A DNA stretch of 64,000 nucleotides from Prochlorococcus sp. MIT 0604 (GTDB lineage: Bacteria; Cyanobacteriota; Cyanobacteriia; PCC-6307; Cyanobiaceae). Position numbers and translations under genes: made by a program. The stretch lies in assembly GCF_000757845.1 (NCBI RefSeq), contig NZ_CP007753.1:1240001-1304000 (forward strand). The letters are read 5' to 3'. Shown here one piece after another: positions 1-64,000 of this stretch; the first letter of the stretch is position 1; the number at the start of each line of letters is the position of its first letter. A model generated the notes under the pieces. The model made no database searches. It saw only the letters and a list, made by a program, of their open reading frames with translations, and was not told the origin of the DNA.

Positions 1-849
1 ACCATTATTCTGTAGGAAATAATTAAAGCCTCCTATGTAATCAAAAGTAGAAGCAAGTTGCGGAATTATTGAAGTATAATCTTGACCTTTTAGAAAGTTA
101 TATAGTTGAGCTGAAAATGTTATTAATAATAAAATCAGTGAAGAAAATATAATTAAATTTTTTAACTTAGGAAGCTTCATTAAATGAATTGATCTATAAG
201 TAAAAAATAATAGTAAAGGTAAAAATAAAAAAGATTTAGAACCTAAAAAGAACAATAATAAAAAATAAAATATTAGATAAATATATGTTTTATTTATTAG
301 GGAGAAAGCTGAAAACACGGCAAATAATAAACTAGGCAAAGTTGTAAATACTAAAAGATTTTGTTGCAATAAAAATTTACGAGTAAGTCTTGGATTTAAA
401 AAAAATTCTCTTACCACAGGATTGATTATAAAAAACGCAATCGAAATTAAACTAATAGACATTAAAAATAGATTAAAAATTTTTAAAGATTTATTATTTC
501 TTAAAAATAATTGAAATGATTTTAAATCAGTTACAAATATTTTTTTATTAGTTAAGGAAATAAAAAGAGCAACCATTAAAACTGGAAGCCAAGTCATGAG
601 ATAAATTATTAAGCTTGTTTGTATAGGAATTTTATATTGATTTTGCAAGCAGAAAAATAATCCGCCTATATGTAAATTAAGAATTGGATAAATAATTATT
701 GGAATTGAAATTATTAATGCATTTTTAAAAAAATAATAAAAAATTAGAATTGTTAAGCTGCTAAAAAATAAAAGTATGTAAAAACTATTAAATGTTTCAA
801 TTAGAGATGCTGAAAATATTATCTCATCTGTATAAACTGAACTAGACAT
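1..849 (-). CDS. Polytopic membrane protein, O-antigen polymerase-like (3' part missing)
   Basis: An open frame runs from an ATG at 849 down to the left edge without a stop, so at least 283 residues are present and the C-terminus lies outside the window. The translation begins MSSSVYTDEIIFSASLIETF and is mostly hydrophobic stretches separated by short polar loops, at least seven likely membrane spans. The ATG overlaps the end of the upstream glycosyltransferase by 8 bp, so the two are translationally coupled. A long multi-span protein beside a glycosyltransferase and a phosphoglycosyl transferase fits a Wzy-type polymerase or O-antigen ligase, which are poorly conserved in sequence. That role is inferred from topology and context only; another membrane protein of the island is possible. 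Confidence 0.6.
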   Translation of the reverse strand, partial: MSSSVYTDEIIFSASLIETFNSFYILLFFSSLTILIFYYFFKNALIISIPIIIYPILNLHIGGLFFCLQNQYKIPIQTSLIIYLMTWLPVLMVALFISLTNKKIFVTDLKSFQLFLRNNKSLKIFNLFLMSISLISIAFFIINPVVREFFLNPRLTRKFLLQQNLLVFTTLPSLLFAVFSAFSLINKTYIYLIFYFLLLFFLGSKSFLFLPLLLFFTYRSIHLMKLPKLKNLIIFSSLILLLITFSAQLYNFLKGQDYTSIIPQLASTFDYIGGFNYFLQNNG

Positions 850-1930
850 TTTTTTGTATTAGCTCTATTAGTTCTTTCTCTTTAAATTGTTCCTTATTTA
901 TAAAATTTTGCAATTCATTATAGTTTGTTTTTTTAAAGTTATTAATTGAGGAATTTATTTCATTGATAAGTGGATTAATATTATTAGTATCAATTCTAAT
1001 TAAATTTTTAAATTCATTTGAATTATAAATCCCATGATTTAATGCTGCTGTTTTTTTATTTAGAGAAATCGATCTACAAACTGGCAGGCAAAGTCCCTCA
1101 CAAGAAGAAGTAGAAATTAACATTGAACAATTAATAATTAATGAAGCAACTTCTGGATCAGGAATATTTACAAGAATATTTACATTTGAATAGCTTTTAA
1201 AAATATTTTTCAAATTTGTATCACCTACAATTATAAAATTTGCTGGAAATGATTTTTCTATAATTTCTTTTAAGAGGGAAATACCTTTTCTTTTTCTTGA
1301 GTTTGAAATAAACAATATATAAGGGGATTGATATTTTATTATATATTTATTATTTTTAATATCCCATTCTCTCCCAAAAAAATAAGGAATTGGAATTTCA
1401 ATCAATTTTTTTTTATTTATCCCAAATTTTTTATTTATTTCTTTCAAAGTGTAATTTCTTGGAGAAAATATTTTTGTTTTTTTATATTTAGAGAGTTCTT
1501 TAATTCTTCTATTTAAAATATATCTTTTAAGAAAACCAAATTTTTTTTGTTTAGTTGCTTCAATATAACAAAGGTCATGCACTATAAACTTGAAGGATAT
1601 ATTATTATTTTTTAACTGTTTAGAAAGTAAAAGAGGAAATTGAAAAGGACAAAATATTTCATTTATCGATCTATCCTTTAGTTTGTAAAATTTGAAAATA
1701 GAGTTTAGTTTAAAGGGTAAATAATTCTTTTCTATTAAAGTTACTATTGTTGATGAATTACCTGCTTGTTCCCAAAGATCAAAAATAATCTTATTTTCTT
1801 TTTGGGTAGTAGCTGGTAATTTTACCTTTACGCCTATCTTGAAATAGGTATAAAGCAAAACTCTGCTTACATATCCAATACCTGTATATGAATCGACTCC
1901 AATAGCATTATCAAAATATAAATGCCGCAT
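842..1930 (-). CDS. Family 4-like glycosyltransferase
   Basis: The 362-residue protein looks like a GT-B fold glycosyltransferase. Around residues 200-240 it has a domain junction (SPYILFISNSRKRKGISLL) typical of GT4 enzymes, where a short strand precedes the nucleotide-sugar domain. Around residues 268-290 it has SMLISTSSCEGLCLPVCRSI, resembling the SxxEGxGLPxxEA segment that binds the donor nucleotide. It would transfer a sugar to a lipid-linked glycan on the cytoplasmic face of the inner membrane. It is upstream of and overlaps the polymerase-like gene, and downstream of the initiating phosphoglycosyl transferase. Donor and acceptor cannot be told from sequence. The N-terminal half is divergent. 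Confidence 0.75.
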   Translation of the reverse strand: MRHLYFDNAIGVDSYTGIGYVSRVLLYTYFKIGVKVKLPATTQKENKIIFDLWEQAGNSSTIVTLIEKNYLPFKLNSIFKFYKLKDRSINEIFCPFQFPLLLSKQLKNNNISFKFIVHDLCYIEATKQKKFGFLKRYILNRRIKELSKYKKTKIFSPRNYTLKEINKKFGINKKKLIEIPIPYFFGREWDIKNNKYIIKYQSPYILFISNSRKRKGISLLKEIIEKSFPANFIIVGDTNLKNIFKSYSNVNILVNIPDPEVASLIINCSMLISTSSCEGLCLPVCRSISLNKKTAALNHGIYNSNEFKNLIRIDTNNINPLINEINSSINNFKKTNYNELQNFINKEQFKEKELIELIQKNV

Positions 1931-2087
1931 CTACTTTGCCAAATAAATTTAATCATAAAATAACAATTTTGATAAATCTAAGCAATAAAATATAAAAAAA
2001 TATATTTATTTAGATTAAAGACATATAAAAATTATTCTTAATATTATTTTTTTTAAAAATATTTCTATGAAGATCTCTTAATTAAAT

Positions 2088-3362
2088 TTATCTATCATCA
2101 ATATTTATAACTAATCTGATTGTTTTAAAAAATATCAAAAAATCTAGCCATAAACTAAAATTATTAATGTAATAAAAGTCATAATTTAATTTAATTTTAG
2201 ATTCTTCAATTGAAGAGGGATATTTTTGGTTAACCTGAGCCCAACCACTTAAGCCTGGCTTTACTTTGTATCTAAAATTATAATCAGTAATACTTTCACT
2301 TAATAACTTGTCAAACTCAGGCCTTTCCGGCCTAGGACCAATTAAAGACATATCTCCTTTTAAAACTGAACATAATTGCGGTAATTCATCTATTTTTGTT
2401 TTTCTAATAAAACTGCCAATTTTTGTTATTCGATTATCTCTTTTTTCACACCACTTTGGTCCATTTTTTTCAGAATTAATGCGCATTGATCTTATTTTAT
2501 AAATAGAGATAAACTTATTATTCTGACCAGTCCTTAATTGTTTATATAAAATAGGACCTCCATCTTCGATTTTAATTAATAAAAAAATTATCATTAAAAG
2601 AGGAAATGAAAAAAATAGAATAATTAGAGATATGGATATATCGAAAATCCTTTTTAATAATTTTTGGAAATTTAGATAAAAAAAGTTTTGACGATATTTA
2701 TTTATATTTGAGATACTAAAAATTTTTGTAGGTATATTTTCAAAATAAATTTGATAAAATTTAAATAAAGAAATTTGCTTAACATATTTATATTTATTAG
2801 AAAAATGTCTTTCTGCAGTAATAACCAATGTATTATTTTCATTATAATTTTCAATTTCATTAATATCCTTTAGACAAATCAAATTAGTATTTGGAAATTC
2901 TTCAGAAAAGTTTTTCTTAATATCTAAAAATAGATTTGAATCAACTAAAAACAAGAAATTTTTAAATGAAAATAATTTTTTCATCCTCGAATAAAATTTT
3001 ATCAAAGAGAATTTTGTAAGAAAATCTAAAAACACATAAGTTAAAGACAATAAGGAATAGATTTCAAAATTTTGAAAAATTGAAAAGGAAAAATAAAAAT
3101 TTATTACTACAATGTTTATTATTAGTCTAAGAAAAATTTTTATATTATCACTTAGGGAAAAACTATATAATTTAAATTCGTATTTATTAAAAAAATAATT
3201 AATAGATATAATAAAAAAGCTTAAAATTAAATTGTACAAAGAGAAGTAAAAATTATTATAAATGAGACTTAAAAAATTTAAATATATCAAAATTATAAAA
3301 AAATCAAATATAAAAAAATAAATTTTAAAAGACCTCCTATATAGCCAAGGACTAATCTTCAT
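2088..3362 (-). CDS. Polyprenyl-phosphate sugar-phosphotransferase (WcaJ/WbaP type)
   Basis: This 424-residue enzyme should start glycan assembly by moving a sugar-1-phosphate from a UDP-sugar to undecaprenyl phosphate. The N-terminal 110 residues contain several membrane helices, followed by a cytosolic linker. The C-terminal catalytic domain (from about residue 235) opens with a membrane-associated helix (KRIFDISISLIILFFSFPLL). It then carries the family landmarks GGPILYKQLRTG, FSIYKIRSMR-like, TKIDELPQL and DMSLIGPRPERPEF. Length and order match the polyisoprenylphosphate hexose-1-phosphate transferase family. It is transcribed toward the glycosyltransferase and diverges from the Wzz-like gene across an AT-rich 274-bp spacer that probably holds both promoters. 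Sugar specificity is not visible. Confidence 0.9.
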   Translation of the reverse strand: MKISPWLYRRSFKIYFFIFDFFIILIYLNFLSLIYNNFYFSLYNLILSFFIISINYFFNKYEFKLYSFSLSDNIKIFLRLIINIVVINFYFSFSIFQNFEIYSLLSLTYVFLDFLTKFSLIKFYSRMKKLFSFKNFLFLVDSNLFLDIKKNFSEEFPNTNLICLKDINEIENYNENNTLVITAERHFSNKYKYVKQISLFKFYQIYFENIPTKIFSISNINKYRQNFFYLNFQKLLKRIFDISISLIILFFSFPLLMIIFLLIKIEDGGPILYKQLRTGQNNKFISIYKIRSMRINSEKNGPKWCEKRDNRITKIGSFIRKTKIDELPQLCSVLKGDMSLIGPRPERPEFDKLLSESITDYNFRYKVKPGLSGWAQVNQKYPSSIEESKIKLNYDFYYINNFSLWLDFLIFFKTIRLVINIDDR

Positions 3363-3636
3363 ATAATTAAAATAGATAATAAAAAATATTCTTTATTTTA
3401 ATATAAAATCAAAATATTTATCAATTTGTTTTCTTTAATTTTTAGATTTTGTAAGGTTTTTATAAATTACCTTATTTAAATATTTATTTTAAATAAAAAA
3501 AAATGACATAGTTTATAAATTAAATTTATTAATAAATTAATATTTTTAAAAAGCATTTTTATACTTATATGACTTCATACAAAGTTCTATATTAAATTAT
3601 ATGATAATATTAAAAAGATTATTATGAAAATTTATA

Positions 3637-5319
3637 ATGAATGAATTTGAGCTAAGCTTAGATTTTATTTATAAAATTTTAAGAAGAAATTTTCTTTTAT
3701 TTTTAAAAGTTTTTGGTATTGGTATATTCTTTTCTTTCTTAATTTACTTACTTCAAGAAAATAAATTTCAGGGAGAATTTCAAATAGTAATGAGAAAAGA
3801 AAATAAAGGTCGTGATATTAGTTCAGTACTACCATCATTAGAAGGAATAAATTTAGGTTCTAACCTTGATGTTTCATTATCAAATTCACTTGGCACACAA
3901 GTAGGAATAATTAAAAGTCCTTCAGTTTTACTTCCTGTTTATAATTTCGTTAAAGAATACAAAAGTGAGTCTAATAAAAACATTTTAAATTTAACATTTA
4001 AAGATTGGTCAAAAAACTATTTAAAAGTTGCTTTAGAAGGTAATACAACTATTCTTAAAGTAAAGTATATCGATAATGATAAAAAACATATTAATGAGGT
4101 TCTAAACAAAATCTCAAAAGCATATGAATTTTTTTCTACTAAAGATGCAAAAGAAAAATTGAATACAAATAAATATTATCTTAATCAACAAAAAATAATT
4201 TATAATAATTCTTTTTTACGAAGTTTAGGAGAATTGCAAAAAATATCATATGAAAATGATCTAAACCCTGGCCTTAGCCAAAAAGATATTTCTTTGAATG
4301 GTATTAATCAGAATAATATTAATCAATCAAATTCTTTTAATACAAAAAATGAATGGGAAAGTTTAGAAAACATAAGATATCAAGAATCAAATAAAATCAG
4401 GTTAGCAAAAGAAGCATTAAAAGAATTAAATAAACTTAACTATGATGATGATTCTTTATTAGCTTTTGCATATAATTTCCCAAATTTAGTAAATAATTCT
4501 ATTCTTTTAAAAATTGAACTAATCAATGAGAAATTAATAAAATCTAAATCAATTTTTCAAATTAACGATAAGTCGGTTACTGACTTGCAAAGAGAAAAAG
4601 ATCTTTTAAACAAATTATTAAAGGAAAATTTACTAGATGGGTTAAAAACCTCAATATCATTATCCTCTGCCAAAATTAAGACTACAGAAAGACCAAGCGG
4701 AATTATGGAAAAATATAATGCTCTAAAAAGACTAACTGAAAATAATTTATCTACCTTAAATGATATTGAAAGGATGATAATCTCAAATAATTTAGCAATC
4801 GATAAATTTAAAGCTCCCTGGGAATTAATTACTAAACCTACGATTATTGAGAAAGGCGTTTATCCGAAAAAATTAAATTTTGCTTTCTTTGGATTAATTT
4901 TTACCTCTTTTTTGGCTTCAATTATTGTATTAATTCAAGCAAAAAAGGAAGATCTAATATTTTATCCTGATACTATTGAGAAACAACTTAGTATTGAAAT
5001 ATTTAATTTCAAAGATCAAATAATAAGTAAAGATATAATAAGTTTATTTTTCAAAAATAAATTCAATTCTAGTACTAAACTACCAATAAAATTATTAAAG
5101 TTAGGCACTATTGAAAAAAATAAATTACAAACTTTTATTAAATATTTAGATAATCGAGATATAGAATTTTTAGAGGTAGATAATTTAATTTCAAGTCAAA
5201 ATAATCAGATTAATTTAATTGTCACTTCAATGGGAGAAGTAAAGAATTCAGATATAGTAGACCTAAAGTCTAAAATTTTATTATTTAATTTAAAAATTCA
5301 AGGATGTTTAATTTTATAG
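3637..5319 (+). CDS. Wzz-like polysaccharide chain-length determinant
   Basis: A 560-residue protein with the co-polymerase layout: a short cytosolic N-terminus, a membrane helix around residues 17-39 (LFLKVFGIGIFFSFLIYLL), a long periplasmic region of about 370 residues rich in charged helices, and a second helix around 413-434. The segment before the second helix (KPTIIEKGVYPKKLNFAFFG) resembles the proline-rich motif of Wzz/GumC proteins. The roughly 125 residues after it show no Walker motifs or tyrosine-rich tail, so this is not a full BY-kinase fusion; the tail may be a degenerate nucleotide-binding domain. It would set glycan chain length or help export. It is 17 bp upstream of the capsule-synthesis-like gene and probably in one operon with it. 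Confidence 0.8.
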   Translation: MNEFELSLDFIYKILRRNFLLFLKVFGIGIFFSFLIYLLQENKFQGEFQIVMRKENKGRDISSVLPSLEGINLGSNLDVSLSNSLGTQVGIIKSPSVLLPVYNFVKEYKSESNKNILNLTFKDWSKNYLKVALEGNTTILKVKYIDNDKKHINEVLNKISKAYEFFSTKDAKEKLNTNKYYLNQQKIIYNNSFLRSLGELQKISYENDLNPGLSQKDISLNGINQNNINQSNSFNTKNEWESLENIRYQESNKIRLAKEALKELNKLNYDDDSLLAFAYNFPNLVNNSILLKIELINEKLIKSKSIFQINDKSVTDLQREKDLLNKLLKENLLDGLKTSISLSSAKIKTTERPSGIMEKYNALKRLTENNLSTLNDIERMIISNNLAIDKFKAPWELITKPTIIEKGVYPKKLNFAFFGLIFTSFLASIIVLIQAKKEDLIFYPDTIEKQLSIEIFNFKDQIISKDIISLFFKNKFNSSTKLPIKLLKLGTIEKNKLQTFIKYLDNRDIEFLEVDNLISSQNNQINLIVTSMGEVKNSDIVDLKSKILLFNLKIQGCLIL

Positions 5320-5336
5320 AAATTTTGAAAAAATAA

Positions 5337-6614
5337 ATGAAAAATATTTTATTTATAGATAATTGGACTCTGCACGAAAATTGGATAAATGCTATCGAAG
5401 CATTTGAAAAATTTAATTACAATATTCATATTTTAGCTTTAATTAATCATGACCTTAAATGGGCAAAAAAAAGAAACTATAAAATTCACTTTTTCAATAA
5501 TTTTATTTTGAAAGAAAGAAAAAAATCTATCTCTTCTAGTAAAAGTTTGCAGTGGGATTGGAAGGTTTACTACACTAGAATAAGAAAGAGAAATAGAAGA
5601 AAAGATGTAGAGCAACAAATATCATTCTTAGAACATGTTTTATCTGAAACATCTCCATATTGTGTGCTTGGCGAGAAAACTTGGCCTCATGAGTTATGCA
5701 TGATGAGATTGTGTAATCAAAGAAAAATCAATTACTTTAGTATTATTTCAGTAAGAAAACCACAAAATTTATGTTTCATGAGTACAAAATATGAAGAGCC
5801 ATTTAAAAATCTTGAAGGGACTTTAACTGATATAGAAGCAGTAGAGGCCTATGATTTTATAAAAAAAGGGGTAATGCCCGATTATGCTATCCGAGATATA
5901 ATTGGACCTACATTTCAAGATAGATTTAATACTCTAATAAGCTTTTTGAAATATTCGCTATTAAGAGATCAAGGACGCGTCAGTTTAAGACTTAAGCTTT
6001 CAAATTACATTAAAAGCATAATCAAGAAAAACAGACTAAGATTTTTAAAAGTTACTAACTATTCAAAGTTTGTATATTTTTTACATATTCAACCTGAATC
6101 AAGTATTGATTATCTTGGCGCGGGGAATAGAAATAACTCAACAATATTTGATTGGATTCAACATAATCTCTATACAGGAAATATAAACATACAAGATAAT
6201 AAAACCTTTATCTCTTATAAAGCGCATGATGCTTTAACAGGCCATTATGAAAATTTAGAAGAAATGATTCTAACTTGGGATAAGTTAACCATCAGCTCGA
6301 ATGAAGCTTTGGAAAAAGATATGGTCCCTATTACAATTTCCGGGACAATAGGTTTAGAAGCCCTTGCTAAAGGCATAAAGCCTATAGTTATTGGAAAACC
6401 ATTTTATAGAAATTTTAGTGGGGTAATTAAAGTTAACTCATCTGAAGATTTTGCTAAAGCTTTTAATTATAAAGAATATAAACTAAATGATGAAAGCATA
6501 TTTAAAAAAGAATACCTCTCAATAATAAAAATGTGTTTTAACTTATCATCCAAAAAAGATTGTTTTAAATTCATAAAAAATAATCATGAAAAGATGGGAG
6601 AATATTCTAAATGA
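5337..6614 (+). CDS. Capsule polysaccharide synthesis-like protein
   Basis: The 425-residue protein has a C-terminal segment around residues 335-362 (TISGTIGLEALAKGIKPIVI followed by GKPFYRNFSGV) that closely resembles the capsule-synthesis family PF05159. In that family a glycine-rich turn and a GxPFY motif sit in a CMP- or UDP-sugar binding lobe. The N-terminal part begins with a Rossmann-like strand (KNILFIDNWTLHENWINAIE). It probably transfers or polymerises an acidic sugar, but the family is mixed and activity cannot be assigned. The gene ends in an ATGA overlap with the next gene, so the two products are likely made together. Confidence 0.6.
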   Translation: MKNILFIDNWTLHENWINAIEAFEKFNYNIHILALINHDLKWAKKRNYKIHFFNNFILKERKKSISSSKSLQWDWKVYYTRIRKRNRRKDVEQQISFLEHVLSETSPYCVLGEKTWPHELCMMRLCNQRKINYFSIISVRKPQNLCFMSTKYEEPFKNLEGTLTDIEAVEAYDFIKKGVMPDYAIRDIIGPTFQDRFNTLISFLKYSLLRDQGRVSLRLKLSNYIKSIIKKNRLRFLKVTNYSKFVYFLHIQPESSIDYLGAGNRNNSTIFDWIQHNLYTGNINIQDNKTFISYKAHDALTGHYENLEEMILTWDKLTISSNEALEKDMVPITISGTIGLEALAKGIKPIVIGKPFYRNFSGVIKVNSSEDFAKAFNYKEYKLNDESIFKKEYLSIIKMCFNLSSKKDCFKFIKNNHEKMGEYSK

Positions 6615-8044
6615 TTAATTTAAAAATTACAGCGCCAACTTTTTTTGATGAATTAAATGAAAATTTACATACTATATTTGATAGTCAATATTATGTTGAT
6701 TTGAGAAGTTCAAATAAAATAGAATATTCTGATATAGACTACAAAAATTATAAATATATAATTGGCAAATTCATTAAATGTTTTAAAGAAACAGATGGTG
6801 AAATCATTATGGTTCAAGATTTGATGGGTAATTCAGGTTATGCCTATTATTTGGAAAATGAAATTTTTAAATTTGACGAGGAATTTAAAATTTATAGTTT
6901 TGGAGAAAATTCAAATGATGAATTATCGGTCGATATTATAAAAAATTCAAGCTTTGTAAAGGGCTCTTCATCAGTTTTTCCATTAATAAAAAGGTTTATA
7001 GGTTTCTCAGAACTTAAGATTAAAGGCCAAAAAATTTTTGAGACTCCAATTTCTTTGACAGACATAGATAAGTTATTTTCATTAAATAGAAAATCACTAA
7101 ATAATTCTCTTAAATCTTATGTTAATTGTTTTGAAAGTAAAGCCATCTTATTCAGTGGAGGATCAGATTCAAATTTCATAAAAAATCTACTCATTAATCA
7201 GCAAAAAACTAGATATATATTTAGCATCGTAGATAAAGAATATGAATCTAATATTGTAGATTTAGAAAATATAAAAAAATCAAATATCAAAGTTGATTTG
7301 ATTGATTTAGATGAACAAGAAGTAGCTGACTTTATAAACTCTTCATTGTTCAAAGATCTAATTTTTAACTTCAAAGGATACTCAAATTCTCTTTTTCAAT
7401 TTTATTTAACAATTTGCAAAGGGAAAATTAAAGAAGACTTTATTTTATCTGGTCAAGGTGCTGATACTGTAGGTTATCTAGGACCTTCTGAGAAATTTTA
7501 CTTTAATGGATTTTTTCCTAGAAGTGTTATGAGCTTGCTATCAAGACTAAGAATTTTTTATTTAATCTTATTCAAAGATAATTTGGAAGAATTATATTGG
7601 TATATTTTTAATGATATAAATTATAAATTTATTGACAAAAAAAGAAGCATCCCAGAATATAACTTTGTTAATAGGTTAATAAGAGATATTAATCAACAAA
7701 ATAGAATTTCATATTTAGATAAAAAATTTCTGATATTAATAATTGCCAAAACAAGAAGTTTTGGTTCTGGTAGTGACATAAAGTCATTTCAATATGTATG
7801 CTTTAAATTAAATAAGAAAATTATTTTCCCTCTTAACAATTTTTGTTTCTTTTTATTATCTTTAATCTTCTTAAAAGAAAAGAGTTTTAAATCAATTCTA
7901 TTTCCTAAGTATTGGTATGCAAATGATAAAAGATTTTTTAGAAAAAGAATAAGAAAAGCAAAAAAAAGCATTAAAAAAACTAAAATTACCCAAATATATA
8001 AAAACTTAATAAAAGATATAATTAAAAACTACAAAAAATTATAA
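6611..8044 (+). CDS. Asparagine-synthase-like amidotransferase without glutaminase domain
   Basis: This 477-residue protein has the ATP-pyrophosphatase loop of asparagine synthases: AILFSGGSDSNFIKNL around residues 177-192, and a second motif (DFILSGQGADTVGYLG) around 276-291 matching the family's SGxGxDExFxGY element. The first 160 residues do not start with the catalytic cysteine of a class II glutaminase, so any ammonia must come from elsewhere or the enzyme makes another adenylated intermediate. AsnB-like proteins in surface-polysaccharide clusters often amidate uronic acids; that role is inferred here. It overlaps the preceding gene by 4 bp and converges on the methyltransferase at 8068. 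The C-terminal 60 residues are strongly basic. Confidence 0.65.
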   Translation: MINLKITAPTFFDELNENLHTIFDSQYYVDLRSSNKIEYSDIDYKNYKYIIGKFIKCFKETDGEIIMVQDLMGNSGYAYYLENEIFKFDEEFKIYSFGENSNDELSVDIIKNSSFVKGSSSVFPLIKRFIGFSELKIKGQKIFETPISLTDIDKLFSLNRKSLNNSLKSYVNCFESKAILFSGGSDSNFIKNLLINQQKTRYIFSIVDKEYESNIVDLENIKKSNIKVDLIDLDEQEVADFINSSLFKDLIFNFKGYSNSLFQFYLTICKGKIKEDFILSGQGADTVGYLGPSEKFYFNGFFPRSVMSLLSRLRIFYLILFKDNLEELYWYIFNDINYKFIDKKRSIPEYNFVNRLIRDINQQNRISYLDKKFLILIIAKTRSFGSGSDIKSFQYVCFKLNKKIIFPLNNFCFFLLSLIFLKEKSFKSILFPKYWYANDKRFFRKRIRKAKKSIKKTKITQIYKNLIKDIIKNYKKL

Positions 8045-8067
8045 ATATTTGTCTAATAGAATTTAAA

Positions 8068-8970
8068 TTATTCATATTGAGGCGGCCACATATCTTCTTT
8101 TTGTCCAATATATGGGTTACCAAAAATAGATACTTTTTCATTAAGCCAATTACTTACCTTCCTTTCTTCATGATCTAAAACATGGTAGAAATACATTTGA
8201 TCTAAAAATGAAGCATTCTTAAAAATTCCTTTATTTCTTAAATTATGCATTTTAGAAAATTTTCTTAATTCATTATTTTTATTAAATTCATTTATAGCAA
8301 GCAATGCACCACAATAATCGTTGTGATCTAAATGAGATTCATCATCATTATATATTGGAGTTCTTGACAAATAATTAGATGCTGGCATGTTAAAAATTTT
8401 TAATGCTTCTTTAGTACTTGAATAATAATCAACATCCAAAGATACAAAACCAATAACATTATCATTTAATTTATGTTTTTCGACAAACTTATCTATCGTT
8501 CCAGAAATCTCACCATAAATTACACGTGTTTTTTCAGGTAGCTTTGTGTTCTTTAATTTTAATGAAGGGAAGTCACCTTCTCTATATTTTTCTGGATGGT
8601 CTTTATAGTCTAATGGTTTAGGCATTCCTACACCGGTATCAAATCCTATGATTTCATAATCGACTTTATATATCCTACTTAATTTTGACGCTATATAAGA
8701 CATATTAAATAAGCCTGATCCAGACGCAACTCCAAACTCGATTATTAAAATCTTATCAACCTTTTCTATATTCGCTAAAGTAAATGCTTCTTTAATGCCA
8801 AAAGCGTAAGGATATCTTGGGACTAGATCATAATCTATTTTTTTACTAAAGTCCTTAAAAAACAATACAAAAATTGAAACTAAGTTATAAATAATTGGCT
8901 CTCCCATTTTCTCAATATAAAATTTTTTCCAGATCCTTTTCTTGAATATTTTGCTAAGTAGAAGTTTCAT
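8068..8970 (-). CDS. TylF-like class I SAM methyltransferase
   Basis: The 300-residue protein contains a SAM-binding glycine loop (ILIIEFGVASGSGLFNMSYI, near residues 70-90), then an acidic strand end (EIIGFDTGVGMPKPLDYKDH). A later segment, GFVSLDVDYYSSTKEAL, matches the metal-binding D-x-D-Y region of macrocin O-methyltransferase (TylF)-type enzymes. It is therefore probably a divalent-metal-dependent O-methyltransferase acting on a sugar or glycolipid in this island. Its start is a clear ATG and the gene stands alone on the minus strand, converging with the asparagine-synthase-like gene. The acceptor is unknown. Confidence 0.7.
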   Translation of the reverse strand: MKLLLSKIFKKRIWKKFYIEKMGEPIIYNLVSIFVLFFKDFSKKIDYDLVPRYPYAFGIKEAFTLANIEKVDKILIIEFGVASGSGLFNMSYIASKLSRIYKVDYEIIGFDTGVGMPKPLDYKDHPEKYREGDFPSLKLKNTKLPEKTRVIYGEISGTIDKFVEKHKLNDNVIGFVSLDVDYYSSTKEALKIFNMPASNYLSRTPIYNDDESHLDHNDYCGALLAINEFNKNNELRKFSKMHNLRNKGIFKNASFLDQMYFYHVLDHEERKVSNWLNEKVSIFGNPYIGQKEDMWPPQYE

Positions 8971-9339
8971 TTCTAGGTTTAGTTAGTTTATATTTACTCT
9001 AAAAAAAATTCTAACTTCTTTTGGTTTTTAAAATAAATTGGAATTTTATAATTTAATAAATTATTATTAAAATTTAAAATAGTTATTAGTTTAATAAATT
9101 ATTTATAAAACCAGGGTTTTTAGATGCATAACAAAGATAAAACTTCCTTTTTATTATGAAAAGAGTAAATACTTTTTAAAACATAAAGCAGAGATAAATT
9201 TGAAAAATTATTTAATGTTATTTTATCCATATAAATAATTTTATAATTTTGATAATTGATTTATTAAAATTTTCATTAAATTTTTTAAATAACTTATTTA
9301 ATGATTTTACTTTCCTTTTAGTATTTATTTTTAAAAATA
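8971..9339. other. Gene-free AT-rich spacer
   Basis: This 369-bp stretch lies downstream of the 9.3-18.4 kb operon and upstream of the methyltransferase gene. Only very short frames are present. It is made mainly of T- and A-runs and probably carries the methyltransferase promoter. I see no RNA gene, and no hairpin strong enough to call a terminator. Confidence 0.5.
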
Positions 9340-10620
9340 TTAATTTGATAGCAAATGTAAATTATCCCAAACCTTTTTAAAACACTTTAAAACTAATTCA
9401 ATGTCTTCATCATTAAGTTGATGTAGACACATTTCAAATGCAATAAACTCTTTATCATGCATTCTTTCAGCAACAGGACAAATACCTTTTGAATAAGAAA
9501 TAAAATTAGAAGTAACATCAGATGACCAAGGAAAACCTTTATTTCCATAAGCAATTTTTTTCTGAAATAAAGGTAGAAGGTGAATATTAGCATATCCATT
9601 TCCTAATCCTTTTAGTCCTTCAGCTTCTAATGCAGATATTATAATTTCTCGATTAACAGAGATTTTGTTAAGATCTAGTTTCAGACCATAACAATAATAT
9701 GCATGTGTATTTCCCTTAAGAACTTTTGGCAATATCAGTCCTTCTAAATCTTTGAGACCTTCATTTAAATAAGCAGCTATTTCCTGTCTTCTTTTGACAA
9801 GTGATTTAAGTTTCTTTAATTGCTGAATACCTATAGCGCATTCAATTTCTCCTAGACGGAAATTATGTCCAAGAATATTATTTAAATTTTTTACACCTTT
9901 AGACTCTACAACAGCTTCTCCATGATTTCTAATCAACTGCATTCTTTCACAAATATTATCATCGTTAGTTACTAATATTCCTCCTTCCCCAGTATGAATA
10001 TGCTTATGATAATTTAGACTATAACCACCGACATGTGATTCAGTACCCGTCACAATACCATTATTAAATACTCCTGGGGCCTGCGCAGAGTCTGTTATTA
10101 ATTTTAGACTATATTTTTCTGCAATTTCTAATAGTTTTTTCACTTCACATGAATGACCGAATATATCAGCAGCTAATATTGCTTTAGTTCTTTTTGTGAT
10201 TTTTTGTTCTATTTTTTTTGGATCTAAATTAAAAGTTTCAGGTTCTATATCTGAAAAAACTGGTATTGCATTCCAATGCAATATAGCTGTAGCAGTTGCA
10301 CACATAGTCCATGGAGTAACTATAATTTCATCTCCTGGCTCAATACCAATAGCTCCAATAGCACAAACCAAACCTGAAGTCCAAGAATTAACAGTTACCA
10401 CATGTTTAACATTAAAAAATTCAGCACAATCTTTTTCAAATTCTCTAACATATTTACCTCCATAAAAATCATCATCCCAACAGCCTAAAAATCTAGAAAG
10501 CTCACCCGAATCTATTACCTTTTGAACTGCTATTGATTCTTCCATTCCTATAGAATTATATTTTTCTAAATTTTTTTTTATAATTTTTTCTCCTCCAAAG
10601 AGGGCAAGATCTTTTCTCAC
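9340..10620 (-). CDS. DegT/DnrJ/EryC1-family sugar aminotransferase
   Basis: A 426-residue PLP enzyme of the sugar-aminotransferase family. The cofactor-binding core is visible: TVNSWTSGL near residue 76, an aspartate in LITDSAQAPGV, and the putative Schiff-base lysine in GGYSLNYHKHIHTGEGG around residue 206. The family transfers an amino group from glutamate to a keto-sugar nucleotide. GTG is the start; its GTGA overlap with the stop of the upstream Gfo/Idh gene shows translational coupling. Pairing with an oxidoreductase suggests a ketosugar made by that enzyme is aminated here. It is distinct from the PseC-like aminotransferase at 16211, so two separate aminations are likely in the pathway. 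Confidence 0.85.
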   Translation of the reverse strand: MRKDLALFGGEKIIKKNLEKYNSIGMEESIAVQKVIDSGELSRFLGCWDDDFYGGKYVREFEKDCAEFFNVKHVVTVNSWTSGLVCAIGAIGIEPGDEIIVTPWTMCATATAILHWNAIPVFSDIEPETFNLDPKKIEQKITKRTKAILAADIFGHSCEVKKLLEIAEKYSLKLITDSAQAPGVFNNGIVTGTESHVGGYSLNYHKHIHTGEGGILVTNDDNICERMQLIRNHGEAVVESKGVKNLNNILGHNFRLGEIECAIGIQQLKKLKSLVKRRQEIAAYLNEGLKDLEGLILPKVLKGNTHAYYCYGLKLDLNKISVNREIIISALEAEGLKGLGNGYANIHLLPLFQKKIAYGNKGFPWSSDVTSNFISYSKGICPVAERMHDKEFIAFEMCLHQLNDEDIELVLKCFKKVWDNLHLLSN

Positions 10621-11582
10621 GTTCTTAATTTTTCTCTAATTGAATATATAATTTTTTGAGTTGATAATGCTTGGGATCCTTTACAAATAGTTGTATTTTC
10701 ACCTAAATAACTTTTATAAATTTGATCTAATACCATATATTGATAAACATCCAATTTACTTTTTAGCCTTAATTTTTTTTCACTAAGTATTTTATATCCC
10801 TTAATTTTCTTATCATCTTCAACATGATATAATTCAACCTTGTCTCCACCATTTTCATATTTTAAAATTCCAGATTTACTTATTATTTCTACCTTATAAA
10901 AAGAAAAATTTTCTTCCCATGCACTCCTAAAAATTATAGATCCTTTTTGAAAGTCAATAATAAATTCTGGCTCAGGATCTATATTATTAAAAACTCTTCC
11001 AGAATTTATAATTCTTATATCTTTATAATTACCAAGCCAATATTCTAATAAATTGATGAAATGTGAGCCATTATTATAAAGACCTTTTGAATACCAACAA
11101 ATACCTTTTAAAGGAGGCTCAATTAAATTTTGATCAATCTTATTTTTTATTTCAATTACAGCTGGATCACATCTTCTTACGAAATTAACAAATAGTTCAA
11201 TATTTGCTTTTTTACATAGATCTACTATTTTAAAAGCATCATTATAATCATATGAGAGAGGCTTTTCACAAAGAATCATTTTAGGTTTTAGTGATTTAAT
11301 AGTCTCTTCAATTACGCATAGATGAGTATCAGTAGGGGTAGAAATAATAACTAAATCAATTTCATCTTTATTTCTAAACTCATCTAATCTTTTGAATGAA
11401 ATTAATTTATAATTTTCCTCAAAAAAATTTCTTCTCTCATAAACAGGGTCGATCCCACTGACTAATTTAAAGTTTGGATGTAATTCAACTGCCTTAGCAT
11501 GCGATTGAATTAAATTAGAATTTCTATCATCATAAAGCATTCCAATATTTCCTAAACCTATTAAAAGTGTTTTAATTTTCAT
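10617..11582 (-). CDS. Gfo/Idh/MocA-family oxidoreductase
   Basis: This 321-residue protein opens with a dinucleotide-binding fold (KTLLIGLGNIGMLYDDRN, GxGxxG type). It continues with DLVIISTPTDTHLCVIEETI and MILCEKPLSYDY; the E-K-P motif is the hallmark of the Gfo/Idh/MocA family and supplies an active-site lysine. Such enzymes oxidise or reduce a sugar hydroxyl with NAD(P). It sits between a GT-B-like protein and an aminotransferase, overlapping each by 4 bp. It probably makes the keto-sugar used by the downstream aminotransferase, or acts on a nonulosonate intermediate. The exact substrate is unknown. Confidence 0.85.
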   Translation of the reverse strand: MKIKTLLIGLGNIGMLYDDRNSNLIQSHAKAVELHPNFKLVSGIDPVYERRNFFEENYKLISFKRLDEFRNKDEIDLVIISTPTDTHLCVIEETIKSLKPKMILCEKPLSYDYNDAFKIVDLCKKANIELFVNFVRRCDPAVIEIKNKIDQNLIEPPLKGICWYSKGLYNNGSHFINLLEYWLGNYKDIRIINSGRVFNNIDPEPEFIIDFQKGSIIFRSAWEENFSFYKVEIISKSGILKYENGGDKVELYHVEDDKKIKGYKILSEKKLRLKSKLDVYQYMVLDQIYKSYLGENTTICKGSQALSTQKIIYSIREKLRT

Positions 11583-12490
11583 AAATTTATTCTTTTTTCT
11601 AGAAGATCTCTTAAATATAAAATTTCAGAAAATGGTAGGTTGCATTTCAATTTTCGATTAGAAATACAAGAAATAACTTTTTTATTTGCTAACAGTCCTA
11701 TGACCATAGCCATAGAATCAATTCCAAAAATGAAATCGCTCTCTAAGATATCATCAATCAATTCATTGTTATTTGAAATTTCTTTTACTAATTTATTTTT
11801 CATAGAAAAATTGTATTTACCTTCGGAATCTGATGGATGAGGCCTGACTTTTAAACTTAGAATATTAAAATTTAAATTATTAATATTTTCTAATAAATAT
11901 TTAAGAGAGTTTATTTCATCATAGCCATAACTATTTTTATCTCCAGTAGCTAAAAATGCATGATCACTTACATTTTCTCCAATATATAATCCTTTAAGAG
12001 TTTTACGATTGTCGTTATAAAAAAAATTTTTATTTTCAATAGTTTCTTTAATATTTAAAAAATAATAATTTCGCTTTCTTTTAATTATTGTATTTTTAAA
12101 AAGTTTTTTTGCTAAGTCGTAAGCATATTTATCAGAAACCCAAATTTCATTTGGTAGATTAATCTGTCCCTTATATAAAAATCTTTCTTCATAATTAGAC
12201 CAATGATCTAAAAAAGTGATTGAATATTTACCCATCTCTCTTGCTTTAATAATAGCCTTTTTTTCAAGGTCAGATTGCCAGCTTGTTCCACTGATAATAA
12301 AATCTGACTTTTTAATAGCATGTATTAAAACTTCTTCTGAAATTTTACATTTATTTTTTATAAATACATTTTTTGCAGGGCCTTCCAAAACAGTGCAATA
12401 TAAAAATTTTTGTCTTTTTAGCCAATGACTTAATACCTCTGCTCCCCCTGCATCATGACAAATGACTGCTACTTTATTCAAGGATTCCAT
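11579..12490 (-). CDS. Uncharacterised protein, possibly GT-B-like
   Basis: The 303-residue protein has alternating strand-helix character. It begins NKVAVICHDAGGAEVLSHWL, ending a first strand in a glycine turn, and has a later DDILESDFIFGIDSMAMVIG region reminiscent of nucleotide-sugar-binding lobes where a small-residue helix follows the strand. A middle segment (VRPHPSDSEGKYNF) resembles the RPHP element of CDP-glycerol glycerophosphotransferase and capsule-synthesis enzymes. I suspect a GT-B fold transferase or hydrolase but cannot name the reaction. It is coupled by ATGA overlap to the oxidoreductase downstream and overlaps the cytidylyltransferase upstream by 13 bp, so it belongs to the nonulosonate operon. 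It is not recognisably PseG or NeuC. Confidence 0.5.
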   Translation of the reverse strand: MESLNKVAVICHDAGGAEVLSHWLKRQKFLYCTVLEGPAKNVFIKNKCKISEEVLIHAIKKSDFIISGTSWQSDLEKKAIIKAREMGKYSITFLDHWSNYEERFLYKGQINLPNEIWVSDKYAYDLAKKLFKNTIIKRKRNYYFLNIKETIENKNFFYNDNRKTLKGLYIGENVSDHAFLATGDKNSYGYDEINSLKYLLENINNLNFNILSLKVRPHPSDSEGKYNFSMKNKLVKEISNNNELIDDILESDFIFGIDSMAMVIGLLANKKVISCISNRKLKCNLPFSEILYLRDLLEKRINL

Positions 12491-13212
12491 CTCCTTTGGA
12501 CATGGTTATTTAAAGAATATAGAGATTGATTAGAATTTAAGTAATGAATAACTTCTAAGCAAGAAAAGTATTTATTTTTATCATAAAGATTTTCAATGAT
12601 ATTCTTAAGCAAGAGATAATCATCTTTTTCATCTAATGTCAAACCCAGTTCAGGAAAAAATATTTCCGGAGGAGCAATAAGGTTGATTTTTGAAAAAATC
12701 TCTGGATTTCTTAAGATATGACGGGTGACGTGCTCTTTATCAAGCTTATTATCTGTCATAGAATATGATTTTTCCAAGGTACTTAAGGAAAACACTTGGG
12801 CATCCATTCCATCTGGATAACTTCGGATTGCACCATTTCCCACACAATCTACTGAGTTATATTTATAAATATTAATTATTTGTTCAACAATATTTGGATC
12901 AATTATTGGACAATCACCAGTAATTTGAACAACTAAATCTGCCTTTGCAAATTTAGCTGCACCTATAACTCTTCCAAAAACATCTTCTTCAGATCCTCTA
13001 AAATATTTTAAATTTATTTTATCGCAAACATTTACTATTTCATCATCTTTATTATTTGTAGTAGTGGCAACAACAATTTCATCAATAATTTTTACACTCA
13101 TTAGCCTTTCAACAAGAATCTCAAGCATTGTTTTATTTTTTGCTTTAAGCAGAACTTTCCCAGGTAATCTTTTTGAACCCATTCTTGCTTCAATTGTTGC
13201 AACAATTCTCAT
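12478..13212 (-). CDS. SpsF/NeuA-like cytidylyltransferase
   Basis: A 244-residue nucleotidyltransferase with the N-terminal signature IEARMGSKRLPGKVL, the variant of the CMP-sugar synthetase L-x-A-R-x-G-S-K motif found in SpsF-type proteins. QITGDCPIIDPNIVEQII, around residues 95-112, supplies the acidic metal site. It should activate a sugar, most likely a nonulosonate, as its CMP derivative. It is homologous to the N-terminal domain of the neighbouring 679-residue fusion protein, so the operon holds two related cytidylyltransferases. They may act on different sugars or on differently decorated forms of one sugar. The start is a clear ATG. Confidence 0.85.
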   Translation of the reverse strand: MRIVATIEARMGSKRLPGKVLLKAKNKTMLEILVERLMSVKIIDEIVVATTTNNKDDEIVNVCDKINLKYFRGSEEDVFGRVIGAAKFAKADLVVQITGDCPIIDPNIVEQIINIYKYNSVDCVGNGAIRSYPDGMDAQVFSLSTLEKSYSMTDNKLDKEHVTRHILRNPEIFSKINLIAPPEIFFPELGLTLDEKDDYLLLKNIIENLYDKNKYFSCLEVIHYLNSNQSLYSLNNHVQRRWNP

Positions 13213-13243
13213 CTATCCAAAACCTTTTAGCTCTTCAATTACT

Positions 13244-15283
13244 TTAATTTAATCTTTTAAATCCTGAGTGACAAATAGGATGATTTAAATAATCGTAAAT
13301 ATTGCCATTCTTTTCGCAGAAACTTATTTTCTTAAATACTGAATCCAAATTTTCAAGATAAGAATCAATAATTAACTCATCGTGAGAAGTTGATAAATAG
13401 CAAGATTTAGCAGCTAGATATCCTACTTTTAACATCTCTTGAGTTATGAAAGTTTTATATTCTCTTGAATAATTAGAAACTATTTGAAATGAAGATAAAG
13501 CAGGAATTCCAAATATATTTATCTTTAAATTATTTTCTTCAGCTAATTTCTTCCAACCTTCTCTGAGGTAAATCCCTAATTTTGTAATTTTTTCCCAGCT
13601 CTTTTCTTTTTCCATAATCTCAAGAACTTTTAGTGCCGCGGTTGGGCCAATACGCTCAGTCCAAAAAGTACTGCTTATAAAAGTCTTTTGAGCAGCTTGC
13701 ATAATTTGTTGTTTACCAATTATGGATGTTATGGCATAACCATTACCAAGTGCTTTCCCAAATATTGCCATATCGGGAAAAACATTATATTTCAAATGTA
13801 ACCCACCATATGTTTCTCTAAAACCAGATGTACATTCATCAAAAATAAGGATAATATCATTTTCATCACATAATCTTCTGACCTCTTCAAGAAATCCTGG
13901 ATTAGGAGGAATATTTCTTTCCACCTCCATTTTTACAGCCGCTAAATTATTATTTTCAATTATTTTTTTTAGTTGATCTAAATTATTATAAGAAAATGAG
14001 TAAATGGTTCCTTTAAGGCATTTAGGAACACCGTTAGGTTCAAGCCCAGGCAATAAATGTTCATCTAGTTTTTTGTCTTCTTTATGATTAGTCGCTAGAT
14101 ACCAATCATGCCAACCATGATAACCACAAATAGCAATTTTGTCCCTACCAGTTGCTGCCCTTGCGATTCTAATTGCAATTGCATTAGCCTCTCCTCCAGT
14201 CCTGGCAAATCTAACCATATCTGCCCATGTATGCATTTCAACTAATTTCTCAGCTAGATATACTTCCTCTGGACAATTAAATGAAGACATATTACCTAAG
14301 TTAATATTATTTTTAACTGCCTCATCAACATATTTATTGGAGTAACCAAGTATATTTGTACCCACTCCCATTAGGCTCATATCAATATATTGTTTGCCAC
14401 TTATATCCCAAACCTTAGATCCCTTTGTTTTAGAAAAATAAGTTGGCCATCCATTGGGTAAAAATAATTCAGGCCGTTTTGAAAGCAACATATTTCCTCC
14501 TGGTATAACTTTTTTTGCTCTACCCCATAATTTTTGTCCATCTGAAATATTTGATCCTTCATTTCTTTTATATTTTTGATTAATTTGAAAAATATTTTTA
14601 TCTTTCTTTTCAAGGTTAAGTATGTCTTTCCAAGAAAAATTTGAATCCATATTAAAGTTTTTCACTATTTTTACAATCAATTCTAAGTCTTCTGGATAAT
14701 CCACAGTCCATCTTAAGTTTGAAAAATCCTCTGGATTAAAAAGATTTTTCTTCCTAATGTCTTTATTCTTTATAAGCCAAGAAGTAACATGTTCTCGCTC
14801 AAATGGATCTTTGGATAGATCATTTGCTAAGAATAGTACTTTTTTAGAGAAAACTTCTACATCTAATCCATCCGGGAATGTGGGAGGATTAGTATTACTT
14901 GCATAATCTATATTTGAGGTTTTAAAAATATTTATTACTTCATCAATAATTTCTGGATCAATAAGAGGACAATCTGCGGTTAATCTTACAATATTTTCAG
15001 CTTTAGTTAATTTTGCTGCACCCGCATATCTCGCTAGAACATCATCTTCATGACCCCTGAAAATTTTAAGAGATAATTTTTTTGATAAATCTTCTATTAC
15101 ATCATCAGAACTATTAACTGTTGTGGCGATAATTATCTCATCAATAAGGTCACAATTCTTTATCCTTTCTATCTGAAACTCAAGAATTGATTTATTAACA
15201 ACCTTAGCCAAAACTTTCCCAGGCAATCTTTTGGATGACATTCTTGCTTGTAGTATTGCGGCAGTAATTACTTTTGAATTCAT
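13244..15283 (-). CDS. Cytidylyltransferase fused to GSA-aminomutase-like aminotransferase
   Basis: This 679-residue protein joins two enzymes in one frame. Residues 1 to about 240 are an SpsF/NeuA-like cytidylyltransferase (ILQARMSSKRLPGKVLAKVV; RLTADCPLIDPEIIDEVI). From about residue 250 a class III PLP enzyme of the glutamate-1-semialdehyde aminomutase type begins (LWGRAKKVIPGGNMLLSKRP), with the substrate-gate region (RTGGEANAIAIRIARAATGR), ILIFDECTSGFRE for the PLP aspartate, and the Schiff-base lysine at about residue 510 in FGKALGNGYAI. I infer the aminotransferase works on a sugar or nonulosonate rather than in haem synthesis, because it is fused to a CMP-sugar enzyme inside a polysaccharide operon. 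No frameshift or internal start suggests two separate proteins. Confidence 0.85.
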   Translation of the reverse strand: MNSKVITAAILQARMSSKRLPGKVLAKVVNKSILEFQIERIKNCDLIDEIIIATTVNSSDDVIEDLSKKLSLKIFRGHEDDVLARYAGAAKLTKAENIVRLTADCPLIDPEIIDEVINIFKTSNIDYASNTNPPTFPDGLDVEVFSKKVLFLANDLSKDPFEREHVTSWLIKNKDIRKKNLFNPEDFSNLRWTVDYPEDLELIVKIVKNFNMDSNFSWKDILNLEKKDKNIFQINQKYKRNEGSNISDGQKLWGRAKKVIPGGNMLLSKRPELFLPNGWPTYFSKTKGSKVWDISGKQYIDMSLMGVGTNILGYSNKYVDEAVKNNINLGNMSSFNCPEEVYLAEKLVEMHTWADMVRFARTGGEANAIAIRIARAATGRDKIAICGYHGWHDWYLATNHKEDKKLDEHLLPGLEPNGVPKCLKGTIYSFSYNNLDQLKKIIENNNLAAVKMEVERNIPPNPGFLEEVRRLCDENDIILIFDECTSGFRETYGGLHLKYNVFPDMAIFGKALGNGYAITSIIGKQQIMQAAQKTFISSTFWTERIGPTAALKVLEIMEKEKSWEKITKLGIYLREGWKKLAEENNLKINIFGIPALSSFQIVSNYSREYKTFITQEMLKVGYLAAKSCYLSTSHDELIIDSYLENLDSVFKKISFCEKNGNIYDYLNHPICHSGFKRLN

Positions 15284-15310
15284 AATCTAAATTTAATTCT
15301 TAAAGATTAA

Positions 15311-16192
15311 TTAATTTTGATTCCAAAACCTAGGATCCAAGTCATTATTATAATTCCATGAAAAATTTGAGAAATCTTTTTTTATTTTCTGCAAATTATT
15401 TTTGATTTCTATGATTTCTTTTAATTCTTCTAAACAAGTAACACCTATGAGCGCTTTCTCAATAAATTTACAGCTATCTATAAAAGATAAAGAAGTTTCT
15501 AAAATAGATTCAGATTTCATTGATCTTAGAATATTCATATGATGACTTTTAAAATCTTTTGAAATAAGCTTCGGCCATTTGTCTGCCCCAACTAATGTGA
15601 GGCCTTGAAAAAAAATACTCCTAGCATGTATTGCTATATTTTTTTTCTGTAAATCCGAGCAAGTATTATTTTTAATAAGTCTCTGGTCGTATAGTGAAAT
15701 AGGCATTTGTATTAATTTAATATTATCTAGAGAAATAGAGTTCAAATCTGAAGAAGAATAAATTGATATTCCTATCCTATTTATTAATTTTCTTTTAAAC
15801 AAACTATTTAGCCAATTTTCAAGAATTTCCTTACCATCCTTTTTTAAATCTTCAACGTTATGTACTAAAAAACTATCAATATTATTTAATCTTAATTTAT
15901 TTAATGAATTTTGAAAATTGTTTTCCCACTTATTTATATCTTTATCTGAAAAACAATTTTTTGATTTGCATTCAAATTTAGTTGTAACTTTCAGACCAGA
16001 ATATTTACATATATAGTTACCTAAAACTTCTTCGCTGTCTCCATAAGATTGAGCTGTATCAAAGCTTTTAATATCATTTAATATGGCATAATCAATTATT
16101 TTTTCAACTTCTTTATCTAGGACTTTTCCTTTCGAATTAGTGAAACCATAAGTCATCCCAAATTGAGCACAACCTAAGGAAAGTTTAACCAT
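15311..16192 (-). CDS. Aldo/keto reductase
   Basis: A 293-residue TIM-barrel reductase. It begins LSLGCAQFGMTYGFTNSKG, continues with IKSFDTAQSYGDSEEVLGNY (catalytic Asp and Tyr of the family), a lysine in VTTKFECKS, and IDSFLVHNVEDL, where the histidine is the expected active-site residue. It would reduce a keto-sugar or aldehyde with NADPH. The gene is 18 bp from the PseC-like aminotransferase upstream and 27 bp from the fusion gene downstream, so it is embedded in the operon. Aldo/keto reductases of this kind recur in nonulosonate and deoxysugar clusters. The exact substrate is open. Confidence 0.85.
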   Translation of the reverse strand: MVKLSLGCAQFGMTYGFTNSKGKVLDKEVEKIIDYAILNDIKSFDTAQSYGDSEEVLGNYICKYSGLKVTTKFECKSKNCFSDKDINKWENNFQNSLNKLRLNNIDSFLVHNVEDLKKDGKEILENWLNSLFKRKLINRIGISIYSSSDLNSISLDNIKLIQMPISLYDQRLIKNNTCSDLQKKNIAIHARSIFFQGLTLVGADKWPKLISKDFKSHHMNILRSMKSESILETSLSFIDSCKFIEKALIGVTCLEELKEIIEIKNNLQKIKKDFSNFSWNYNNDLDPRFWNQN

Positions 16193-16210
16193 ATTAGACT
16201 TTAATAATTA

Positions 16211-17386
16211 TCATAAATTATAAATAATATCTAATAAATTGTTCATAACATACTCTTGATCTTTCATTTCTAAGCCTTCAAAGACTGGAAGACTTAATGC
16301 TTTTTTTGCATATATTTCACTCATAGGGAAATCTCCCTCCTTAAAACCAAATTTTCTGTAATAAGGTTGTAAATGAATAGGTGAGTAGTGTAATTGTACT
16401 CCAATACTCCTTTTTCTCATCTCATCAAAAACTTTTTTATGGTTATCTTCCGATAGATTTTTTAATAACACAATTACCAAATGGACAGAACTTTTTGTAT
16501 CTTTAGATATTTTCAAAAAAGAAATAACTTCATTATCTGCTATCTTTTTATATTTTTTCAAAATATTATTTCTTTCATCAACAATATCTAAAATTCTTTT
16601 TAACTGACTTGAACCCAAAGATGCCTGTATATCGTTCATCCTATAATTAAAGCCTAAGCTTTGTTGTTCATAGCTCCATGGGCCAAATTTAGACAACTGG
16701 AATTTTGATATATCTTTTGTAATACAGTGAGTTCTTAAAAGTCTCATTCTCTCTGCTAATGCCTTATTGTTTGTAGTAGCTACCCCACCTTCAGCAGTTG
16801 TAATTATTTTTACTGGATGAAAGCTAAAAACACAAATATCACTATAAAAACAATCCCCAATATTTCTATCGCTATAACGTCCTCCTAATGCATGACTAGC
16901 ATCCTCGATAACTTTGAAACCATATTTCATTGAGAGATTTTTAATAGATTTCATATCACAGCTTGTTCCACCAAGGTGAACACAAACAAGTACTTTAGGT
17001 AGAGTACCTTTTTTTTCCGCTTCTTTTAATTTTTTTGTTAACAAGTCTATGCTTATCAAACCATCATCGAGATTGATATCGACAAAATCAATTTTTGCAT
17101 TACAGTATCTTCCACAATTCGCAGAAGCAACAAAAGATGTTGAAGATGTCCAAAGATAGTCTTTTTCTTGAAGATTTAATGATAAACAAGCTATATGAAG
17201 AGCACTAGTACCACTATTTACTGCGATTGAATGATCTACTCCGAGAAAACGACATAAATCATTTTCAAATAATGGTACTTGCTCACCTTGTGTTAAAAAA
17301 TCACTTTTTAAAGTCTTTATAACTGCATTAATGTCATCCTCAGTTATTTTTTGTTTCCCATAGGGAATGTATTTATTTTGATTCAA
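16211..17386 (-). CDS. pseC: PseC-like UDP-4-keto-6-deoxysugar aminotransferase
   Basis: The 391-residue PLP enzyme belongs to the DegT family and most resembles PseC. That enzyme aminates C4 of the 4-keto sugar made by PseB to give UDP-4-amino-4,6-dideoxy-N-acetyl-beta-L-altrosamine. Visible landmarks are AVNSGTSALHIACLSL, VIEDASHALGG (PLP-pyridine aspartate) and VFSFHPVKIITTAEGGVATT (Schiff-base lysine). The start is TTG at 17384-17386, preceded by an AAGAAG ribosome-binding site overlapping the end of pseB; no ATG exists close by. It follows pseB by 8 bp, the classic order for pseudaminic acid synthesis. Confidence 0.85.
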   Translation of the reverse strand: MNQNKYIPYGKQKITEDDINAVIKTLKSDFLTQGEQVPLFENDLCRFLGVDHSIAVNSGTSALHIACLSLNLQEKDYLWTSSTSFVASANCGRYCNAKIDFVDINLDDGLISIDLLTKKLKEAEKKGTLPKVLVCVHLGGTSCDMKSIKNLSMKYGFKVIEDASHALGGRYSDRNIGDCFYSDICVFSFHPVKIITTAEGGVATTNNKALAERMRLLRTHCITKDISKFQLSKFGPWSYEQQSLGFNYRMNDIQASLGSSQLKRILDIVDERNNILKKYKKIADNEVISFLKISKDTKSSVHLVIVLLKNLSEDNHKKVFDEMRKRSIGVQLHYSPIHLQPYYRKFGFKEGDFPMSEIYAKKALSLPVFEGLEMKDQEYVMNNLLDIIYNL

Positions 17387-17394
17387 ATTTCTTC

Positions 17395-18414
17395 TTAAAC
17401 AGGATTAAAATCTTTACTAATGTTGACTTTAATTAAATCTCTAATCTCATCAACGGTTAGGAAATTATCGTTATTAAAGGAATCATACCTAAAATTTTTA
17501 GGCAATGTTTTATATTTTTCATCCATTTCCAAATATATTTTTTTCATTTTGCTATCTGAGGGGAAAATAACGTAGTAATCGCCTATCTCAATAGTATTAG
17601 GTCCATCAGCTTGTGTTATTAACTCCTCATGAATTTTTTCACCGGCTCTTAGCCCTATTATTTCTTTTTGACAATTTGGTCCAATAGCTTCAGCTAAATC
17701 TAATATTCTATAACTAGGTAATTTTGGTACAAATATTTCTCCTCCTAGTGCATTATTCAATGCCCAATAAACCATTTCAATACCCTGTTCTAGGGTAATA
17801 TTAAATCTCGTCATATCTGGATCTGTAATTGGCAATTTACCTGATTTTGCCCTCTCAATGAATAATGGTATTACAGAACCCCTAGAACCCATTACATTGC
17901 CGTATCTTACTATTGAGAATTTGATATTTTTCCCCCCCCTAATATTATTTGCAGCAATAAAAAGTTTATCAGAGCATAATTTGGTTGCACCATAAAGATT
18001 TATAGGTGAGGCTGCTTTGTCAGTGCTTAAAGCAACAAAATTTTCAACATCTGTATCTAAACAAGCCCTTACAAGGTTTTGGGCACCGCCCACATTTGTA
18101 TTTATAAATTCCGAAGGATTATATTCTCCAGCAGGAACATGTTTTAAAGCGGCTGCGTGCACAACAGTATTAATTCCATTTAATGCCATCCTTAATCTCT
18201 CTTTATCTCTTATATCACCTAAGAAAAATCTTAATTGCGGATATTTATCTGGAGGGTAAATACTTTGCATAGCCCATTGTTTCATCTCATCTCTGCTATA
18301 AATAACTACTCTTTTAATATCAGGCATATTTCTAAAAAGGTAAGAAATAAAAGCATTACCAAAACTTCCTGTACCTCCAGTTATTAATAGTGAAATCTCA
18401 TTTTCTTTTTTCAT
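17395..18414 (-). CDS. pseB: PseB-like UDP-GlcNAc 4,6-dehydratase (inverting)
   Basis: A 339-residue SDR enzyme, first gene of the nonulosonate operon. It has the nucleotide-binding GGTGSFGNAF loop at residues 12-21, VVHAAALKHVPAGEYNP near residue 85, a catalytic ALSTDKAASPINLYGATKL region (Ser/Asp-Lys and Tyr-x-x-x-Lys), and MTRFNITLEQGIEMVYWAL near residue 205. This set matches FlaA1/PseB dehydratases, which remove water from UDP-GlcNAc and invert C5. The product feeds the PseC-like enzyme encoded 8 bp downstream. The promoter should lie in 18415-18588, shared with the divergent methyltransferase gene. Confidence 0.9.
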   Translation of the reverse strand: MKKENEISLLITGGTGSFGNAFISYLFRNMPDIKRVVIYSRDEMKQWAMQSIYPPDKYPQLRFFLGDIRDKERLRMALNGINTVVHAAALKHVPAGEYNPSEFINTNVGGAQNLVRACLDTDVENFVALSTDKAASPINLYGATKLCSDKLFIAANNIRGGKNIKFSIVRYGNVMGSRGSVIPLFIERAKSGKLPITDPDMTRFNITLEQGIEMVYWALNNALGGEIFVPKLPSYRILDLAEAIGPNCQKEIIGLRAGEKIHEELITQADGPNTIEIGDYYVIFPSDSKMKKIYLEMDEKYKTLPKNFRYDSFNNDNFLTVDEIRDLIKVNISKDFNPV

Positions 18415-18588
18415 TTGATTATGTCTTTAGCTTAAACATTTTAATTTATTAATTTACCTTAAAGGAGGTTCCAATTAAGTTAATATTAAAACTATAAATA
18501 TATTTTTTTTGTTTATTATTATAAGAGAGTATTATTTATTCATCTTTTAGATCTATTAAATCAAATTTTAATGTAATTAAAAAAATTT

Positions 18589-19485
18589 ATGGGAGACATA
18601 GAAGATAAGTTTATATTTGAAGTTACAAATTTAAATAAAGGGTTAGAATCTCTTAATTTTAACATTTTTGAATTTATCAATAGCCCTTTAAAAATAAAAT
18701 ACAAAAAAACTACAGAATCATTAATCCACGAATTTGATACTTGTATTTTTAAAGAAATTTATGACCTAATTAAAGATAATAAATCTATTAAACTTGAACA
18801 TGTAGAAAATATAAGAGCAAAAAGAGAATTAAGTTCAAAAAATTATGTTTTTTATAATGGGGAACATTTATTTGTAGAGCAACATTGGGTAAGAGAAAAG
18901 AATATTTATGAATTAAGTATGGGATTAAAATATTTATCAAAAAAAATTAAAATAAACACCATAATAGAATTAGGAACTGGGTATGGATCAAAGATAATTT
19001 CATTAGCTAATTTGAACAACAATAGAAATAAATTCAAATTTAAAGCTTTAGATATTTCAAAGAATGGTTTGTTTTGTTGTAAAGAGTTAGCAAAAAGAGA
19101 AAATTTGATTGTTGAAACAAAAATACAGAACTTCCTAATCAATCCAAGCATTGGAGAATTTGTTGATAAGAATTCAATAATCTTTACTTCTTATAATTTA
19201 CATTATTGGAAAGATTTCAATTTAAATAATATAAAGCAATTTATTCAAGATGGTATTAATGGTGGAATACACATAGAGCCTTGTAGTGATTTATTAGATA
19301 AATTAGAGGATAAGATTTATGCCGCATTGGCTTATAAATATATAAAATTAAATAACTATACTGAAAACATAATGCTTGCTTTTGAACAAGCTCAAAAAGA
19401 AAAAATAATTCATTTAAAAATTTTCCAAGAAGTATGGGGATTTGGATTATTGCCGACTTGGATTTTTATATGGTATAAAAAATAA
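18589..19485 (+). CDS. SAM-dependent methyltransferase (putative sugar methyltransferase)
   Basis: The 298-residue protein has a SAM-binding motif I (NTIIELGTGYGSKIISLANL) at about residues 125-144 and an acidic motif II (KALDISKNG) after it. A later IIFTSYNLHYWKDFN strand fits motif IV of class I methyltransferases. The N-terminal 110 residues, with an AKRELSSKNYVFYNGEHLF segment, are reminiscent of putative sugar O-methyltransferases. It reads away from pseB and is followed 11 bp later by the FAD-like oxidoreductase gene, so those two are probably one operon. The acceptor is unknown but is likely a sugar or glycolipid of this island. Confidence 0.65.
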   Translation: MGDIEDKFIFEVTNLNKGLESLNFNIFEFINSPLKIKYKKTTESLIHEFDTCIFKEIYDLIKDNKSIKLEHVENIRAKRELSSKNYVFYNGEHLFVEQHWVREKNIYELSMGLKYLSKKIKINTIIELGTGYGSKIISLANLNNNRNKFKFKALDISKNGLFCCKELAKRENLIVETKIQNFLINPSIGEFVDKNSIIFTSYNLHYWKDFNLNNIKQFIQDGINGGIHIEPCSDLLDKLEDKIYAALAYKYIKLNNYTENIMLAFEQAQKEKIIHLKIFQEVWGFGLLPTWIFIWYKK

Positions 19486-19496
19486 AATATTTTGAG

Positions 19497-20642
19497 ATGA
19501 TTATGAATACTCAGAATAAAACAAAATATTTTGATAAAATTTACGTGGGGACTGGTCCCATATTGTTTTTTGATGCTATCAATGAAACTTGTAAAGGAAA
19601 CAAAGTTTTATTAATAGATAAATCCGATACTATTGGTGGTGCTTGGAAATTAATAAATATTGATGGAATGAATAATTTAGAAAATGCAGTTCACTATTTA
19701 ATCCCAAATAAAAATGGATATAATTTTTTAAATAAAATTTTAAAAATTAGTTTAATTAGAACTCCAAGAAAATTTTATGCTCAAGAATTACTTAATAACC
19801 ATATTCTTTTGCCAAACAATTTATTTGGAGAAATTTGTAATTCTTTAATTTCCGAATTTAAAAAAGATAAATTTATATTTAAAAATGTCATTTCTAATAT
19901 TTTTAGACCAAAATCTTTTTCAAAATCAAAATATCCAAGAAATGGAAGTAAAACAATAATTATTAGAATGTTGCAATTATCAAAATTAATTAATTTAAAA
20001 ATAAAGTTAAAAACATCAATTGAAAAAATCTACATATCAAAAAATAATCTTTCAAAAGTAAAAACATGTAAAGAAACATTTCTAACTAAAGAAATAATAA
20101 TTTCACATGGTTTTTTACCTATCAAAGATTTCTTTATCGATAAACAAAAAATCAATATAAATAAAAAAAAATTTAGAAGACCATCCTTACATATTGTATT
20201 TAGTCCAAAAAATGAAAATGATATGAAAAAATTAAAATCCTTCGTACAAGTAATTTTTGAAGATAATTTGTTAATAAAATATGTTCATGAAATTTCTCAC
20301 TATATTCCCAAAGAGAACCAAAAGAAAGGAACATATGTAATTGTTGTAGCTTTAAAGCATGACTTGCAAAATGAAAGAAATACTTATGAAAAAATAAAGA
20401 ATGAGTTTCAGAAATATAAGCTAATACCATCAGATAATAATTTAAATAAAATTTTCTATTATTGGCAAGATATTTTTCTTCCTTTATTGCTAACTTCAGA
20501 TCTTAAATATTTAGAATCTCTAAGTAATGGAAAACTTAAAATAATGCTCACAGAAGAATTAAATCGTGGCTTTGGTTTATATTCTCAAGAATGGAAGGAA
20601 TTAAAAAATTTAATTGAAAAATCTCACTTTAGTTATATATGA
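19497..20642 (+). CDS. FAD/NAD(P)-binding oxidoreductase-like protein
   Basis: The 381-residue protein starts with a flavin-type Rossmann motif: KIYVGTGPILFFDAINET (GxGPxxxxxA), a strand ending in an acidic residue (VLLIDKSD), then TIGGAWKLI, the GG doublet typical of FAD oxidoreductases and UDP-galactopyranose-mutase relatives. NAVHYLIPNKNG at residues 64-75 could be a substrate-binding segment. The C-terminal half has no recognised landmarks, and the second dinucleotide motif of NAD(P)H-dependent flavoenzymes is not evident. It follows the methyltransferase gene by 11 bp. The reaction cannot be named. Two in-frame ATGs two codons apart could serve as start. Confidence 0.55.
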   Translation: MIMNTQNKTKYFDKIYVGTGPILFFDAINETCKGNKVLLIDKSDTIGGAWKLINIDGMNNLENAVHYLIPNKNGYNFLNKILKISLIRTPRKFYAQELLNNHILLPNNLFGEICNSLISEFKKDKFIFKNVISNIFRPKSFSKSKYPRNGSKTIIIRMLQLSKLINLKIKLKTSIEKIYISKNNLSKVKTCKETFLTKEIIISHGFLPIKDFFIDKQKININKKKFRRPSLHIVFSPKNENDMKKLKSFVQVIFEDNLLIKYVHEISHYIPKENQKKGTYVIVVALKHDLQNERNTYEKIKNEFQKYKLIPSDNNLNKIFYYWQDIFLPLLLTSDLKYLESLSNGKLKIMLTEELNRGFGLYSQEWKELKNLIEKSHFSYI

Positions 20643-20943
20643 TTTTTTATTTAACTAAAATATAAAAAAAATTGAATATATTTAATTTCCCAGAAATTTT
20701 TAATGTACATCTTGACAATTTTTTTAAATGATATTCAGATATTTTTTTAATTAAATAGTGAGAAAATTTATAAGTTTACTACAAAGTTTAAATTTCGTGA
20801 TTTAAACAAATATTATTCGAGAGGGTTTTAACGTTTATACGATCCATATAGGAATTTCTATTTACTTTTCAATTATTTCTTTCTGACATATTTATATGCA
20901 TAAACCTTACTACTTTAATAAATTTGTTTTTCTAAATTTCAAT
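20643..20943. other. AT-rich convergent spacer
   Basis: This is the 301-bp gap between the convergent oxidoreductase and PseI-like genes. I see no frame with coding character. A short plus-strand frame that runs into the PseI-like gene is its antisense shadow. No clear hairpin terminator is visible. Confidence 0.5.
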
Positions 20944-21993
20944 TTAAATAAACACATCCCAACTAGTTGGATCCCCAACTTTTATATCCTTTTTAAGAAT
21001 TTTACCAATAATATCTCTTTCAAATTTTGGAGCCAAACCATTACCCGGTCTTATTCTTCTAATATCATCTTTTGTAACAATTTCACCAGCCTTTTTATTT
21101 TTAACAAAATATATTGATCTTCTAAATGATTTACTTTGAGACTCAACAATATCTCTATCAAAGCCTTCCTTACCAAGGGAAAGCCAAGTTTTATAGGTAT
21201 TTTCACAAAGCTTACGAAGTTCGCTAGGTTCTATAGAAAAATCACTATCAGGTCCTTTATCTGAAGAATCAATAGTAAAGTGTTTTTCTATAACTGAGGC
21301 TCCTATGGCTGTTGCAGCAACTGAAATAGTTGTTCCAAGAGTATGATCAGAAAGTCCACTTATTACATTAAAATTACGAGAAATACTTTTTATTAAATTT
21401 AAATTTGATTTCTCAACAGGAGCAGGATAACTGCTGATACAATGTAGAAGAATTATTTGATCATTATTTTCTTGACGCATAGCATCTAGAGCTTCATTAA
21501 TCTCTTTTTCTGAAGACATTCCTGTTGATATGATTACTGGTTTTTGTTTACTAGCAATATATTTTATTAAAGGTATATCTACTAATTCAAAAGATGCAAC
21601 TTTATAGGCAGGTGTATTCAGTTCTTCAAGTAGATCAACTGCAGTTTCATCAAATGGAGTAGAGAATAAAGTGACTCCTAATTCGTTGGCATATGAAAAT
21701 AACTTTTGATGCCACTCATAGGGAGTTTCAGCTAATTTGTATAAATCATATAGTTTAAATCCATCCCATAATCCTCCTTTAATTAGAAACTCCTCATTAT
21801 CACAGTTGATGGTCATAGTATCTGCTGTATAAGTTTGCATTTTTATTGCATCCACCCCACATTCAGATGCTTCCTTAATAGTTTCTAATGCTCTTTCTAT
21901 AGAACCATTATGATTCGCAGACATTTCAGCAATAATATATGGAGGATAATTTAACCCAATCTTTCTGCCATTAATATTTATTTCTTTTACCAT
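20944..21993 (-). CDS. pseI: PseI/NeuB-family nonulosonic acid synthase
   Basis: A 349-residue synthase that condenses a 6-deoxy hexose with phosphoenolpyruvate to form a nine-carbon sugar acid. Typical NeuB-family landmarks are present: PYIIAEMSANHNGSIERALE at residues 17-36, VDAIKMQTYTADTMT, VTLFSTPFDETAVDLLE, KPVIISTGMSS, ILLHCISSYPAP and GLSDHT, plus ASVIEKHFTIDSSDKGPDSD. The C-terminal 60 residues (RRSIYFVKNKKAGEIVTKDD) are the antifreeze-like SAF domain. EMSANHNGS rather than the sialic-acid-type EIGxNHxGD favours the pseudaminic branch. It stands alone on the minus strand but completes the pathway begun by pseB and pseC. Confidence 0.9.
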   Translation of the reverse strand: MVKEININGRKIGLNYPPYIIAEMSANHNGSIERALETIKEASECGVDAIKMQTYTADTMTINCDNEEFLIKGGLWDGFKLYDLYKLAETPYEWHQKLFSYANELGVTLFSTPFDETAVDLLEELNTPAYKVASFELVDIPLIKYIASKQKPVIISTGMSSEKEINEALDAMRQENNDQIILLHCISSYPAPVEKSNLNLIKSISRNFNVISGLSDHTLGTTISVAATAIGASVIEKHFTIDSSDKGPDSDFSIEPSELRKLCENTYKTWLSLGKEGFDRDIVESQSKSFRRSIYFVKNKKAGEIVTKDDIRRIRPGNGLAPKFERDIIGKILKKDIKVGDPTSWDVFI

Positions 21994-22267
21994 TTATGAT
22001 AAATTTTCCAATTATTAATTTAGCTTATAAAAAGCCTTTATAGATACTTTACTACAAACAAATTTCTAAGGCTAAGTTTAAAATAAAGTTTCTTTAAATT
22101 TTTTTGTAATTTCATTTATATCTCTCAAACGAATTGATAACTTATTTAATTTTATATTTTTAAAGTCTTCATGAAATAGATTTTCAATTTTTAACAACTG
22201 TAAATATTATTTGGTTTAGAAGAAATACTAAAAAAAATTACTTTAAAAACCAAAAACATTTAGAAAA

Positions 22268-22948
22268 TTAAAAATTTATTTTTCTAATAATTTGGAAAGC
22301 TTCTGCCATTTTAAGGCCTACTTGATTACCCCTTAGGTTAGCGAGATTTTTTATTCCCTCTAATGATCGTGAATGTGGAAAATCTCTTAATTCTTCTTCA
22401 TAAGCTAGTAAAGATTTTTCTTTATCATCCCATGTATTTGAAATGTCTACAAAAAGATTTGGATAGAATTTTCCTGTTATAAATTCATTACCGAAATCTG
22501 TAGCAGAAGAAATTTCAAATAATCTTATTTCCGAACAAGAATCATTTGGCTGAGGTCTAAATGCTGTTAATACTGCATTTACTACTACCCTGTGATCAAT
22601 ATTTAAATCACCTCCACAATGACTATAAACTAAATTAGGTTGTATCATCTTTTTAGATTTTTCAATTAATTTTATAATCTCCAATAATGGTTCATTATCT
22701 AGCATATTATCTTTAAAGTTAAATCTTTCAAGCCATTTAAATCCAAGCAAATCACTTGCAATATTTGATGAATTTACTCTCTTCAAAATATCTTCTTTAT
22801 TAAATGAATCTCTTGAACCAGTCCCGTCTGTCATTGCAATAACAAATACATCATCTCCTTGATTAATATGTTTTCTGATAGTGCCTCCCATACCAATTGT
22901 TTCATCATCGGGATGCGCTACAACTACAAGAACCCTATTTTTATCCAT
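22268..22948 (-). CDS. PIG-L/LmbE-family deacetylase
   Basis: The 226-residue protein has the zinc-binding start of LmbE/PIG-L enzymes, VLVVVAHPDDETIGMGGTI (AHPDD motif at residues 11-15), and a later VYSHCGGDLNIDHRVV segment giving the third zinc histidine (H-x-x-H). The family removes N-acetyl groups from amino sugars and related compounds. Here it could expose an amine that the nearby formyltransferase or acyltransferases then modify; this is inferred from gene order. Length is normal for the family and the start is a clear ATG. Confidence 0.85.
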   Translation of the reverse strand: MDKNRVLVVVAHPDDETIGMGGTIRKHINQGDDVFVIAMTDGTGSRDSFNKEDILKRVNSSNIASDLLGFKWLERFNFKDNMLDNEPLLEIIKLIEKSKKMIQPNLVYSHCGGDLNIDHRVVVNAVLTAFRPQPNDSCSEIRLFEISSATDFGNEFITGKFYPNLFVDISNTWDDKEKSLLAYEEELRDFPHSRSLEGIKNLANLRGNQVGLKMAEAFQIIRKINF

Positions 22949-23288
22949 AATTTCTACAAATATTTAATGTTTAAAAATTCATAAATATAATTAATTTCAT
23001 TATAGTTTCTCGATTTTAATTAATATAAACAAAATTAGTATTCTAAAGCAAATTTCTTGAATAATAAGCTTTAAAATTATTTTAATTTCAGTTTAGATAT
23101 AACTTAAAAATATATGTTTATTTGTCCAATATGCTTTAAAATTTAAACTTTTATGAAAACTTGATCTTTATTATATGAAGCATTGAAATAGTTTTTAAAT
23201 ATTTTTTCTACTCTTTATGATCTTAGTAAAATATTTAATTATAAATATAAAAACTATTTCCTAAAGTAAAATATATAATTAAATTAAT
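22949..23288. other. Divergent AT-rich promoter spacer
   Basis: This 340-bp gap lies between the divergent deacetylase and formyltransferase genes and presumably holds both promoters. It contains no coding frame of note. No operator or RNA structure could be recognised. Confidence 0.45.
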
Positions 23289-23996
23289 ATGGAAAATCTT
23301 GATCAATCTTACTTATTAGTAACCATTAGAAAATGGAATATAGAGAAATTCAAAGAAGAAAAAAATAATCTTCCTGGTAAATGGCATCTAATAAATGATC
23401 AAGAGGATTTAACTTTATTAAATGTTCAAAAATATAATCCACGTTATATATTTTTTCCGCATTGGAGCATTAAAGTTCCTTGTGAAATTATTAATAACTA
23501 TGAATGTATATGTTTTCATGAAACAGACTTACCTTTCGGAAGAGGAGGTAGTCCTATCCAGAATCTAATTTCTAATGGATTTAAATCAACAAAAATTTCA
23601 GCATTAAAAATGAATTCTGATTTAGACTCAGGGCCAATATATCTAAAGAAAGACTTATCTTTAGAGGGCATCGCAGAAGAGATTTTCATAAGGGCATCAG
23701 ATATAATTTTTGAAATGATTAGGACAATTATAGAAGAGGAAATTAAACCGATTGAACAAAGAGGAGAAATTACTTATTTCAAAAGAAGAATTCCTGAAGA
23801 TAGTCTTATTCCAAAAGAAATTACAACTTTAAAAGAGCTTTATGACTTTATTAGAATGCTCGATGCCGAAGATTATCCAAAAGCAAATATCTTACACAAT
23901 TCATTCAAATTAGAGATTAAAAATCCAGTTTTAAGATTTAACAGAATAGAGGCTAATATTAATATAAAGTTAAGTGAGCTTAAGGACTTCTCTTAA
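23289..23996 (+). CDS. Formyltransferase-family protein (sugar N-formyltransferase-like)
   Basis: The 235-residue protein resembles the catalytic half of methionyl-tRNA formyltransferase and sugar N-formyltransferases. The key region, CICFHETDLPFGRGGSPIQNL around residues 76-96, corresponds to the family's H-x-S-L-L-P-x-x-R-G-x-x-P-x-x-x-A. MNSDLDSGPIYLKKDLSL at about residues 115-132 matches the D-x-G-x-I segment with the catalytic aspartate. It lacks the C-terminal tRNA-binding domain, so a small-molecule acceptor such as an amino sugar is likely, with N10-formyltetrahydrofolate as donor. Its 3' end overlaps the convergent small gene by 4 bp. HETDLP for the usual HxSLLP is a variation on the motif. 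Confidence 0.75.
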   Translation: MENLDQSYLLVTIRKWNIEKFKEEKNNLPGKWHLINDQEDLTLLNVQKYNPRYIFFPHWSIKVPCEIINNYECICFHETDLPFGRGGSPIQNLISNGFKSTKISALKMNSDLDSGPIYLKKDLSLEGIAEEIFIRASDIIFEMIRTIIEEEIKPIEQRGEITYFKRRIPEDSLIPKEITTLKELYDFIRMLDAEDYPKANILHNSFKLEIKNPVLRFNRIEANINIKLSELKDFS

Positions 23997-24415
23997 ATAA
24001 TATAAGAAATTTGATTATGTTTATAACCAATATTTGCTAAAACCTTATGTAATTTAATATCTCCACTTGGCGTATTAATATAAAAATCTTTTGGAATTAA
24101 TGATTTAATTGGCTTATTAGGTACGAAATTTGATTTTATAAAACTCAATACTCTAGGTATGCCATCTTCATAAAATTTTTCTTTAATATTTATTGAAATA
24201 GAATTATTATCTTGAATATAAAATGTGCCAATAAAAGATTTTTCGCATTTAACTAAAAACCAATTCTTATAAGGTTTTGAAAAAACAAATTCTTTATGTT
24301 CATTTTTGCTTGGCATTTCTATATGGCTTATATTATATTTCCTTTCTGAAAGAAGAGTATATAATACTTCAACATGTTCTTTTGATTGCAAAACTTTAAT
24401 AAATTTATAATCCAT
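23993..24415 (-). CDS. Small GNAT-like protein
   Basis: A 140-residue protein whose middle (YKNWFLVKCEKSFIGTFYIQ then DNNSISINIKEKFYEDGIPR) looks like the beta4-alpha3 core of a GNAT N-acyltransferase, where FIGTFYI would be the splayed strand and the following region the acetyl-CoA loop. The C-terminal half (GDIKLHKVLANIGYKHNQIS) fits the usual N-K-x-x-x-x-x-G-F/Y ending. In a pseudaminic-like cluster such a protein could fill the role of PseH, the UDP-sugar N-acetyltransferase, which is otherwise not seen. The glycine-rich pyrophosphate loop is weak, so the family call is tentative. It overlaps the formyltransferase gene tail to tail by 4 bp. Confidence 0.5.
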   Translation of the reverse strand: MDYKFIKVLQSKEHVEVLYTLLSERKYNISHIEMPSKNEHKEFVFSKPYKNWFLVKCEKSFIGTFYIQDNNSISINIKEKFYEDGIPRVLSFIKSNFVPNKPIKSLIPKDFYINTPSGDIKLHKVLANIGYKHNQISYII

Positions 24416-24496
24416 TAGTAATAATTAATCCTAATTATTTAATTATATAGATAACTACAAAAATGAATATTATCATTAGAGTGAAAGATATTTTTC

Positions 24497-25192
24497 ATGA
24501 GATCTAACATTTTCTTATTAGGTAATTCTCCAGTATTACTAGAATTAATTATTAATCATTTCAATTCAAATGAATTTGCAAATAAAATTTTTGTTCTTGA
24601 AGATGATATTTATAAGGTACAGAATATTAAGAATCTTGAACCGACTTTACTTAAAGTAATTTCTTTTGATGAGGGGCATCAACTAATCTCAAATAAAGAG
24701 AATAATCCTAAATTATATATTGGAGTAAGTTCAACACCAATAAAAAGATTTAATGTTTATGAAAGTTTTACCCAAGAAAATACTACATTTCCTAATATTT
24801 ATCAAAAATCAGCTAAATTATCAAATTATTGCAAGATTTATAAAGGTTCATACTTTGGAGAATATACAACTATCGAACCCAATTCTGAAATAGGTGAATT
24901 TTGTTTTATTCAGAGTCATAGTCATATAGGTCACGATTCAAAAATTGGAAAATTTTCTATACTAGGCGGATCCGTGACTATTAATGGTGGCTGTAAAATT
25001 GAAGATTTTTGCTTAATAGGTTCTGCTGTTACGATTATAAACAATAAAATAATTGGTAAGGGTTCCGTAATTCAAGCAGGAACATGCATAACAAAAGATA
25101 TCCCGCCTTTCAGTTTTGTTCATGGTAACCCTTGTAAGATATTACCAATTGAATTTCTAGGAAAGGATTTTGCAAATATAAAAAAAATTTAA
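24497..25192 (+). CDS. NeuD-family sugar O-acyltransferase
   Basis: The 231-residue protein has an N-terminal Rossmann-like domain (NIFLLGNSPVLLELIINHFN). From about residue 112 it is a left-handed beta-helix built of hexapeptide repeats (IYKGSYFGEYTTIEPNSEIG, then FCFIQSHSHIGHDSKIGKFS, then FCLIGSAVTIINNKIIG). The histidine in HSHIGHDSKIG is the expected catalytic base. It ends KDIPPFSFVHGNPCKILP, the standard C-terminal signature. NeuD/PglD enzymes add acetyl groups to sialic-acid-type sugars or UDP-amino sugars, so this protein probably decorates the island's nonulosonate. It reads in the same direction as the carrier-protein module that starts about 100 bp downstream. Confidence 0.85.
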   Translation: MRSNIFLLGNSPVLLELIINHFNSNEFANKIFVLEDDIYKVQNIKNLEPTLLKVISFDEGHQLISNKENNPKLYIGVSSTPIKRFNVYESFTQENTTFPNIYQKSAKLSNYCKIYKGSYFGEYTTIEPNSEIGEFCFIQSHSHIGHDSKIGKFSILGGSVTINGGCKIEDFCLIGSAVTIINNKIIGKGSVIQAGTCITKDIPPFSFVHGNPCKILPIEFLGKDFANIKKI

Positions 25193-25293
25193 AGTTGATT
25201 AGAAATAATAATAAATTAGATTGATTTGTGATTTTTTTGTTTATGTTTTATATTGTATTTTAAAAAGAATTCTTTATAAATTTGAAATCATTA

Positions 25294-25905
25294 ATGAAAG
25301 ACTTTAAATCAATCTACTTGCCACTGGGAGAACATTTCCTAAGTAACTACGAAGTTGATTTTATTGAAGAATCCTTAAAAAAATTCCCTTTGGAAGATAT
25401 CACTATTGGAGATGCGGGAGAAATAAATAACTGCCAAGTTGGGAGATTAATGGAAGATCAACCCGAAACTAATCCTAAAATATTAAACGAATCTTTATCA
25501 AAACCAATCTTAAAACTTTTTCAAACTTTGAAAGCAAAAAAATTCTTTGGTAAATTTCTTGATAAAAATAAGCCTCAAATAATTAGAAGAAGTCAATTTA
25601 ATCTTCTTGGTGAAGGATCTTTTGTAGGTCGCCATCTTGACATAGATAGCAATCCTAATTATCAAATAGCCGCAGTTCTTCAATTGGGAAGTAAATTTAG
25701 TGGAGGAGAATTTATAGTTTACCCATCAAAAGATTCGGAAATAAAAGATGCCCAAATTATATATCCTGAATACGGTTCAATTACAATATCTTTTTGTAAG
25801 TCTGAACATGAAGTAGGGAAAGTTACATCAGGGACTAGAACATCTTTTGTGAATTTCATATCTAACTATGTAGGTAAAAACAAAAGAAAAAGAATAGTAA
25901 ATTAA
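25294..25905 (+). CDS. 2-oxoglutarate/Fe(II) oxygenase (prolyl 4-hydroxylase-like)
   Basis: About 203 residues. The double-stranded beta-helix iron site is visible: SQFNLLGEGSFVGRHLDIDS supplies the H-x-D pair, and ISFCKSEHEVGKVTSGTRTS supplies the distal histidine followed by the 2-oxoglutarate-binding arginine. The segment LQLGSKFSGGEFIVYP matches the core of P4H-type oxygenases. It would hydroxylate a small molecule, an acyl chain or a peptide. I place the start at the ATG at 25294; a TTG at 25282 would add four residues. It begins the compact plus-strand run that continues with the unknown gene at 25908, 2 bp after its stop. Confidence 0.75.
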   Translation: MKDFKSIYLPLGEHFLSNYEVDFIEESLKKFPLEDITIGDAGEINNCQVGRLMEDQPETNPKILNESLSKPILKLFQTLKAKKFFGKFLDKNKPQIIRRSQFNLLGEGSFVGRHLDIDSNPNYQIAAVLQLGSKFSGGEFIVYPSKDSEIKDAQIIYPEYGSITISFCKSEHEVGKVTSGTRTSFVNFISNYVGKNKRKRIVN

Positions 25906-25907
25906 CA

Positions 25908-26993
25908 TTGGATAAAATCAATCCATATATAAGTAGAACAATTCTGAAATCCGCTTTTTCTGAATCAGATTGCTTCAGTTCATGGATGCGGAGTTATCTT
26001 AGTCCAAAGGAATTTTATTACATTAAAAATAATTGCTTACATAAAATGTCAATCCTAGAGCTTAAAAATTTTCTTTCAGACGCTTTAAAAAGATTTAATA
26101 TTTCATCAGATATACATTTAATTGAATTTATGATTAGAAATAATAATAAACTTAGTCTTATACTTACTTTTATTAGATCTGGATTAATAGGTAAATCTAA
26201 AATTATCGAGAATGAAAAATTTAAACTACTTTTAGATATATTTTCATTTAGGATTATTGAAGATGATAATTTATCAATTGGTAATTTAAATAAATTATCT
26301 TTAAAAAACGACAAAATGAATCACCTTAAAATAGTTGGTCCAGTTTGTCCTGATTATTCATATGAATATACAGATAAGGGTAGATACAGATATACATTTC
26401 AATCAGTAGGAAGTGGAATTGGTTTAGTTGCAAAAAAAGCAATTGATAATTTCAAAAGGATAAAAGAAATATCCAATGATTTAATAAATAATGGCTTAAA
26501 TTTAGAATTTGAAATTCTTGTTGGTGATTTCGAAGCTTCTGAAGAAAATCTTACCGCCTTAAAAGAAAAAAAAACTAATTTTCTTAGCAAGATAAAAAGT
26601 AGTTGTATAAATATTCAAGAAGAATCTTCCATAAAAGCCTATCCTTTTACAGATTTATGCCAAGGATTGGATGGTTGGAATTATCAAATAAGTCAACTGA
26701 AGAACATACATAAAGTTAATAATTTCAATGATCTAAAATATATATTTCCTAAAATAAATCATGATAAAAAATTAATTTCTAGGATACCGCTTTATAAAAA
26801 ATGGTTTGGAAAAGATAAAAACTATAAAGAAATTTTCTTTAATCAATCTTTAGAATATATGCTTATGGGTAATATTATTTATTCAAATTTCTTTGGAGAA
26901 GTTTTTTTATTAGCTTCTGATCATAAAGCAATGAGAGATTATTACTCTTTAATATCTAATATTGATATTATTTCATCATCAACAAGTTACTAA
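25908..26993 (+). CDS. Unknown protein of carrier-protein module
   Basis: I do not recognise this 361-residue protein. The probable start is TTG at 25908; the next in-frame ATG is 25 codons later. The N-terminal 130 residues are helical and charged. A distinct core follows: KIVGPVCPDYSYEY near residue 145, FQSVGSGIGLVAKKAIDNF near 165, and LEFEILVGDFEASEENL near 202. Small-residue turns after strands suggest a nucleotide- or cofactor-binding alpha/beta fold. It is tied to the oxygenase upstream (2 bp) and abuts the luciferase-like monooxygenase downstream (0 bp), so it very likely works in the same pathway. No function should be assigned without structure comparison. Confidence 0.7.
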   Translation: MDKINPYISRTILKSAFSESDCFSSWMRSYLSPKEFYYIKNNCLHKMSILELKNFLSDALKRFNISSDIHLIEFMIRNNNKLSLILTFIRSGLIGKSKIIENEKFKLLLDIFSFRIIEDDNLSIGNLNKLSLKNDKMNHLKIVGPVCPDYSYEYTDKGRYRYTFQSVGSGIGLVAKKAIDNFKRIKEISNDLINNGLNLEFEILVGDFEASEENLTALKEKKTNFLSKIKSSCINIQEESSIKAYPFTDLCQGLDGWNYQISQLKNIHKVNNFNDLKYIFPKINHDKKLISRIPLYKKWFGKDKNYKEIFFNQSLEYMLMGNIIYSNFFGEVFLLASDHKAMRDYYSLISNIDIISSSTSY

Positions 26994-27938
26994 ATGAAGC
27001 AAATTGGCCTTTTTGTAATACCAATAAAAGTTGATGAATCAATATCAACATATAATGACTACATTGACTTTTTAGTAGAGGCTGAGCAAAAAGGGTATAC
27101 GCATGTATATATTGGAGAACATTTAACTGATGAAAAAGAAGATATTCAATCAAGTCTAATTTTTGCTTCAGCTTTGCTAGCTAGAACGACTAAGATAAAT
27201 GTCTGTTTTTGCGTATTACCACTTCCTCATTATGAAATTAAGCTATTGGTTAAACAATTAGAAGATATATATAGATTATCTTGTGGAAGAATTCAAATTG
27301 GATTTAGTCAAGGAGCGCTTAAAAGTGATGCAGAATATTTAAATTTTGATCATTTTAAAAGAGGCGAAATTTTTCAACAAAAATTAGATTTATTTATGAA
27401 TGAAATAAAAAAGTCTAAATACTTAAAAAAATTGTTTAATGAAAGTTATTTCTCTACACTTTTGTCTCCTATTCCATTGAAAGCATCCAATCTATTTGAA
27501 AATGGCTATTCTGCAATAACTTCAAATTTTGTAAATGAAGTTCATTGGGATAATCACATCACTTGTTTAAACAAGAATAAAATTCATACAAAAAATGCAT
27601 CAAAATGGCACCTCTCTCTTAATCTCGTCCCTTATGAAAATTTAGATGAGAGAAGTCTAAATTCTATTAAGGAAAGTCTCCTATATATTTATGAAAAATT
27701 AAGCTCTTGTAAATTGAACGTTATGCTTAAAAATAAAAATGACATTCTTGAAGAATTAAATATAAAAGATAGATTGCTAAAAGAAATGACTTATAGTGAA
27801 TTTCCGAAAAAATATTTTCAACTAAAAAATAAATATAAAAATCAATTTAGTTATCCAATAATAAATCTCTTCGACTGCATAAAAGATTTAGGATATACTA
27901 ATTTCATATTAGACCTGCCATCAAATGGAAATTTCTAA
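26994..27938 (+). CDS. Luciferase-like flavin-dependent monooxygenase
   Basis: The 314-residue protein matches the bacterial-luciferase-like monooxygenase fold: KQIGLFVIPIKVDE at the N-terminus, YTHVYIGEHLTDEKEDIQSS (the family's W/Y-x-x-E-H segment), SALLARTTKINVCFCVLPLP, and then RLSCGRIQIGFSQGALKSDA, resembling the phosphate-binding R-x-x-x-G-x-G region. Such enzymes use reduced FMN to hydroxylate or oxidise substrates, and in peptide or polyketide clusters often act on carrier-bound acyl groups. Its ATG directly follows the stop of the unknown gene, and its last 14 bp overlap the carrier-protein gene, so co-translation is strongly implied. Confidence 0.75.
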   Translation: MKQIGLFVIPIKVDESISTYNDYIDFLVEAEQKGYTHVYIGEHLTDEKEDIQSSLIFASALLARTTKINVCFCVLPLPHYEIKLLVKQLEDIYRLSCGRIQIGFSQGALKSDAEYLNFDHFKRGEIFQQKLDLFMNEIKKSKYLKKLFNESYFSTLLSPIPLKASNLFENGYSAITSNFVNEVHWDNHITCLNKNKIHTKNASKWHLSLNLVPYENLDERSLNSIKESLLYIYEKLSSCKLNVMLKNKNDILEELNIKDRLLKEMTYSEFPKKYFQLKNKYKNQFSYPIINLFDCIKDLGYTNFILDLPSNGNF

Positions 27939-28182
27939 GGAAATTTTACTCAACTACATAAAAACAAACTTATCTAAAAGTAATCCAGATATTGATTTAT
28001 CTACATTATCTTATGAAACTGATTTATCTAGTATTGGGGTTGAATCTATTGTAATTATTTCCCTCCTTTCACAAATTGAAGATGAATTTAAAATCAATAT
28101 ATCTATAGATAGTCTCGAAAAGAATAATTTTATAATTTCAGTTGGGTCAATTACAGGGAGTATTCTAAATGAGAGACCTTAG
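27925..28182 (+). CDS. Acyl/peptidyl carrier protein
   Basis: An 85-residue acidic helical protein of normal carrier-protein size. The phosphopantetheine site is Ser41 in LSSIGVESIVIISLLSQIED; V-E-S replaces the usual D-S-L but the surrounding helix-II pattern is intact, and IEDEFKINISID is the standard following segment. It overlaps both neighbours by 14 bp (monooxygenase upstream, adenylating enzyme downstream). It is a dedicated carrier rather than the fatty-acid AcpP, which normally carries GxDSLD. A phosphopantetheinyl transferase is encoded 1.6 kb downstream. Confidence 0.85.
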   Translation: MEISKEILLNYIKTNLSKSNPDIDLSTLSYETDLSSIGVESIVIISLLSQIEDEFKINISIDSLEKNNFIISVGSITGSILNERP

Positions 28183-29683
28183 AGAAGACTTCAAGGAACG
28201 CGTTGAAAAAGGTAATAAAAAATTATTTTCTACAATTAATAGTAAAGAATTTTCAAGCAAAGATGTTAAATTTTTCTTTTTCAGTATTTATAGAAAAATA
28301 AAGCATAATCAAAAAAATATTGTTTTAATTTGTGACTCATCTATTGAATCTTATATACTTTCTGTTTTTTTGATTTTTAGTAAATACGAAGTTTACTTTT
28401 TGAATGCTTCAACTTATAAAAATTTCCATTTAATAGATAATCCTTTAGTTATAGTTTTAAATCAAGAAATGTATGAACTAATTTATAAGGAAAAAGAATA
28501 TGAAGGAATAATTATCTCGCCTTTTATAGAGGAATTTCAATATTTTTCTCACCCAAGTTTTGATATTGATAGTATTTCTAAAGAATTTTACGAAAATCGG
28601 TATATTGGAAAATCAATATTTTGTAGTTCTGGTAGTACTGGAATCCCAAAAATGATTCCACTTTCTTATGATCAGATTAATTCTTGTTATAACAATGTAT
28701 ATTTTGGATTTTTAAATTCCCTTGTTTTTAAAAATATAGTAAGCGTTCATGACACTAGTTTTGTCATAATACTACCGTTTATATTTTGTCTTTCTTCAAG
28801 AAATAATTCTCAGATCATAGCTACTCAATCTAAGCCAAAAATAAATTCCTTAGTGTTACTTTCTTCCAACATAAACAATTTTGATGATCATATTTTTATT
28901 TCAGTACCATCTGTTTTTAGACTTTTAAGAAAATTTGTAAAAGATAAATTTAAAAAATTCGTTAATGGAGGCCACATCATAACTTGCGGTGAACCACTAG
29001 ATAAGAAATTAGCTATTGAGATTAATTCTTTCAATCCAATATCTTTTTATAATTTATACGGTTCAACTGAAGTTGCCCCATGGATATTAAAACTTAATAT
29101 AAAAAATTATTTGGCGAGTTTTTATGATGTTAATCAAATCCCAACCATTCTCCCAGTAGGGGGGAATTTACCAAATGTTGAATTAAAAATTTCAGATAGT
29201 TCTGAATTATTAGTTTGTTGTAAATCTGTTTTTAGTGGTTATGAAGGGCAAACTAATGAATCTATATTTAAAACAATTGAGAAAAAAGTTTTCTATAAGA
29301 CTGGAGATCAATTTAAATTAATAGAAAACCTATATTTTTGTAAAGGAAGACTAAATAGCTCTTTAAAAATTGCAGGGGCTTTTGTAAATCCTATTTTCTT
29401 AGAATTTGAAATCAAAGCCAATACAACAGTTGAAAATATATTGTTAATACCAAGTATGCTGGAAGCTAAATTAAAAGTAGTAATATTTGTTAGTGAGGAA
29501 AATAAACAGGATCAGAATGAATTAAATCAAATTTATTCTTTAATAAGAAAAATTATTAATGATAATTCTTCAACAAATATACCAACAGAATTAATTATAA
29601 ATAATGATTCCATAGAATTCCTAAAAAGTGGAAAGATAAACAGGAACTACTATAAAGAAAAATACGTAATTAAAAGTCTTTAG
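28169..29683 (+). CDS. AMP-forming acyl/amino-acyl ligase (adenylation enzyme)
   Basis: A 504-residue ANL-superfamily enzyme. The P-loop-like motif FCSSGSTGIPKMIPLS lies around residue 152, the adenine-binding YNLYGSTEVAPW around 293, KTGDQF around 375 holds the ribose-contacting aspartate, and the C-terminal catalytic lysine is in LKSGKINRNY. It should activate a carboxylic acid with ATP and load it onto the carrier protein encoded immediately upstream. The predicted substrate pocket does not let me choose between an amino acid and an acyl acid. There is no condensation or thioesterase domain, so the activated group is probably transferred to a sugar or small molecule. Confidence 0.85.
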   Translation: MRDLREDFKERVEKGNKKLFSTINSKEFSSKDVKFFFFSIYRKIKHNQKNIVLICDSSIESYILSVFLIFSKYEVYFLNASTYKNFHLIDNPLVIVLNQEMYELIYKEKEYEGIIISPFIEEFQYFSHPSFDIDSISKEFYENRYIGKSIFCSSGSTGIPKMIPLSYDQINSCYNNVYFGFLNSLVFKNIVSVHDTSFVIILPFIFCLSSRNNSQIIATQSKPKINSLVLLSSNINNFDDHIFISVPSVFRLLRKFVKDKFKKFVNGGHIITCGEPLDKKLAIEINSFNPISFYNLYGSTEVAPWILKLNIKNYLASFYDVNQIPTILPVGGNLPNVELKISDSSELLVCCKSVFSGYEGQTNESIFKTIEKKVFYKTGDQFKLIENLYFCKGRLNSSLKIAGAFVNPIFLEFEIKANTTVENILLIPSMLEAKLKVVIFVSEENKQDQNELNQIYSLIRKIINDNSSTNIPTELIINNDSIEFLKSGKINRNYYKEKYVIKSL

Positions 29684-29760
29684 TAAATTTAGAGAAAATT
29701 AAGAAAACATGTTTTTATTTGTAAACCTAAATAAAATTAATTTAATAATTAAATTTTTTA

Positions 29761-30429
29761 GTGGAAACAATTAATTGTCCATCAAAAAATAGTGAAAAAA
29801 ATATAGATATTGCACTCTGGTTATTTGATTTTAATTCATCCTTAAAACCAATTTCTTCCAAAGAGCATCAGATAGCTAAAAGATTACCTGAAAAAAGAGC
29901 TTACCAATTTAAATATTCAAGAGGATATATAAGAAATTCATTATCAACATTATTTAATATTGAACCTTTACAGATACCTATCAAAGCTTTACCAGGAAGA
30001 CCTCCTCTTTTACCAAAAAAAATGGGTTATTTGAGCCTAAGTCATTCTGAAAATGCACTTTTAATTGGTTGGTCAAGATACAAAATAGGAGTAGATATTG
30101 AGCAAAGAAACAGATTATTTCCCTTCAAAGCCATAGCAAATAAATATTTTTCTAAACAAGAGAAAGAATATTTAAGTCTTTCAGAAGAGAATTGTTGTCA
30201 TGAAAAAACTCTTGATTTATGGATTAAAAAAGAAGCTGCAATAAAATGGCAAGAAGGAAAACTTTTAAGAGATCTTCCTAACTGGATTTGCTCATTAGAA
30301 AAATCTAAGGCATACCATTTAAAGATGAAGAAAACAATTAATGTACACTCCTTTAGATTTAGTAACTTGTTAATATCAGTAGCCTCTCAGAGGGAAATAT
30401 ATAAAAATTTGATTATTTGCAAATCCTAA
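29761..30429 (+). CDS. Sfp/HetI-like 4'-phosphopantetheinyl transferase
   Basis: The 222-residue protein has the two Sfp-type signatures: IGVDIEQRN around residue 110, with the metal-binding Asp and Glu, and LWIKKEAAIKWQEGK around residue 160 (the WxxKEA motif). GYLSLSHSENALLIGWS supplies the conserved histidine for CoA. GTG is the start. It converts apo-carrier proteins to the holo form, and its place after the carrier protein and adenylation genes suggests it serves that pathway. It could also be the cell's general transferase for fatty-acid carrier protein; the context cannot exclude this. Confidence 0.85.
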   Translation: METINCPSKNSEKNIDIALWLFDFNSSLKPISSKEHQIAKRLPEKRAYQFKYSRGYIRNSLSTLFNIEPLQIPIKALPGRPPLLPKKMGYLSLSHSENALLIGWSRYKIGVDIEQRNRLFPFKAIANKYFSKQEKEYLSLSEENCCHEKTLDLWIKKEAAIKWQEGKLLRDLPNWICSLEKSKAYHLKMKKTINVHSFRFSNLLISVASQREIYKNLIICKS

Positions 30430-30516
30430 AAGAATAATCTGATCTATTTAAAAATTTTCCAAAAAAATAATAATTAATATTTGCTCTTATTACTAGTATG
30501 AAGCAATTTTGTTAGA

Positions 30517-31701
30517 GTGAATAAATTCGTTCTCAATTTGATGAAGGGTCTAAAATATATACCTAAATTAACAATTCCTTTTTTATTAGCTTTTATTAAA
30601 TTTTCTGTAAATGTCAATATACCAGCTATTGATTATTTACGAGGGTCAAGTATTTTTGCTATTAGCGCCATTTTTTCTGCTTTTTTAGGTTTTTTTGGAG
30701 AAGGTTTTAAGGATTATTTCAACAATAATAATATAGATAAAATTTATAAAATTATATATATATATTACTTAGTATCATTAACTTTTTTCTTAAGTATTTT
30801 CTTCAGAAATTCCTTATTTAATATAGTTTCATTTTTTACAATTTCAGGAGGTCTTAGCCTTTTAGAAAGAGTAATATACTTAAATTTAGGTTACACAAAC
30901 TCATCCTATATTAATAACCAACTTTATACATTACAGTTATCTCTCAGATATTTTTCAATAATATTCATAGATAACCAATTTTTAGTAATCATCTTATCCA
31001 TAGCAAATTTAATTTGCATAACTTATCAAATAAGAAGTTTATATTTATCTCTTATTAAGGAAAAAATCATTTCAGAGAAGTTGAATTTTAGGAACTTATT
31101 TAGTAATTTCAATATAAAAAGCCAAAATAGATTTCTTATATTTCCAAAGTTTTTAGTTTACCCTTCCATACTATACCTCTTCTCTAAATACGTGGAATAT
31201 GCTGATAAAATATACTGCTCCATAGGAGTTTGTAGTACTCAAACTACTGAATATGTAAGATTATTTGGAATTTTAATAACTATTTTTTTTATTTCATCAG
31301 AGTATTTAAATTTATCTTTTCGTACTGGTAAAAGTCTAAAAAACAACAACATTGAAATTAAATCAATTACAAATGCTTCTATAGTAATTTCAACCTTTGC
31401 TCTTATATTTTTATATTTTAAATTGGGAGCTGATTTTGGTTTGTATACATATTTAATACTAGCCTCTATAGCATTTATAAATGCCATCTCAAATTTAAGA
31501 TTTATTTATAGTTTTACTAATTATAAAAATGACAGAAAAAATTTATTACTTTTTGGATTTTTAGGATTTGTATTTTCAATTCCAATCTTATTTTCTAAAT
31601 TCCCATTTATAGCTCCAATGACAGTAATCATAACGGCAAATATAGGCTTATTTATAAAAAATAAATTTAAATTTTTAAAAGTAAAAAAAAATATTAGATG
31701 A
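30517..31701 (+). CDS. Polytopic membrane protein, flippase-like (Wzx candidate)
   Basis: A 394-residue protein with about ten to twelve hydrophobic segments. Early ones include IPFLLAFIKFSVNVNIPAID and SIFAISAIFSAFLGFFGEGF, and the last is FIAPMTVIITANIGLFI. It has no soluble domain. The number of spans and the spacing resemble MOP-superfamily lipid-linked oligosaccharide flippases, and a polysaccharide island with a phosphoglycosyl transferase, a polymerase-like protein and a Wzz needs a Wzx. There are no diagnostic motifs for that family, so the call rests on topology and location. GTG at 30517 is the best start. It reads away from the decayed SGNH gene downstream. Confidence 0.5.
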   Translation: MNKFVLNLMKGLKYIPKLTIPFLLAFIKFSVNVNIPAIDYLRGSSIFAISAIFSAFLGFFGEGFKDYFNNNNIDKIYKIIYIYYLVSLTFFLSIFFRNSLFNIVSFFTISGGLSLLERVIYLNLGYTNSSYINNQLYTLQLSLRYFSIIFIDNQFLVIILSIANLICITYQIRSLYLSLIKEKIISEKLNFRNLFSNFNIKSQNRFLIFPKFLVYPSILYLFSKYVEYADKIYCSIGVCSTQTTEYVRLFGILITIFFISSEYLNLSFRTGKSLKNNNIEIKSITNASIVISTFALIFLYFKLGADFGLYTYLILASIAFINAISNLRFIYSFTNYKNDRKNLLLFGFLGFVFSIPILFSKFPFIAPMTVIITANIGLFIKNKFKFLKVKKNIR

Positions 31702-31799
31702 ATTTCTTAAGCCTATAGAAATAATGAAGCTTAAGAAAATAAGGAGCTAGAAATTAAATTAAGTTTCAATAAGATACTTAGCAAATTAATGATTATATT

Positions 31800-31985
31800 C
31801 TATTTATTTAGGCATAACTTTATATATTTTGCCCACTTTTTATGACCAATTTTAGAAAGGTGAACAGAATCCAAATAATCAGATGATGAATAATCATCCT
31901 TGATGAAAGTATATAAATTACAAGTTCTGATTTTTTAAAAACTCATCAATAAAAATAAGTTCTGTAAAAGTAAATTTTTTTCTAC
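31800..31985 (-). pseudogene. Decayed SGNH-hydrolase fragment
   Basis: In the otherwise gene-free 31702-32069 gap, the minus strand encodes SSDYLDSVHLSKIGHKKWAK up to a TAG at 31800-31802. This is the C-terminal block of SGNH/GDSL esterases, with the catalytic D-x-x-H as DSVH. Just upstream a second frame reads ELIFIDEFLKNQNL and stops, so at least one frameshift separates the two pieces. No catalytic serine region remains. I interpret it as the relic of a sugar O-acyl esterase or acetyltransferase like the intact gene at 34805. Confidence 0.6.
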
Positions 31986-32069
31986 TTTTTGTTGAAATTA
32001 ATAGTAATAATAATCACTTTAAAAATCATTAATTTAATAAATTTTAAAATTCTTGAAATATTTTTATTT

Positions 32070-32963
32070 TTATATACCTTTAATAAAAGACTGCTCTTTT
32101 TTATTTAAATTCAAATGAAATTTAGTTTTTATAGTTGAATATCTTTTGCAAAATTCTTCATCATTTAAATCACTTAATCTAACTTGAAGATTAAATCTTG
32201 CTTTGCCTGAATTATTAGGAACTGACCTATGAATTAAATCCATATCAAAAATTAAAATATCAGAGAAATCTAAATATAAGACTTTTGTTTTAAAATTATT
32301 AATAATATTTGTGGGTACTTTATAAGAAATCCCCTTTATTTCTTTCTCTCCAATTGTGGCAGTTTCTTGATCAAAGTTATGTTCTACCATACCATCCTTA
32401 TGTGATTGGATGGCGACTTCTAAAGTACCTCCTGAATTTAAATCTCCAGATTGTAAAGGTACATAAATAGTTAAACTTTTTTGGGAACCTTGATTATATG
32501 GATAATCTTGATGCCAAGGCAAAAGCATCGCAATTTCTTTATTATCACAATCGCCAAGATATCTTTCAGATTCGCCTGGCAAATCTATTCTCATTATTTG
32601 ATCATTAATTTGAAGTAGCAGATTATCTGAATTCATATATCCTTTTGCAATTGAATTTATTTCATTATCAGATGCAACTTCAATTGTACTAAGGATTGAT
32701 CTAGCGGTATCGTAAAACTTTCCAATTAATGATCTTTTTTTAATTCCTATCTTTTTAGTAATTTCATGAAGATCTGTAGTGATTGGATCAAATTCAAATT
32801 CGGTATTCTTTGTTAAACCATATAATAATAATTTCATATCTGTTGTAATTTTTTCAACTATTAGATTTTTATTTTTTAAAATAGTAAAGCCGTTATTATT
32901 TAGATTTTCTAGATGAAATTTTAAGTTGCTTTTATTCAATATTTCAATTTCTTTTTTCATCAT
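32070..32963 (-). CDS. Phytanoyl-CoA dioxygenase-like 2OG-Fe(II) oxygenase
   Basis: The 297-residue protein carries the PhyH-type iron site: LLPWHQDYPYNQGSQKSLTI gives the H-x-D pair at about residues 148-150, and DILIFDMDLIHRSVPNNSGK gives the distal histidine, with the 2-oxoglutarate-binding arginine in ARFNLQVRLSDL. LQSGDLNSGGTLEVAIQSH matches the middle of the family fold. In surface-glycan clusters these enzymes hydroxylate sugars or lipids; the actual substrate is unknown. It may be transcribed together with the small frame and second dioxygenase to its right on the same strand. Confidence 0.75.
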   Translation of the reverse strand: MMKKEIEILNKSNLKFHLENLNNNGFTILKNKNLIVEKITTDMKLLLYGLTKNTEFEFDPITTDLHEITKKIGIKKRSLIGKFYDTARSILSTIEVASDNEINSIAKGYMNSDNLLLQINDQIMRIDLPGESERYLGDCDNKEIAMLLPWHQDYPYNQGSQKSLTIYVPLQSGDLNSGGTLEVAIQSHKDGMVEHNFDQETATIGEKEIKGISYKVPTNIINNFKTKVLYLDFSDILIFDMDLIHRSVPNNSGKARFNLQVRLSDLNDEEFCKRYSTIKTKFHLNLNKKEQSFIKGI

Positions 32964-33027
32964 TATTTTGATATATTTTCAATATAGCACCATTTTTTCA
33001 ACATTTATTTCTACCATATATTATTTA

Positions 33028-33192
33028 TTATTGTGATTTAACAAAGATTATTAATATTAAATATAAATTTAAAATAAAATCAAACTGGCAAAATAAAAGA
33101 TATGAATTTGTTTCTTGAGAAATTTTCTTCTTTCTAAAATATTCCTCGGATGGATCTAATCCATCATTATCCCAATTACGATTTTTTCCCAT
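33028..33192 (-). CDS. Possible small protein, 54 aa
   Basis: A frame of 54 codons fills part of the gap between the two dioxygenase genes. It starts MGKNRNWDNDGLDPSEEYFR, with coding-like composition, and ends in a hydrophobic stretch (NLYLILIIFV). No family is recognised and no clear ribosome-binding site is seen. The gap also holds a repeated AATCCATCAT word at about 33159 and 33225. It may be a real small membrane-associated protein or chance. Confidence 0.25.
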   Translation of the reverse strand: MGKNRNWDNDGLDPSEEYFRKKKISQETNSYLLFCQFDFILNLYLILIIFVKSQ

Positions 33193-33343
33193 TTATAAAT
33201 CAAGAAAACTCTATTGAAAAAAATTAATCCATCATGATCACTATTTCTCTTAGTAAAAATTATTTTTGACATCATAATTAGTGTTATTTAAATCCAAAGC
33301 TAATATGGACCTTAATAGAAATTTTGTTTAAATTTAAAAACTG

Positions 33344-34189
33344 TTAATTTTTAATATTTAGGAATTGAGATATTTTTTTATTAGCATAATTTATATCACC
33401 CTTGGCAGACATACCCTCTTTGGGAGACCACCTTTCCGAAACAGTAGCACCATACAAATATTTTTCTCTATCACTCAAATTTCTTATCATTTTTTCATCC
33501 ATCGAGGCTAACATATTAAATTCTTGTCTTATATACCATCTGGTAAAGGTCATTATCAATGCCCATCTAGTAGATGAATTTTGATTCTCTAAAGCCCCAT
33601 GTAAAAGTCGTCCGTCCCAACAGACTGCTTGTCCTGGTTTAAGCTCAATTGGAAGTAATTCTGTATTTTCAATAATCTTTGAATCAGTAATATTATGGGT
33701 TCTAGGTTTCAAAATAGTACAACCATTTTTAATATTAGTTTCTTGTAATGGGATCAACCATTGTATCCAGGTTGGTTCTTTTGAATTACTAATTGGATTT
33801 CTGTCATCTGTATGAATATTTAACGCCTCTTGAGCAGATCTTGCTGTATATTGTCCGATTATGTGATTACTTTTTATATTATTAGGAAGTTTATAAAATT
33901 TATCATTAAGCAAATTTGAGTTTATATTATCAATAAAATTATTAATAGGTAAATCTCTAAAATGATTACCAAAATTATGCATATTAAAATGATGTAATGT
34001 TTTGATTGGTAATCTTGTTAATGGATCTATTTGGGAATACTCAACTGGAATTTTAATTAGTTCTTGAAATAGTAAATCAATTAATTTTTTTGTAAAAATA
34101 TTATTTATTACAGCAAATCCATCATTAATTATATTTTCAATTATGCAGGGAATATTTTTAATATCAGCATTAAAAATTTTATAATTCAT
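33344..34189 (-). CDS. Phytanoyl-CoA dioxygenase-like 2OG-Fe(II) oxygenase
   Basis: A PhyH-family protein of 281 residues from the ATG at 34189; a TTG six codons upstream gives 287. The iron site is LNIHTDDRNP (H-x-D), then LKPGQAVCWDGRLLHGALEN with the distal histidine, and STRWALIMTFTRWYIRQEF with the arginine. It is only distantly similar to the dioxygenase at 32070, so this is not a recent duplication. In this island it may hydroxylate a sugar, an acyl chain or a membrane lipid. Just beyond its start the tRNA-Ala core repeat begins, marking the end of the polysaccharide island. Confidence 0.75.
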   Translation of the reverse strand: MNYKIFNADIKNIPCIIENIINDGFAVINNIFTKKLIDLLFQELIKIPVEYSQIDPLTRLPIKTLHHFNMHNFGNHFRDLPINNFIDNINSNLLNDKFYKLPNNIKSNHIIGQYTARSAQEALNIHTDDRNPISNSKEPTWIQWLIPLQETNIKNGCTILKPRTHNITDSKIIENTELLPIELKPGQAVCWDGRLLHGALENQNSSTRWALIMTFTRWYIRQEFNMLASMDEKMIRNLSDREKYLYGATVSERWSPKEGMSAKGDINYANKKISQFLNIKN

Positions 34190-34320
34190 TTTGTTTATAA
34201 GATACAAATAACAAAAATTTTAATTAAATAATTATTCTATAGTATACGACGCAAATAGTTTTTTATATTATATTTTCGGATATTGATAAAACTATAATTA
34301 AACATTTTCCGTCTTAAAAA

Positions 34321-34363
34321 TGGAGCCAAGCGGACTCGAACCGCTGACCCCCTGCATGCCATG
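34321..34363 (-). repeat. Partial tRNA-Ala 3' half, attachment-site core copy
   Basis: These 43 bases are identical to the 3' half of the intact tRNA-Ala at 36333-36405, from the discriminator base through the T-arm to the anticodon loop. Beyond 34363 the match degrades although scattered similarity continues to about 34390. The 5' half needed for a functional tRNA is missing. This is the expected structure of an attachment-site core left by an element that recombined in the tRNA, with 2.0 kb between the two copies. Confidence 0.85.
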
Positions 34364-34804
34364 TAGGTACTCAAGTAAGCTATAACTAGTGTTTGCAACT
34401 GTTTTAGCTAAGTTGGTCGCAGGATAGGTTGCAGAAAACAATATAAAATTAATTAATATAATTTAATTCAAAATAGTATTTAAAAAACTATATTTTTTAT
34501 ATTAGAAAATTAATAATCACTATTGCTTGAAATTAGTTTATTTTTTTTTGCATCAGTAAGTAAATCGAATATATCCTTAGTTTTTTTCATTATGAAAGTC
34601 AAATAGTGAATACATCATCTCAAATAGATTGAAATATATTATCGAATTTACTGCATATAATATTATATAAAGAGACTAATATCTTTTTTATGCATAAATT
34701 TCTCAAACCTATAGATTCAACTAAACTGTAGAAGTTGAGCTATTAGAAATTGAAATGAGTCTCAACAAAATATTTGGTAACATTTTTCAGTAAATAATTA
34801 AAAT
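34364..34804. other. Spacer behind the tRNA-Ala core copy
   Basis: This stretch of about 440 bp has no credible gene. Next to the core copy it contains related words: GTTTGCAACTG, GGTCGCAG and GGTTGCAG between about 34391 and 34435. They could be degenerate arm-type recombinase sites. The rest is plain AT-rich DNA. Confidence 0.4.
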
Positions 34805-36070
34805 TTAATCTTCAATATAGGATACAGTATTTTTAGCTCCCTTATCTGACAAATGAGATCCCATAAAGAAATAGTTCTCTAAAGGATTTTTGTTATTAGA
34901 AAACAGTCTATAAAGATTTATAAATTCAATATTATTATCATTCAAAAGCTTTTTTAGATAATTTCTTTCGTCTAGATTATATTTTTTATCTATAAAAGAA
35001 TTATAAGTTGGTATAGAAATAAACGTTAATTTACATTTTCGTTTTACGCAATAGTTATTTAATTTCACAATTACTTTTTCAAAGTTTTCTTTAGCGTAGT
35101 TATTGAAACCAAACTTATGACTTAATAATTTTTTTAATTTTGTAAAATTTAAGAAATCAAAAAAATTATTTTTTGATATAAGATTTAGAGATCTAACGTA
35201 ATTTGTATAATTAATAATATTTTTATTAATTTCTTTTTGTTTACTAATAAGATCTTGATTTCTATCGTCAAGATAATTTAGTAATTCTTTTCTTGAAAGT
35301 TCGCTAGGCAAATCTCTTGATAAATCATTTCCCTCTAAATGAAAATAATATATCTTTTTAATTAAGATATCGTCATTAATATATTCTGATAAAACCCCAA
35401 GGTTAGATAAAGGTCCATTTCCGGACAAAGCTAAGTTTATTACATTCAAATCTGGATTTTTTGCCCTTATAAGATCTGCTATTGCATTTCCATTTGATTG
35501 ACAATGACCATGAACAAAAGAATCACCAAGCAAAACTATTGAAGGTTTTTTATTATCCCAAACTATATCTGGATTATTAAATCCATATCTATCTGAAAAA
35601 TAAGATACCAATTCACCTGCTTCATTACATAAAAGAATTTCAGAAAAAGATTTTCCTGATAATTGATAAAAACTTGTATTGTATTTTTGTTTTATAGTTT
35701 CTCCAGTTGTAAATAAGTACTTTTTAATTCCCGAATCAGCACGTATATGATCATATACACTTTCTAAAGAAATATTCTTTAGATTTATAAAAGGTTCCTG
35801 AGAATAAATAGATAGTCTAATTTCGGTCAAAATCAAAACTAGAACAATTCCTATTAGAAAATTAAAAAAATTTATTTTATATAAATTTTTTAAGGTCACT
35901 GAATAGATAGATAAAATACCAATTATTAAAGGAATATAAGTAAATAAATATGATCTTATTGTTAGAAAATTTAAGCCTTTAAACCGAAAACTATTTAATG
36001 AGATACAAATAAGAAATATACCGATTGAAACCAAGCAAAAATTTACAAATCTATTGTAATTCGTTTTCAT
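34805..36070 (-). CDS. Membrane-anchored SGNH-hydrolase-like protein
   Basis: A 421-residue protein with three N-terminal membrane helices in the first 85 residues (FVNFCLVSIGIFLICISL; FTYIPLIIGILSIYSV; FLIGIVLVLILTEI). An SGNH domain follows: SIVLLGDSFVHGH with the catalytic serine, NLALSGNGPLSN with Gly and Asn, FHLEGNDLSRD, and a C-terminal MGSHLSDKGAKN in which the histidine takes the catalytic place but the usual aspartate three residues before it is a glycine. Relatives include glycan O-acetyltransferases and esterases. It is the only gene between the two tRNA-Ala core copies, so it may be cargo or a captured island gene. It resembles the relic at 31800. Confidence 0.7.
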   Translation of the reverse strand: MKTNYNRFVNFCLVSIGIFLICISLNSFRFKGLNFLTIRSYLFTYIPLIIGILSIYSVTLKNLYKINFFNFLIGIVLVLILTEIRLSIYSQEPFINLKNISLESVYDHIRADSGIKKYLFTTGETIKQKYNTSFYQLSGKSFSEILLCNEAGELVSYFSDRYGFNNPDIVWDNKKPSIVLLGDSFVHGHCQSNGNAIADLIRAKNPDLNVINLALSGNGPLSNLGVLSEYINDDILIKKIYYFHLEGNDLSRDLPSELSRKELLNYLDDRNQDLISKQKEINKNIINYTNYVRSLNLISKNNFFDFLNFTKLKKLLSHKFGFNNYAKENFEKVIVKLNNYCVKRKCKLTFISIPTYNSFIDKKYNLDERNYLKKLLNDNNIEFINLYRLFSNNKNPLENYFFMGSHLSDKGAKNTVSYIED

Positions 36071-36332
36071 AAAAAATTTTTTTACAATAAAATCAAATCT
36101 TGACTAATTTATAGTTAATTCCTCCATTGAGTTTTTATTATTTAGTAAATAAAGTAACATATTTAAATGTAAAGCCTTACAACAGACAGCTAATAAATTC
36201 TTAGAAAATTGAATTTTTAAAGATTACTCATTGCAGAGAACACATAATCATCCATATTTATTCCTTATTATCCATAACTTTTATTGTAGATTATTAATCC
36301 AACCAATTAATATAACTAGTTAAAAATCTTGA

Positions 36333-36405
36333 TGGAGCCAAGCGGACTCGAACCGCTGACCCCCTGCATGCCATGCAGGTGCTCTACCAGCTGAGCTATG
36401 GCCCC
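36333..36405 (-). tRNA. tRNA-Ala (GGC)
   Basis: A complete 73-nt cloverleaf on the minus strand. The acceptor stem begins GGGGCCA and pairs with TGGCTCC plus discriminator A. The D-arm contains AGCTCAGCTGGTAGAGC, the anticodon stem-loop is CCTGC-ATGGCAT-GCAGG with anticodon GGC, and the T-arm contains GGTTCGAGTCC. CCA is not encoded. Its 3' half is duplicated at 34321-34363, and a tyrosine recombinase starts 137 bp from its 5' end, so the gene is an integration hotspot. Confidence 0.97.
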
Positions 36406-36465
36406 AGATCGTTGTAATAGCAGTCATATCAATTAATCCTAGCATTTTCAAATTAAATCCCTGAT

Positions 36466-36485
36466 GTGCTTGATAGTGCTTGATA
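36466..36485. repeat. Tandem decamer between tRNA-Ala and integrase
   Basis: The 10-bp word GTGCTTGATA occurs twice in direct tandem and is followed by GTGG. It lies 60 bp beyond the tRNA 5' end and 56 bp before the integrase start. A helical-turn period fits cooperative protein binding, for example recombinase arm sites or excisionase sites. The second integrase locus has a comparable decamer array of different sequence. Confidence 0.6.
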
Positions 36486-36541
36486 GTGGCTAAATAACCA
36501 ATTCTGCGCCAGAATATGCGCCAAGGGAACTTAGACACAGT

Positions 36542-37831
36542 ATGGCTTCTACAGCAAAATGGGTATCAAATCTGCGCCAGAGTATAAAAAACACTTGCGG
36601 CACAGGTTGGTCAGTTAGAGGGAGGGAATCCAAGGGTAAATTACTAACCCAAGTAACTTTCCGATATCCAGATAATCAAGGTAGGACTGCGGCAAATGTG
36701 AACTTAGCTTGGAACGCTAAAAACACAACAAAAATTATAACAGCGGTGGAGGCTCTAAATGATTTAATGACGCAAAAAAACTTATCTCTGCAAAAAGCTG
36801 TTGAGTTAAGAATGGAACCAATCTCGCAAAATAAAGATAATAACTTTTCTACATGGGAAGCATTAAAAAATGATTATTTAAACGAAGAAAAGAAAAATCA
36901 TAGAGATACAACTACTAGAGATTTAGAGTTGAGATTATATAGATTTTTAGATTGTTTTAAACAAAAACCAATACCAAGAGATAGCGAAACTTTGTTCAAA
37001 AGATTTTATGATTTACATCTAATTAATATGCCATCAGGTGGTCAAGGAAGACGTAGAAATGTTGGAGATATTAGAGCATTTTTAAAATGGGCTGTTGAAG
37101 AAAAAGGTGCGCCTGATAGATGGTTTCCTATCAATACAAAATCTGCAAGTAAATATATTGGTATAGTTCCTAAAGGTCAAAAGAAGAGGGGCACAACACC
37201 CATTTCAACGAAAGATTTAGAATTGCTGTTGGAATCATTAGAACGTGATAAAGAGCATGGTATGAGGGCAATCTGCATACTATCAGCAGTATATGGAATA
37301 AGGGTTTCAGAGATAGCTCATATGGAAATAAAAGATGGAGTTGTGAAAGTAACAACGCTAAAACAAAATGCAAAAAATATGGAAAATCCTAATGTTTCTA
37401 CAAGAATTGTTGAGCCATTAAATTTGCCTAATTTACCAAATGAAGGACAAAGAATTGTAAGTTTATTAGAGAGTAAAAAATTAAAATTCCCAACAGTTAT
37501 TAACAGAGCTGTTGATAAAGCAAATGATGAAAATGGTTATAAAATTATCGGTGAAGTTTTTGCAAAAAAATTAAATAGATATTGGTATTGGAGACAATTA
37601 AAAATTGATAATCCTGATTATGTTGTTTACAGCATGAGACATTCTTTTGCGTGGAGGGGAAGCATGGAAGTTAAGCCAGCAATACCTTATAGAGTTTTAG
37701 CCTCCCTGATGGGTCACGACTTGCAAACTCACCTTCGTTATTACGGCGGTTGGTCAAAGGAGGAAGAAAATAAAAATGCAATGCTACTTGCGAACCAATC
37801 AGTAAATGCTCAATTAATTTCTAAAAAATGA
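36542..37831 (+). CDS. Tyrosine recombinase (integrase) next to tRNA-Ala
   Basis: The 429-residue protein has the catalytic residues of the phage-integrase family. The first arginine is in LSAVYGIRVSEIAHME (about residue 260), the H-x-x-R-like box is YSMRHSFAWRG (about 363), and LMGHDLQTHLRYYGGW provides the late histidine and the tyrosine nucleophile at about residue 400. The N-terminal 200 residues would hold arm-binding and core-binding domains. The ATG lies 137 bp from the tRNA 5' end and the gene reads away from it. It should catalyse site-specific insertion and, with the HTH protein downstream, excision. It is a distant relative of the integrase at 50337; both share an early CGTGWxV segment. 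Confidence 0.92.
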   Translation: MASTAKWVSNLRQSIKNTCGTGWSVRGRESKGKLLTQVTFRYPDNQGRTAANVNLAWNAKNTTKIITAVEALNDLMTQKNLSLQKAVELRMEPISQNKDNNFSTWEALKNDYLNEEKKNHRDTTTRDLELRLYRFLDCFKQKPIPRDSETLFKRFYDLHLINMPSGGQGRRRNVGDIRAFLKWAVEEKGAPDRWFPINTKSASKYIGIVPKGQKKRGTTPISTKDLELLLESLERDKEHGMRAICILSAVYGIRVSEIAHMEIKDGVVKVTTLKQNAKNMENPNVSTRIVEPLNLPNLPNEGQRIVSLLESKKLKFPTVINRAVDKANDENGYKIIGEVFAKKLNRYWYWRQLKIDNPDYVVYSMRHSFAWRGSMEVKPAIPYRVLASLMGHDLQTHLRYYGGWSKEEENKNAMLLANQSVNAQLISKK

Positions 37832-37974
37832 TGCACTTGCTGGCACCTGATTAAGTGTTAAGATCTATTTAATTAAATGCTAAGGCACGTCCCTGTTCAT
37901 TGGGTGCAGGCTCACCTGAATGTAAGTTTTAAGGATTTACAAGTCGTATTTTCTAATTTTCTTGAGGCGACATT

Positions 37975-38175
37975 ATGACAGTCAAAATTAATAATAGAAG
38001 GTTTAGAAGTCCTAAAGGTAAGAAAGATTTAACTATTCTTCCTAATGCCGAATTTGTTATAAATTGTCGTGCTAATGGTACTGCGCCAAAAGCATGGGAA
38101 GTTCGTTTACCTTCTAGTATTAAAGCTGCCATTAGTGAGCTTGAAATAGAAAAAGAAAAGAAAGCTAAGAAATAA
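37975..38175 (+). CDS. Small basic protein of the element
   Basis: A 66-residue lysine-rich protein (KINNRRFRSPKGKKDLTILP at the start, EIEKEKKAKK at the end) with a central CRANGTAPKAWEVRLPSSIK segment. A GAGG ribosome-binding site precedes the ATG. It lies 143 bp after the integrase and 27 bp before the HTH gene, so it probably belongs to the same transcription unit. The basic character suggests nucleic-acid binding. No family is recognised. Confidence 0.6.
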   Translation: MTVKINNRRFRSPKGKKDLTILPNAEFVINCRANGTAPKAWEVRLPSSIKAAISELEIEKEKKAKK

Positions 38176-38202
38176 TCTTTAAAACACAGGAGGTGTTTCA
38201 AA

Positions 38203-38457
38203 ATGGTAGAGCTATTGCTCAAGACTGCTGATGCAGCCCGTTATCTTGGTGTATCGGTACAATCGCTTAGACGATATAGAGATGTTAAAGGTGGTTTCCT
38301 AGCAGAGAATGAAGATTGGTTCTCTGGTGCATTTGAAAACAGTCCTATTAGATGGAATGTTGAAAATTGCAAGGAAGCATTTTCTAAAAGGCGTAAAGGT
38401 TTCACAAATTTAAAAAGAAACCAAGAAGCCAAAAAAATATTGAAGCAGGTTTCATAA
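38203..38457 (+). CDS. Excisionase/MerR-like HTH protein
   Basis: An 84-residue protein whose first 30 residues form a winged-helix DNA-binding unit, LKTADAARYLGVSVQSLRRY, the pattern of MerR-type and excisionase (Xis/AlpA-like) proteins. A tryptophan-rich middle (ENEDWFSGAFENSPIRWNVE) and a basic tail follow. AGGAGGTG lies 9 bp upstream of the ATG, the strongest ribosome-binding site in the module. Position between integrase and replication genes suggests it controls excision direction or replication-gene expression. The exact role is inferred. Confidence 0.75.
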   Translation: MVELLLKTADAARYLGVSVQSLRRYRDVKGGFLAENEDWFSGAFENSPIRWNVENCKEAFSKRRKGFTNLKRNQEAKKILKQVS

Positions 38458-38461
38458 AAAA

Positions 38462-39439
38462 ATGGCCTACTTGAATAAAAAAGCGACCATAGGGGCTATA
38501 ACTACCCCTATTTTAACTTCAAAATCTGACTCCCTGCATATTTTGCAGATAGTCAAAGACCTCAAACATCAACCTATAACTGGTGTTACAGATGATGAAA
38601 TACTATTAAGGGCGCGAAATCTGTCGCAATTAGAGGCGTTTAGTGGTTTTCTTCCAATTAGAAAAGGTACTAAAAAACCAATGGTTTCTTCTTGGGGAGA
38701 TGAATATCTTTCATTAGAAAAAGCACTCTCTTACAAACCAGCTGCACTTGCAGTTTTTAGTCCTTACTTTTTAAGTCTAGATTATGACAAAGAATCTGCT
38801 CTTGATTTTGTAGCTGCAAGGGGAATTGATTTTACTTTTCCTACTTGGCATATCAGAAGAACAGACAAGTTATGGAGATACAAGCAAGTATTCCTCGTAA
38901 CTGATGAAATGCTTGATGAATTACCAAACAGGTCAATTAAAAGAACTACTAATTATTTAAAAACTGGGCTTGATGTTTTTTGTAGCAAAAAATCTTACAT
39001 TCTTTGTGATGGAGAACATCAAGATGGTGAAGGTAATTATTATTCCCCTGGTGGATTAGATGTTTCTGATCTACAACATCCTCCGAAGGAAGTTTGGGAT
39101 TTAATACTAGAAATTGCAGAGTTACAACGTCACGATAAATCAAGTTCTAAAACTTATAACAACACTAAATCCAAGAAATTATATCCTTGTCCAATTTGTG
39201 GCAGAGATAAAAATCATTGGTGTTTTGAAAATGACAATGGCCTAATCCATTGCATGAATGGTCAAACTTTTAGTGCTGAGAAAAAACATGGAACTTTAAA
39301 GATTGGTGATGTTGTTGATGGCTATGCCTTAGTAGCTCAAATCTCAACTTGCAATACTTTCGCAGTTCATAAACCTATAACCAAACGTATCTATAACCCA
39401 CGTCCATTAAACAGGAGACAGGCAAGTGTCCAAAGATAA
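38462..39439 (+). CDS. Primase/polymerase-like protein with zinc finger
   Basis: The 325-residue protein has an N-terminal part resembling the archaeo-eukaryotic primase/polymerase fold: FLPIRKGTKKPMVSSWGDEY around residue 60, then AVFSPYFLSLDYDKESALDF around residue 100 with acidic metal-site residues, and a tryptophan-rich WHIRRTDKLWRYKQVF segment. At residues 242-264 a zinc finger (CPICGRDKNHWC and IHC) resembles primase-type DNA-binding fingers. It likely makes primers for element replication. It starts 4 bp after the HTH gene and overlaps the helicase gene by 14 bp. Confidence 0.65.
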   Translation: MAYLNKKATIGAITTPILTSKSDSLHILQIVKDLKHQPITGVTDDEILLRARNLSQLEAFSGFLPIRKGTKKPMVSSWGDEYLSLEKALSYKPAALAVFSPYFLSLDYDKESALDFVAARGIDFTFPTWHIRRTDKLWRYKQVFLVTDEMLDELPNRSIKRTTNYLKTGLDVFCSKKSYILCDGEHQDGEGNYYSPGGLDVSDLQHPPKEVWDLILEIAELQRHDKSSSKTYNNTKSKKLYPCPICGRDKNHWCFENDNGLIHCMNGQTFSAEKKHGTLKIGDVVDGYALVAQISTCNTFAVHKPITKRIYNPRPLNRRQASVQR

Positions 39440-40751
39440 AAACCGAGAAAGTCGAACTCCAGAAGACATTAAAAACTTTGCAAAATTAGTAGAAACTGCA
39501 AAGGGATTAATTGAAGCTAAAACTCCAGTTTTTCAAAGAAATACCTTAATAAGGTGTGCTGGTAGAGATTTAGGTTTACTACTAAATGAAACTGCAATCT
39601 TTGGAATATTAGGTAAAGCCCGAAGGGAAATAGAAGGCACACATGATGGATACCTTCCTGATAAAAAAATCAAAGTTCCTAAAACAAAATGGCTATGGGA
39701 AGATTTAATTTCTGAAGGTAATGTATCTCTCGTTGTTGCATTACCAAAAGTTGGTAAATCTTCTTTAATTGGTGCTTTCTTAGGTGCAATGAGCAGAGGT
39801 AATTCTGAATACCTTGGAAAACAAATTACATCTAAAGCAAAACCTATTTATATATTAGGAACTGACCAACCAATTACAGATTGGGCAGAAATTTTAATTC
39901 CTGTTGGTTTGATGAAAAAAACCGCAGAAGATGAAGTTGAGCTAGTTCATCCCTTAAAAAGGCTATGGACTATGGACAGGCCAATTACATTAACTGAAGA
40001 AAGTATTGAACAAATACATAATCTTGCAGTTGAAGAGCCTAATTCAATTTTTGTTTTAGATGCTTTTGCAAGTTTGATCTCAGGATTAGGTCTTGATGAG
40101 AATCATGTTGATGCTGTCGAACCAGTACGAATGTTATGCGAGGCACTTGCAGGTACAGGTGCAACTATAGTTTTGCTACATCATGCAAGTGGTACTAACT
40201 CCAATGAAAGAGCAGTTAAAGCAAGTAGAGGCACTAAAGCATTACCAGCATTGGCCTCAAATATTATTAATTTATCTTGGTTACTTCCAGATGATAAAAC
40301 TGATAATAGAATTGCTGTTACTACTCAGGGGCGAAGCTCTAAACCTGTAGATATGGTTATTGAGCAAACTGATCGGGCTGTTTGGAGAAACCTTGGCAGT
40401 AGTGCAGAGATTAATGAAGAACTAAAACTAGAAAAAGTTGAAAGTAAATTAAATGATCGACAAAATCTGGTTTTAACTCTAGTTAATTCCCTAACACCTC
40501 ATTGGCCTATTGATTCATTAAATGTAAGCAAACAACTTGCTGATGAATTTAGCAATCAACATGGCAAAGTAAGTGCGTTATCAACTCTTAATCAATTATA
40601 TAAAAAAGGGTTAATTAAAAAACGCTCTTTTTGTACTGAAAATAGAGGAAAAGTTGCAGGTTTTTATCCAAGAAGCTGGGCTACTTGTCATTCAATATCA
40701 GATGAAAATTTTGAATGTTTGCAAAACTATTTCAAAAAAACTGATATTTAA
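39426..40751 (+). CDS. RepA-like RecA-fold replicative helicase
   Basis: A 441-residue ATPase. The Walker A motif is VVALPKVGKSSLIGAF around residue 103, Walker B is SIFVLDAFASLISGLG around residue 207, and TIVLLHHASGTNSNERAVKA matches the sensor/DNA-binding H-x-x-K region of RepA/RSF1010-type hexameric helicases and of AAA_25 proteins. The C-terminal 90 residues (from LNDRQNLVLTLVNSLT) look like a winged-helix domain. GTG at 39426 is the start. With the upstream primase-like protein it forms a minimal replication initiation pair. Confidence 0.8.
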   Translation: MSKDKNRESRTPEDIKNFAKLVETAKGLIEAKTPVFQRNTLIRCAGRDLGLLLNETAIFGILGKARREIEGTHDGYLPDKKIKVPKTKWLWEDLISEGNVSLVVALPKVGKSSLIGAFLGAMSRGNSEYLGKQITSKAKPIYILGTDQPITDWAEILIPVGLMKKTAEDEVELVHPLKRLWTMDRPITLTEESIEQIHNLAVEEPNSIFVLDAFASLISGLGLDENHVDAVEPVRMLCEALAGTGATIVLLHHASGTNSNERAVKASRGTKALPALASNIINLSWLLPDDKTDNRIAVTTQGRSSKPVDMVIEQTDRAVWRNLGSSAEINEELKLEKVESKLNDRQNLVLTLVNSLTPHWPIDSLNVSKQLADEFSNQHGKVSALSTLNQLYKKGLIKKRSFCTENRGKVAGFYPRSWATCHSISDENFECLQNYFKKTDI

Positions 40752-40799
40752 AACTCAAATGTTTGAGTTTATAGAGGGGGTATCAAAAACCCCCTTTTT
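40751..40799 (+). terminator. Double hairpin terminator after the replication module
   Basis: A 9-bp perfect stem (AAACTCAAA / TTTGAGTTT) at 40751-40770 abuts the helicase stop. A GGGGG/CCCCC hairpin at 40776-40794 follows directly and ends in a T-run. The second structure is a standard intrinsic terminator for the plus-strand transcript. Confidence 0.85.
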
Positions 40800-41223
40800 A
40801 TCCTTTTCACCCTTTAGCAGAAATTTATATAAAAGCGTAAATAGGGTAAATAGGCATTATTTGGAGAGGTGCACCTAACTTTTATGAGATGTGAATTTTA
40901 TCCTAACTGCAGCCCCAATTTGACTTAAACCAAAACCTTTTACCTTCCAGTGAATACATATAAACGTATCAGTTATCGTAATGGCGCTAAAAATTATGAT
41001 TAAGATTAATTTCAGACTATCTGAACTTTCTTCAATGTGCTTAGACAATGAATGAGTCCAGCTAATACGCCAGAATTATATAAAAAATTTAGATTGATGG
41101 AAAGAGATAGAAACCAAAAAAATTAGTAATGTAGCTGAATAGAATTAAATTCTGAATGATTTTACGAAATATTAATTTGATTGACAGTCGATCTACAATA
41201 AGATTAAAAAAGCAGTTTTAATT
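40800..41223. other. Noncoding stretch behind the terminator
   Basis: This stretch of about 420 bp has no convincing gene; the longest frames are under 30 codons. A perfect 10-bp palindrome, AGGTGCACCT, lies at 40867-40876. It probably contains the promoter for the lipoprotein gene at 41224. Confidence 0.4.
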
Positions 41224-41568
41224 GTGAGAAAAATTTTTTTCCTAGTAGTTATATTATCTCTCTTATCATCATGCAGTAATGATGAAGACCTCTATATCAC
41301 AAATGAAGAGGCTCTTTTTTCTTTAACCTCAGAAAATGCTTTAAAAATTTGCGGAGGAAAGTCTCGTATATTAGAAAATGAGAATGAGGAAATTATAAAA
41401 ATTGAGATAAACGATTCGGATAATGGTACCGATAAATTTGTTAAATTTACAGTCGTAGAAACTGATAAAAAAGGAGGAAAGTATAGAATTATCAACTGCA
41501 TCCCAAAACAGGATCCACAAGATTCAATTATTAAAACTATTAAGACAAATTATCAACTTAATCCATAG
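41224..41568 (+). CDS. Small lipoprotein
   Basis: A 114-residue protein with a type II signal peptide: MRKIFFLVVILSLLSSCSND, a basic start, a hydrophobic core and the lipobox L-S-S-C with Cys17. The mature part is hydrophilic and acidic, with two further cysteines (KICGGKS; IINCIPK) that could form a disulfide. GTG is the start. No family is recognised. It may alter the cell surface of the element's host, as lipoproteins of prophages often do, but nothing here proves that. Confidence 0.65.
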   Translation: MRKIFFLVVILSLLSSCSNDEDLYITNEEALFSLTSENALKICGGKSRILENENEEIIKIEINDSDNGTDKFVKFTVVETDKKGGKYRIINCIPKQDPQDSIIKTIKTNYQLNP

Positions 41569-41736
41569 TTAATGAAAAGCTTAGTACTATCTTCCAACTA
41601 CTAGCTGAACTTGCTTTACCTACTTGCCATTAGTGTAAGTAAAATTCCTAAAATATCTGATTTAGATTTGTTATTGAAAGAGGGATAAAAATATGATTTT
41701 GCCAAACATTTTGGAATTACCAATAATGGATAGTTG

Positions 41737-41924
41737 AACCCTCCATCATGGAAGGTTGCTAGCACTAACCCTCCATCCTTAAATACTTCTACTCATCTGG
41801 GAACTAAAAACTCTATGGAAGGTATGGAAGGTTCAAACACTAAAAATAGTTTTAAAAACAAAAAAGATTTTATCTATATAAAAGAAAAAAGAAAGAAAAC
41901 CCTCCATACCCTCCAACCCTCCAT
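41737..41924. repeat. Cluster of AACCCTCCAT repeats in both orientations
   Basis: The word AACCCTCCAT or a one-base variant occurs at 41737, 41767, 41898, about 41907 and 41915. Its near-complement ATGGAAGGT(T) occurs at 41748, 41815 and 41824. The first pair forms a 21-bp inverted repeat at 41737-41757. The repeats keep a 90-codon frame (41734-42006) open, but its translation is low-complexity at the repeats and I do not call it a gene. Such arrays are typical of iteron-type origins or multi-site operators. Confidence 0.75.
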
Positions 41925-42120
41925 AATTGATATAGAGCTAGCAGTAGGTTCAGCATGGGATACAGGGTCAGATGATGATCCACATTGGGATACTCTTCTA
42001 GAGTAGGAGCATTCTGTTTAGTATGGATCGATTGAGAAAATAAACTTTTTCCAGAACGGCGGTTAAATCGGTTAAAAATAAAAAAATAACAAAATGAGAC
42101 TCATTTGAGATTAGGCAGGT

Positions 42121-42291
42121 GTTCCCACGTTCCCGATGTTCCCACCTTTGTACCAAACTTACCTCGCGTTATAGTTATCCCCCTATATTCCATATATATA
42201 CTATTACTATATATATAATATACTAGGAACATATATATAGTAGTTATAGAGTGGATTTTGAGCGTTCCCGAAGGTAGGAACAGTAAGGAAC
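42121..42291. repeat. Cluster of GTTCCC repeats around AT-rich core
   Basis: GTTCCC occurs at 42121, 42129, 42138 and 42264. Its complement GGAAC occurs at about 42226, 42277 and 42287. Between the two groups is a very AT-rich core with long alternating TA runs (about 42189-42240). Inverted short repeats flanking an AT-rich core are what one expects at a replication origin or a cooperative regulatory site. No gene is visible here. Confidence 0.65.
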
Positions 42292-42497
42292 ATCATTTAG
42301 ATCTTAAAAACCACACCAATTAAGTGATCTCTTTACTCTTTTCTATTTTCTATTTTCTTATACTATCGCATTGCTAATTACAAGGTTATGAATAAATACT
42401 TATTACTTATGTATATGAGAAATTATATTATTGCACTTGCCTATTCCAAAATAAATAGAAATAATTACACCAAAGATCTTTCAACTTAATAAATCTT

Positions 42498-42578
42498 GTG
42501 AAAGACTTTCTCAAAGAATTTATTTTACATGTTATTGGTAGCGGTATAGGTGGATATTTTCTTTTACGTAATCAATAA
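42498..42578 (+). CDS. Possible 26-residue membrane peptide
   Basis: A GTG-started frame of 26 codons encodes MKDFLKEFILHVIGSGIGGY and then FLLRNQ: a charged start followed by one short hydrophobic, glycine-rich helix. It lies in an otherwise empty 500-bp stretch between the GTTCCC cluster and the secreted protein gene. There is no clear ribosome-binding site, so it may be chance. Confidence 0.2.
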   Translation: MKDFLKEFILHVIGSGIGGYFLLRNQ

Positions 42579-42789
42579 TTCAACTCTTAATATATTACAG
42601 AACAAAATAACTCAATCAAGAGTTTTGAATGATAAAGAATTAACCACTTTGGCCTTGTTATGAATAATCTAATTGAATTTGAGAGAAATAAATACTTAAA
42701 ACAAAATTCTCATTGGAATATAAAATCAATATTAAATAACCTAGATTAACTAGTAATTAGATGTTTAATAAAATGGTTATAAATTAATT

Positions 42790-42984
42790 ATGAAAAACTT
42801 TATTTCTTTTATTGCTTTTGTTCTTTTATTTTTTGCACCTAATTTCGTATTAGGTTGCTCTGAACATCACGCTAAAAAAGAATTGTATGACACAAAAGAA
42901 CAGGCAGAAAAAGAAGCTATTAAATCTGGTTGTGAAGGAGCACATAAAATGGGCAATCAGTGGATTCCATGCAATAGAAATTAA
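42790..42984 (+). CDS. Small secreted DUF3721-like protein
   Basis: A 64-residue protein with a signal peptide (KNFISFIAFVLLFFAPNFVL, then GCSEHH) and a mature part whose C-terminus GCEGAHKMGNQWIPC has the G-A-H-x-M-G-x-x-W-x-P-C pattern that I associate with the picocyanobacterial family DUF3721. The preceding YDTKEQAEKEAIKSG stretch is also typical. Two cysteines flanking the AHKMG motif may pair or bind metal in the periplasm. Function is unknown. A related frame lies at 45346 on the opposite strand. Confidence 0.7.
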   Translation: MKNFISFIAFVLLFFAPNFVLGCSEHHAKKELYDTKEQAEKEAIKSGCEGAHKMGNQWIPCNRN

Positions 42985-43087
42985 TGAAATAGAGATTTTA
43001 AAAAGAATCATTTATAATATACAGATTATGTAGCTCACAAAATATATACTTTTCTAATTGTTCTAAACATTTTATTCACGAGTTATT

Positions 43088-43582
43088 TTGAAATCGACCA
43101 AAAAAACTTTCAAAAATATAATTTTTGTTTATATAATCTTTGTAATACAATTATTTTCCAGACCTGCTTTTGCTTGTATTGAAGGTATGACTTGGGGTAT
43201 GGATTTATCCAGCGTTGAAAATCATCTTGGCGTAATGTTAAATCCAATTAAAAACACTCAGAAAGAAGATCTTTATGAAGTTAAAGATTTCAAAATGAGT
43301 GATCTACCTGTTTTAAGTCTCAAACTTCGAATTAAAAATGAGGAGGGTTTAAAGCAAATTGCTTATGAAATTGATTATGAAAATATGACGGAAGTTCTAG
43401 CAGGATTAAGAAATCGTTTTGGCTCTCCTATTGGAACAAGTGAAATAGTAGATGGAAATGAGCCGCAACAGCAATGGATATGGCATACTGGCGTTGATGT
43501 GATTACAGCAATTAAATCTGATAAAAGACCTTTTATTCTCTCATATAAGCCCTCTCTTTTAGACCCTTCTTTTCTTGGTTAA
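43088..43582 (+). CDS. Secreted protein of unknown function
   Basis: A 164-residue protein with a basic N-terminus and a signal helix (NIIFVYIIFVIQLFSRPAFA), probably cleaved before CIEGMTWGMD. The mature part starts with GMTWGMDLSSVENHLG, resembling the start of periplasmic repeat domains in which W-G-x-S/T precedes an amphipathic helix, and ends in IWHTGVDVITAIKSDKRPFI. TTG at 43088 is the start. It sits 105 bp upstream of cytochrome c6. No function is assigned. Confidence 0.6.
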   Translation: MKSTKKTFKNIIFVYIIFVIQLFSRPAFACIEGMTWGMDLSSVENHLGVMLNPIKNTQKEDLYEVKDFKMSDLPVLSLKLRIKNEEGLKQIAYEIDYENMTEVLAGLRNRFGSPIGTSEIVDGNEPQQQWIWHTGVDVITAIKSDKRPFILSYKPSLLDPSFLG

Positions 43583-43687
43583 ACTTAAAACAAAAAAGTC
43601 TAGCAAAACTAGAATATATAGAAATGTTTAAAAATCTTATCCCTCATTAAATAAAATTGTATAACTGAGTTACACGGAATATTTCTT

Positions 43688-44017
43688 ATGAAAAATCTAT
43701 TTATTATTTTTCTCGTTACTTGCATTTTCTTATCAGCCACCAAATCAGCAAAAGCCGATGGGAGATCCATTTTTAATTCAAATTGTGCTGCTTGCCATTT
43801 AGCTGGTGGAAATGCCGTCAATCCAGAAAAAACACTTCAACAGAATGCTTTAAAACAATATCTTGCTAATTACTCAACAGATGGAGAAGCTGCGATAATT
43901 ACTCAGGTAACCAATGGAAAAGGTGCTATGCCTCCATTTAGCGATCGATTAAATAGTTTTGAGATCTCCGAAGTTTCCTCTTATGTCGAGGCAATGTCAA
44001 TAGAGGGTTGGAGTTGA
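43688..44017 (+). CDS. petJ: Cytochrome c6 (photosynthetic electron carrier)
   Basis: A 109-residue c-type cytochrome. The signal peptide occupies about residues 1-23, with likely cleavage at SAKA-DG directing the protein to the thylakoid lumen or periplasm. The haem site is CAACH (Cys33, Cys36, His37) and the axial methionine is Met81 in GKGAMPPF, the conserved cytochrome c6 context. It carries electrons from cytochrome b6f to photosystem I or a terminal oxidase. Length is normal. Its position among element and relic genes is unusual for a photosynthesis gene, so it could be an accessory copy. Confidence 0.9.
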   Translation: MKNLFIIFLVTCIFLSATKSAKADGRSIFNSNCAACHLAGGNAVNPEKTLQQNALKQYLANYSTDGEAAIITQVTNGKGAMPPFSDRLNSFEISEVSSYVEAMSIEGWS

Positions 44018-44151
44018 TCGTATTAAACAATTAATCAAAGGATATTAACCAACTTTCTTTGTTATTCTAAGGGGAGTTATAAATTTTAACATGCCATAAT
44101 TTTTAAGAATTATCTAAAAAATTATACAATCTGCCTTTTCAATAACTGTAG

Positions 44152-44478
44152 TCATAAAGCGATTGTAGCTAAATGAGCAATAACCACTATTAAACCTTTA
44201 CCTTCTAGGATATCAAAAGAATTTGTTACAAAAGAGAACTGATATATAGAAGAATCCTTAGAGCTTTTTAATTCATCTCCTATTTTTTTTCGCTACTGTA
44301 TAAAGAGTATTCAAGTTGTAATCAAATTCTGCTCTCCTTTGATTTTCCTTTAGGCTTCCTCTTCTGAAGATGGATAATCGTAAGTGAGGAATCCAACCAT
44401 AGAGAAAGCAGACAATGTTTTTGAACATTGTTTCGGGTCAATTCTACCAAAAAGAAACAAGGCACTTTTAGAGCTCAT
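44152..44478 (-). pseudogene. Decayed gene in several frames
   Basis: On the minus strand an ATG at 44478 opens MSSKSALFLFGRIDPKQCSK, then TLSAFSMVGFLTYDYPSSEE, ending at a TAA at 44350. The coding signal continues in other frames: first FDYNLNTLYTVAKK, then after an A-run GDELKSSKDSSIYQFSFVTN and further to a TGA at 44152. Two or more frameshifts therefore break what was probably one gene of about 110 codons. I do not recognise the family. The first fragment alone could still be expressed. Confidence 0.45.
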
Positions 44479-44904
44479 TTCAAGTTTTTCAAATATATAA
44501 TTTTTCTCCAATTAATCAGAATCTGTTGTAAAACATATTCAAGACCCTTCTTTTGCGTTTCTTCAAAAAGGAGGTCTATTAGAAATAAGCATTCTTTTTT
44601 ATAGCTAGTTTAGCTTGGGTAAGCCTTTCTGTTTTTTGATTTTCGCCCTAATGAGTAAAAGTTTGGTCATAAACGTTTTATTTTAATGGAAATTCCATTC
44701 CCTTATTTCTAGGTCGATGCAGCAGAGAACTGAAGGGGATCCGGTAAACCTTTCAAAAGCTTGTTATTGCAATGGTTCTTGAGAGATCTTTCTATTGCTA
44801 TTATTAGGGTGCCTTACCCGCATGCCTTACCAAATTAATAAATTGAAATAAAGTAAGTTATAATTACACTTTTGTAAAAAGTGACAGATCACAAGAAGCT
44901 TGAA
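44479..44904. other. Gene-poor stretch with probable relic DNA
   Basis: No intact gene is visible. A 21-codon frame at about 44716-44781 (MQQRTEGDPVNLSKACYCNG) has unusually balanced base composition and may be a relic. The segment around 44720-44830 is richer in G and C than its surroundings. Nothing can be identified. Confidence 0.35.
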
Positions 44905-45338
44905 TTAAAGATATTTGAGATATTTTATAGCTTTTCCAGGTCCTACATCCCAGTTTTTAGCTTCTTCAATAGCTTTGGCTTTTGTGGGATATGCATAAAT
45001 ATTCATTGAATCTAATGAATTATTTTGTTTAGTGCTTTGTTCAATTTTAGGTCCTACAGTAGTCCAAACTTTTAATCCCATAGTTGCCACTCCAGCAGAG
45101 AAAACTCCAATCCCAACTATACTATGGAGGCATTTATTACTCCCATTGCAACTACACCAAGAGAAACTACTCCCATTGGCACAATTCTAATGGTGACAAT
45201 GCCCATGGGAACTATTCCTCTTGGATATATATATATATATCCAAGAGGAGCTATCCCTATTGCAATCTTTTTTGGCTTGCTTCCGCAATGTGGAGGACCG
45301 TCGGTTGAATTCTGATTAGTATTTACTGAATCTTTCAT
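44905..45338 (-). pseudogene. Frameshifted repeat protein (MGVV-type repeats)
   Basis: The minus strand encodes MKDSVNTNQNSTDGPPHCGS, then a run of short hydrophobic repeats (IVPMGIVTIRIVPMGVVSLG, VVAMGVINASIV), and stops at TAG 45117-45119. A 2-base change restores the second frame, which continues GIGVFSAGVATMGLKVWTTV to a soluble tail ending KNWDVGPGKAIKYLKYL. The join lies in a TATA step (CTATACTAT in plus-strand sense) and the repeat pattern continues smoothly across it. I read this as one gene of about 144 codons broken by a recent insertion or deletion. The repeat periodicity suggests a beta-solenoid or membrane-associated sheet. Confidence 0.6.
45216..45249. repeat. 34-bp perfect palindrome with (AT)8 centre
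   Basis: CCTCTTGG at 45217-45224 and CCAAGAGG at 45241-45248 flank sixteen alternating A/T bases, and one further pair extends the symmetry on each side. The palindrome sits inside the repeat-protein pseudogene and stays in frame there, encoding GYIYIYPRG. It could extrude a cruciform or form a strong transcript hairpin. Confidence 0.85.
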
Positions 45339-45345
45339 TTAAGAC

Positions 45346-45588
45346 TTAATGATGATGGTGCTGATTGAGATCCTTTGTGTCCTTGTCATGAGAACTTTCA
45401 TGAAATTCATGAGTTGAACAAGGCTTCCACTTATTACCCATTTTATGCGCTCCTGTGCAATTGAAATTCTTAGCGGCTTTTTCAGCTTCTTTTCTAGTTT
45501 CAAAAAGTGCAGGAATTTTTGTTTCTTCAACTTTTGAAGTGAGGCCAAGATTAAATAGGATGGTTACTAAGAAAATTGGAGAAATAAT
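45346..45588 (-). CDS. DUF3721-like small protein with no standard start codon
   Basis: On the minus strand a frame from a stop at 45595-45597 to TAA at 45346 encodes a hydrophobic segment (TFIISPIFLVTILFNLGL), then SKVEETKIPALFETRKEAEK, CTGAHKMGNKWKPCST and a histidine-rich tail ending HHHH. The GAHKMG-x-x-W-x-P-C pattern matches the protein at 42790. No ATG, GTG or TTG lies upstream of the conserved part; ATT codons at 45588 and 45585 are the only plausible starts. Either the gene uses ATT or it has lost its start. The longer frames in this interval on either strand are shadows of it. Confidence 0.5.
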   Translation of the reverse strand: MISPIFLVTILFNLGLTSKVEETKIPALFETRKEAEKAAKNFNCTGAHKMGNKWKPCSTHEFHESSHDKDTKDLNQHHHH

Positions 45589-45680
45589 GAATGTTTATTT
45601 CAAAGGAATTGTAAGGATTTATTCCGATCTTAATATGTAATTACTAGTTAATCTAGATTCTCTAAAAAATATTTTTAATA

Positions 45681-46316
45681 ATGCTTCCTCCTCTGAAATT
45701 ATTTGCGCCTGTATTTGTTGCAATAGTTATGCCTCTTGTTCATACAGAAGGCATAAATCATAAGCATAATTGTTCTCACATTAATATAACCGAAGGAATT
45801 CAATCAAAATTGATTATAGGAAAGAATCATTTTCTTTTAGTAGATGTTACTGGGGAAGAGATTATGAATTTTGATTACGACTTAAATTTATTTGGTATGA
45901 CAAGCTTTATAGGAACAGATATTTTAATGACTGTTTTTCCTGCTGGGAATTTTAATATTATGAATCCCTTTGTAATGACGGAAGCTTCTAGTGAGGATAC
46001 TTTATTCGTTTCAAGTAAGGATTTTACTTGTAATACCAATAAATACAAAATAGGCTCAGAAACCAGAAATGAAATTTCAGAACTTAAAAAGAAAATTTTA
46101 AAAATTAGAGATGAAAATAAAAAACATGAAAAAGAAATAAAATCTCTGAGAGAACTATTGACAAAACACTCCAAATTGTTTGCTTTGATTGAGAAAAATT
46201 ATTATATTTCAAAAAACTATAATAATTCAATAATTGACGAAAATAAGAAACTTATTTCAAGATTAAAAACACTAATTCTTAGACTTGAACAAATAGATAG
46301 ATTATCTCCACTCTAG
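45681..46316 (+). CDS. Secreted coiled-coil protein of unknown function
   Basis: A 211-residue protein. The N-terminus MLPPLKLFAPVFVAIVMPLV is a probable signal peptide, followed by a domain of about 100 residues with two cysteines (HNCSHINITEG; DFTCNTNKYK) and beta-strand character. From about residue 130 to 205 the sequence is a long charged helix with heptad-like leucines (ISELKKKILKIRDENKKHEK; LISRLKTLILRLEQID), a coiled coil. It may be a periplasmic or surface oligomer. I recognise no family. Confidence 0.55.
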   Translation: MLPPLKLFAPVFVAIVMPLVHTEGINHKHNCSHINITEGIQSKLIIGKNHFLLVDVTGEEIMNFDYDLNLFGMTSFIGTDILMTVFPAGNFNIMNPFVMTEASSEDTLFVSSKDFTCNTNKYKIGSETRNEISELKKKILKIRDENKKHEKEIKSLRELLTKHSKLFALIEKNYYISKNYNNSIIDENKKLISRLKTLILRLEQIDRLSPL

Positions 46317-47042
46317 ATATAAATATAAATTCATAGAAAGATTATTTTTGTTTGAGATGATGATTCTTTAAGTAAAGGTATATTATCTAAATGATCCAGG
46401 TATGAGCATTGCTTAGCGGCTTGTATGGGGTGATGATTAATATTTTATAGCCTCTGTTTATACACCTTCTTCTGATGGCGGAAATACAATTAAGAGTACT
46501 TATGCTAATAATTATTCATAGTATGAAATCTATAGTACTATAGTACTTACAATGTTTAATAAGTTAAGATGTTTTCCCTTTTCAATAGGTGTTAATTTTG
46601 GATGGAAGAGTACAAATATAGGTTGAAATTCTTATGTAATTGTTAATACTGTTAATACATTCAAAATTACGATGCCTAAGGAAAATATAATTAAATATTA
46701 AATTATCAAATGTTTTTTTACTGATGAGCCCCACAAGGATGACTATGGTGAGGATAATCCATTAGCATAGATGACTTTTTACTAAATACTGATAATTCAC
46801 TGTATTTTAATCACGCTATTAATCTTTTCGTGTCAGAAGGATGGAGCTGATAAGTAGACTAATATTTTAGGAGAAAATTCGTTAATTCTTATTAAGAACA
46901 AAATATATTTATGATATCGAGACAAATTTTTAATTCTGTAGTTTGATAGTAATATTCTTCATTAAGGCTAAATTGTATTATAGGGTTCAATAGTTCTATA
47001 ATTTTAGGTTTAGTATATGATAAATTACCTTTATATTTTGAA
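46317..47042. other. Intergenic stretch with coding relics
   Basis: About 725 bp without an intact gene. At about 46450-46519 the plus strand reads ASVYTPSSDGGNTIKSTYAN, then stops. At about 46697-46790 the minus strand encodes a short histidine-rich tail (MLMDYPHHSHPCGAHQ) with no clear start. Both look like pieces of decayed genes. TAGTAC words recur around 46531-46550. The ribbon-helix-helix gene's promoter should be at the right end. Confidence 0.4.
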
Positions 47043-47657
47043 ATGAAAAGGACACAATTGAATATAAATATCGATCCAGATCTTTTACAAAAAATAAAAT
47101 CAAGTGCAAGAAAATCAGGCAAATCTTTAGTTGAATACATAACTGATTCTTTTCAAGACCATTTGTATAATTTTCCTTCAGAAGATTTAGAAATGAAACT
47201 CAATAATTTTGAACAAAGACTGAGATTAATTGAAGAAAATATCGGTTCAGTAAAAAAGATAAATAAACAGTTTGTAGATTTTACCCCTCATGAAGCAGCT
47301 AATTACAGTCGTTTTATTAAAGCTATTTTCGAAAGAGAGTTTAAAAGCAAAAAATATAATTCAAGTAAAGATGCATGGCAAGATTTTATGACACATTTTA
47401 CTCGTTTTGATGAATGGAATGAAATATTGACGTTAAGATTAAAGGAGATTATTTTTATCGATCATGCTGATTCACTTACTTGTAATGAAATAAATTCTCT
47501 TAGGAATAGTAAAAAATGTCCCTCTCCTCTAAGAACTGGATTAATTAATTGGATTAACAATTCAGAAAAAGAATGTTGTTGTAATAATAATTATTTTCCT
47601 TCAGAGAAAAGTATCGGAGAAAATGGAACAGACTTAATTAGTAATCCAATTCTTTAA
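47043..47657 (+). CDS. Ribbon-helix-helix DNA-binding protein with C-terminal extension
   Basis: A 204-residue protein. The first 45 residues, RTQLNINIDPDLLQKIKSSA then RKSGKSLVEYITDSF, form a ribbon-helix-helix domain of the Arc/CopG type: a beta-strand for DNA reading and two helices. A coiled segment (residues 58-80) follows, then an aromatic-rich domain (YSRFIKAIFEREFKSKKYNS; WQDFMTHFTRFDEWNE), and a C-terminus with a CCC triplet (SEKECCCNN). The extension is much longer than in antitoxins of the same class, and no toxin gene lies next to it. It is likely a transcription regulator of unknown targets. Confidence 0.65.
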   Translation: MKRTQLNINIDPDLLQKIKSSARKSGKSLVEYITDSFQDHLYNFPSEDLEMKLNNFEQRLRLIEENIGSVKKINKQFVDFTPHEAANYSRFIKAIFEREFKSKKYNSSKDAWQDFMTHFTRFDEWNEILTLRLKEIIFIDHADSLTCNEINSLRNSKKCPSPLRTGLINWINNSEKECCCNNNYFPSEKSIGENGTDLISNPIL

Positions 47658-47889
47658 TTTTACTTTTTTAATACACTAGAAATAGTTTCCAAAGTTAGAA
47701 ATTTTTTTATTTATTAAATGCGTTAGGAAGTAAACGAATTATTGATGTAGATGCTGAGTAATTTATCTTTCTTAAATAATAATTATGAATATGATTTTCA
47801 TTGCCAAAATATTATTTAATATTGTATTTTTAAATTTATTAAAAATGATAATCGTTTTCTTATTTTAATTTTATAAAATTGATAAACTA

Positions 47890-48084
47890 TTGGTAAAATT
47901 GACTTTTTATAATATATTATTTATATTGAGAAATAATTTTTTAAATTATGGTTATTACTTTAAAAAAAATCTATTAATAGATACTTTAATTTCAAACGAG
48001 AAAGAAGTTTGCCCAGGTTGTGGTTCTGTTTGTCCTTGCGACTGTACAGATTGTGAAGAATGTTCATCAGGCAAAAATCACTAA
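47890..48084 (+). CDS. Cysteine-rich metal-binding-like peptide upstream of hupE
   Basis: A 64-codon frame with TTG start whose last 25 residues (EVCPGCGSVCPCDCTDCEEC) contain eight cysteines in C-x-x-C and C-x-C spacings, like metallothioneins or zinc-ribbon peptides. The N-terminal 35 residues are ordinary and partly hydrophobic, so the true start may be further downstream; no ATG is present. It ends 13 bp before the hupE ATG. The linkage suggests a role in handling the metal that HupE imports, an inference from position. Confidence 0.5.
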   Translation: MVKLTFYNILFILRNNFLNYGYYFKKNLLIDTLISNEKEVCPGCGSVCPCDCTDCEECSSGKNH

Positions 48085-48097
48085 TTTAAGTAGAAAA

Positions 48098-48730
48098 ATG
48101 AATTCTAAAAATTATGTTCATCAGAACTTAAGAGTCCCTTTAATAATTATTCCTGTATATTTGTTTTTTATTAGTATCTGCAATCCAGTATTTGCTCATC
48201 ATCCATTTGGTATGGGTGAAAGTTCTACATTAACTTCTTGGCAGGGATTTATCAGTGGTATTGGTCATCTCTTATTAGGTCCAGACCATCTACTTTTTAT
48301 TTTGGCAATAAGTCTTATTGGATTGAGATTCCCAACAAAATGGATATTACCTTTATTAGGTTTTGGTTTAATTGGAAGTGCTATTGCGCAAATTTTGTTA
48401 TTTCCAGAATTTATTATTCCCTACGCAGAAGCATTAGTATCTTTAAGCTTAGTTGTAGAAAGTATGATCATTTTGGGCTATTTGCCAAGCTCATTACTTT
48501 TACCCTTGATTTCTTTGCATGGTTACTTGATAGGAGGTGCGATTGTTGGTGCTGAGCAAAGTCCTCTATTAAGTTACTTTTTAGGGATATTTATAGGGCA
48601 AGGAACTTTGCTATTAATAGCCCTATACTTATCAGAACGCATTGGAAAAATTTTAAAAAGTAAAAATTTAGTTTCAGGAATTTTAATTGGTATTGGAGCA
48701 GCTTTTTCATGGGTTGCACTTATTGATTAA
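48098..48730 (+). CDS. hupE: HupE/UreJ-family metal transporter
   Basis: A 210-residue membrane protein with a cleavable signal sequence (LIIIPVYLFFISICNPVFA) and a mature start HHPFGMGESS, the histidine-rich N-terminus characteristic of HupE. GFISGIGHLLLGPDHLLFIL is the family's H-x-x-x-G-x-D-H motif in the first helix, and five to six further helices follow. HupE/UreJ proteins are secondary permeases for nickel or cobalt; in Prochlorococcus nickel is needed for Ni-superoxide dismutase. I start at the ATG at 48098; a longer frame from 48020 overlaps the cysteine-rich peptide and gives a poor signal peptide. Confidence 0.88.
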   Translation: MNSKNYVHQNLRVPLIIIPVYLFFISICNPVFAHHPFGMGESSTLTSWQGFISGIGHLLLGPDHLLFILAISLIGLRFPTKWILPLLGFGLIGSAIAQILLFPEFIIPYAEALVSLSLVVESMIILGYLPSSLLLPLISLHGYLIGGAIVGAEQSPLLSYFLGIFIGQGTLLLIALYLSERIGKILKSKNLVSGILIGIGAAFSWVALID

Positions 48731-48894
48731 TAAGAGTTCTAAAATTTTGGAGAACAACCTAAGTGATGGAAGTGGCAATAAAAGGCACTAGATAAATAAG
48801 TGACGAGCGCATGAACTGTTTACTAGTTACTCTCCAGCTACCTTTTCGCAAAATGAGACAAGATATATTATTTCTAATCTATTGGTATAACTGA

Positions 48895-48940
48895 TCGGAG
48901 CGACAGGATTCGAACATTCGACCTAGTGCTCCCAAAGCAC
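48895..48940 (-). repeat. Partial tRNA-Pro 3' half, left core copy
   Basis: These 46 bases on the minus strand equal the 3' half of a tRNA-Pro(TGG), from discriminator through T-arm to the anticodon stem-loop (GTGC-TTTGGGA-GCAC). They differ from the copy at 50144 at three positions. No matching D-arm or acceptor 5' strand follows, so this is not a functional tRNA. Immediately after it is an imperfect palindrome, CGCAATTTGCG. Confidence 0.85.
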
Positions 48941-49065
48941 CCAGTACGCAATTTGCGACAGTACCCATGAGAACGAATTGAAGCTATAGCTTATTAGTTG
49001 GTAATACTAGGATTTAGTTGAGTCTTAATTTTACTCATGTATGCAGCAATGTATGGCATGGATAT

Positions 49066-49089
49066 GCAAATAATCGCTAAATAATCGCT
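49066..49089 (+). repeat. 24-bp direct repeat near left end of the tRNA-Pro segment
   Basis: The word from GCAAATAATCGCT through a second AATCGCT occurs here and again at 50043-50066 with one mismatch. Each copy contains two AATCGCT heptamers 11 bp apart. The two copies lie inside the segment bounded by the tRNA-Pro cores, near its two ends, which fits arm-type recombinase binding sites. Confidence 0.75.
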
Positions 49090-49125
49090 GAGCTGAAACC
49101 TAGTGCTAAAAGGGAGTAATTTTTA

Positions 49126-49284
49126 TCAAATAATACAATAAGGGTTACTAAAAGATTTACTGCAAAATAATCTATTGCGTTTATGTTCTTCTAATGATTT
49201 TGAATAAATATTAGCTGTGAGAATTGCTCCGAAATTTATTAAAACCACAGTTAATACAAGTAGCTCTATACCGAGGTTGGTCAT
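49126..49284 (-). CDS. Small membrane protein, 52 aa
   Basis: A frame of 52 codons with a strong TAAGGAGGGT ribosome-binding site 6 bp before the ATG at 49284. The translation MTNLGIELLVLTVVLINFGA then ILTANIYSKSLEEHKRNRLF shows one N-terminal membrane helix and a basic C-terminal part. No family is recognised. The good ribosome-binding site and the sharp hydrophobic/basic division make it credible. Confidence 0.6.
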   Translation of the reverse strand: MTNLGIELLVLTVVLINFGAILTANIYSKSLEEHKRNRLFCSKSFSNPYCII

Positions 49285-49355
49285 AAGATTACCCTCCTTA
49301 AATTTATAAAAAAACTCTATAACGAAATAATCAATATTGAATAGAGTTTAAATTC

Positions 49356-49526
49356 TTATTTTTGGGAATCTAAATCATCTGATAAGGGTTCCCAATCACA
49401 ACTGTCTACACATTCTTCTAAAGTATTTTCAGAAGAACTTTTAAGTTCGCAACTACGGAGAAAATCATAAAACGCATACTTAGGATCTAATTCGTTTTTG
49501 AATTGTTTATTTCTGAAAGTATTCAT
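49356..49526 (-). CDS. Small acidic protein, 56 aa
   Basis: A frame of 56 codons with an AAAAGGAGTTT ribosome-binding region before the ATG at 49526. It starts basic (MNTFRNKQFKNELDPKYAFY) and ends acidic (EECVDSCDWEPLSDDLDSQK), with three cysteines. No family is recognised. It lies 2 bp after the stop of the 35-residue frame upstream on the same strand, so the two are probably co-transcribed. Confidence 0.55.
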   Translation of the reverse strand: MNTFRNKQFKNELDPKYAFYDFLRSCELKSSSENTLEECVDSCDWEPLSDDLDSQK

Positions 49527-49528
49527 AA

Positions 49529-49636
49529 TTAAACTCCTTTTGCTTTTTTCTCGAGTTGATTAATTAATTTGTCTAACCAAAGTGTGTTATCGATCTTCTT
49601 GGTATTTTTGAAGTATTTCGTTTTGTAAGTACTCAT
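49529..49636 (-). CDS. Small basic peptide, 35 aa
   Basis: A frame of 35 codons, MSTYKTKYFKNTKKIDNTLW then LDKLINQLEKKAKGV, preceded by a GAGGT ribosome-binding site. It is lysine-rich with a probable amphipathic helix. It begins much like the peptide encoded just downstream (M-[SN]-T-x-[KR]-x-K-x-F-K-N), which suggests a duplicated small-gene pair. No function is known. Confidence 0.45.
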   Translation of the reverse strand: MSTYKTKYFKNTKKIDNTLWLDKLINQLEKKAKGV

Positions 49637-49823
49637 GAAGTTAAACCTCAATCAGTGGAACTAAATTAAATGCAATGATTTAAATTTCCTAGAGCAAAAA
49701 TACTCTTTATGAAAATAGTGAAATATTAAAAATCGATTAATTGATATTTTTCCTTAAGTATTTGCACTCTTGATTTTAAGAATAAGTGATACTAAATAAC
49801 TACTAGATCAAAGGAGGTTAATT

Positions 49824-49994
49824 ATGACTTGCGGAAATCCTATTAAACATAAGTTCCAAAATGCTTTTAATTCTTTTATTGATGCGATTTCATTTGAAAG
49901 AAAATTAAGTGATGACCAAATGGAATGTATGCAGTTTGGTATATGTGACTATTCACCAAAACAAGTAGAGGAAGTACCTTTTTTTCATTACTAA
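49824..49994 (+). CDS. Small protein, 56 aa, with near-consensus ribosome-binding site
   Basis: A frame of 56 codons with AAAGGAGGT 7 bp upstream of the ATG, close to the ideal Shine-Dalgarno sequence. The product starts MTCGNPIKHKFQNAFNSFID, continues AISFERKLSDDQMECMQFGI and ends EEVPFFHY; it has three cysteines. No family is recognised. It is transcribed opposite to the other small genes of the segment and reads toward the integrase locus. Confidence 0.6.
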   Translation: MTCGNPIKHKFQNAFNSFIDAISFERKLSDDQMECMQFGICDYSPKQVEEVPFFHY

Positions 49995-50042
49995 ATAGTT
50001 TTGATTAAAAGCGATTAAGGGGGCAAGGTTATGCAAGGTATG

Positions 50043-50066
50043 GCAAATAATCGCTATATAATCGCT
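50043..50066 (+). repeat. 24-bp direct repeat near right end of the tRNA-Pro segment
   Basis: The partner of 49066-49089 with one mismatch, about 980 bp away in the same orientation. It lies about 78 bp left of the right-hand tRNA-Pro core. Each copy holds the heptamer AATCGCT twice. Confidence 0.75.
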
Positions 50067-50098
50067 AAGTCTTATTTTTCTTATAGTTGGCAATAAAA

Positions 50099-50121
50099 AA
50101 GAGAGTCTGGGAAACTCTCTT
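50099..50121 (-). terminator. Minus-strand hairpin next to the right tRNA-Pro core
   Basis: AAGAGAGT and ACTCTCTT form an 8-bp stem with a 7-base loop. Read on the minus strand it is followed by a T-run. It sits just beyond the 3' end of the tRNA-Pro core copy, where a tRNA terminator would lie. Confidence 0.6.
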
Positions 50122-50143
50122 GTATGACTTGGTTTTTAAATGG

Positions 50144-50189
50144 TCGGGGCGACAGGATTCGAACCTGCGACCTAGTGCTCCCAAAGCAC
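50144..50189 (-). repeat. Partial tRNA-Pro 3' half, right core copy
   Basis: The second 46-bp copy of the tRNA-Pro(TGG) 3' half, with an intact T-arm sequence (GCAGGTTCGAATCCTGT on the minus strand). It ends at the anticodon stem; the 5' half is replaced by unrelated DNA, so it is not a functional tRNA. The tyrosine recombinase at 50337 begins 148 bp beyond it. Confidence 0.88.
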
Positions 50190-50240
50190 TAACACGCAAT
50201 TAGTGAGACTCTGTTATCTCAGCTATAACTTCAATCATGT

Positions 50241-50270
50241 ACTGCATAAGACTGCACGAGACTGCACACT
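50241..50270 (+). repeat. Three tandem decamers between tRNA-Pro core and integrase
   Basis: ACTGCATAAG, ACTGCACGAG and ACTGCACACT follow each other with an exact 10-bp period. The invariant part is ACTGCA. The array occupies the same place relative to core and integrase as the GTGCTTGATA pair does at the tRNA-Ala locus. Confidence 0.7.
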
Positions 50271-50336
50271 TTTGCCTAAGTAAGGTTATATTTCTACGGA
50301 TTTGCGTAGAATAAAAGAGGAGCACTCGGACGCTTT

Positions 50337-51611
50337 GTGGTAGAAACTAACTCTTGGATAAAAGTATTTAGAAGAGCAATTAAAGTCTCTGTTGGAACTG
50401 GATGGACTGTTCAACCTGATAGAGGAAATATTCGTGTTTTATATGGGAAAAAAGCATCAGGATTTTTATCAATAAACCTTCCATACAAATGGCAAGAAGA
50501 TCAATGGGTTGAGGCTCTTAAGCTCATACAAAATGCTGCTGATACTTATGAAAACTATAAATCCAATATTTCTTTAAAAGCTGCTTTTGATATTTCACAG
50601 AAATCATCATCTAAATTCGAGCTGAACTGGGATACGGCTCTCGAAAATTACAGAAACTCTAATAAACATACCATCCAAGAAAATACATGGAAAAGGAAGC
50701 ACCTTCCTGTAATTACAGCAATTCTCTTTTACGTAAAGAGATCAAAAGCAAGACCTCAAAATGGGAAAAGATTATGGGATAAAGTCAGTAATGAATATCA
50801 ACATGGTAAAAATTTAGAAAAAAGAGGTTGGGCTAAAGGCACAACCATGCGAAGACATATGAGATTAGCTTTTAATAGATTCTTAAATTGGTGCGTAGAA
50901 AGAGAAGATTTTCCATCATATTGGAGACCACCAGTTTTTAATAAAGCTGAAGAAGAAGTAACTACAGAAAAGAGAGTAGGTTATCCATTAACAGATTCCC
51001 AAATTGGAAGATTGGTTGATGCGTTTGCAGATAATGAGCATGCAGCAAAATGGCAATTTGCAACTCAGCTTTGTGCCGTATATGGATTGAGGCCTGAGGA
51101 ACTTAGATATTTAGTTCTAAAAAATAATAAAACAGAACTTTGGACTACTTATAAGAAATCGAATTCAAAGATAAATGGAAGAAGATTATTTCCTTTATTT
51201 GTTTTGGATATAGATGGAAATCCTTTTGAATGGTGCCTTACTTTGCAGCAAAGGTTTGCTGCTGGAGAACTTCTTCCTCAAATATCCAAAGGACAAGGCG
51301 CAGATAGGTTAGGCAAACAGTTAAGAGATAGAAGTCCTAAGAATGTTTGGTTGTCAATTTGCAAGGAAGCTGAAGTTGAGGGGCAAGAATGCACACCTTA
51401 TTCTTTCCGGCATAGATACGCCTATGTTGCTCATAATAGGATCAATAAAAATGGCACTTATAGATCACCAAAACAAATAGCAGATGCAATGGGACATGAT
51501 CTTGAAACTCATTTAAAAAGTTATTCAAGATTTAATACAAAAGATTTAGAGAACGCTTTTGATTCTGTTATCAGGAAATCAGAAAACAAGGTGGGAAAAG
51601 TTAAAAATTAA
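50337..51611 (+). CDS. Tyrosine recombinase (integrase) next to tRNA-Pro core
   Basis: A 424-residue phage-integrase-family protein with GTG start. Catalytic landmarks are QLCAVYGLRPEELRYLV (first Arg, about residue 251), TPYSFRHRYAYVAHNR (Arg-His box, about residue 361) and DAMGHDLETHLKSYSRF (late His and probable nucleophile Tyr, about residue 400). The N-terminus (WIKVFRRAIKVSVGTGWTVQ) is alignable with the start of the integrase at 36542, so the two are homologous though diverged. The gene reads away from the tRNA-Pro core toward nirA, which begins 152 bp after its stop. Confidence 0.92.
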   Translation: MVETNSWIKVFRRAIKVSVGTGWTVQPDRGNIRVLYGKKASGFLSINLPYKWQEDQWVEALKLIQNAADTYENYKSNISLKAAFDISQKSSSKFELNWDTALENYRNSNKHTIQENTWKRKHLPVITAILFYVKRSKARPQNGKRLWDKVSNEYQHGKNLEKRGWAKGTTMRRHMRLAFNRFLNWCVEREDFPSYWRPPVFNKAEEEVTTEKRVGYPLTDSQIGRLVDAFADNEHAAKWQFATQLCAVYGLRPEELRYLVLKNNKTELWTTYKKSNSKINGRRLFPLFVLDIDGNPFEWCLTLQQRFAAGELLPQISKGQGADRLGKQLRDRSPKNVWLSICKEAEVEGQECTPYSFRHRYAYVAHNRINKNGTYRSPKQIADAMGHDLETHLKSYSRFNTKDLENAFDSVIRKSENKVGKVKN

Positions 51612-51701
51612 TTCTAGAACATTACAATTATTAGAGTAAATGAACTAAATTGTTTATGAAAGAAATAGATTTTTAAAAATAAAAAATATTTATAGAAATT
51701 C

Positions 51702-51715
51702 GTATAATAGGATAC
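51702..51715 (+). promoter_or_regulatory. NtcA box upstream of nirA
   Basis: A perfect GTA-N8-TAC palindrome (GTATAATAGGATAC), the NtcA consensus, lies 48 bp before the nirA ATG. A -10-like TAATCT at 51743-51748 follows at a spacing a few bases longer than the usual class II arrangement. It should place nirA under 2-oxoglutarate/NtcA activation during nitrogen limitation. Confidence 0.8.
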
Positions 51716-51763
51716 ATTTTATCCCCCCAAATCTAGGGAAAATAATCTGATTAAAAAATAAAT

Positions 51764-53287
51764 ATGCAATATTATTTAAATGATAAAAAATTAAATAAGA
51801 TTGAAAAGCAAAAGGCGGAAAAAGATGGTCTGAAAATTTTTGAAGAATTAGATGATTATGCTCTTAAAGGGTGGGAAGAGATGGATGAAGTAGATTTGCA
51901 AATGCGCTTAAAGTGGTATGGCCTTTTTTGGAGACCAAAAACTCCTGGAAGATTTATGATGAGGCTTAGAGTTCCCAATGGAATTTTAAACTCTAATCAG
52001 TTGAGAGTAATCGCTTCAATAGTTGCTAGATACGGAGAAGACGGTTCTGCAGATATAACAACTAGGCAAAATATTCAATTAAGGGGAGTTTTGATAAATG
52101 ATCTACCAGATATTATTAAAAGACTTAGAGAGGTTGATATTACATCCGTTCAGTCTGGAATGGATAATCCAAGAAATGTAACTGGCAATCCACTAGCGGG
52201 AATTGATCCTGAAGAAATTATTGATACAAGAAAATATACTTCTGAATTAGAAGATTACTTAACAAATTCTGGTAATGGCAACCCCGAATTCTCCAATTTA
52301 CCCAGGAAGTGGAATACTGCAGTTGCCGGAGCAAAAGATAATTTTCTTCTACATAATGATCTTATCTTTCATCCTGTTTTTAAAAATGGAATATTAGGCT
52401 TTGGTGTCTGGGTAGGAGGAATTTTATCAGCAACTTTAAATGCTTATGCTATACCTCTAGATGTCTGGGTAGAAGAAAAAGATATATGTAAAATAACTGG
52501 AATTATTACTTCCCTTTGGCGAGATAATGGAGATAGATTTCTCAGAAATAAAGGAAGATTCAGATATTATTTAAACTCTATAGGTATTGAAAAATTTAGA
52601 AAACTTGTAGAAGAAAAATTTGGAACTTTGTCGAACGATCCAGGCTCAATTTTCAACGAAAAACAAAGAAGTTTATTTGGGATTAATAAACAAAAACAAA
52701 ACAATCTTTACTTTGCTGGATTACATATTCCTGTAGGAAGATTATGTGTAGAAGATATACAAGAAATTGCAAGATTAAGTGAAAAATATGGACAAAGTGA
52801 AGTAAGACTAACCGAAGATCAAAATCTAATTATTGTTGGCCTGAAAGATAACATTTTAGAAGAATTTGCTAATGAAGAAATTATTAAAAAATTCAAATTA
52901 AATCCATCCCATTTTTCAGCGAGTACTGTTTCATGCACAGGGAGTAGTTATTGTAGTTTTGCTCTTGCAAATACCAAAGATATAGCAAGAAATATTTCTG
53001 AAAAATTAGATCGAGAACTTGAATTATCAGAGGAGGTTAAAATCCATTGGACAGGATGTCCAAATAATTGTGGACAAGCTCATATGGGTGGTATTGGCAT
53101 GACCGGCACAAAGGTAAAAAAAGAGGGAGGTGGAACTGAGGATGGATATAATGTCAGTATTGGAGGAAGACAAGATCACCTGCAAACTTTAGGTGAAACC
53201 GAATTTAAAAAAGTTAGTAAACATGAAATTTATAATTTAATCAAAGAAATTTTAATCAACAAATTTAATGCAAAGTTAAAAACCTAA
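51764..53287 (+). CDS. nirA: Ferredoxin-nitrite reductase
   Basis: A 507-residue enzyme that reduces nitrite to ammonium with six electrons from ferredoxin. The siroheme/4Fe-4S ligands are Cys391 and Cys397 in SCTGSSYCSFALANTK and Cys432 and Cys436 in WTGCPNNCGQAHMGGIGMTG. Two ferrodoxin-like half-domains contribute ADITTRQNIQLRG and EVRLTEDQNLIIVG, the pseudo-twofold repeat of the family. Length is typical for cyanobacterial NirA. An NtcA box lies immediately upstream and a nirX-like gene 10 bp downstream. It acts in the cytosol and is the last step of nitrate assimilation here. Confidence 0.95.
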   Translation: MQYYLNDKKLNKIEKQKAEKDGLKIFEELDDYALKGWEEMDEVDLQMRLKWYGLFWRPKTPGRFMMRLRVPNGILNSNQLRVIASIVARYGEDGSADITTRQNIQLRGVLINDLPDIIKRLREVDITSVQSGMDNPRNVTGNPLAGIDPEEIIDTRKYTSELEDYLTNSGNGNPEFSNLPRKWNTAVAGAKDNFLLHNDLIFHPVFKNGILGFGVWVGGILSATLNAYAIPLDVWVEEKDICKITGIITSLWRDNGDRFLRNKGRFRYYLNSIGIEKFRKLVEEKFGTLSNDPGSIFNEKQRSLFGINKQKQNNLYFAGLHIPVGRLCVEDIQEIARLSEKYGQSEVRLTEDQNLIIVGLKDNILEEFANEEIIKKFKLNPSHFSASTVSCTGSSYCSFALANTKDIARNISEKLDRELELSEEVKIHWTGCPNNCGQAHMGGIGMTGTKVKKEGGGTEDGYNVSIGGRQDHLQTLGETEFKKVSKHEIYNLIKEILINKFNAKLKT

Positions 53288-53297
53288 AAATATATTA

Positions 53298-54026
53298 ATG
53301 AGCAAAAGTGAATCTGAAATATTAGAAGTTTTAAATGGATTAGGTTCAAAAAAATTAGATCTTGATATTCTATTTTCCTACTATTCATTGGAATTATCTT
53401 TTGAGATTCGTAAAGTTATTGCGGAAAAGATAGGTATGCAAGAAAAGAAAGGATATTTTTTACTTGAAAAGATGATAAAAAAATTTGGCCTTAAAGTTGA
53501 ATTAATTGAGGCCCTTAAATTAACAAATAAAAAAAATGCAAAAGATCTTTTACTAAAAAATCTTTATCAAAATAATAAGTTAAATATTCATATAATTAAT
53601 GCTTTAGAGCCCTGGGGAGGAGAAATTGAACTTCAATTAATTAGAGAAATATTCGATATTTGCGAAACAGATTTTTGGATTGCAGGTCTTAATATTCTTC
53701 ATTTCAAAGCTCATCAATTAACTGATGAAAAATTATTATCTTTTATTGATCAAATAAAAATTTACGATAATTTCAAAATCAACTACAAGATAATCTCAAT
53801 CTTAAAAAGAAGAGAAAGCGAAATAGTTTGTAAATTGCTCTATAAATATTCTCTAAATAAAGAATTAGAAATCGCTAAATATGCAATTTTTTCTTTAGGG
53901 AGTATTTGGAATGATAATAGTTTTGAAAAATTATCAAAATTAGAAAATGAAATAAAAGATCCTTCTCTACTTAAATGCATAAAAAATCAAAAATTGATCT
54001 CAAATCAATTTCTAATAAATAAATAA
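53298..54026 (+). CDS. nirX: Helical-repeat protein linked to nitrite reductase (NirX-like)
   Basis: A 242-residue protein of repeated amphipathic helices (LSFEIRKVIAEKIGMQEKKG; DFWIAGLNILHFKAHQLTDE; ELEIAKYAIFSLGSIWNDNS), reminiscent of HEAT-like repeats. It follows nirA by 10 bp in the same transcription unit. Picocyanobacterial nitrite-reductase operons commonly have a gene of unknown function in this position called nirX; in Synechococcus a nirB product is needed for full nitrite reductase activity. I assign the name from position and character, not from a diagnostic motif. A scaffold or maturation role for NirA is likely but unproven. Confidence 0.6.
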   Translation: MSKSESEILEVLNGLGSKKLDLDILFSYYSLELSFEIRKVIAEKIGMQEKKGYFLLEKMIKKFGLKVELIEALKLTNKKNAKDLLLKNLYQNNKLNIHIINALEPWGGEIELQLIREIFDICETDFWIAGLNILHFKAHQLTDEKLLSFIDQIKIYDNFKINYKIISILKRRESEIVCKLLYKYSLNKELEIAKYAIFSLGSIWNDNSFEKLSKLENEIKDPSLLKCIKNQKLISNQFLINK

Positions 54027-54035
54027 ACTAGAGAA

Positions 54036-54530
54036 TTATTTTTTTAACTTATCAATGAGATTTATTAAATTACAAGGTTTTGTATTTTCATTAAGTTGAT
54101 AAGAAATTATATCTTGCCAACCTGTCATCACAGCATCCTTAGATCCAGGTAAAACGAATAAAAACTTATCATTTGCAGATCCTGCAATACACCTACTTTG
54201 TAAAGTACTAGTTCCTATCTTTTTAAATGATAAAAATCTAAAAGTTTCCCCAAAACCATCAATCTCTTTATCTAATAAAGGTCTAATAGCTTCAGGAGTA
54301 ACGTCCCTAGCTGTAATTCCTGTACCACCTGTTGTGATAATTACATCAATATTTGGATCTGAGATCCAATCGCTTATATATTTTCTAATTAAATAAATAT
54401 CATCTTTGCAAATTTTCTTATCAACGATATTGTGTCCTGATTTCTCAGCCTCTTGAAGTAGATAATTTCCACTCTCATCATTTTTTGTGTTACGAGTATC
54501 AGAAACAGTAAGCAAAGCTATAGAAACCAC
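54036..54530 (-). CDS. moaB: Molybdopterin adenylyltransferase-type protein MoaB/MogA
   Basis: A 164-residue protein with the molybdopterin-binding landmarks of MogA/MoaB: SIALLTVSDTRNTKNDESGN at the N-terminus, DVIITTGGTGITARDVTPEA (the TGGTG loop) around residue 62, and FLFVLPGSKDAVMTGWQDII. It should adenylate molybdopterin before molybdenum insertion by MoeA. GTG at 54530 is the start. It converges on the nirX-like gene with a 9-bp gap and diverges from moaD across 35 bp. Confidence 0.92.
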   Translation of the reverse strand: MVSIALLTVSDTRNTKNDESGNYLLQEAEKSGHNIVDKKICKDDIYLIRKYISDWISDPNIDVIITTGGTGITARDVTPEAIRPLLDKEIDGFGETFRFLSFKKIGTSTLQSRCIAGSANDKFLFVLPGSKDAVMTGWQDIISYQLNENTKPCNLINLIDKLKK

Positions 54531-54565
54531 TTAAAATTAAACCATTAGTTACTAGATCACTATAG

Positions 54566-54817
54566 ATGGAAAGTGAAAAATCTAACAAAATTAAGGTGGT
54601 TTTATTATCTAGTATCGCTGAAGATCTAGGTTGGAATGAAAAATTTCTTACAATTGAAGGCTCTCAAATGAAGGTTTTTTCTGTATGGAAGTTAATTAAT
54701 TCTAAATTACCTCAAGATAATATTATCGTTTCTATTAATCAAGAAATTACAGATATGGATGCGAAGATTAATCCAAATGATGAGGTGGCATTTATGCCAA
54801 TGTTTACCGGTGGATAA
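54566..54817 (+). CDS. moaD: Molybdopterin synthase small subunit MoaD
   Basis: An 83-residue ubiquitin-like protein ending in the required double glycine (EVAFMPMFTGG), whose C-terminal thiocarboxylate donates sulfur to precursor Z. The beta-grasp pattern is recognisable (IKVVLLSSIAEDLGW; NIIVSINQEITDMDAKINPN). It overlaps moaE by 8 bp, so the two subunits are translated together. No adenylating MoeB is encoded in the cluster; a housekeeping MoeB/ThiF-type enzyme must serve. Confidence 0.9.
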   Translation: MESEKSNKIKVVLLSSIAEDLGWNEKFLTIEGSQMKVFSVWKLINSKLPQDNIIVSINQEITDMDAKINPNDEVAFMPMFTGG

Positions 54818-55262
54818 TTTAAGAATAAAATTTAGAATCCTAGAAGAAACTTTTAATCCTTATAAAGAATTCGAACTTTGGGAGAAGGTCAATAAAAATT
54901 CAGCAAACTCACTTTTTATTGGAAGAGTAAGGCCTTTTGATCAATTTGGAAATGATTTAAAGAAACTAGAAATTGTTCATTATAAAGGAATGACCGAAAA
55001 TTATATTAAAAGATATTTAATGAAAATTTCAGAAAAACAGGACGATTTATGTATTTTTCTCTTACACAGAATAGGTTTCATTTACCCTAACGAACCTATT
55101 ATTTTAATAGCAGTAAGTGCAAATCATAGAGGCATTGCAAATAAATATCTCCAAGAAATACTTGAATTTACAAAATACAAAGTTCCTTTTTGGAAAAAAG
55201 AATGGACTTTAAAAGGATCCTCATGGGTAAAAAAGAATACTGAATTAGGATTTAAATTATAA
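54810..55262 (+). CDS. moaE: Molybdopterin synthase large subunit MoaE
   Basis: A 150-residue protein with ANSLFIGRVRPFDQFGNDLK (the family's F-x-G-x-V-R segment), HYKGMTENYIKRYL, FLLHRIGFIYPNEPIILIAV with the catalytic HRxG, and VPFWKKEW, whose lysines lie in the active site. It joins MoaD to form molybdopterin synthase. I take GTG at 54810, inside the end of moaD, as start; a frame from 54759 would add 17 residues of non-family sequence. Its last 6 bp overlap the convergent moeA. Confidence 0.9.
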   Translation: MDNLRIKFRILEETFNPYKEFELWEKVNKNSANSLFIGRVRPFDQFGNDLKKLEIVHYKGMTENYIKRYLMKISEKQDDLCIFLLHRIGFIYPNEPIILIAVSANHRGIANKYLQEILEFTKYKVPFWKKEWTLKGSSWVKKNTELGFKL

Positions 55263-56519
55263 AAAATTATTTTTTAAAAGTTGTGCCCATAATAAATTTC
55301 CTTTTTGACAAAAATCAATTTCAGAAGGTATTTCTATTAATAAATCCGAATTAGATATTGAACTAATCTTTGATGAGGATTGTTCTTCAGAAATATCTGC
55401 AATCAATTCACCTTCTTCATTAACAATAAGTTTTCCTCTAAGTAATTCTGGTCTCCCTTTTCTTCTTTTCAAATCAGAATTCAGCTTAACCTTAATCCTA
55501 AGAGGGAATTCAATATTAGTAATGCCTTCAAGTTTCTGAAGCGCGGGCCACACAAGTTGGATAAACGTAATAGCTGCCGAAACGGGATTCCCCGGTAATC
55601 CAAAATAAGGAATTTTTTTATTTATCAATCCAAAAGCAAAGGGTTTTCCTGGCTTTAAAAATAGTTTCCAAAATTTAATTTCTCCTATCTCGTTAATAAT
55701 ATCTTTTAAAAAATCTTTTTTACCAACTGATATCCCACCAACTGAAATAACCACATCGTTAAATTCAGAAATATTTCTAAGAGAATTTTTAATATTTTGA
55801 TAATTATCTTTTTCTATATGAATTTCATTAATTTCAAATCCAAGATTTTTTGAGATTGATTTTATCAAAATGCTATTACTTTCCCATATTTCTCCTTTCT
55901 TTCTTGCAGTCCCTGATTTGATAAGTTCATCTCCAGTAATTAGTAAACCTAATTTAGAAATTTTGCTCACTTTTATAGTTTTTATCCCACAACTTGCTAA
56001 TTTGCTTAAAATCCCAGGTGTAATCTTTACCCCTTTCTTGATTAATATTTCACCTTTAAATACTTGATCATTTTTTTCTCTAATCCAAGAGTTATTAAAT
56101 GATTTTTCTTTTTTAAGAATATACTCATTTCCGTTTAAAAGTTCTAAAGAAACTTGTTCTTGAGGTATCACATAAAAACAATTATCTGGCACAAATGAAC
56201 CTGTACTAATCGTTACAGCTTCACCTTTTTTAAGAAGTTCATTAAATGGCTTCCCGGGAAAAGACTCTCCGACAATTTTCCATTTATTCCCTTTAGTTGA
56301 TTCTCCTAGCGCATATCCATCCATAACTGATGATCTATAACCTGGTATATCTTCCTCAGATAAGATTTCCTCCATAGAAACTTTTCCAAGTGCTTCGTCT
56401 AAATTGATCTCTTCCTTATGTAAAATTTCATTATTCACTATTAAAGTATCTATCTCTTCCAAGATTTTTTTAATAGCGTCATTTAAATAAAGACCCTGAT
56501 TATTTATATCAATTCCCAT
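55257..56519 (-). CDS. moeA: Molybdopterin molybdenumtransferase MoeA
   Basis: A 420-residue protein with MoeA landmarks: IPGYRSSVMDGYAL around residue 60, ISTGSFVPDN, ISKLGLLITGDELI around residue 185, VVISVGGISVGKKDFLKDII (the VGG/SxGxxD loop) around residue 258, and FFGLPGNPVSAAITF-type PYFGLPGNPVSAAITFIQLV around residue 308. It inserts molybdate into adenylated molybdopterin. It is co-directional with moaC, 12 bp upstream, and forms a minus-strand pair with it. Length is normal for cyanobacterial MoeA. Confidence 0.93.
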   Translation of the reverse strand: MGIDINNQGLYLNDAIKKILEEIDTLIVNNEILHKEEINLDEALGKVSMEEILSEEDIPGYRSSVMDGYALGESTKGNKWKIVGESFPGKPFNELLKKGEAVTISTGSFVPDNCFYVIPQEQVSLELLNGNEYILKKEKSFNNSWIREKNDQVFKGEILIKKGVKITPGILSKLASCGIKTIKVSKISKLGLLITGDELIKSGTARKKGEIWESNSILIKSISKNLGFEINEIHIEKDNYQNIKNSLRNISEFNDVVISVGGISVGKKDFLKDIINEIGEIKFWKLFLKPGKPFAFGLINKKIPYFGLPGNPVSAAITFIQLVWPALQKLEGITNIEFPLRIKVKLNSDLKRRKGRPELLRGKLIVNEEGELIADISEEQSSSKISSISNSDLLIEIPSEIDFCQKGNLLWAQLLKNNFL

Positions 56520-56531
56520 TATTGTGAGTAC

Positions 56532-57017
56532 TTAACTTCTTTTTAATATTCCATTCTTACCACCTTTTTTTTCTAAAAGGCGAATATTATCAATAGTCAT
56601 AAAAGGATCTAAAGCTTTAAGCATGTCATATAGAGTGAGAAGACCAATTGAAACTGATGTAAGAGCCTCCATCTCAACACCTGTTTTCGAATGAGATTTG
56701 CAAAAAGCAATAATTTTAATTGCTTTCATTGATTCACAAATTTCAAAATCAATTGTGATTTTATTCAATGATAAATTATGACAGAGAGGAATAAGTTCTG
56801 AGGTTTTTTTTGCACCATTTATTGCAGAAAATCTAGCCGCTGCAAAAATATCACCTTTTTTAATTTTTTCATTTTTTATTTTTTCTAATATTTCTTTGTT
56901 TAAATTAATATATCCTTCTGCTAAAGCCTCTCTTTTAGTTTCTACTTTATCTGAAATATCAACTATGTTCATTTCTCCCCTTTCATTAATATGAGTTAAA
57001 GATTTATCCATTTCCAT
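56532..57017 (-). CDS. moaC: Cyclic pyranopterin monophosphate synthase MoaC
   Basis: A 161-residue protein with the complete family signature: LTHINERGEMNIVDISDKVE at the start, KGDIFAAARFSAINGAKKTS, ELIPLCHNLSLNKITIDFEI, and HSKTGVEMEALTSVSIGLLT with LYDMLKALDPFMTI. It works after MoaA to form cyclic pyranopterin monophosphate. The start could also be the ATG two codons further in. It diverges from narM over about 100 bp of AT-rich DNA in which I find no GTA-N8-TAC box. Confidence 0.95.
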   Translation of the reverse strand: MEMDKSLTHINERGEMNIVDISDKVETKREALAEGYINLNKEILEKIKNEKIKKGDIFAAARFSAINGAKKTSELIPLCHNLSLNKITIDFEICESMKAIKIIAFCKSHSKTGVEMEALTSVSIGLLTLYDMLKALDPFMTIDNIRLLEKKGGKNGILKRS

Positions 57018-57118
57018 TAAGCAATTTATTCAATAATACAAAAAATAAAATTTTTAATAAAGCTAATATCAATTTTTTATACTTAGCATTAATTTATTAA
57101 TAAAATATCAATTTAATT

Positions 57119-57580
57119 TTGGTTAACAGTCAATCAAATCATTATTTTAATTTCGAGGATGATTTTATTAAAGATTTAAGATGCATTCCTTTATGTGTAA
57201 GAAGGAAACTTGATTTAATTGGAATTAAATTAAAACTTACTCATTGGCAAGATTTTAATTTAATTGAAAAAAATAAGATAGTTGATTGGCCAGATTCAAA
57301 AAACGATCTTTTTGATTTAAAAATTTTTTTGAAAGAAATTACATCCAATTCAAAATATGGAGAAGCAAAAGAAATAGAAATTTCAATTAATCAACCTTGG
57401 CAAAATAAAAATAAAGTTCCTGACCAAGTTCTAAAATCGGCACTAGCAAGGGGAATTAATATTTCTGTTGAAAAATGGAGCAATTTAAACGAACTAGATA
57501 GATTTGCTTTTTGCAAATTAGTTAGACCCAGTCATGAACACAACAATTTGGATAGAGCATTTGATGAGATTCTAAAATAA
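57119..57580 (+). CDS. narM: Nitrate reductase-associated protein NarM
   Basis: A 153-residue protein matching the cyanobacterial nitrate-reductase-associated family. FNFEDDFIKDLRCIPLCVRR and KLDLIGIKLKLTHWQDF form its conserved N-terminal block, and FCKLVRPSHEHNNLDRAFDE its conserved C-terminus. In Synechococcus elongatus NarM is needed to form active NarB, probably during cofactor insertion or maturation. TTG at 57119 is the likely start, as no ATG is near. It is convergent with narB, 9 bp apart. Confidence 0.85.
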   Translation: MVNSQSNHYFNFEDDFIKDLRCIPLCVRRKLDLIGIKLKLTHWQDFNLIEKNKIVDWPDSKNDLFDLKIFLKEITSNSKYGEAKEIEISINQPWQNKNKVPDQVLKSALARGINISVEKWSNLNELDRFAFCKLVRPSHEHNNLDRAFDEILK

Positions 57581-57589
57581 GATTCTTGC

Positions 57590-59701
57590 CTAGTTTGGAA
57601 CAATTATTACTGCACATGCTTTTAATTCTGGTTGTTTTGATATCGGGCATGACTTCTCATGCATCAAAGAGTTTACTTCACACATATTTTTTTGACTAAA
57701 ACCCCAATGCATTGGTAAAAAAACTGTACCTGCTTTAATTTTGTCAGTAATCTGAACTTTTGCTTGAACTTCCCCTCTTTTGGATTTAATTTTTACTATT
57801 TCATCATTTTTGATTTTTAAAGATAAAGCATCTTTAGAATTAATTTCCAATAACGGTTCTGGATTCTTTTTTGTAAGTTTTTGAACTTTAGAAGTTCTTG
57901 TCATTGTATGCCATTGACTTAGATATCTTCCAATTGTCAAAATTAGTGGGTACTCATCTGAAGGGGGTTCAGCCAACCCTATAGGATCATCAATACAAAA
58001 ATTTGCTTTGCCAGTCTCAGTTGGGAAATGACCATCTTCATATAATCTTTTTGAAGATTTACTAGGTACGCTGCCTTTAGGATAAGGCCATTGTTGAGGA
58101 CCATGATTTTTTAATAATTGATATGATAATCCGCTCATATCGCATAATCTTTTTGTAGTCGTTTTTAAAAATTCATCATAAACTTCAGATGAAGATTCAT
58201 ATTCAAATTGTTTGAAATAGCCTATCTTCTGTCCTAATTCAGCAAATATTTGCCAATCTGGTTTTGAATTTTTATTCGATTCTCTGAAAGATGGGCAAAG
58301 GGTTACTCTTCTTTCTGAATTTGTCATAACACCATCTTTTTCGCTCCATTGAGCCGCGGGCAATACTAGATGAGCATATTTAATTGATTCACTTTGTTCA
58401 TAAGATTCGTTGAGGATAATTAAAGGACATTTTGAAAGTGCTTTTTTTACAAAGTTTAAATTAGGCATGCTAACCAAAGGGTTTGTAGCTGCAATCCACC
58501 AAATTTTCACAGATCCTTTTTTTATAGCTTCTATTTGTTCAAATGCAGATAGACCCTGTTTTGCAGATATCTTTCCCTCAGGGAACCCCCATATTTTTTC
58601 AATTTCATTCCTATCTATTTTATTTTTTACAAACCTATATCCTGGAAGAAGGTGCGATAGTCCACCAGCTTCTCTCCCCCCCATAGCGTTTGGTTGGCCA
58701 GTCAAGGAAAAAGGACCAGAACCTTCTTTGCCTATTTGGCCTGTCATTAGATGAAGATTTATTAGCCCATTTACTGCTGCTGTACCCTCTTGCCTTTGAT
58801 TCAAACCCATCGACCAGAGACTTAAAACATTTTTACTTTCTCCCCATAATTTTGCAATATCAATAATTGTTTTCTCGGATATATTGCAAATTTCACTTAT
58901 TTTTATTAAATCCCATTTTTGTATATGTTTTACAAAATCAAAATAGCTTTCGGTCGACTTATCAATGAAATTTTGATCAGTTAATTGATTCTTATAAAGA
59001 TAATTCGCAATCCCAATTAATAAAAAAAGATCTGTTCCAGAAGAAATTTGTAAGTAAAAATCTGCTATGGATGAAGTTTCTGTTTCTCTTGGATCGATTA
59101 CTATTACTTTTAAATTATCATTTACGTTTCTTTTACGTTTTTTAATTCGATCAAAAAGAACGGGATGACATTCTGCAGTATTTGTCCCTATTAATAAAAT
59201 TAAAGAGCAATGATCAATATCTTCATAACAACAAGGAGGGCCATCAGAGCCAAAACTTCTGTTATATCCAGCTACTGCTGAGCTCATGCATAGTCTTGAA
59301 TTAGCATCAAAATTATTTGTGCCTATTGCTCCCTTGAGAAGCTTTTGGGCTACGTAATAATCTTCAGTATGAAATTGACCTGAGCCATACATAGCTATTG
59401 AATCAGGTCCATAATTCTTTATAGAACTCAAAATATTCTCTTTCAGAATTTCGTATGATTCGTCCCAGGAAATTTCTTTAAATTCTTTATTTAAATTTTC
59501 CCTGTAAAGTGGTACTTTTAATCTCCCATCTTTTAGGGTCTCACAAACTGTTGCTCCTTTTACGCACAATTTACCTTGAGTTGAAGGACTATCCCTATCT
59601 CCACTTACTAACCATTTATCATCAGAAACAGAACTTTTAGGCTTCATTTTTAAACCACAGCCAACACCGCAATATGGGCATTGACTTTTAGTAAAATTCA
59701 T
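57590..59701 (-). CDS. narB: Ferredoxin-nitrate reductase NarB
   Basis: A 703-residue molybdoenzyme reducing nitrate to nitrite. The N-terminal 4Fe-4S cluster ligands are Cys8, Cys11 and Cys15 in QCPYCGVGCGLK and Cys46 in GKLCVKG. The molybdenum cysteine is Cys138 in DANSRLCMSSAVAGYNRSFG. Bis-MGD contacts include LILLIGTNTAECHPVLFDRI and NPLVSMPNL, and the C-terminal domain starts near LILTIGRYLSQWHTMTRTSK. Size and layout are those of cyanobacterial NarB, with no FAD or cytochrome domain, so ferredoxin is the donor. It follows the permease gene by 35 bp, forming a transport-reduction operon driven from the NtcA box at 61348. Confidence 0.96.
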   Translation of the reverse strand: MNFTKSQCPYCGVGCGLKMKPKSSVSDDKWLVSGDRDSPSTQGKLCVKGATVCETLKDGRLKVPLYRENLNKEFKEISWDESYEILKENILSSIKNYGPDSIAMYGSGQFHTEDYYVAQKLLKGAIGTNNFDANSRLCMSSAVAGYNRSFGSDGPPCCYEDIDHCSLILLIGTNTAECHPVLFDRIKKRKRNVNDNLKVIVIDPRETETSSIADFYLQISSGTDLFLLIGIANYLYKNQLTDQNFIDKSTESYFDFVKHIQKWDLIKISEICNISEKTIIDIAKLWGESKNVLSLWSMGLNQRQEGTAAVNGLINLHLMTGQIGKEGSGPFSLTGQPNAMGGREAGGLSHLLPGYRFVKNKIDRNEIEKIWGFPEGKISAKQGLSAFEQIEAIKKGSVKIWWIAATNPLVSMPNLNFVKKALSKCPLIILNESYEQSESIKYAHLVLPAAQWSEKDGVMTNSERRVTLCPSFRESNKNSKPDWQIFAELGQKIGYFKQFEYESSSEVYDEFLKTTTKRLCDMSGLSYQLLKNHGPQQWPYPKGSVPSKSSKRLYEDGHFPTETGKANFCIDDPIGLAEPPSDEYPLILTIGRYLSQWHTMTRTSKVQKLTKKNPEPLLEINSKDALSLKIKNDEIVKIKSKRGEVQAKVQITDKIKAGTVFLPMHWGFSQKNMCEVNSLMHEKSCPISKQPELKACAVIIVPN

Positions 59702-59736
59702 AAAATTTCTTTTATAAATATCTCAATAGTTATTGG

Positions 59737-61290
59737 TTAAACGTAATTTTCAGCTTTTTCGCCTTCATAAGCATCCGCGAATGATCCTTGAGGTTCCTTT
59801 AAAAAGAAATAACAGAAGAATCCAACTATTAATCCTGCTATACCTAAGACTTGGAAGAAGGCACTATTTGAAGCCGCAATTATTTCTGGAGAAGGATCTT
59901 TACCTCCACCCATCCATAAAGGTAAAAGGCTATAAATATTTAGATAAGTTACCGCACCAACATTTCCATAAGCCCCAACCAATCCAGCTATTTGTCCTGT
60001 TACTCTTTTTTTAACTAAGGGAACTAAAGCAAAAGTTGAACCTTCTCCTGATTGAACGAAAAATGAACAGAGCATAGTTAAAAATACAGCCATAAGAATT
60101 CCTGCTGATCCTGTAAAAGTTCCAGGTTTTATTAAAGACATCAATAGATATCCAAAACCTAATCCCATTGTCAGGAATCCCATTGTATTTTTTCTATTAC
60201 CTGTTCTGTCAGATATTAATCCTCCTGCAGGTCTAGCTATTAAATTCACAAATGCATAACATGATGCCAAAATTCCAGCTACAGCTTTAGGTAAATCAAA
60301 AGTAAATTCAAAGAAACTAGGAAGCATAGAAACTACTGCCAATTCAGAACCAAAATTTACTATGTAAGTTAATTCCAAAATAGCTACTTGTTTGAATTCA
60401 TATCTATCTTCTTTAGGGTAAATTTTAGTTCCTTTCAACAATTCAATATTTGTCCTTACAATTCCCCAAGTCTGAAAAACAAACCAAGCCAATACTGCAA
60501 GCAAAGCTATTGGATAAGTAGAAGAAGTTAGAAAACCTACCTTCTGAAGTCTCCAACATAGTACTGAAAGAATTGCTGCGAATGGAACATTCATTCCAAT
60601 TAAACCCCAGAAATCTCTTATACTCGTTACTTCTAAACCAGCTGTTTTTGCAGGCCTTTGGTAGGGTTTTCCTGGAGGTGTGTCAGTCACACTAAAGAAA
60701 TAAATAATTCCATAAACAAAAGAAATAATTCCTGTAAGAACAATAGCTCCTCTCCAATTCAGTACGGCTCCAGTTGGAAACTCAAAACCTCCTGAAAAAG
60801 ACAAGAATCCAGCTACGGCAACAAGAGAAAGCGCAGAAAAAGCAGATCCAAAATTTCCCCATCCTCCATATATTCCCTCAGCTAATCCAATTTCTTTGGG
60901 AGGGAACCATTCAGATACCATTCTTATTCCGATAACAAAACCTGCTCCTACTATTGATAAAAGCAATCTCGCAATTACAAGTTGATTGAAGTCTTGCGCA
61001 CTAGCAAATAATAAACATGGGACTACAGAAAATATCAAGATTGTTGAGTAAGTTTTTCTTGGACCAAATTTATCCAATAACATTCCAATCAAAACTCTGC
61101 CAGGAATAGTTAAAGCAACATTACATATTGCTACTGTCCTAATTTGAGCGACAGATAAACCTAAATCGGCTTTAACAGTAGTTGCAAGAGGTGCGAGGTT
61201 AAACCAAACAACAAAAGTAAGGAAAAAGGCAAACCAGGTGAGGTGAAGAGTTCTATATCTGCCATTCAAAGACCAAACATCACTTAACAT
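59737..61290 (-). CDS. nrtP: NNP-family nitrate/nitrite permease
   Basis: A 517-residue major-facilitator protein with about twelve helices. The start GRYRTLHLTWFAFFLTFVVW is the first NNP helix, VLIGMLLDKFGPRKTYS is the MFS loop 2-3 motif, and SIVGAGFVIGIRMVSEWFPP plus GIYGGWGNFGSAF contain the nitrate-signature region (G-W-G-N-x-G). A second signature (ARPAGGLISDRTGNRKNT; GLVGAYGNVGAVTYLN) lies in the C-terminal half. Marine cyanobacteria use this single-protein permease, also named napA, instead of the NrtABCD ABC system. It is first in an operon with narB. Confidence 0.95.
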   Translation of the reverse strand: MLSDVWSLNGRYRTLHLTWFAFFLTFVVWFNLAPLATTVKADLGLSVAQIRTVAICNVALTIPGRVLIGMLLDKFGPRKTYSTILIFSVVPCLLFASAQDFNQLVIARLLLSIVGAGFVIGIRMVSEWFPPKEIGLAEGIYGGWGNFGSAFSALSLVAVAGFLSFSGGFEFPTGAVLNWRGAIVLTGIISFVYGIIYFFSVTDTPPGKPYQRPAKTAGLEVTSIRDFWGLIGMNVPFAAILSVLCWRLQKVGFLTSSTYPIALLAVLAWFVFQTWGIVRTNIELLKGTKIYPKEDRYEFKQVAILELTYIVNFGSELAVVSMLPSFFEFTFDLPKAVAGILASCYAFVNLIARPAGGLISDRTGNRKNTMGFLTMGLGFGYLLMSLIKPGTFTGSAGILMAVFLTMLCSFFVQSGEGSTFALVPLVKKRVTGQIAGLVGAYGNVGAVTYLNIYSLLPLWMGGGKDPSPEIIAASNSAFFQVLGIAGLIVGFFCYFFLKEPQGSFADAYEGEKAENYV

Positions 61291-61347
61291 GAAAATTTTT
61301 AAAGATTAATTTTTAAGCAATTTATATTTCGATCAATGCATTCATTT

Positions 61348-61361
61348 GTATTATTTAATAC
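61348..61361 (-). promoter_or_regulatory. NtcA box for the permease-narB operon
   Basis: A perfect GTA-N8-TAC (GTATTATTTAATAC) lies 58 bp before the permease ATG. On the minus strand a -10-like TATAAAT begins 22 bases downstream of the box at about 61326, the spacing of NtcA-activated class II promoters. Confidence 0.82.
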
Positions 61362-61464
61362 GAAATTTGAGGGGAAATAAATTCAAATTTTTTAAAAGGC
61401 TAAAATTATATTGTCAGTACTAAGAAAAATTCAAAATTGGGAATAATTAGCAATCTTATTATTG

Positions 61465-61478
61465 GTATTATTCGATAC
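61465..61478 (+). promoter_or_regulatory. NtcA box for mobA-moaA
   Basis: A second perfect GTA-N8-TAC (GTATTATTCGATAC) lies 34 bp before the mobA ATG. TATTAC at 61499-61504 is a possible -10, which would give a very short leader. It lies 104 bp from the permease box in the same divergent intergenic region. Confidence 0.75.
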
Positions 61479-61511
61479 ATAAAATACTCGTGGGAAAATA
61501 TTACCTAAGTT

Positions 61512-62117
61512 ATGGAAATAAAACATAAAAAATTTAAGGCATTCATCTTGGCTGGTGGCAAGAGTTCAAGAATGGGGTTTGATAAAGCACTAATTAAACA
61601 TCATGAAGGCGGAAATTGGCTTACTCATAAAATAAAAATATTAAATACTCTTAATTTGGAAACTTTTGTAATAACAAATCATACTTCTCATTCAAAAGAA
61701 GTTGATAAAAGAAATAATGTTGGGTTTATTTCAGATGCCAAACCCTTTGATGGCCCTTTAACTTGTATAGAACAAATTTTTTCATCTTTTAAAAAAAACA
61801 CTAAAAATATCCTGATTATCCCAATCGATATGCCTAATTTGAATACAAAATTAATTTATTCACTTATTAAATCATGGGAAAAAAATCAAAATTCTGCGGT
61901 AGTATCCCATGATGGAATTTTTGTACAACCATTATTCGGTATTTATCCCCTCAATGAAGAAAATCATTTTAAATTAAAAAAAAAGTTATCCTCTGGAAAG
62001 AAAAACTTTCTTGGATGGGTTGATCAAATTCCCCATAAATATTTCTATGCAAACAATGGAGATTTAATTAATATAAATTCGAAGAGAGAATTTTTAAATA
62101 TGAATAATGGGACTTAA
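61512..62117 (+). CDS. mobA: Molybdenum cofactor guanylyltransferase MobA
   Basis: A 201-residue nucleotidyltransferase with AFILAGGKSSRMGFDKALIK at the N-terminus (L-x-G-G-x-S-x-R-M-G-x-D-K, the GTP site), NVGFISDAKPFDGPLTCIEQ, and ILIIPIDMPNL with the metal-binding aspartate. It attaches GMP to molybdopterin, giving the MGD cofactor that NarB needs in two copies. Its 3' end overlaps moaA by 11 bp. The upstream NtcA box ties cofactor synthesis to nitrogen status. Confidence 0.92.
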   Translation: MEIKHKKFKAFILAGGKSSRMGFDKALIKHHEGGNWLTHKIKILNTLNLETFVITNHTSHSKEVDKRNNVGFISDAKPFDGPLTCIEQIFSSFKKNTKNILIIPIDMPNLNTKLIYSLIKSWEKNQNSAVVSHDGIFVQPLFGIYPLNEENHFKLKKKLSSGKKNFLGWVDQIPHKYFYANNGDLININSKREFLNMNNGT

Positions 62118-63168
62118 GCAATTGGAGGATAATAGAAAAAGAAAGTTAAAAGTTTTAAGGTTATCTCTTAAACAAAATTGCAATTTTTCATGCATTTACT
62201 GTAAGCCAGAAAATTATAGTTTAGATGTATTAAATATTGAACAATTTAAAAAATTAATTTTGGTCAGTTGTCGATTAGGGGTAAATTCTTTAAGAATTAC
62301 TGGAGGTGAACCTTTATTAAGTTCTCAATTAGATGAACTTCTTCATGAAATTAAATTGCAAAGGTTAGAAGAATCAAATCCAATAGCAAATTTACAGGAT
62401 ATTTCTTTAACTACAAATGGATATTTGCTCTCTGAGAAAAAAGCTATTGAGCTTTTTAAAAATGGGTTAGACCGTATAACAGTAAGTTTAGACGCAATTG
62501 ATCCTGATATTTTTTCAAACATGATTGGAGAGGAAAATAAAATTATTGGTAAAGAAAAATTATTTACTGTCCTTGAAGGAATAGATCATGCAATTAATGC
62601 TGGATTTAATCCAAAGGAGGGGAAATTAAAAATAAATGCAGTCATTAAAAAAGAGATAAATGATAATCAAATTTTTGAATTAGTTGATTTTGCAAAAAAA
62701 AGGTCTATAGAAATTCGCTTTATTGAATATATGGACGTAGGCACATCTAATAATTGGAAGCCATCAGATGTTTTTTTCTCTGAAAAAATTATTAGTTTAT
62801 TAAAGAAGAAATATCGATTAAAAGACTACGGAAGAAAGGAAGGGCAAACAGCCAATAGATGGTACATCAGTGATTCAAAAAGTTTTATAAGTACAATCTC
62901 TTCAGTAAGTAATCCTTTTTGTTCAGATTGTAATAGGTTGAGGATAACTAGCGATGGTTATGCTTACACGTGTCTTTTTTCTAGTGAAGGTATAAATCTA
63001 AACCCATGGTTATCTCTACCAATTAATCTCCATGAACTGGAAAATAAAATCAAGAGCATTTGGGAAGCGAGAGAAGATAACTATAGTGAAGATAGATTTA
63101 AAAAATTAGAAAAAACAACTGACAAAAATCAAAAAATTCATCCATCAATGTCATATCTTGGGGGATAA
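62107..63168 (+). CDS. moaA: GTP 3',8-cyclase MoaA (radical SAM)
   Basis: A 353-residue radical SAM enzyme. RLSLKQNCNFSCIYCKPENY contains the CxxxCxxC cluster motif at about residues 27-34, LRITGGEPLL the SAM-binding GGEP, TTNGYLL and RITVSLDAIDPDIF further core strands. NPFCSDCNRLRITSDGYAYT with CLFSSEG supplies the three cysteines of the second 4Fe-4S cluster. It ends in the double glycine needed for activation (MSYLGG). It starts molybdopterin synthesis from GTP and overlaps mobA by 11 bp. No terminator is evident right after it. Confidence 0.95.
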   Translation: MGLKQLEDNRKRKLKVLRLSLKQNCNFSCIYCKPENYSLDVLNIEQFKKLILVSCRLGVNSLRITGGEPLLSSQLDELLHEIKLQRLEESNPIANLQDISLTTNGYLLSEKKAIELFKNGLDRITVSLDAIDPDIFSNMIGEENKIIGKEKLFTVLEGIDHAINAGFNPKEGKLKINAVIKKEINDNQIFELVDFAKKRSIEIRFIEYMDVGTSNNWKPSDVFFSEKIISLLKKKYRLKDYGRKEGQTANRWYISDSKSFISTISSVSNPFCSDCNRLRITSDGYAYTCLFSSEGINLNPWLSLPINLHELENKIKSIWEAREDNYSEDRFKKLEKTTDKNQKIHPSMSYLGG

Positions 63169-63243
63169 AAAATTATTTAGTATAAATAACAACATCATAT
63201 ATTCTAAATTCGAGGGAAATTAGTTTCAAATTTATACTCTTGG

Positions 63244-63384
63244 ATGCGTTTAGCGATCTTACTTGGTTTTATTTTTGGGGTAACTCACGGAACTGTTGTT
63301 TCCGGAAGTTATTCTGCTAACAATTATGAAAATAATCAATCATTTTTTACTCAAAAAAATTCAAATATATTTTCTTCACTTTAA
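63244..63384 (+). CDS. Small secreted protein, 46 aa
   Basis: A 46-codon frame with ATG start encodes MRLAILLGFIFGVTHGTVVS, a signal-peptide-like start, followed by a polar tail rich in Asn, Ser and Gln. It lies between moaA and the next gene. No strong ribosome-binding site is seen. It may be a short periplasmic or membrane peptide; no family is recognised. Confidence 0.45.
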   Translation: MRLAILLGFIFGVTHGTVVSGSYSANNYENNQSFFTQKNSNIFSSL

Positions 63385-63467
63385 AATTAAGTTTCTTATT
63401 TTTTAATAAGTTTTTGTATAGTAATGAACAACTTATAAATTAAATTGTACTTATAGTTAATATGTAG

Positions 63468-63545
63468 CGTAGACTACAAAAACGTTCATCTCGTTTTGCG
63501 AGCCGCATTAAGATTGAAGCCAAGGAACGGGGACTTCGGTCAAAA
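63468..63545 (+). other. GC-richer in-frame leader upstream of the last gene
   Basis: Between the TAG at 63465-63467 and the ATG at 63546 an open frame without ATG/GTG/TTG reads RRLQKRSSRFASRIKIEAKE and then RGLRSK, continuous with the downstream gene. Base composition is clearly richer in G and C than in the flanks, and GAAG/CTTC can pair around 63517-63536. It could be a non-AUG-started extension, a small RNA, or a structured leader. I cannot decide which. Confidence 0.35.
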
Positions 63546-63875
63546 ATGAAATTTAGTCACATAACTATTATGTCTAATAACGTATCTACCTCAGTAAGGA
63601 GTAACAATACTACTGCTATATTTGCAGGTTTTCTTGGGGCATTTGTTGTTGGTTCTCTTGGAGTACAACTTGTAAGAACCCATAAGCCTTCTTTACAATC
63701 TCAAACGTTAAAAGTTCCAGCTGTTATCGCTCATCAATCAACTTTATGGTCAGCTTTAGGAGAAATAGATACTCCTATTGTTAAAAATAAAGTTTCTACT
63801 AAAATCAAAAGTCATGGTGTTGCCCCAGTTATAGGATCAGAAGCAACTCTTTGGTCACCTCTGGGAGGAAATTAA
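63546..63875 (+). CDS. Small membrane-anchored protein of unknown function
   Basis: Up to 109 residues from the ATG at 63546, or 101 from the ATG at 63570 (MSNNVSTSVRSNNTTAIFAG), which looks like a natural N-terminus. One membrane helix is visible (AIFAGFLGAFVVGSLGVQLV). The rest contains two related segments, IAHQSTLWSALGEIDTP and IGSEATLWSPLGGN, an internal T-L-W-S-x-L-G repeat. I recognise no family. A strong terminator follows 21 bp after the stop. Confidence 0.6.
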   Translation: MKFSHITIMSNNVSTSVRSNNTTAIFAGFLGAFVVGSLGVQLVRTHKPSLQSQTLKVPAVIAHQSTLWSALGEIDTPIVKNKVSTKIKSHGVAPVIGSEATLWSPLGGN

Positions 63876-63896
63876 TTTTAATTAAACCGAATTATT

Positions 63897-63923
63897 AAAA
63901 AAAAGGGGCTTAGCCCCTTTTTT
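63897..63923 (+). terminator. Intrinsic terminator
   Basis: AAAAGGGGCT and AGCCCCTTTT form a 10-bp stem with a 1- to 2-base turn and end in a T-run on the plus strand. With an A-run before it on the other strand it may work in both directions. It closes the transcript of the gene at 63546. Confidence 0.92.
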
Positions 63924-64000
63924 AATGACATTAGATTTTTTAAACTGAATATTTGTTCTAATTTTTTCCCCTAAAGATGGAAGATTTTGCGGCTCTAATA

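Follow-up and report, generated by a model that had tools for sequence, protein, structure and literature searches.

The window analysed here, a stretch of 64,000 nucleotides from the genome of Prochlorococcus sp. MIT 0604, carries a pse island and, within it, a cassette of six ORFs that lie at positions 25282-30429, all on the plus strand. The genes of the island and of the cassette are as follows.

16211-17386, minus strand: PseC, pse core
17395-18414, minus strand: PseB, pse core
18589-20642, plus strand: two ORFs between PseB and PseI
20944-21993, minus strand: PseI, pse core
22268-22948, minus strand: BshB1/LmbE-like deacetylase, pse-module neighbour
23289-23996, plus strand: formyltransferase-like protein, pse-module neighbour
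23993-24415, minus strand: 140-aa protein, pse-module neighbour
24497-25192, plus strand: NeuD/PglB/VioB-family hexapeptide-repeat acyltransferase (NeuD-like), 231 aa
25282-25905, plus strand: 2OG-Fe(II) oxygenase, 207 aa (Pfam 2OG-FeII_Oxy_3, 1.2e-8; HxD...H...R intact)
25908-26993, plus strand: U361, 361 aa, without a Pfam or NCBIfam model
26994-27938, plus strand: luciferase-like flavin monooxygenase (LLM), 314 aa (Pfam Bac_luciferase, 1.4e-11)
27925-28182, plus strand: free-standing acyl carrier protein (ACP), 85 aa (Pfam PP-binding, 1.3e-7; Ser41 in GVES)
28169-29683, plus strand: AMP-forming ligase, 504 aa (Pfam AMP-binding, 9.5e-15; nearest to DltA, far under its cut-off)
29761-30429, plus strand: accessory 4'-phosphopantetheinyl transferase (PPTase), 222 aa (Pfam ACPS, 2e-10)

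Overlaps of 14 bp on both sides of the carrier gene and spacings of 0 to 2 bp among the first three genes had been described in a sequence-only reading of this DNA, and our measurements agree with it: within the five-gene block (25282-29683), the gaps are 2 bp between the oxygenase and U361, 0 between U361 and the LLM, and -14 bp at both the LLM-ACP and the ACP-ligase junctions. The ligase and the PPTase, on the other hand, are 77 bp apart, which leaves a closely packed block of five genes and a more loosely attached PPTase. According to Pfam, condensation and thioesterase domains are absent from the six proteins, as the same reading had stated, and so are transporters, KASIII and ketoreductase, a ligase being there in place of the latter two. 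PF00550 has two matches in this genome, of which the ACP, located in the sugar-biosynthesis island, is one. The complete six-gene set did not occur a second time in the genomes and loci searched; it is thus known from one genome only, and its order cannot be tested by conservation.

The PPTase of the cassette might have been the only, and thus the housekeeping, copy in this genome, as PF01648 gave a single match. We rejected this idea, since PF01648 alone misses the housekeeping PPTase, which a protein search located at G000:C1:102328-102930 (38% identical to that of the cassette). Its gene order is common to five congener loci, and the cassette gene, a second copy, lacks that neighbourhood. 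Across the genus, 16 of 266 genomes match at E <= 1e-40, namely the genome itself, five housekeeping copies recognised by gene order and ten accessory ones, these being spread over 265 other congeners. More than one clade holds accessory PPTases, and the candidate accessory copy of genome G184 groups with the housekeeping clade (0.995). Half of the ten lie beside a KASIII gene (confirmed by Pfam for L053 and L081), and three of these five loci have a recognised ACP; at L085 and L096, the 80-aa ORFs that adjoin the KASIII resemble an ACP but give no PP-binding match. A 347-aa protein of L053, once considered a GNAT, has no Pfam match, and this assignment was withdrawn. For eight of the ten, a sugar-nucleotide, pse or glycosyltransferase gene was found in the stretch read (Pfam or BLAST), and in G166 the PPTase directly adjoins PseB, PseC and PseI homologues. 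In two of these eight (G105 and G050), only a glycosyltransferase gene was confirmed, among ORFs unlike a polysaccharide island, and that of G105 lies about 5.6 kb from the PPTase with a carbamoyltransferase between them. No sugar gene was confirmed near the accessory PPTase of G029 and G056.

PseB, PseC and PseI all score above curated cut-offs (TIGR03588, TIGR03589 and TIGR03586). The sequence-only reading had placed a free-standing carrier cassette in a nonulosonate island and had it serve the glycan; the pse core and the accessory PPTases near sugar genes speak for this, but the argument from the neighbours does not stand. The deacetylase, the formyltransferase-like gene and the 140-aa gene had been taken to support a dedicated acyl route, but they recur in congener pse loci that lack the cassette and thus give no evidence of a link. 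The 140-aa protein, for instance, is encoded in 15 genomes out of 186 in the genus, its own being one of them, and among the 12 of its loci other than its own, G184 and G166, PseI is found in 11 and no cassette gene is matched in the 9-13 kb read around each (PPTase, ACP, ligase, LLM, U361 and oxygenase, all 0 of 12). Its proposed role as a dedicated transferase was withdrawn on these grounds, and in Pfam the protein has no GNAT match. The NeuD-like neighbour, in contrast, is indeed present, 89 bp upstream of the oxygenase and on the same strand, with a TIGR03570 score of 119.7 bits that is below the cut-off of 160.8 (and an LpxA-like match of 69 bits). BLAST gave no counterpart of it in the 12 cassette-free pse loci, and it would be a better candidate for delivery than the recurrent neighbours. 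Known members of the NeuD family, however, use acetyl-CoA, a point against the glycan reading.

Several systems resemble the cassette in part. The pse island of G184 carries a PPTase, a PhyH-type oxygenase, a formyltransferase, an Antibiotic_NAT-type N-acyltransferase, a glyoxalase-like protein, an ACP, an AMP-ligase and a 4HBT protein. Its PseI and PseC are 77% and 56% identical to those of the window, and a close PseB was not seen in its 40 kb. Neither its ligase nor its oxygenase has a BLAST match to the window's, so it is a parallel cassette rather than the same one; by analogy, such parallels in congeners support a reading in which the carrier serves a glycan. The tetronate genes rfbK/rfbL of Vibrio cholerae O1 presumably encode an ACP and a ligase that serve the N-acylation of perosamine, and we know of no oxygenase set there. 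The viosamine island of Pseudomonas syringae pv. tabaci (vioA, vioB, vioS, vioR, acp, vioM and vioT; PMC3927599) shares with the cassette a free-standing ACP, a VioB-class transferase and a location in a sugar island, and a carrier-built acyl group for an amino sugar has been inferred there. It differs in that a KASIII and a reductase make the acyl group and the acceptor is dTDP-viosamine, and the portion of the publication available to us mentions no accessory PPTase; the cassette has instead a ligase with an oxygenase, a flavin monooxygenase and U361. In the group II polar-flagellum glycosylation islands of Aeromonas, an ACP, a 3-oxoacyl-ACP reductase and an AMP-dependent synthetase lie between pse genes (PMC7874193), so the ACP and the synthetase are common to both; according to the excerpted account, however, luxE and luxC are added, no 2OG-Fe enzyme, LLM or U361 is described, and a lipid-like component is suggested. 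Among the matches listed in literature searches, nothing pointed to such a cassette.

As for the ligase, it resembles DltA of the DltA/DltC D-alanylation system in being separate from its carrier, and DltA is its closest solved structure (E 1.3e-14). The cassette differs from that system by its oxygenases and by a TIGR01734 score of 77.1 bits, far under the equivalog cut-off of 559.85. In related enzymes, an Asp anchors the alpha-amino group of the substrate (Asp235 in PheA, Asp197 in DltA). We had considered the ligase a loader of alpha-amino acids through retention of this Asp, but the alignments conflict, showing Asp (3dhv, 3fcc), a gap (3e7w) or Val (7vhv, both MAFFT alignments), and the proposal was withdrawn. 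At E <= 1e-10, none of 179 other congeners has a match to the ligase, and plasmid searches with it and with the LLM gave just distant members of their broad families. The 2OG-Fe(II) oxygenase would oxidise the substrate; it is 44% identical to a Massilia gene, in which H118, D120, H176 and R186 (HxD...H...R) are identical, and its sole match in a PDB sequence search is 6n1f (E 2.3e-33).

The 361-aa protein had been called unknown, and indeed no family exists for it in Pfam or NCBIfam, but it has homologues in Massilia (E 4e-28) and in Andersenbacteria (E 4e-20), which is more than chance. A search of cyanobacterial genomes, which had been suggested as a check, found it in none of 199 other congeners and in none of 385 other cyanobacteria. 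Among 349 Burkholderiales there is a single occurrence, whose coordinates suggest the Massilia already mentioned; of 239 Patescibacteria six have a match, which in one case is weak and partial. A first genome-contig scan of 90 stretches gave no relative, and a second yielded 20 loci, with a relative encoded in L017 alone. Among viral contigs, two scans found none and a third gave one pattern match with an in-frame stop; a phage search found nothing. The family thus spans three groups of bacteria far from each other, and its members share short motifs without variation. In seven sequences, the invariant columns are CPDY (147-150, with Cys147 in 7/7), Tyr160, Thr163-Phe164, GxGxGL (168-173), GDFEA (206-210), Gln313, Glu316-Tyr317, Asp338 and the C-terminal Tyr361.

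The fold of U361 may resemble that of TyrRS, cyclodipeptide synthases (CDPSs) or isonitrile synthases, according to structure models of two members, the window's and that of Andersenbacteria, whose mean pLDDT values (40.7 and 41.2) make all fold matches leads only, with families outside the lists of matches also conceivable. CDPSs share the Rossmann fold of TyrRS/TrpRS and use an acyl-Ser (PMC7566563), the catalytic residues being Ser37, Tyr178, Glu182 and Tyr202. U361 could be a CDPS-like acyltransferase in which Cys147, located where a predicted strand ends, takes an aminoacyl group from tRNA or a carrier and passes it to another carrier-bound group. CDPSs do top the Foldseek matches of the window's model (5ocd, E 0.033), TyrRS comes first for the Andersenbacteria model (E 1.1e-3), and the latter aligns to 1u7x with Z 9.8 (rmsd 4.1 over 170 residues) and to the CDPS 5mlq with Z 8.9. 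However, neither model has a match under E 0.001, Z values of 7-8 are usual for models without a clear match, no PDB sequence was matched up to E 10 (PDB sequence searches with P0001 and A5 gave no lead) and no CDPS family is among the Pfam matches up to E 5, and the placement of Cys for Ser is a conjecture from strand order; we consider this role unlikely. PvcA partners with a 2OG-Fe enzyme, PvcB. An isonitrile-synthase-like U361 of the PvcA/IsnA kind, paired in the same way with the oxygenase to give an isonitrile or a derivative, would fit the co-occurrence of the two genes in two unrelated hosts and the Foldseek matches at rank 7 to PIsnA (9dh4, E 4.5e-3) with one model and to PvcA (3e59, E 0.11) with the other. 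Against it, the DIT1/PvcA Pfam profile (PF05141) matches 0 of 7 members, the window's oxygenase has no match in five Patescibacteria loci of 4-8 kb (U361 homologues in Patescibacteria neighbour cupin-like and M24-like genes), and hhalign gave no match to one PvcA sequence and a probability of 0.1% (E 0.51) to nine PvcA-family sequences, local and global. The PvcA seed was the one match in 158 Gammaproteobacteria. Membership of the PvcA family by sequence was rejected on the hhalign result, and we regard the isonitrile proposal as quite improbable. Both enzyme groups possibly share the Rossmann fold with U361, without sequence-profile similarity.

A different alternative is a small natural product, secreted or kept in the cell (a modified amino acid or an antimetabolite), as the output of the cassette, which would lie in the island only because islands collect foreign genes. 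The homologues of U361 and the oxygenase occur together in an NRPS cluster on a Massilia plasmid, with A-T and C-A-T-TE proteins, a PPTase and transporters, and with no polysaccharide gene annotated in 40 kb. Three other plasmid relatives of the oxygenase adjoin an aminotransferase (Piscirickettsia), ORFs resembling the Massilia NRPS (Streptomyces) and a gene annotated as a peptide ligase (Rhizobium). That the nearest named relatives of U361 and the oxygenase lie in the Massilia NRPS cluster would, going by homology, count against a glycan role, as do the NeuD score under its cut-off, the distance of the PPTase from the ligase, the single genome with the set and the accessory PPTases that are not of one clade or lack a confirmed sugar gene. 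The sequence-only reading had itself named a recurrence of the same genes at a complete NRPS, away from polysaccharide genes, as evidence against it; the Massilia cluster, with its condensation and thioesterase domains, has two of the six, and the searches gave the full set nowhere else. The cassette lacks condensation and thioesterase domains and a transporter, neither Pfam nor NCBIfam matches the adjoining 394-aa ORF at 30517, and the sugar genes near eight of ten accessory PPTases also speak against a free product, which we hold to be possible but rather doubtful. Finally, the genes could have come together by chance or be a remnant without function, given that U361 is confined to one of 200 genomes of the genus and the ligase to one of 180; with six open frames, intact motifs and preserved overlaps, this is very improbable.

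What is observed comprises the genes and how closely they are coupled, the additional PPTase, the pse island and the congener parallels; on this basis we lean towards a carrier-protein cassette that adds an acyl group to a surface glycan. The PPTase would prime the ACP of 85 aa, and the ligase would activate a small carboxylic acid as an adenylate and load it onto the phosphopantetheine arm of that carrier. The tethered group would then be altered by the oxygenase, the LLM and U361 (which may have a class-I-aaRS-like Rossmann fold), and the NeuD/VioB-family transferase would shift it to an amino group of an activated sugar, probably a pseudaminic-type precursor; the order of steps, the acceptor and the role of NeuD are our inference. 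More tentatively, and with considerable doubt, U361 may found a new family on the TyrRS/CDPS/isonitrile-synthase fold that, with the 2OG-Fe enzyme, makes an unusual carrier-bound group, ending on a surface nonulosonate in the cyanobacterium, in a nonribosomal peptide in Massilia and, in Patescibacteria, in a product that a cupin and an M24 peptidase help to make.

In picocyanobacteria, phage attachment and grazing are believed to depend on surface glycans. The find defines a protein family for which Pfam and NCBIfam have no model. If the decoration of a glycan is the right reading, some strains would widen their sugar chemistry through the exchange of whole carrier-protein modules, every one of which brings its own enzyme for priming.

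The six open reading frames that the sequence-only reading had joined into one carrier-protein pathway were confirmed at their coordinates when the sequence was re-read, and a NeuD-like gene lies 89 bp 5' of them on the same strand:

24497-25192 (+), NeuD-like gene
25282-25905 (+), 2OG-Fe oxygenase
25908-26993 (+), 361-aa protein (U361)
26994-27938 (+), luciferase-like flavin monooxygenase (LLM)
27925-28182 (+), acyl carrier protein (ACP)
28169-29683 (+), AMP-forming ligase
29761-30429 (+), phosphopantetheinyl transferase (PPTase)

The gaps within the six-gene set are, in order, 2, 0, -14, -14 and 77 bp. Five of the six proteins have a Pfam family, and U361 has none in Pfam or NCBIfam. GC content is 19-30% per 2 kb across the leftmost 36 kb of the window and 24-35% elsewhere in it; the AT-rich part ends near tRNA-Ala at 36331-36406 (-), where a GC step from about 23% to 33% may mark an island border. 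Since PseB, PseC and PseI within this part each exceed their curated cut-offs, the island is assigned, by family, to the making of a pseudaminic-type sugar. The window also holds a cytidylyltransferase-class III aminotransferase fusion (13244-15283, -), of which 58-59% identical versions occur in the pse loci L117 and L119 of congeners (other genomes of the genus), and two ORFs downstream of the cassette (32070-32963 and 33344-34207, both -) with weak matches to the model 'sporadic carbohydrate cluster 2OG-Fe(II) oxygenase'.

As for the cassette proteins themselves, DltA is nearest to the ligase among solved structures, although the ligase scores 77 bits against the DltA model, whose cut-off is 560, and the Asp that anchors the amino group is present or absent according to the alignment used. 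AlphaFold models for two members of the U361 family, built from two sequences, were weak (mean pLDDT 40.7 and 41.2), with residues 221-360 of the second at 52-76 per block of ten. With the model of an Andersenbacteria homologue, TyrRS headed the Foldseek list (E 1.1e-3), PIsnA was seventh (4.5e-3) and cyclodipeptide synthases followed from eighth place on; Z reached 9.8 to TyrRS, against the 7-8 that models lacking a clear match commonly give. With the window's U361, the leading matches were cyclodipeptide synthases (E 0.033), and PvcA was seventh. Neither model had a Foldseek match under E 0.001, the two are not independent because both rest on one two-sequence alignment, and profile comparison of U361 with nine PvcA-family sequences found nothing. 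Taken as leads, these models make it likely to us that U361 may share the TyrRS/cyclodipeptide synthase/isonitrile synthase fold, and a reaction like that of either kind of synthase would be a guess; cyclodipeptide synthases are described as having the TyrRS/TrpRS fold and using an acyl-serine (PMC7566563).

Five full-length Patescibacteria homologues of U361 (L017:1475-4407, L028, L029, L030 and L031), the Andersenbacteria one among them, were found by scanning with a pattern and searching the phylum. Cupin-like and M24-peptidase-like ORFs (two of each kind checked with Pfam) adjoin all five, in two different orders, and the other five cassette genes had no match in the 4-8 kb around them. 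Seven U361 members share CPDY, GDFEA, Gln313, Glu316-Tyr317, Asp338 and a C-terminal Tyr, which one further residue follows in the member from a Massilia forsythiae plasmid (31%, E 4e-28). There, a protein homologous to the window's oxygenase (44%) is encoded three genes upstream; on the downstream side follow an A-T and a C-A-T-TE protein and, after these, transporters and a PPTase. It is with such a locus in mind that the strongest rival has to be weighed, namely a small-molecule pathway located in the island by happenstance, which we consider rather unlikely. The Massilia locus (L002:9780-33198) also carries genes annotated as ATP-grasp, sterol desaturase family and gamma-glutamylcyclotransferase family, and a Rhizobium plasmid (L037:8193-16523) has an oxygenase relative with genes annotated as peptide ligase, desaturase and gamma-glutamylcyclotransferase; the two perhaps share an antimetabolite theme, with no BLAST homology between them except the oxygenase.

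The company that accessory PPTases keep within the genus has to be set beside this. A Pfam search of the window's own genome gave a single PPTase, that of the cassette, which might have been the housekeeping one, but a protein search gave another, 38% identical, at G000:C1:102328-102930 in a gene order common to five congener loci; the cassette PPTase is a second copy. Matches to it at E <= 1e-40, a limit that may conceal more distant accessory copies, occur in 16 of 266 genomes of the genus: the window's own, five housekeeping by gene order (L079, L080, L084, L086, L090) and ten accessory. In the stretches read, a sugar-nucleotide, pse or glycosyltransferase gene was confirmed near eight of these ten: G184 and G166 (pse genes), G025, G182, G180, G1360, G105 (a glycosyltransferase about 5.6 kb away) and G050 (a glycosyltransferase as the sole sugar sign); none was confirmed in those of G029 and G056. 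KASIII adjoins five of the ten (L053, L054, L081, L083, L085), and an ACP was recognised in three of these, by Pfam in L053 and by similarity to it and to one another in L054 and L083. Pfam confirmed three genes in L053 (KASIII, reductase, ACP) and, in L081, the KASIII. Cassettes of KASIII, ACP and accessory PPTase span L053:15008-17720, L054:11523-13456 and L083:3438-5386. In the PPTase tree, the accessory copies are not one group: that of G184 joins the housekeeping sequences, six in all (0.995), and the copy in the window lacks firm placement (0.45).

Two congeners offer closer parallels. In G184, PseI and PseC share 77% and 56% identity with their counterparts in the window; the 40 kb read there also encode a homologue (38%) of the window's 140-aa protein, and hold no near relative of PseB. 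Its pse island holds a carrier set (L092:8865-20000 and L093:1-5671) running PhyH-type oxygenase, PPTase, formyltransferase, Antibiotic_NAT-type N-acyltransferase, glyoxalase-like protein, ACP, AMP-ligase and 4HBT protein; because its ligase and oxygenase have no BLAST match to the window's, it is a second, differently built cassette. In G166, an accessory PPTase immediately precedes homologues of PseB (64%), PseC (54%) and PseI (47%), among which lies a cytidylyltransferase-like ORF assigned by eye. In print, the P. syringae viosamine island is described with vioS, vioR, acp and vioB (PMC3927599), and in Aeromonas group II islands, pse genes flank those for an ACP, a reductase and an AMP-dependent synthetase (PMC7874193). 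Given these parallels and precedents, the kind of cassette is already known, and the window's gene set, whose description we did not find in the literature searched, is a variant of it.

The sequence-only reading had also taken the deacetylase, the formyltransferase and the 140-aa gene (its GNAT-like neighbour) as signs of a dedicated acyl route; they do not serve as such, as they recur in pse loci without a carrier cassette. Of 186 genomes of the genus, 15 encode the 140-aa protein, including the window's own, G184 and G166. Among the other 12 loci, of which 9-13 kb each were read, 11 have PseI close by, six have a formyltransferase (at least 41% to the window's) and a deacetylase (at least 50%), and none has a match to the PPTase, ACP, ligase, LLM, U361, 2OG-Fe or NeuD genes. 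Thus, the three form a recurrent pse module, and what is special to the window's locus is the carrier cassette with the NeuD-like gene. Three congeners carry the 140-aa protein as a fusion with a GNAT-like part (L117:5870-6748, L118:6128-6994, L119:5978-6838) and one carries it joined to the formyltransferase-like part (L122:6061-7194), fusions which suggest that it acts together with these partners.

Thus, the observation behind the sequence-only reading stands, and its interpretation, an unusual acyl group for a pseudaminic-type sugar, does so in part only. The NeuD-like protein, which scores below its family cut-off, is a candidate delivery enzyme by analogy, since VioB, with which it shares a family name, is paired with an ACP in the viosamine island (PMC3927599). 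We regard it as somewhat probable that a plug-in carrier cassette prepares an oxidised acyl group for a sugar of the nonulosonate island; the NeuD-like enzyme would then deliver this group from the carrier.
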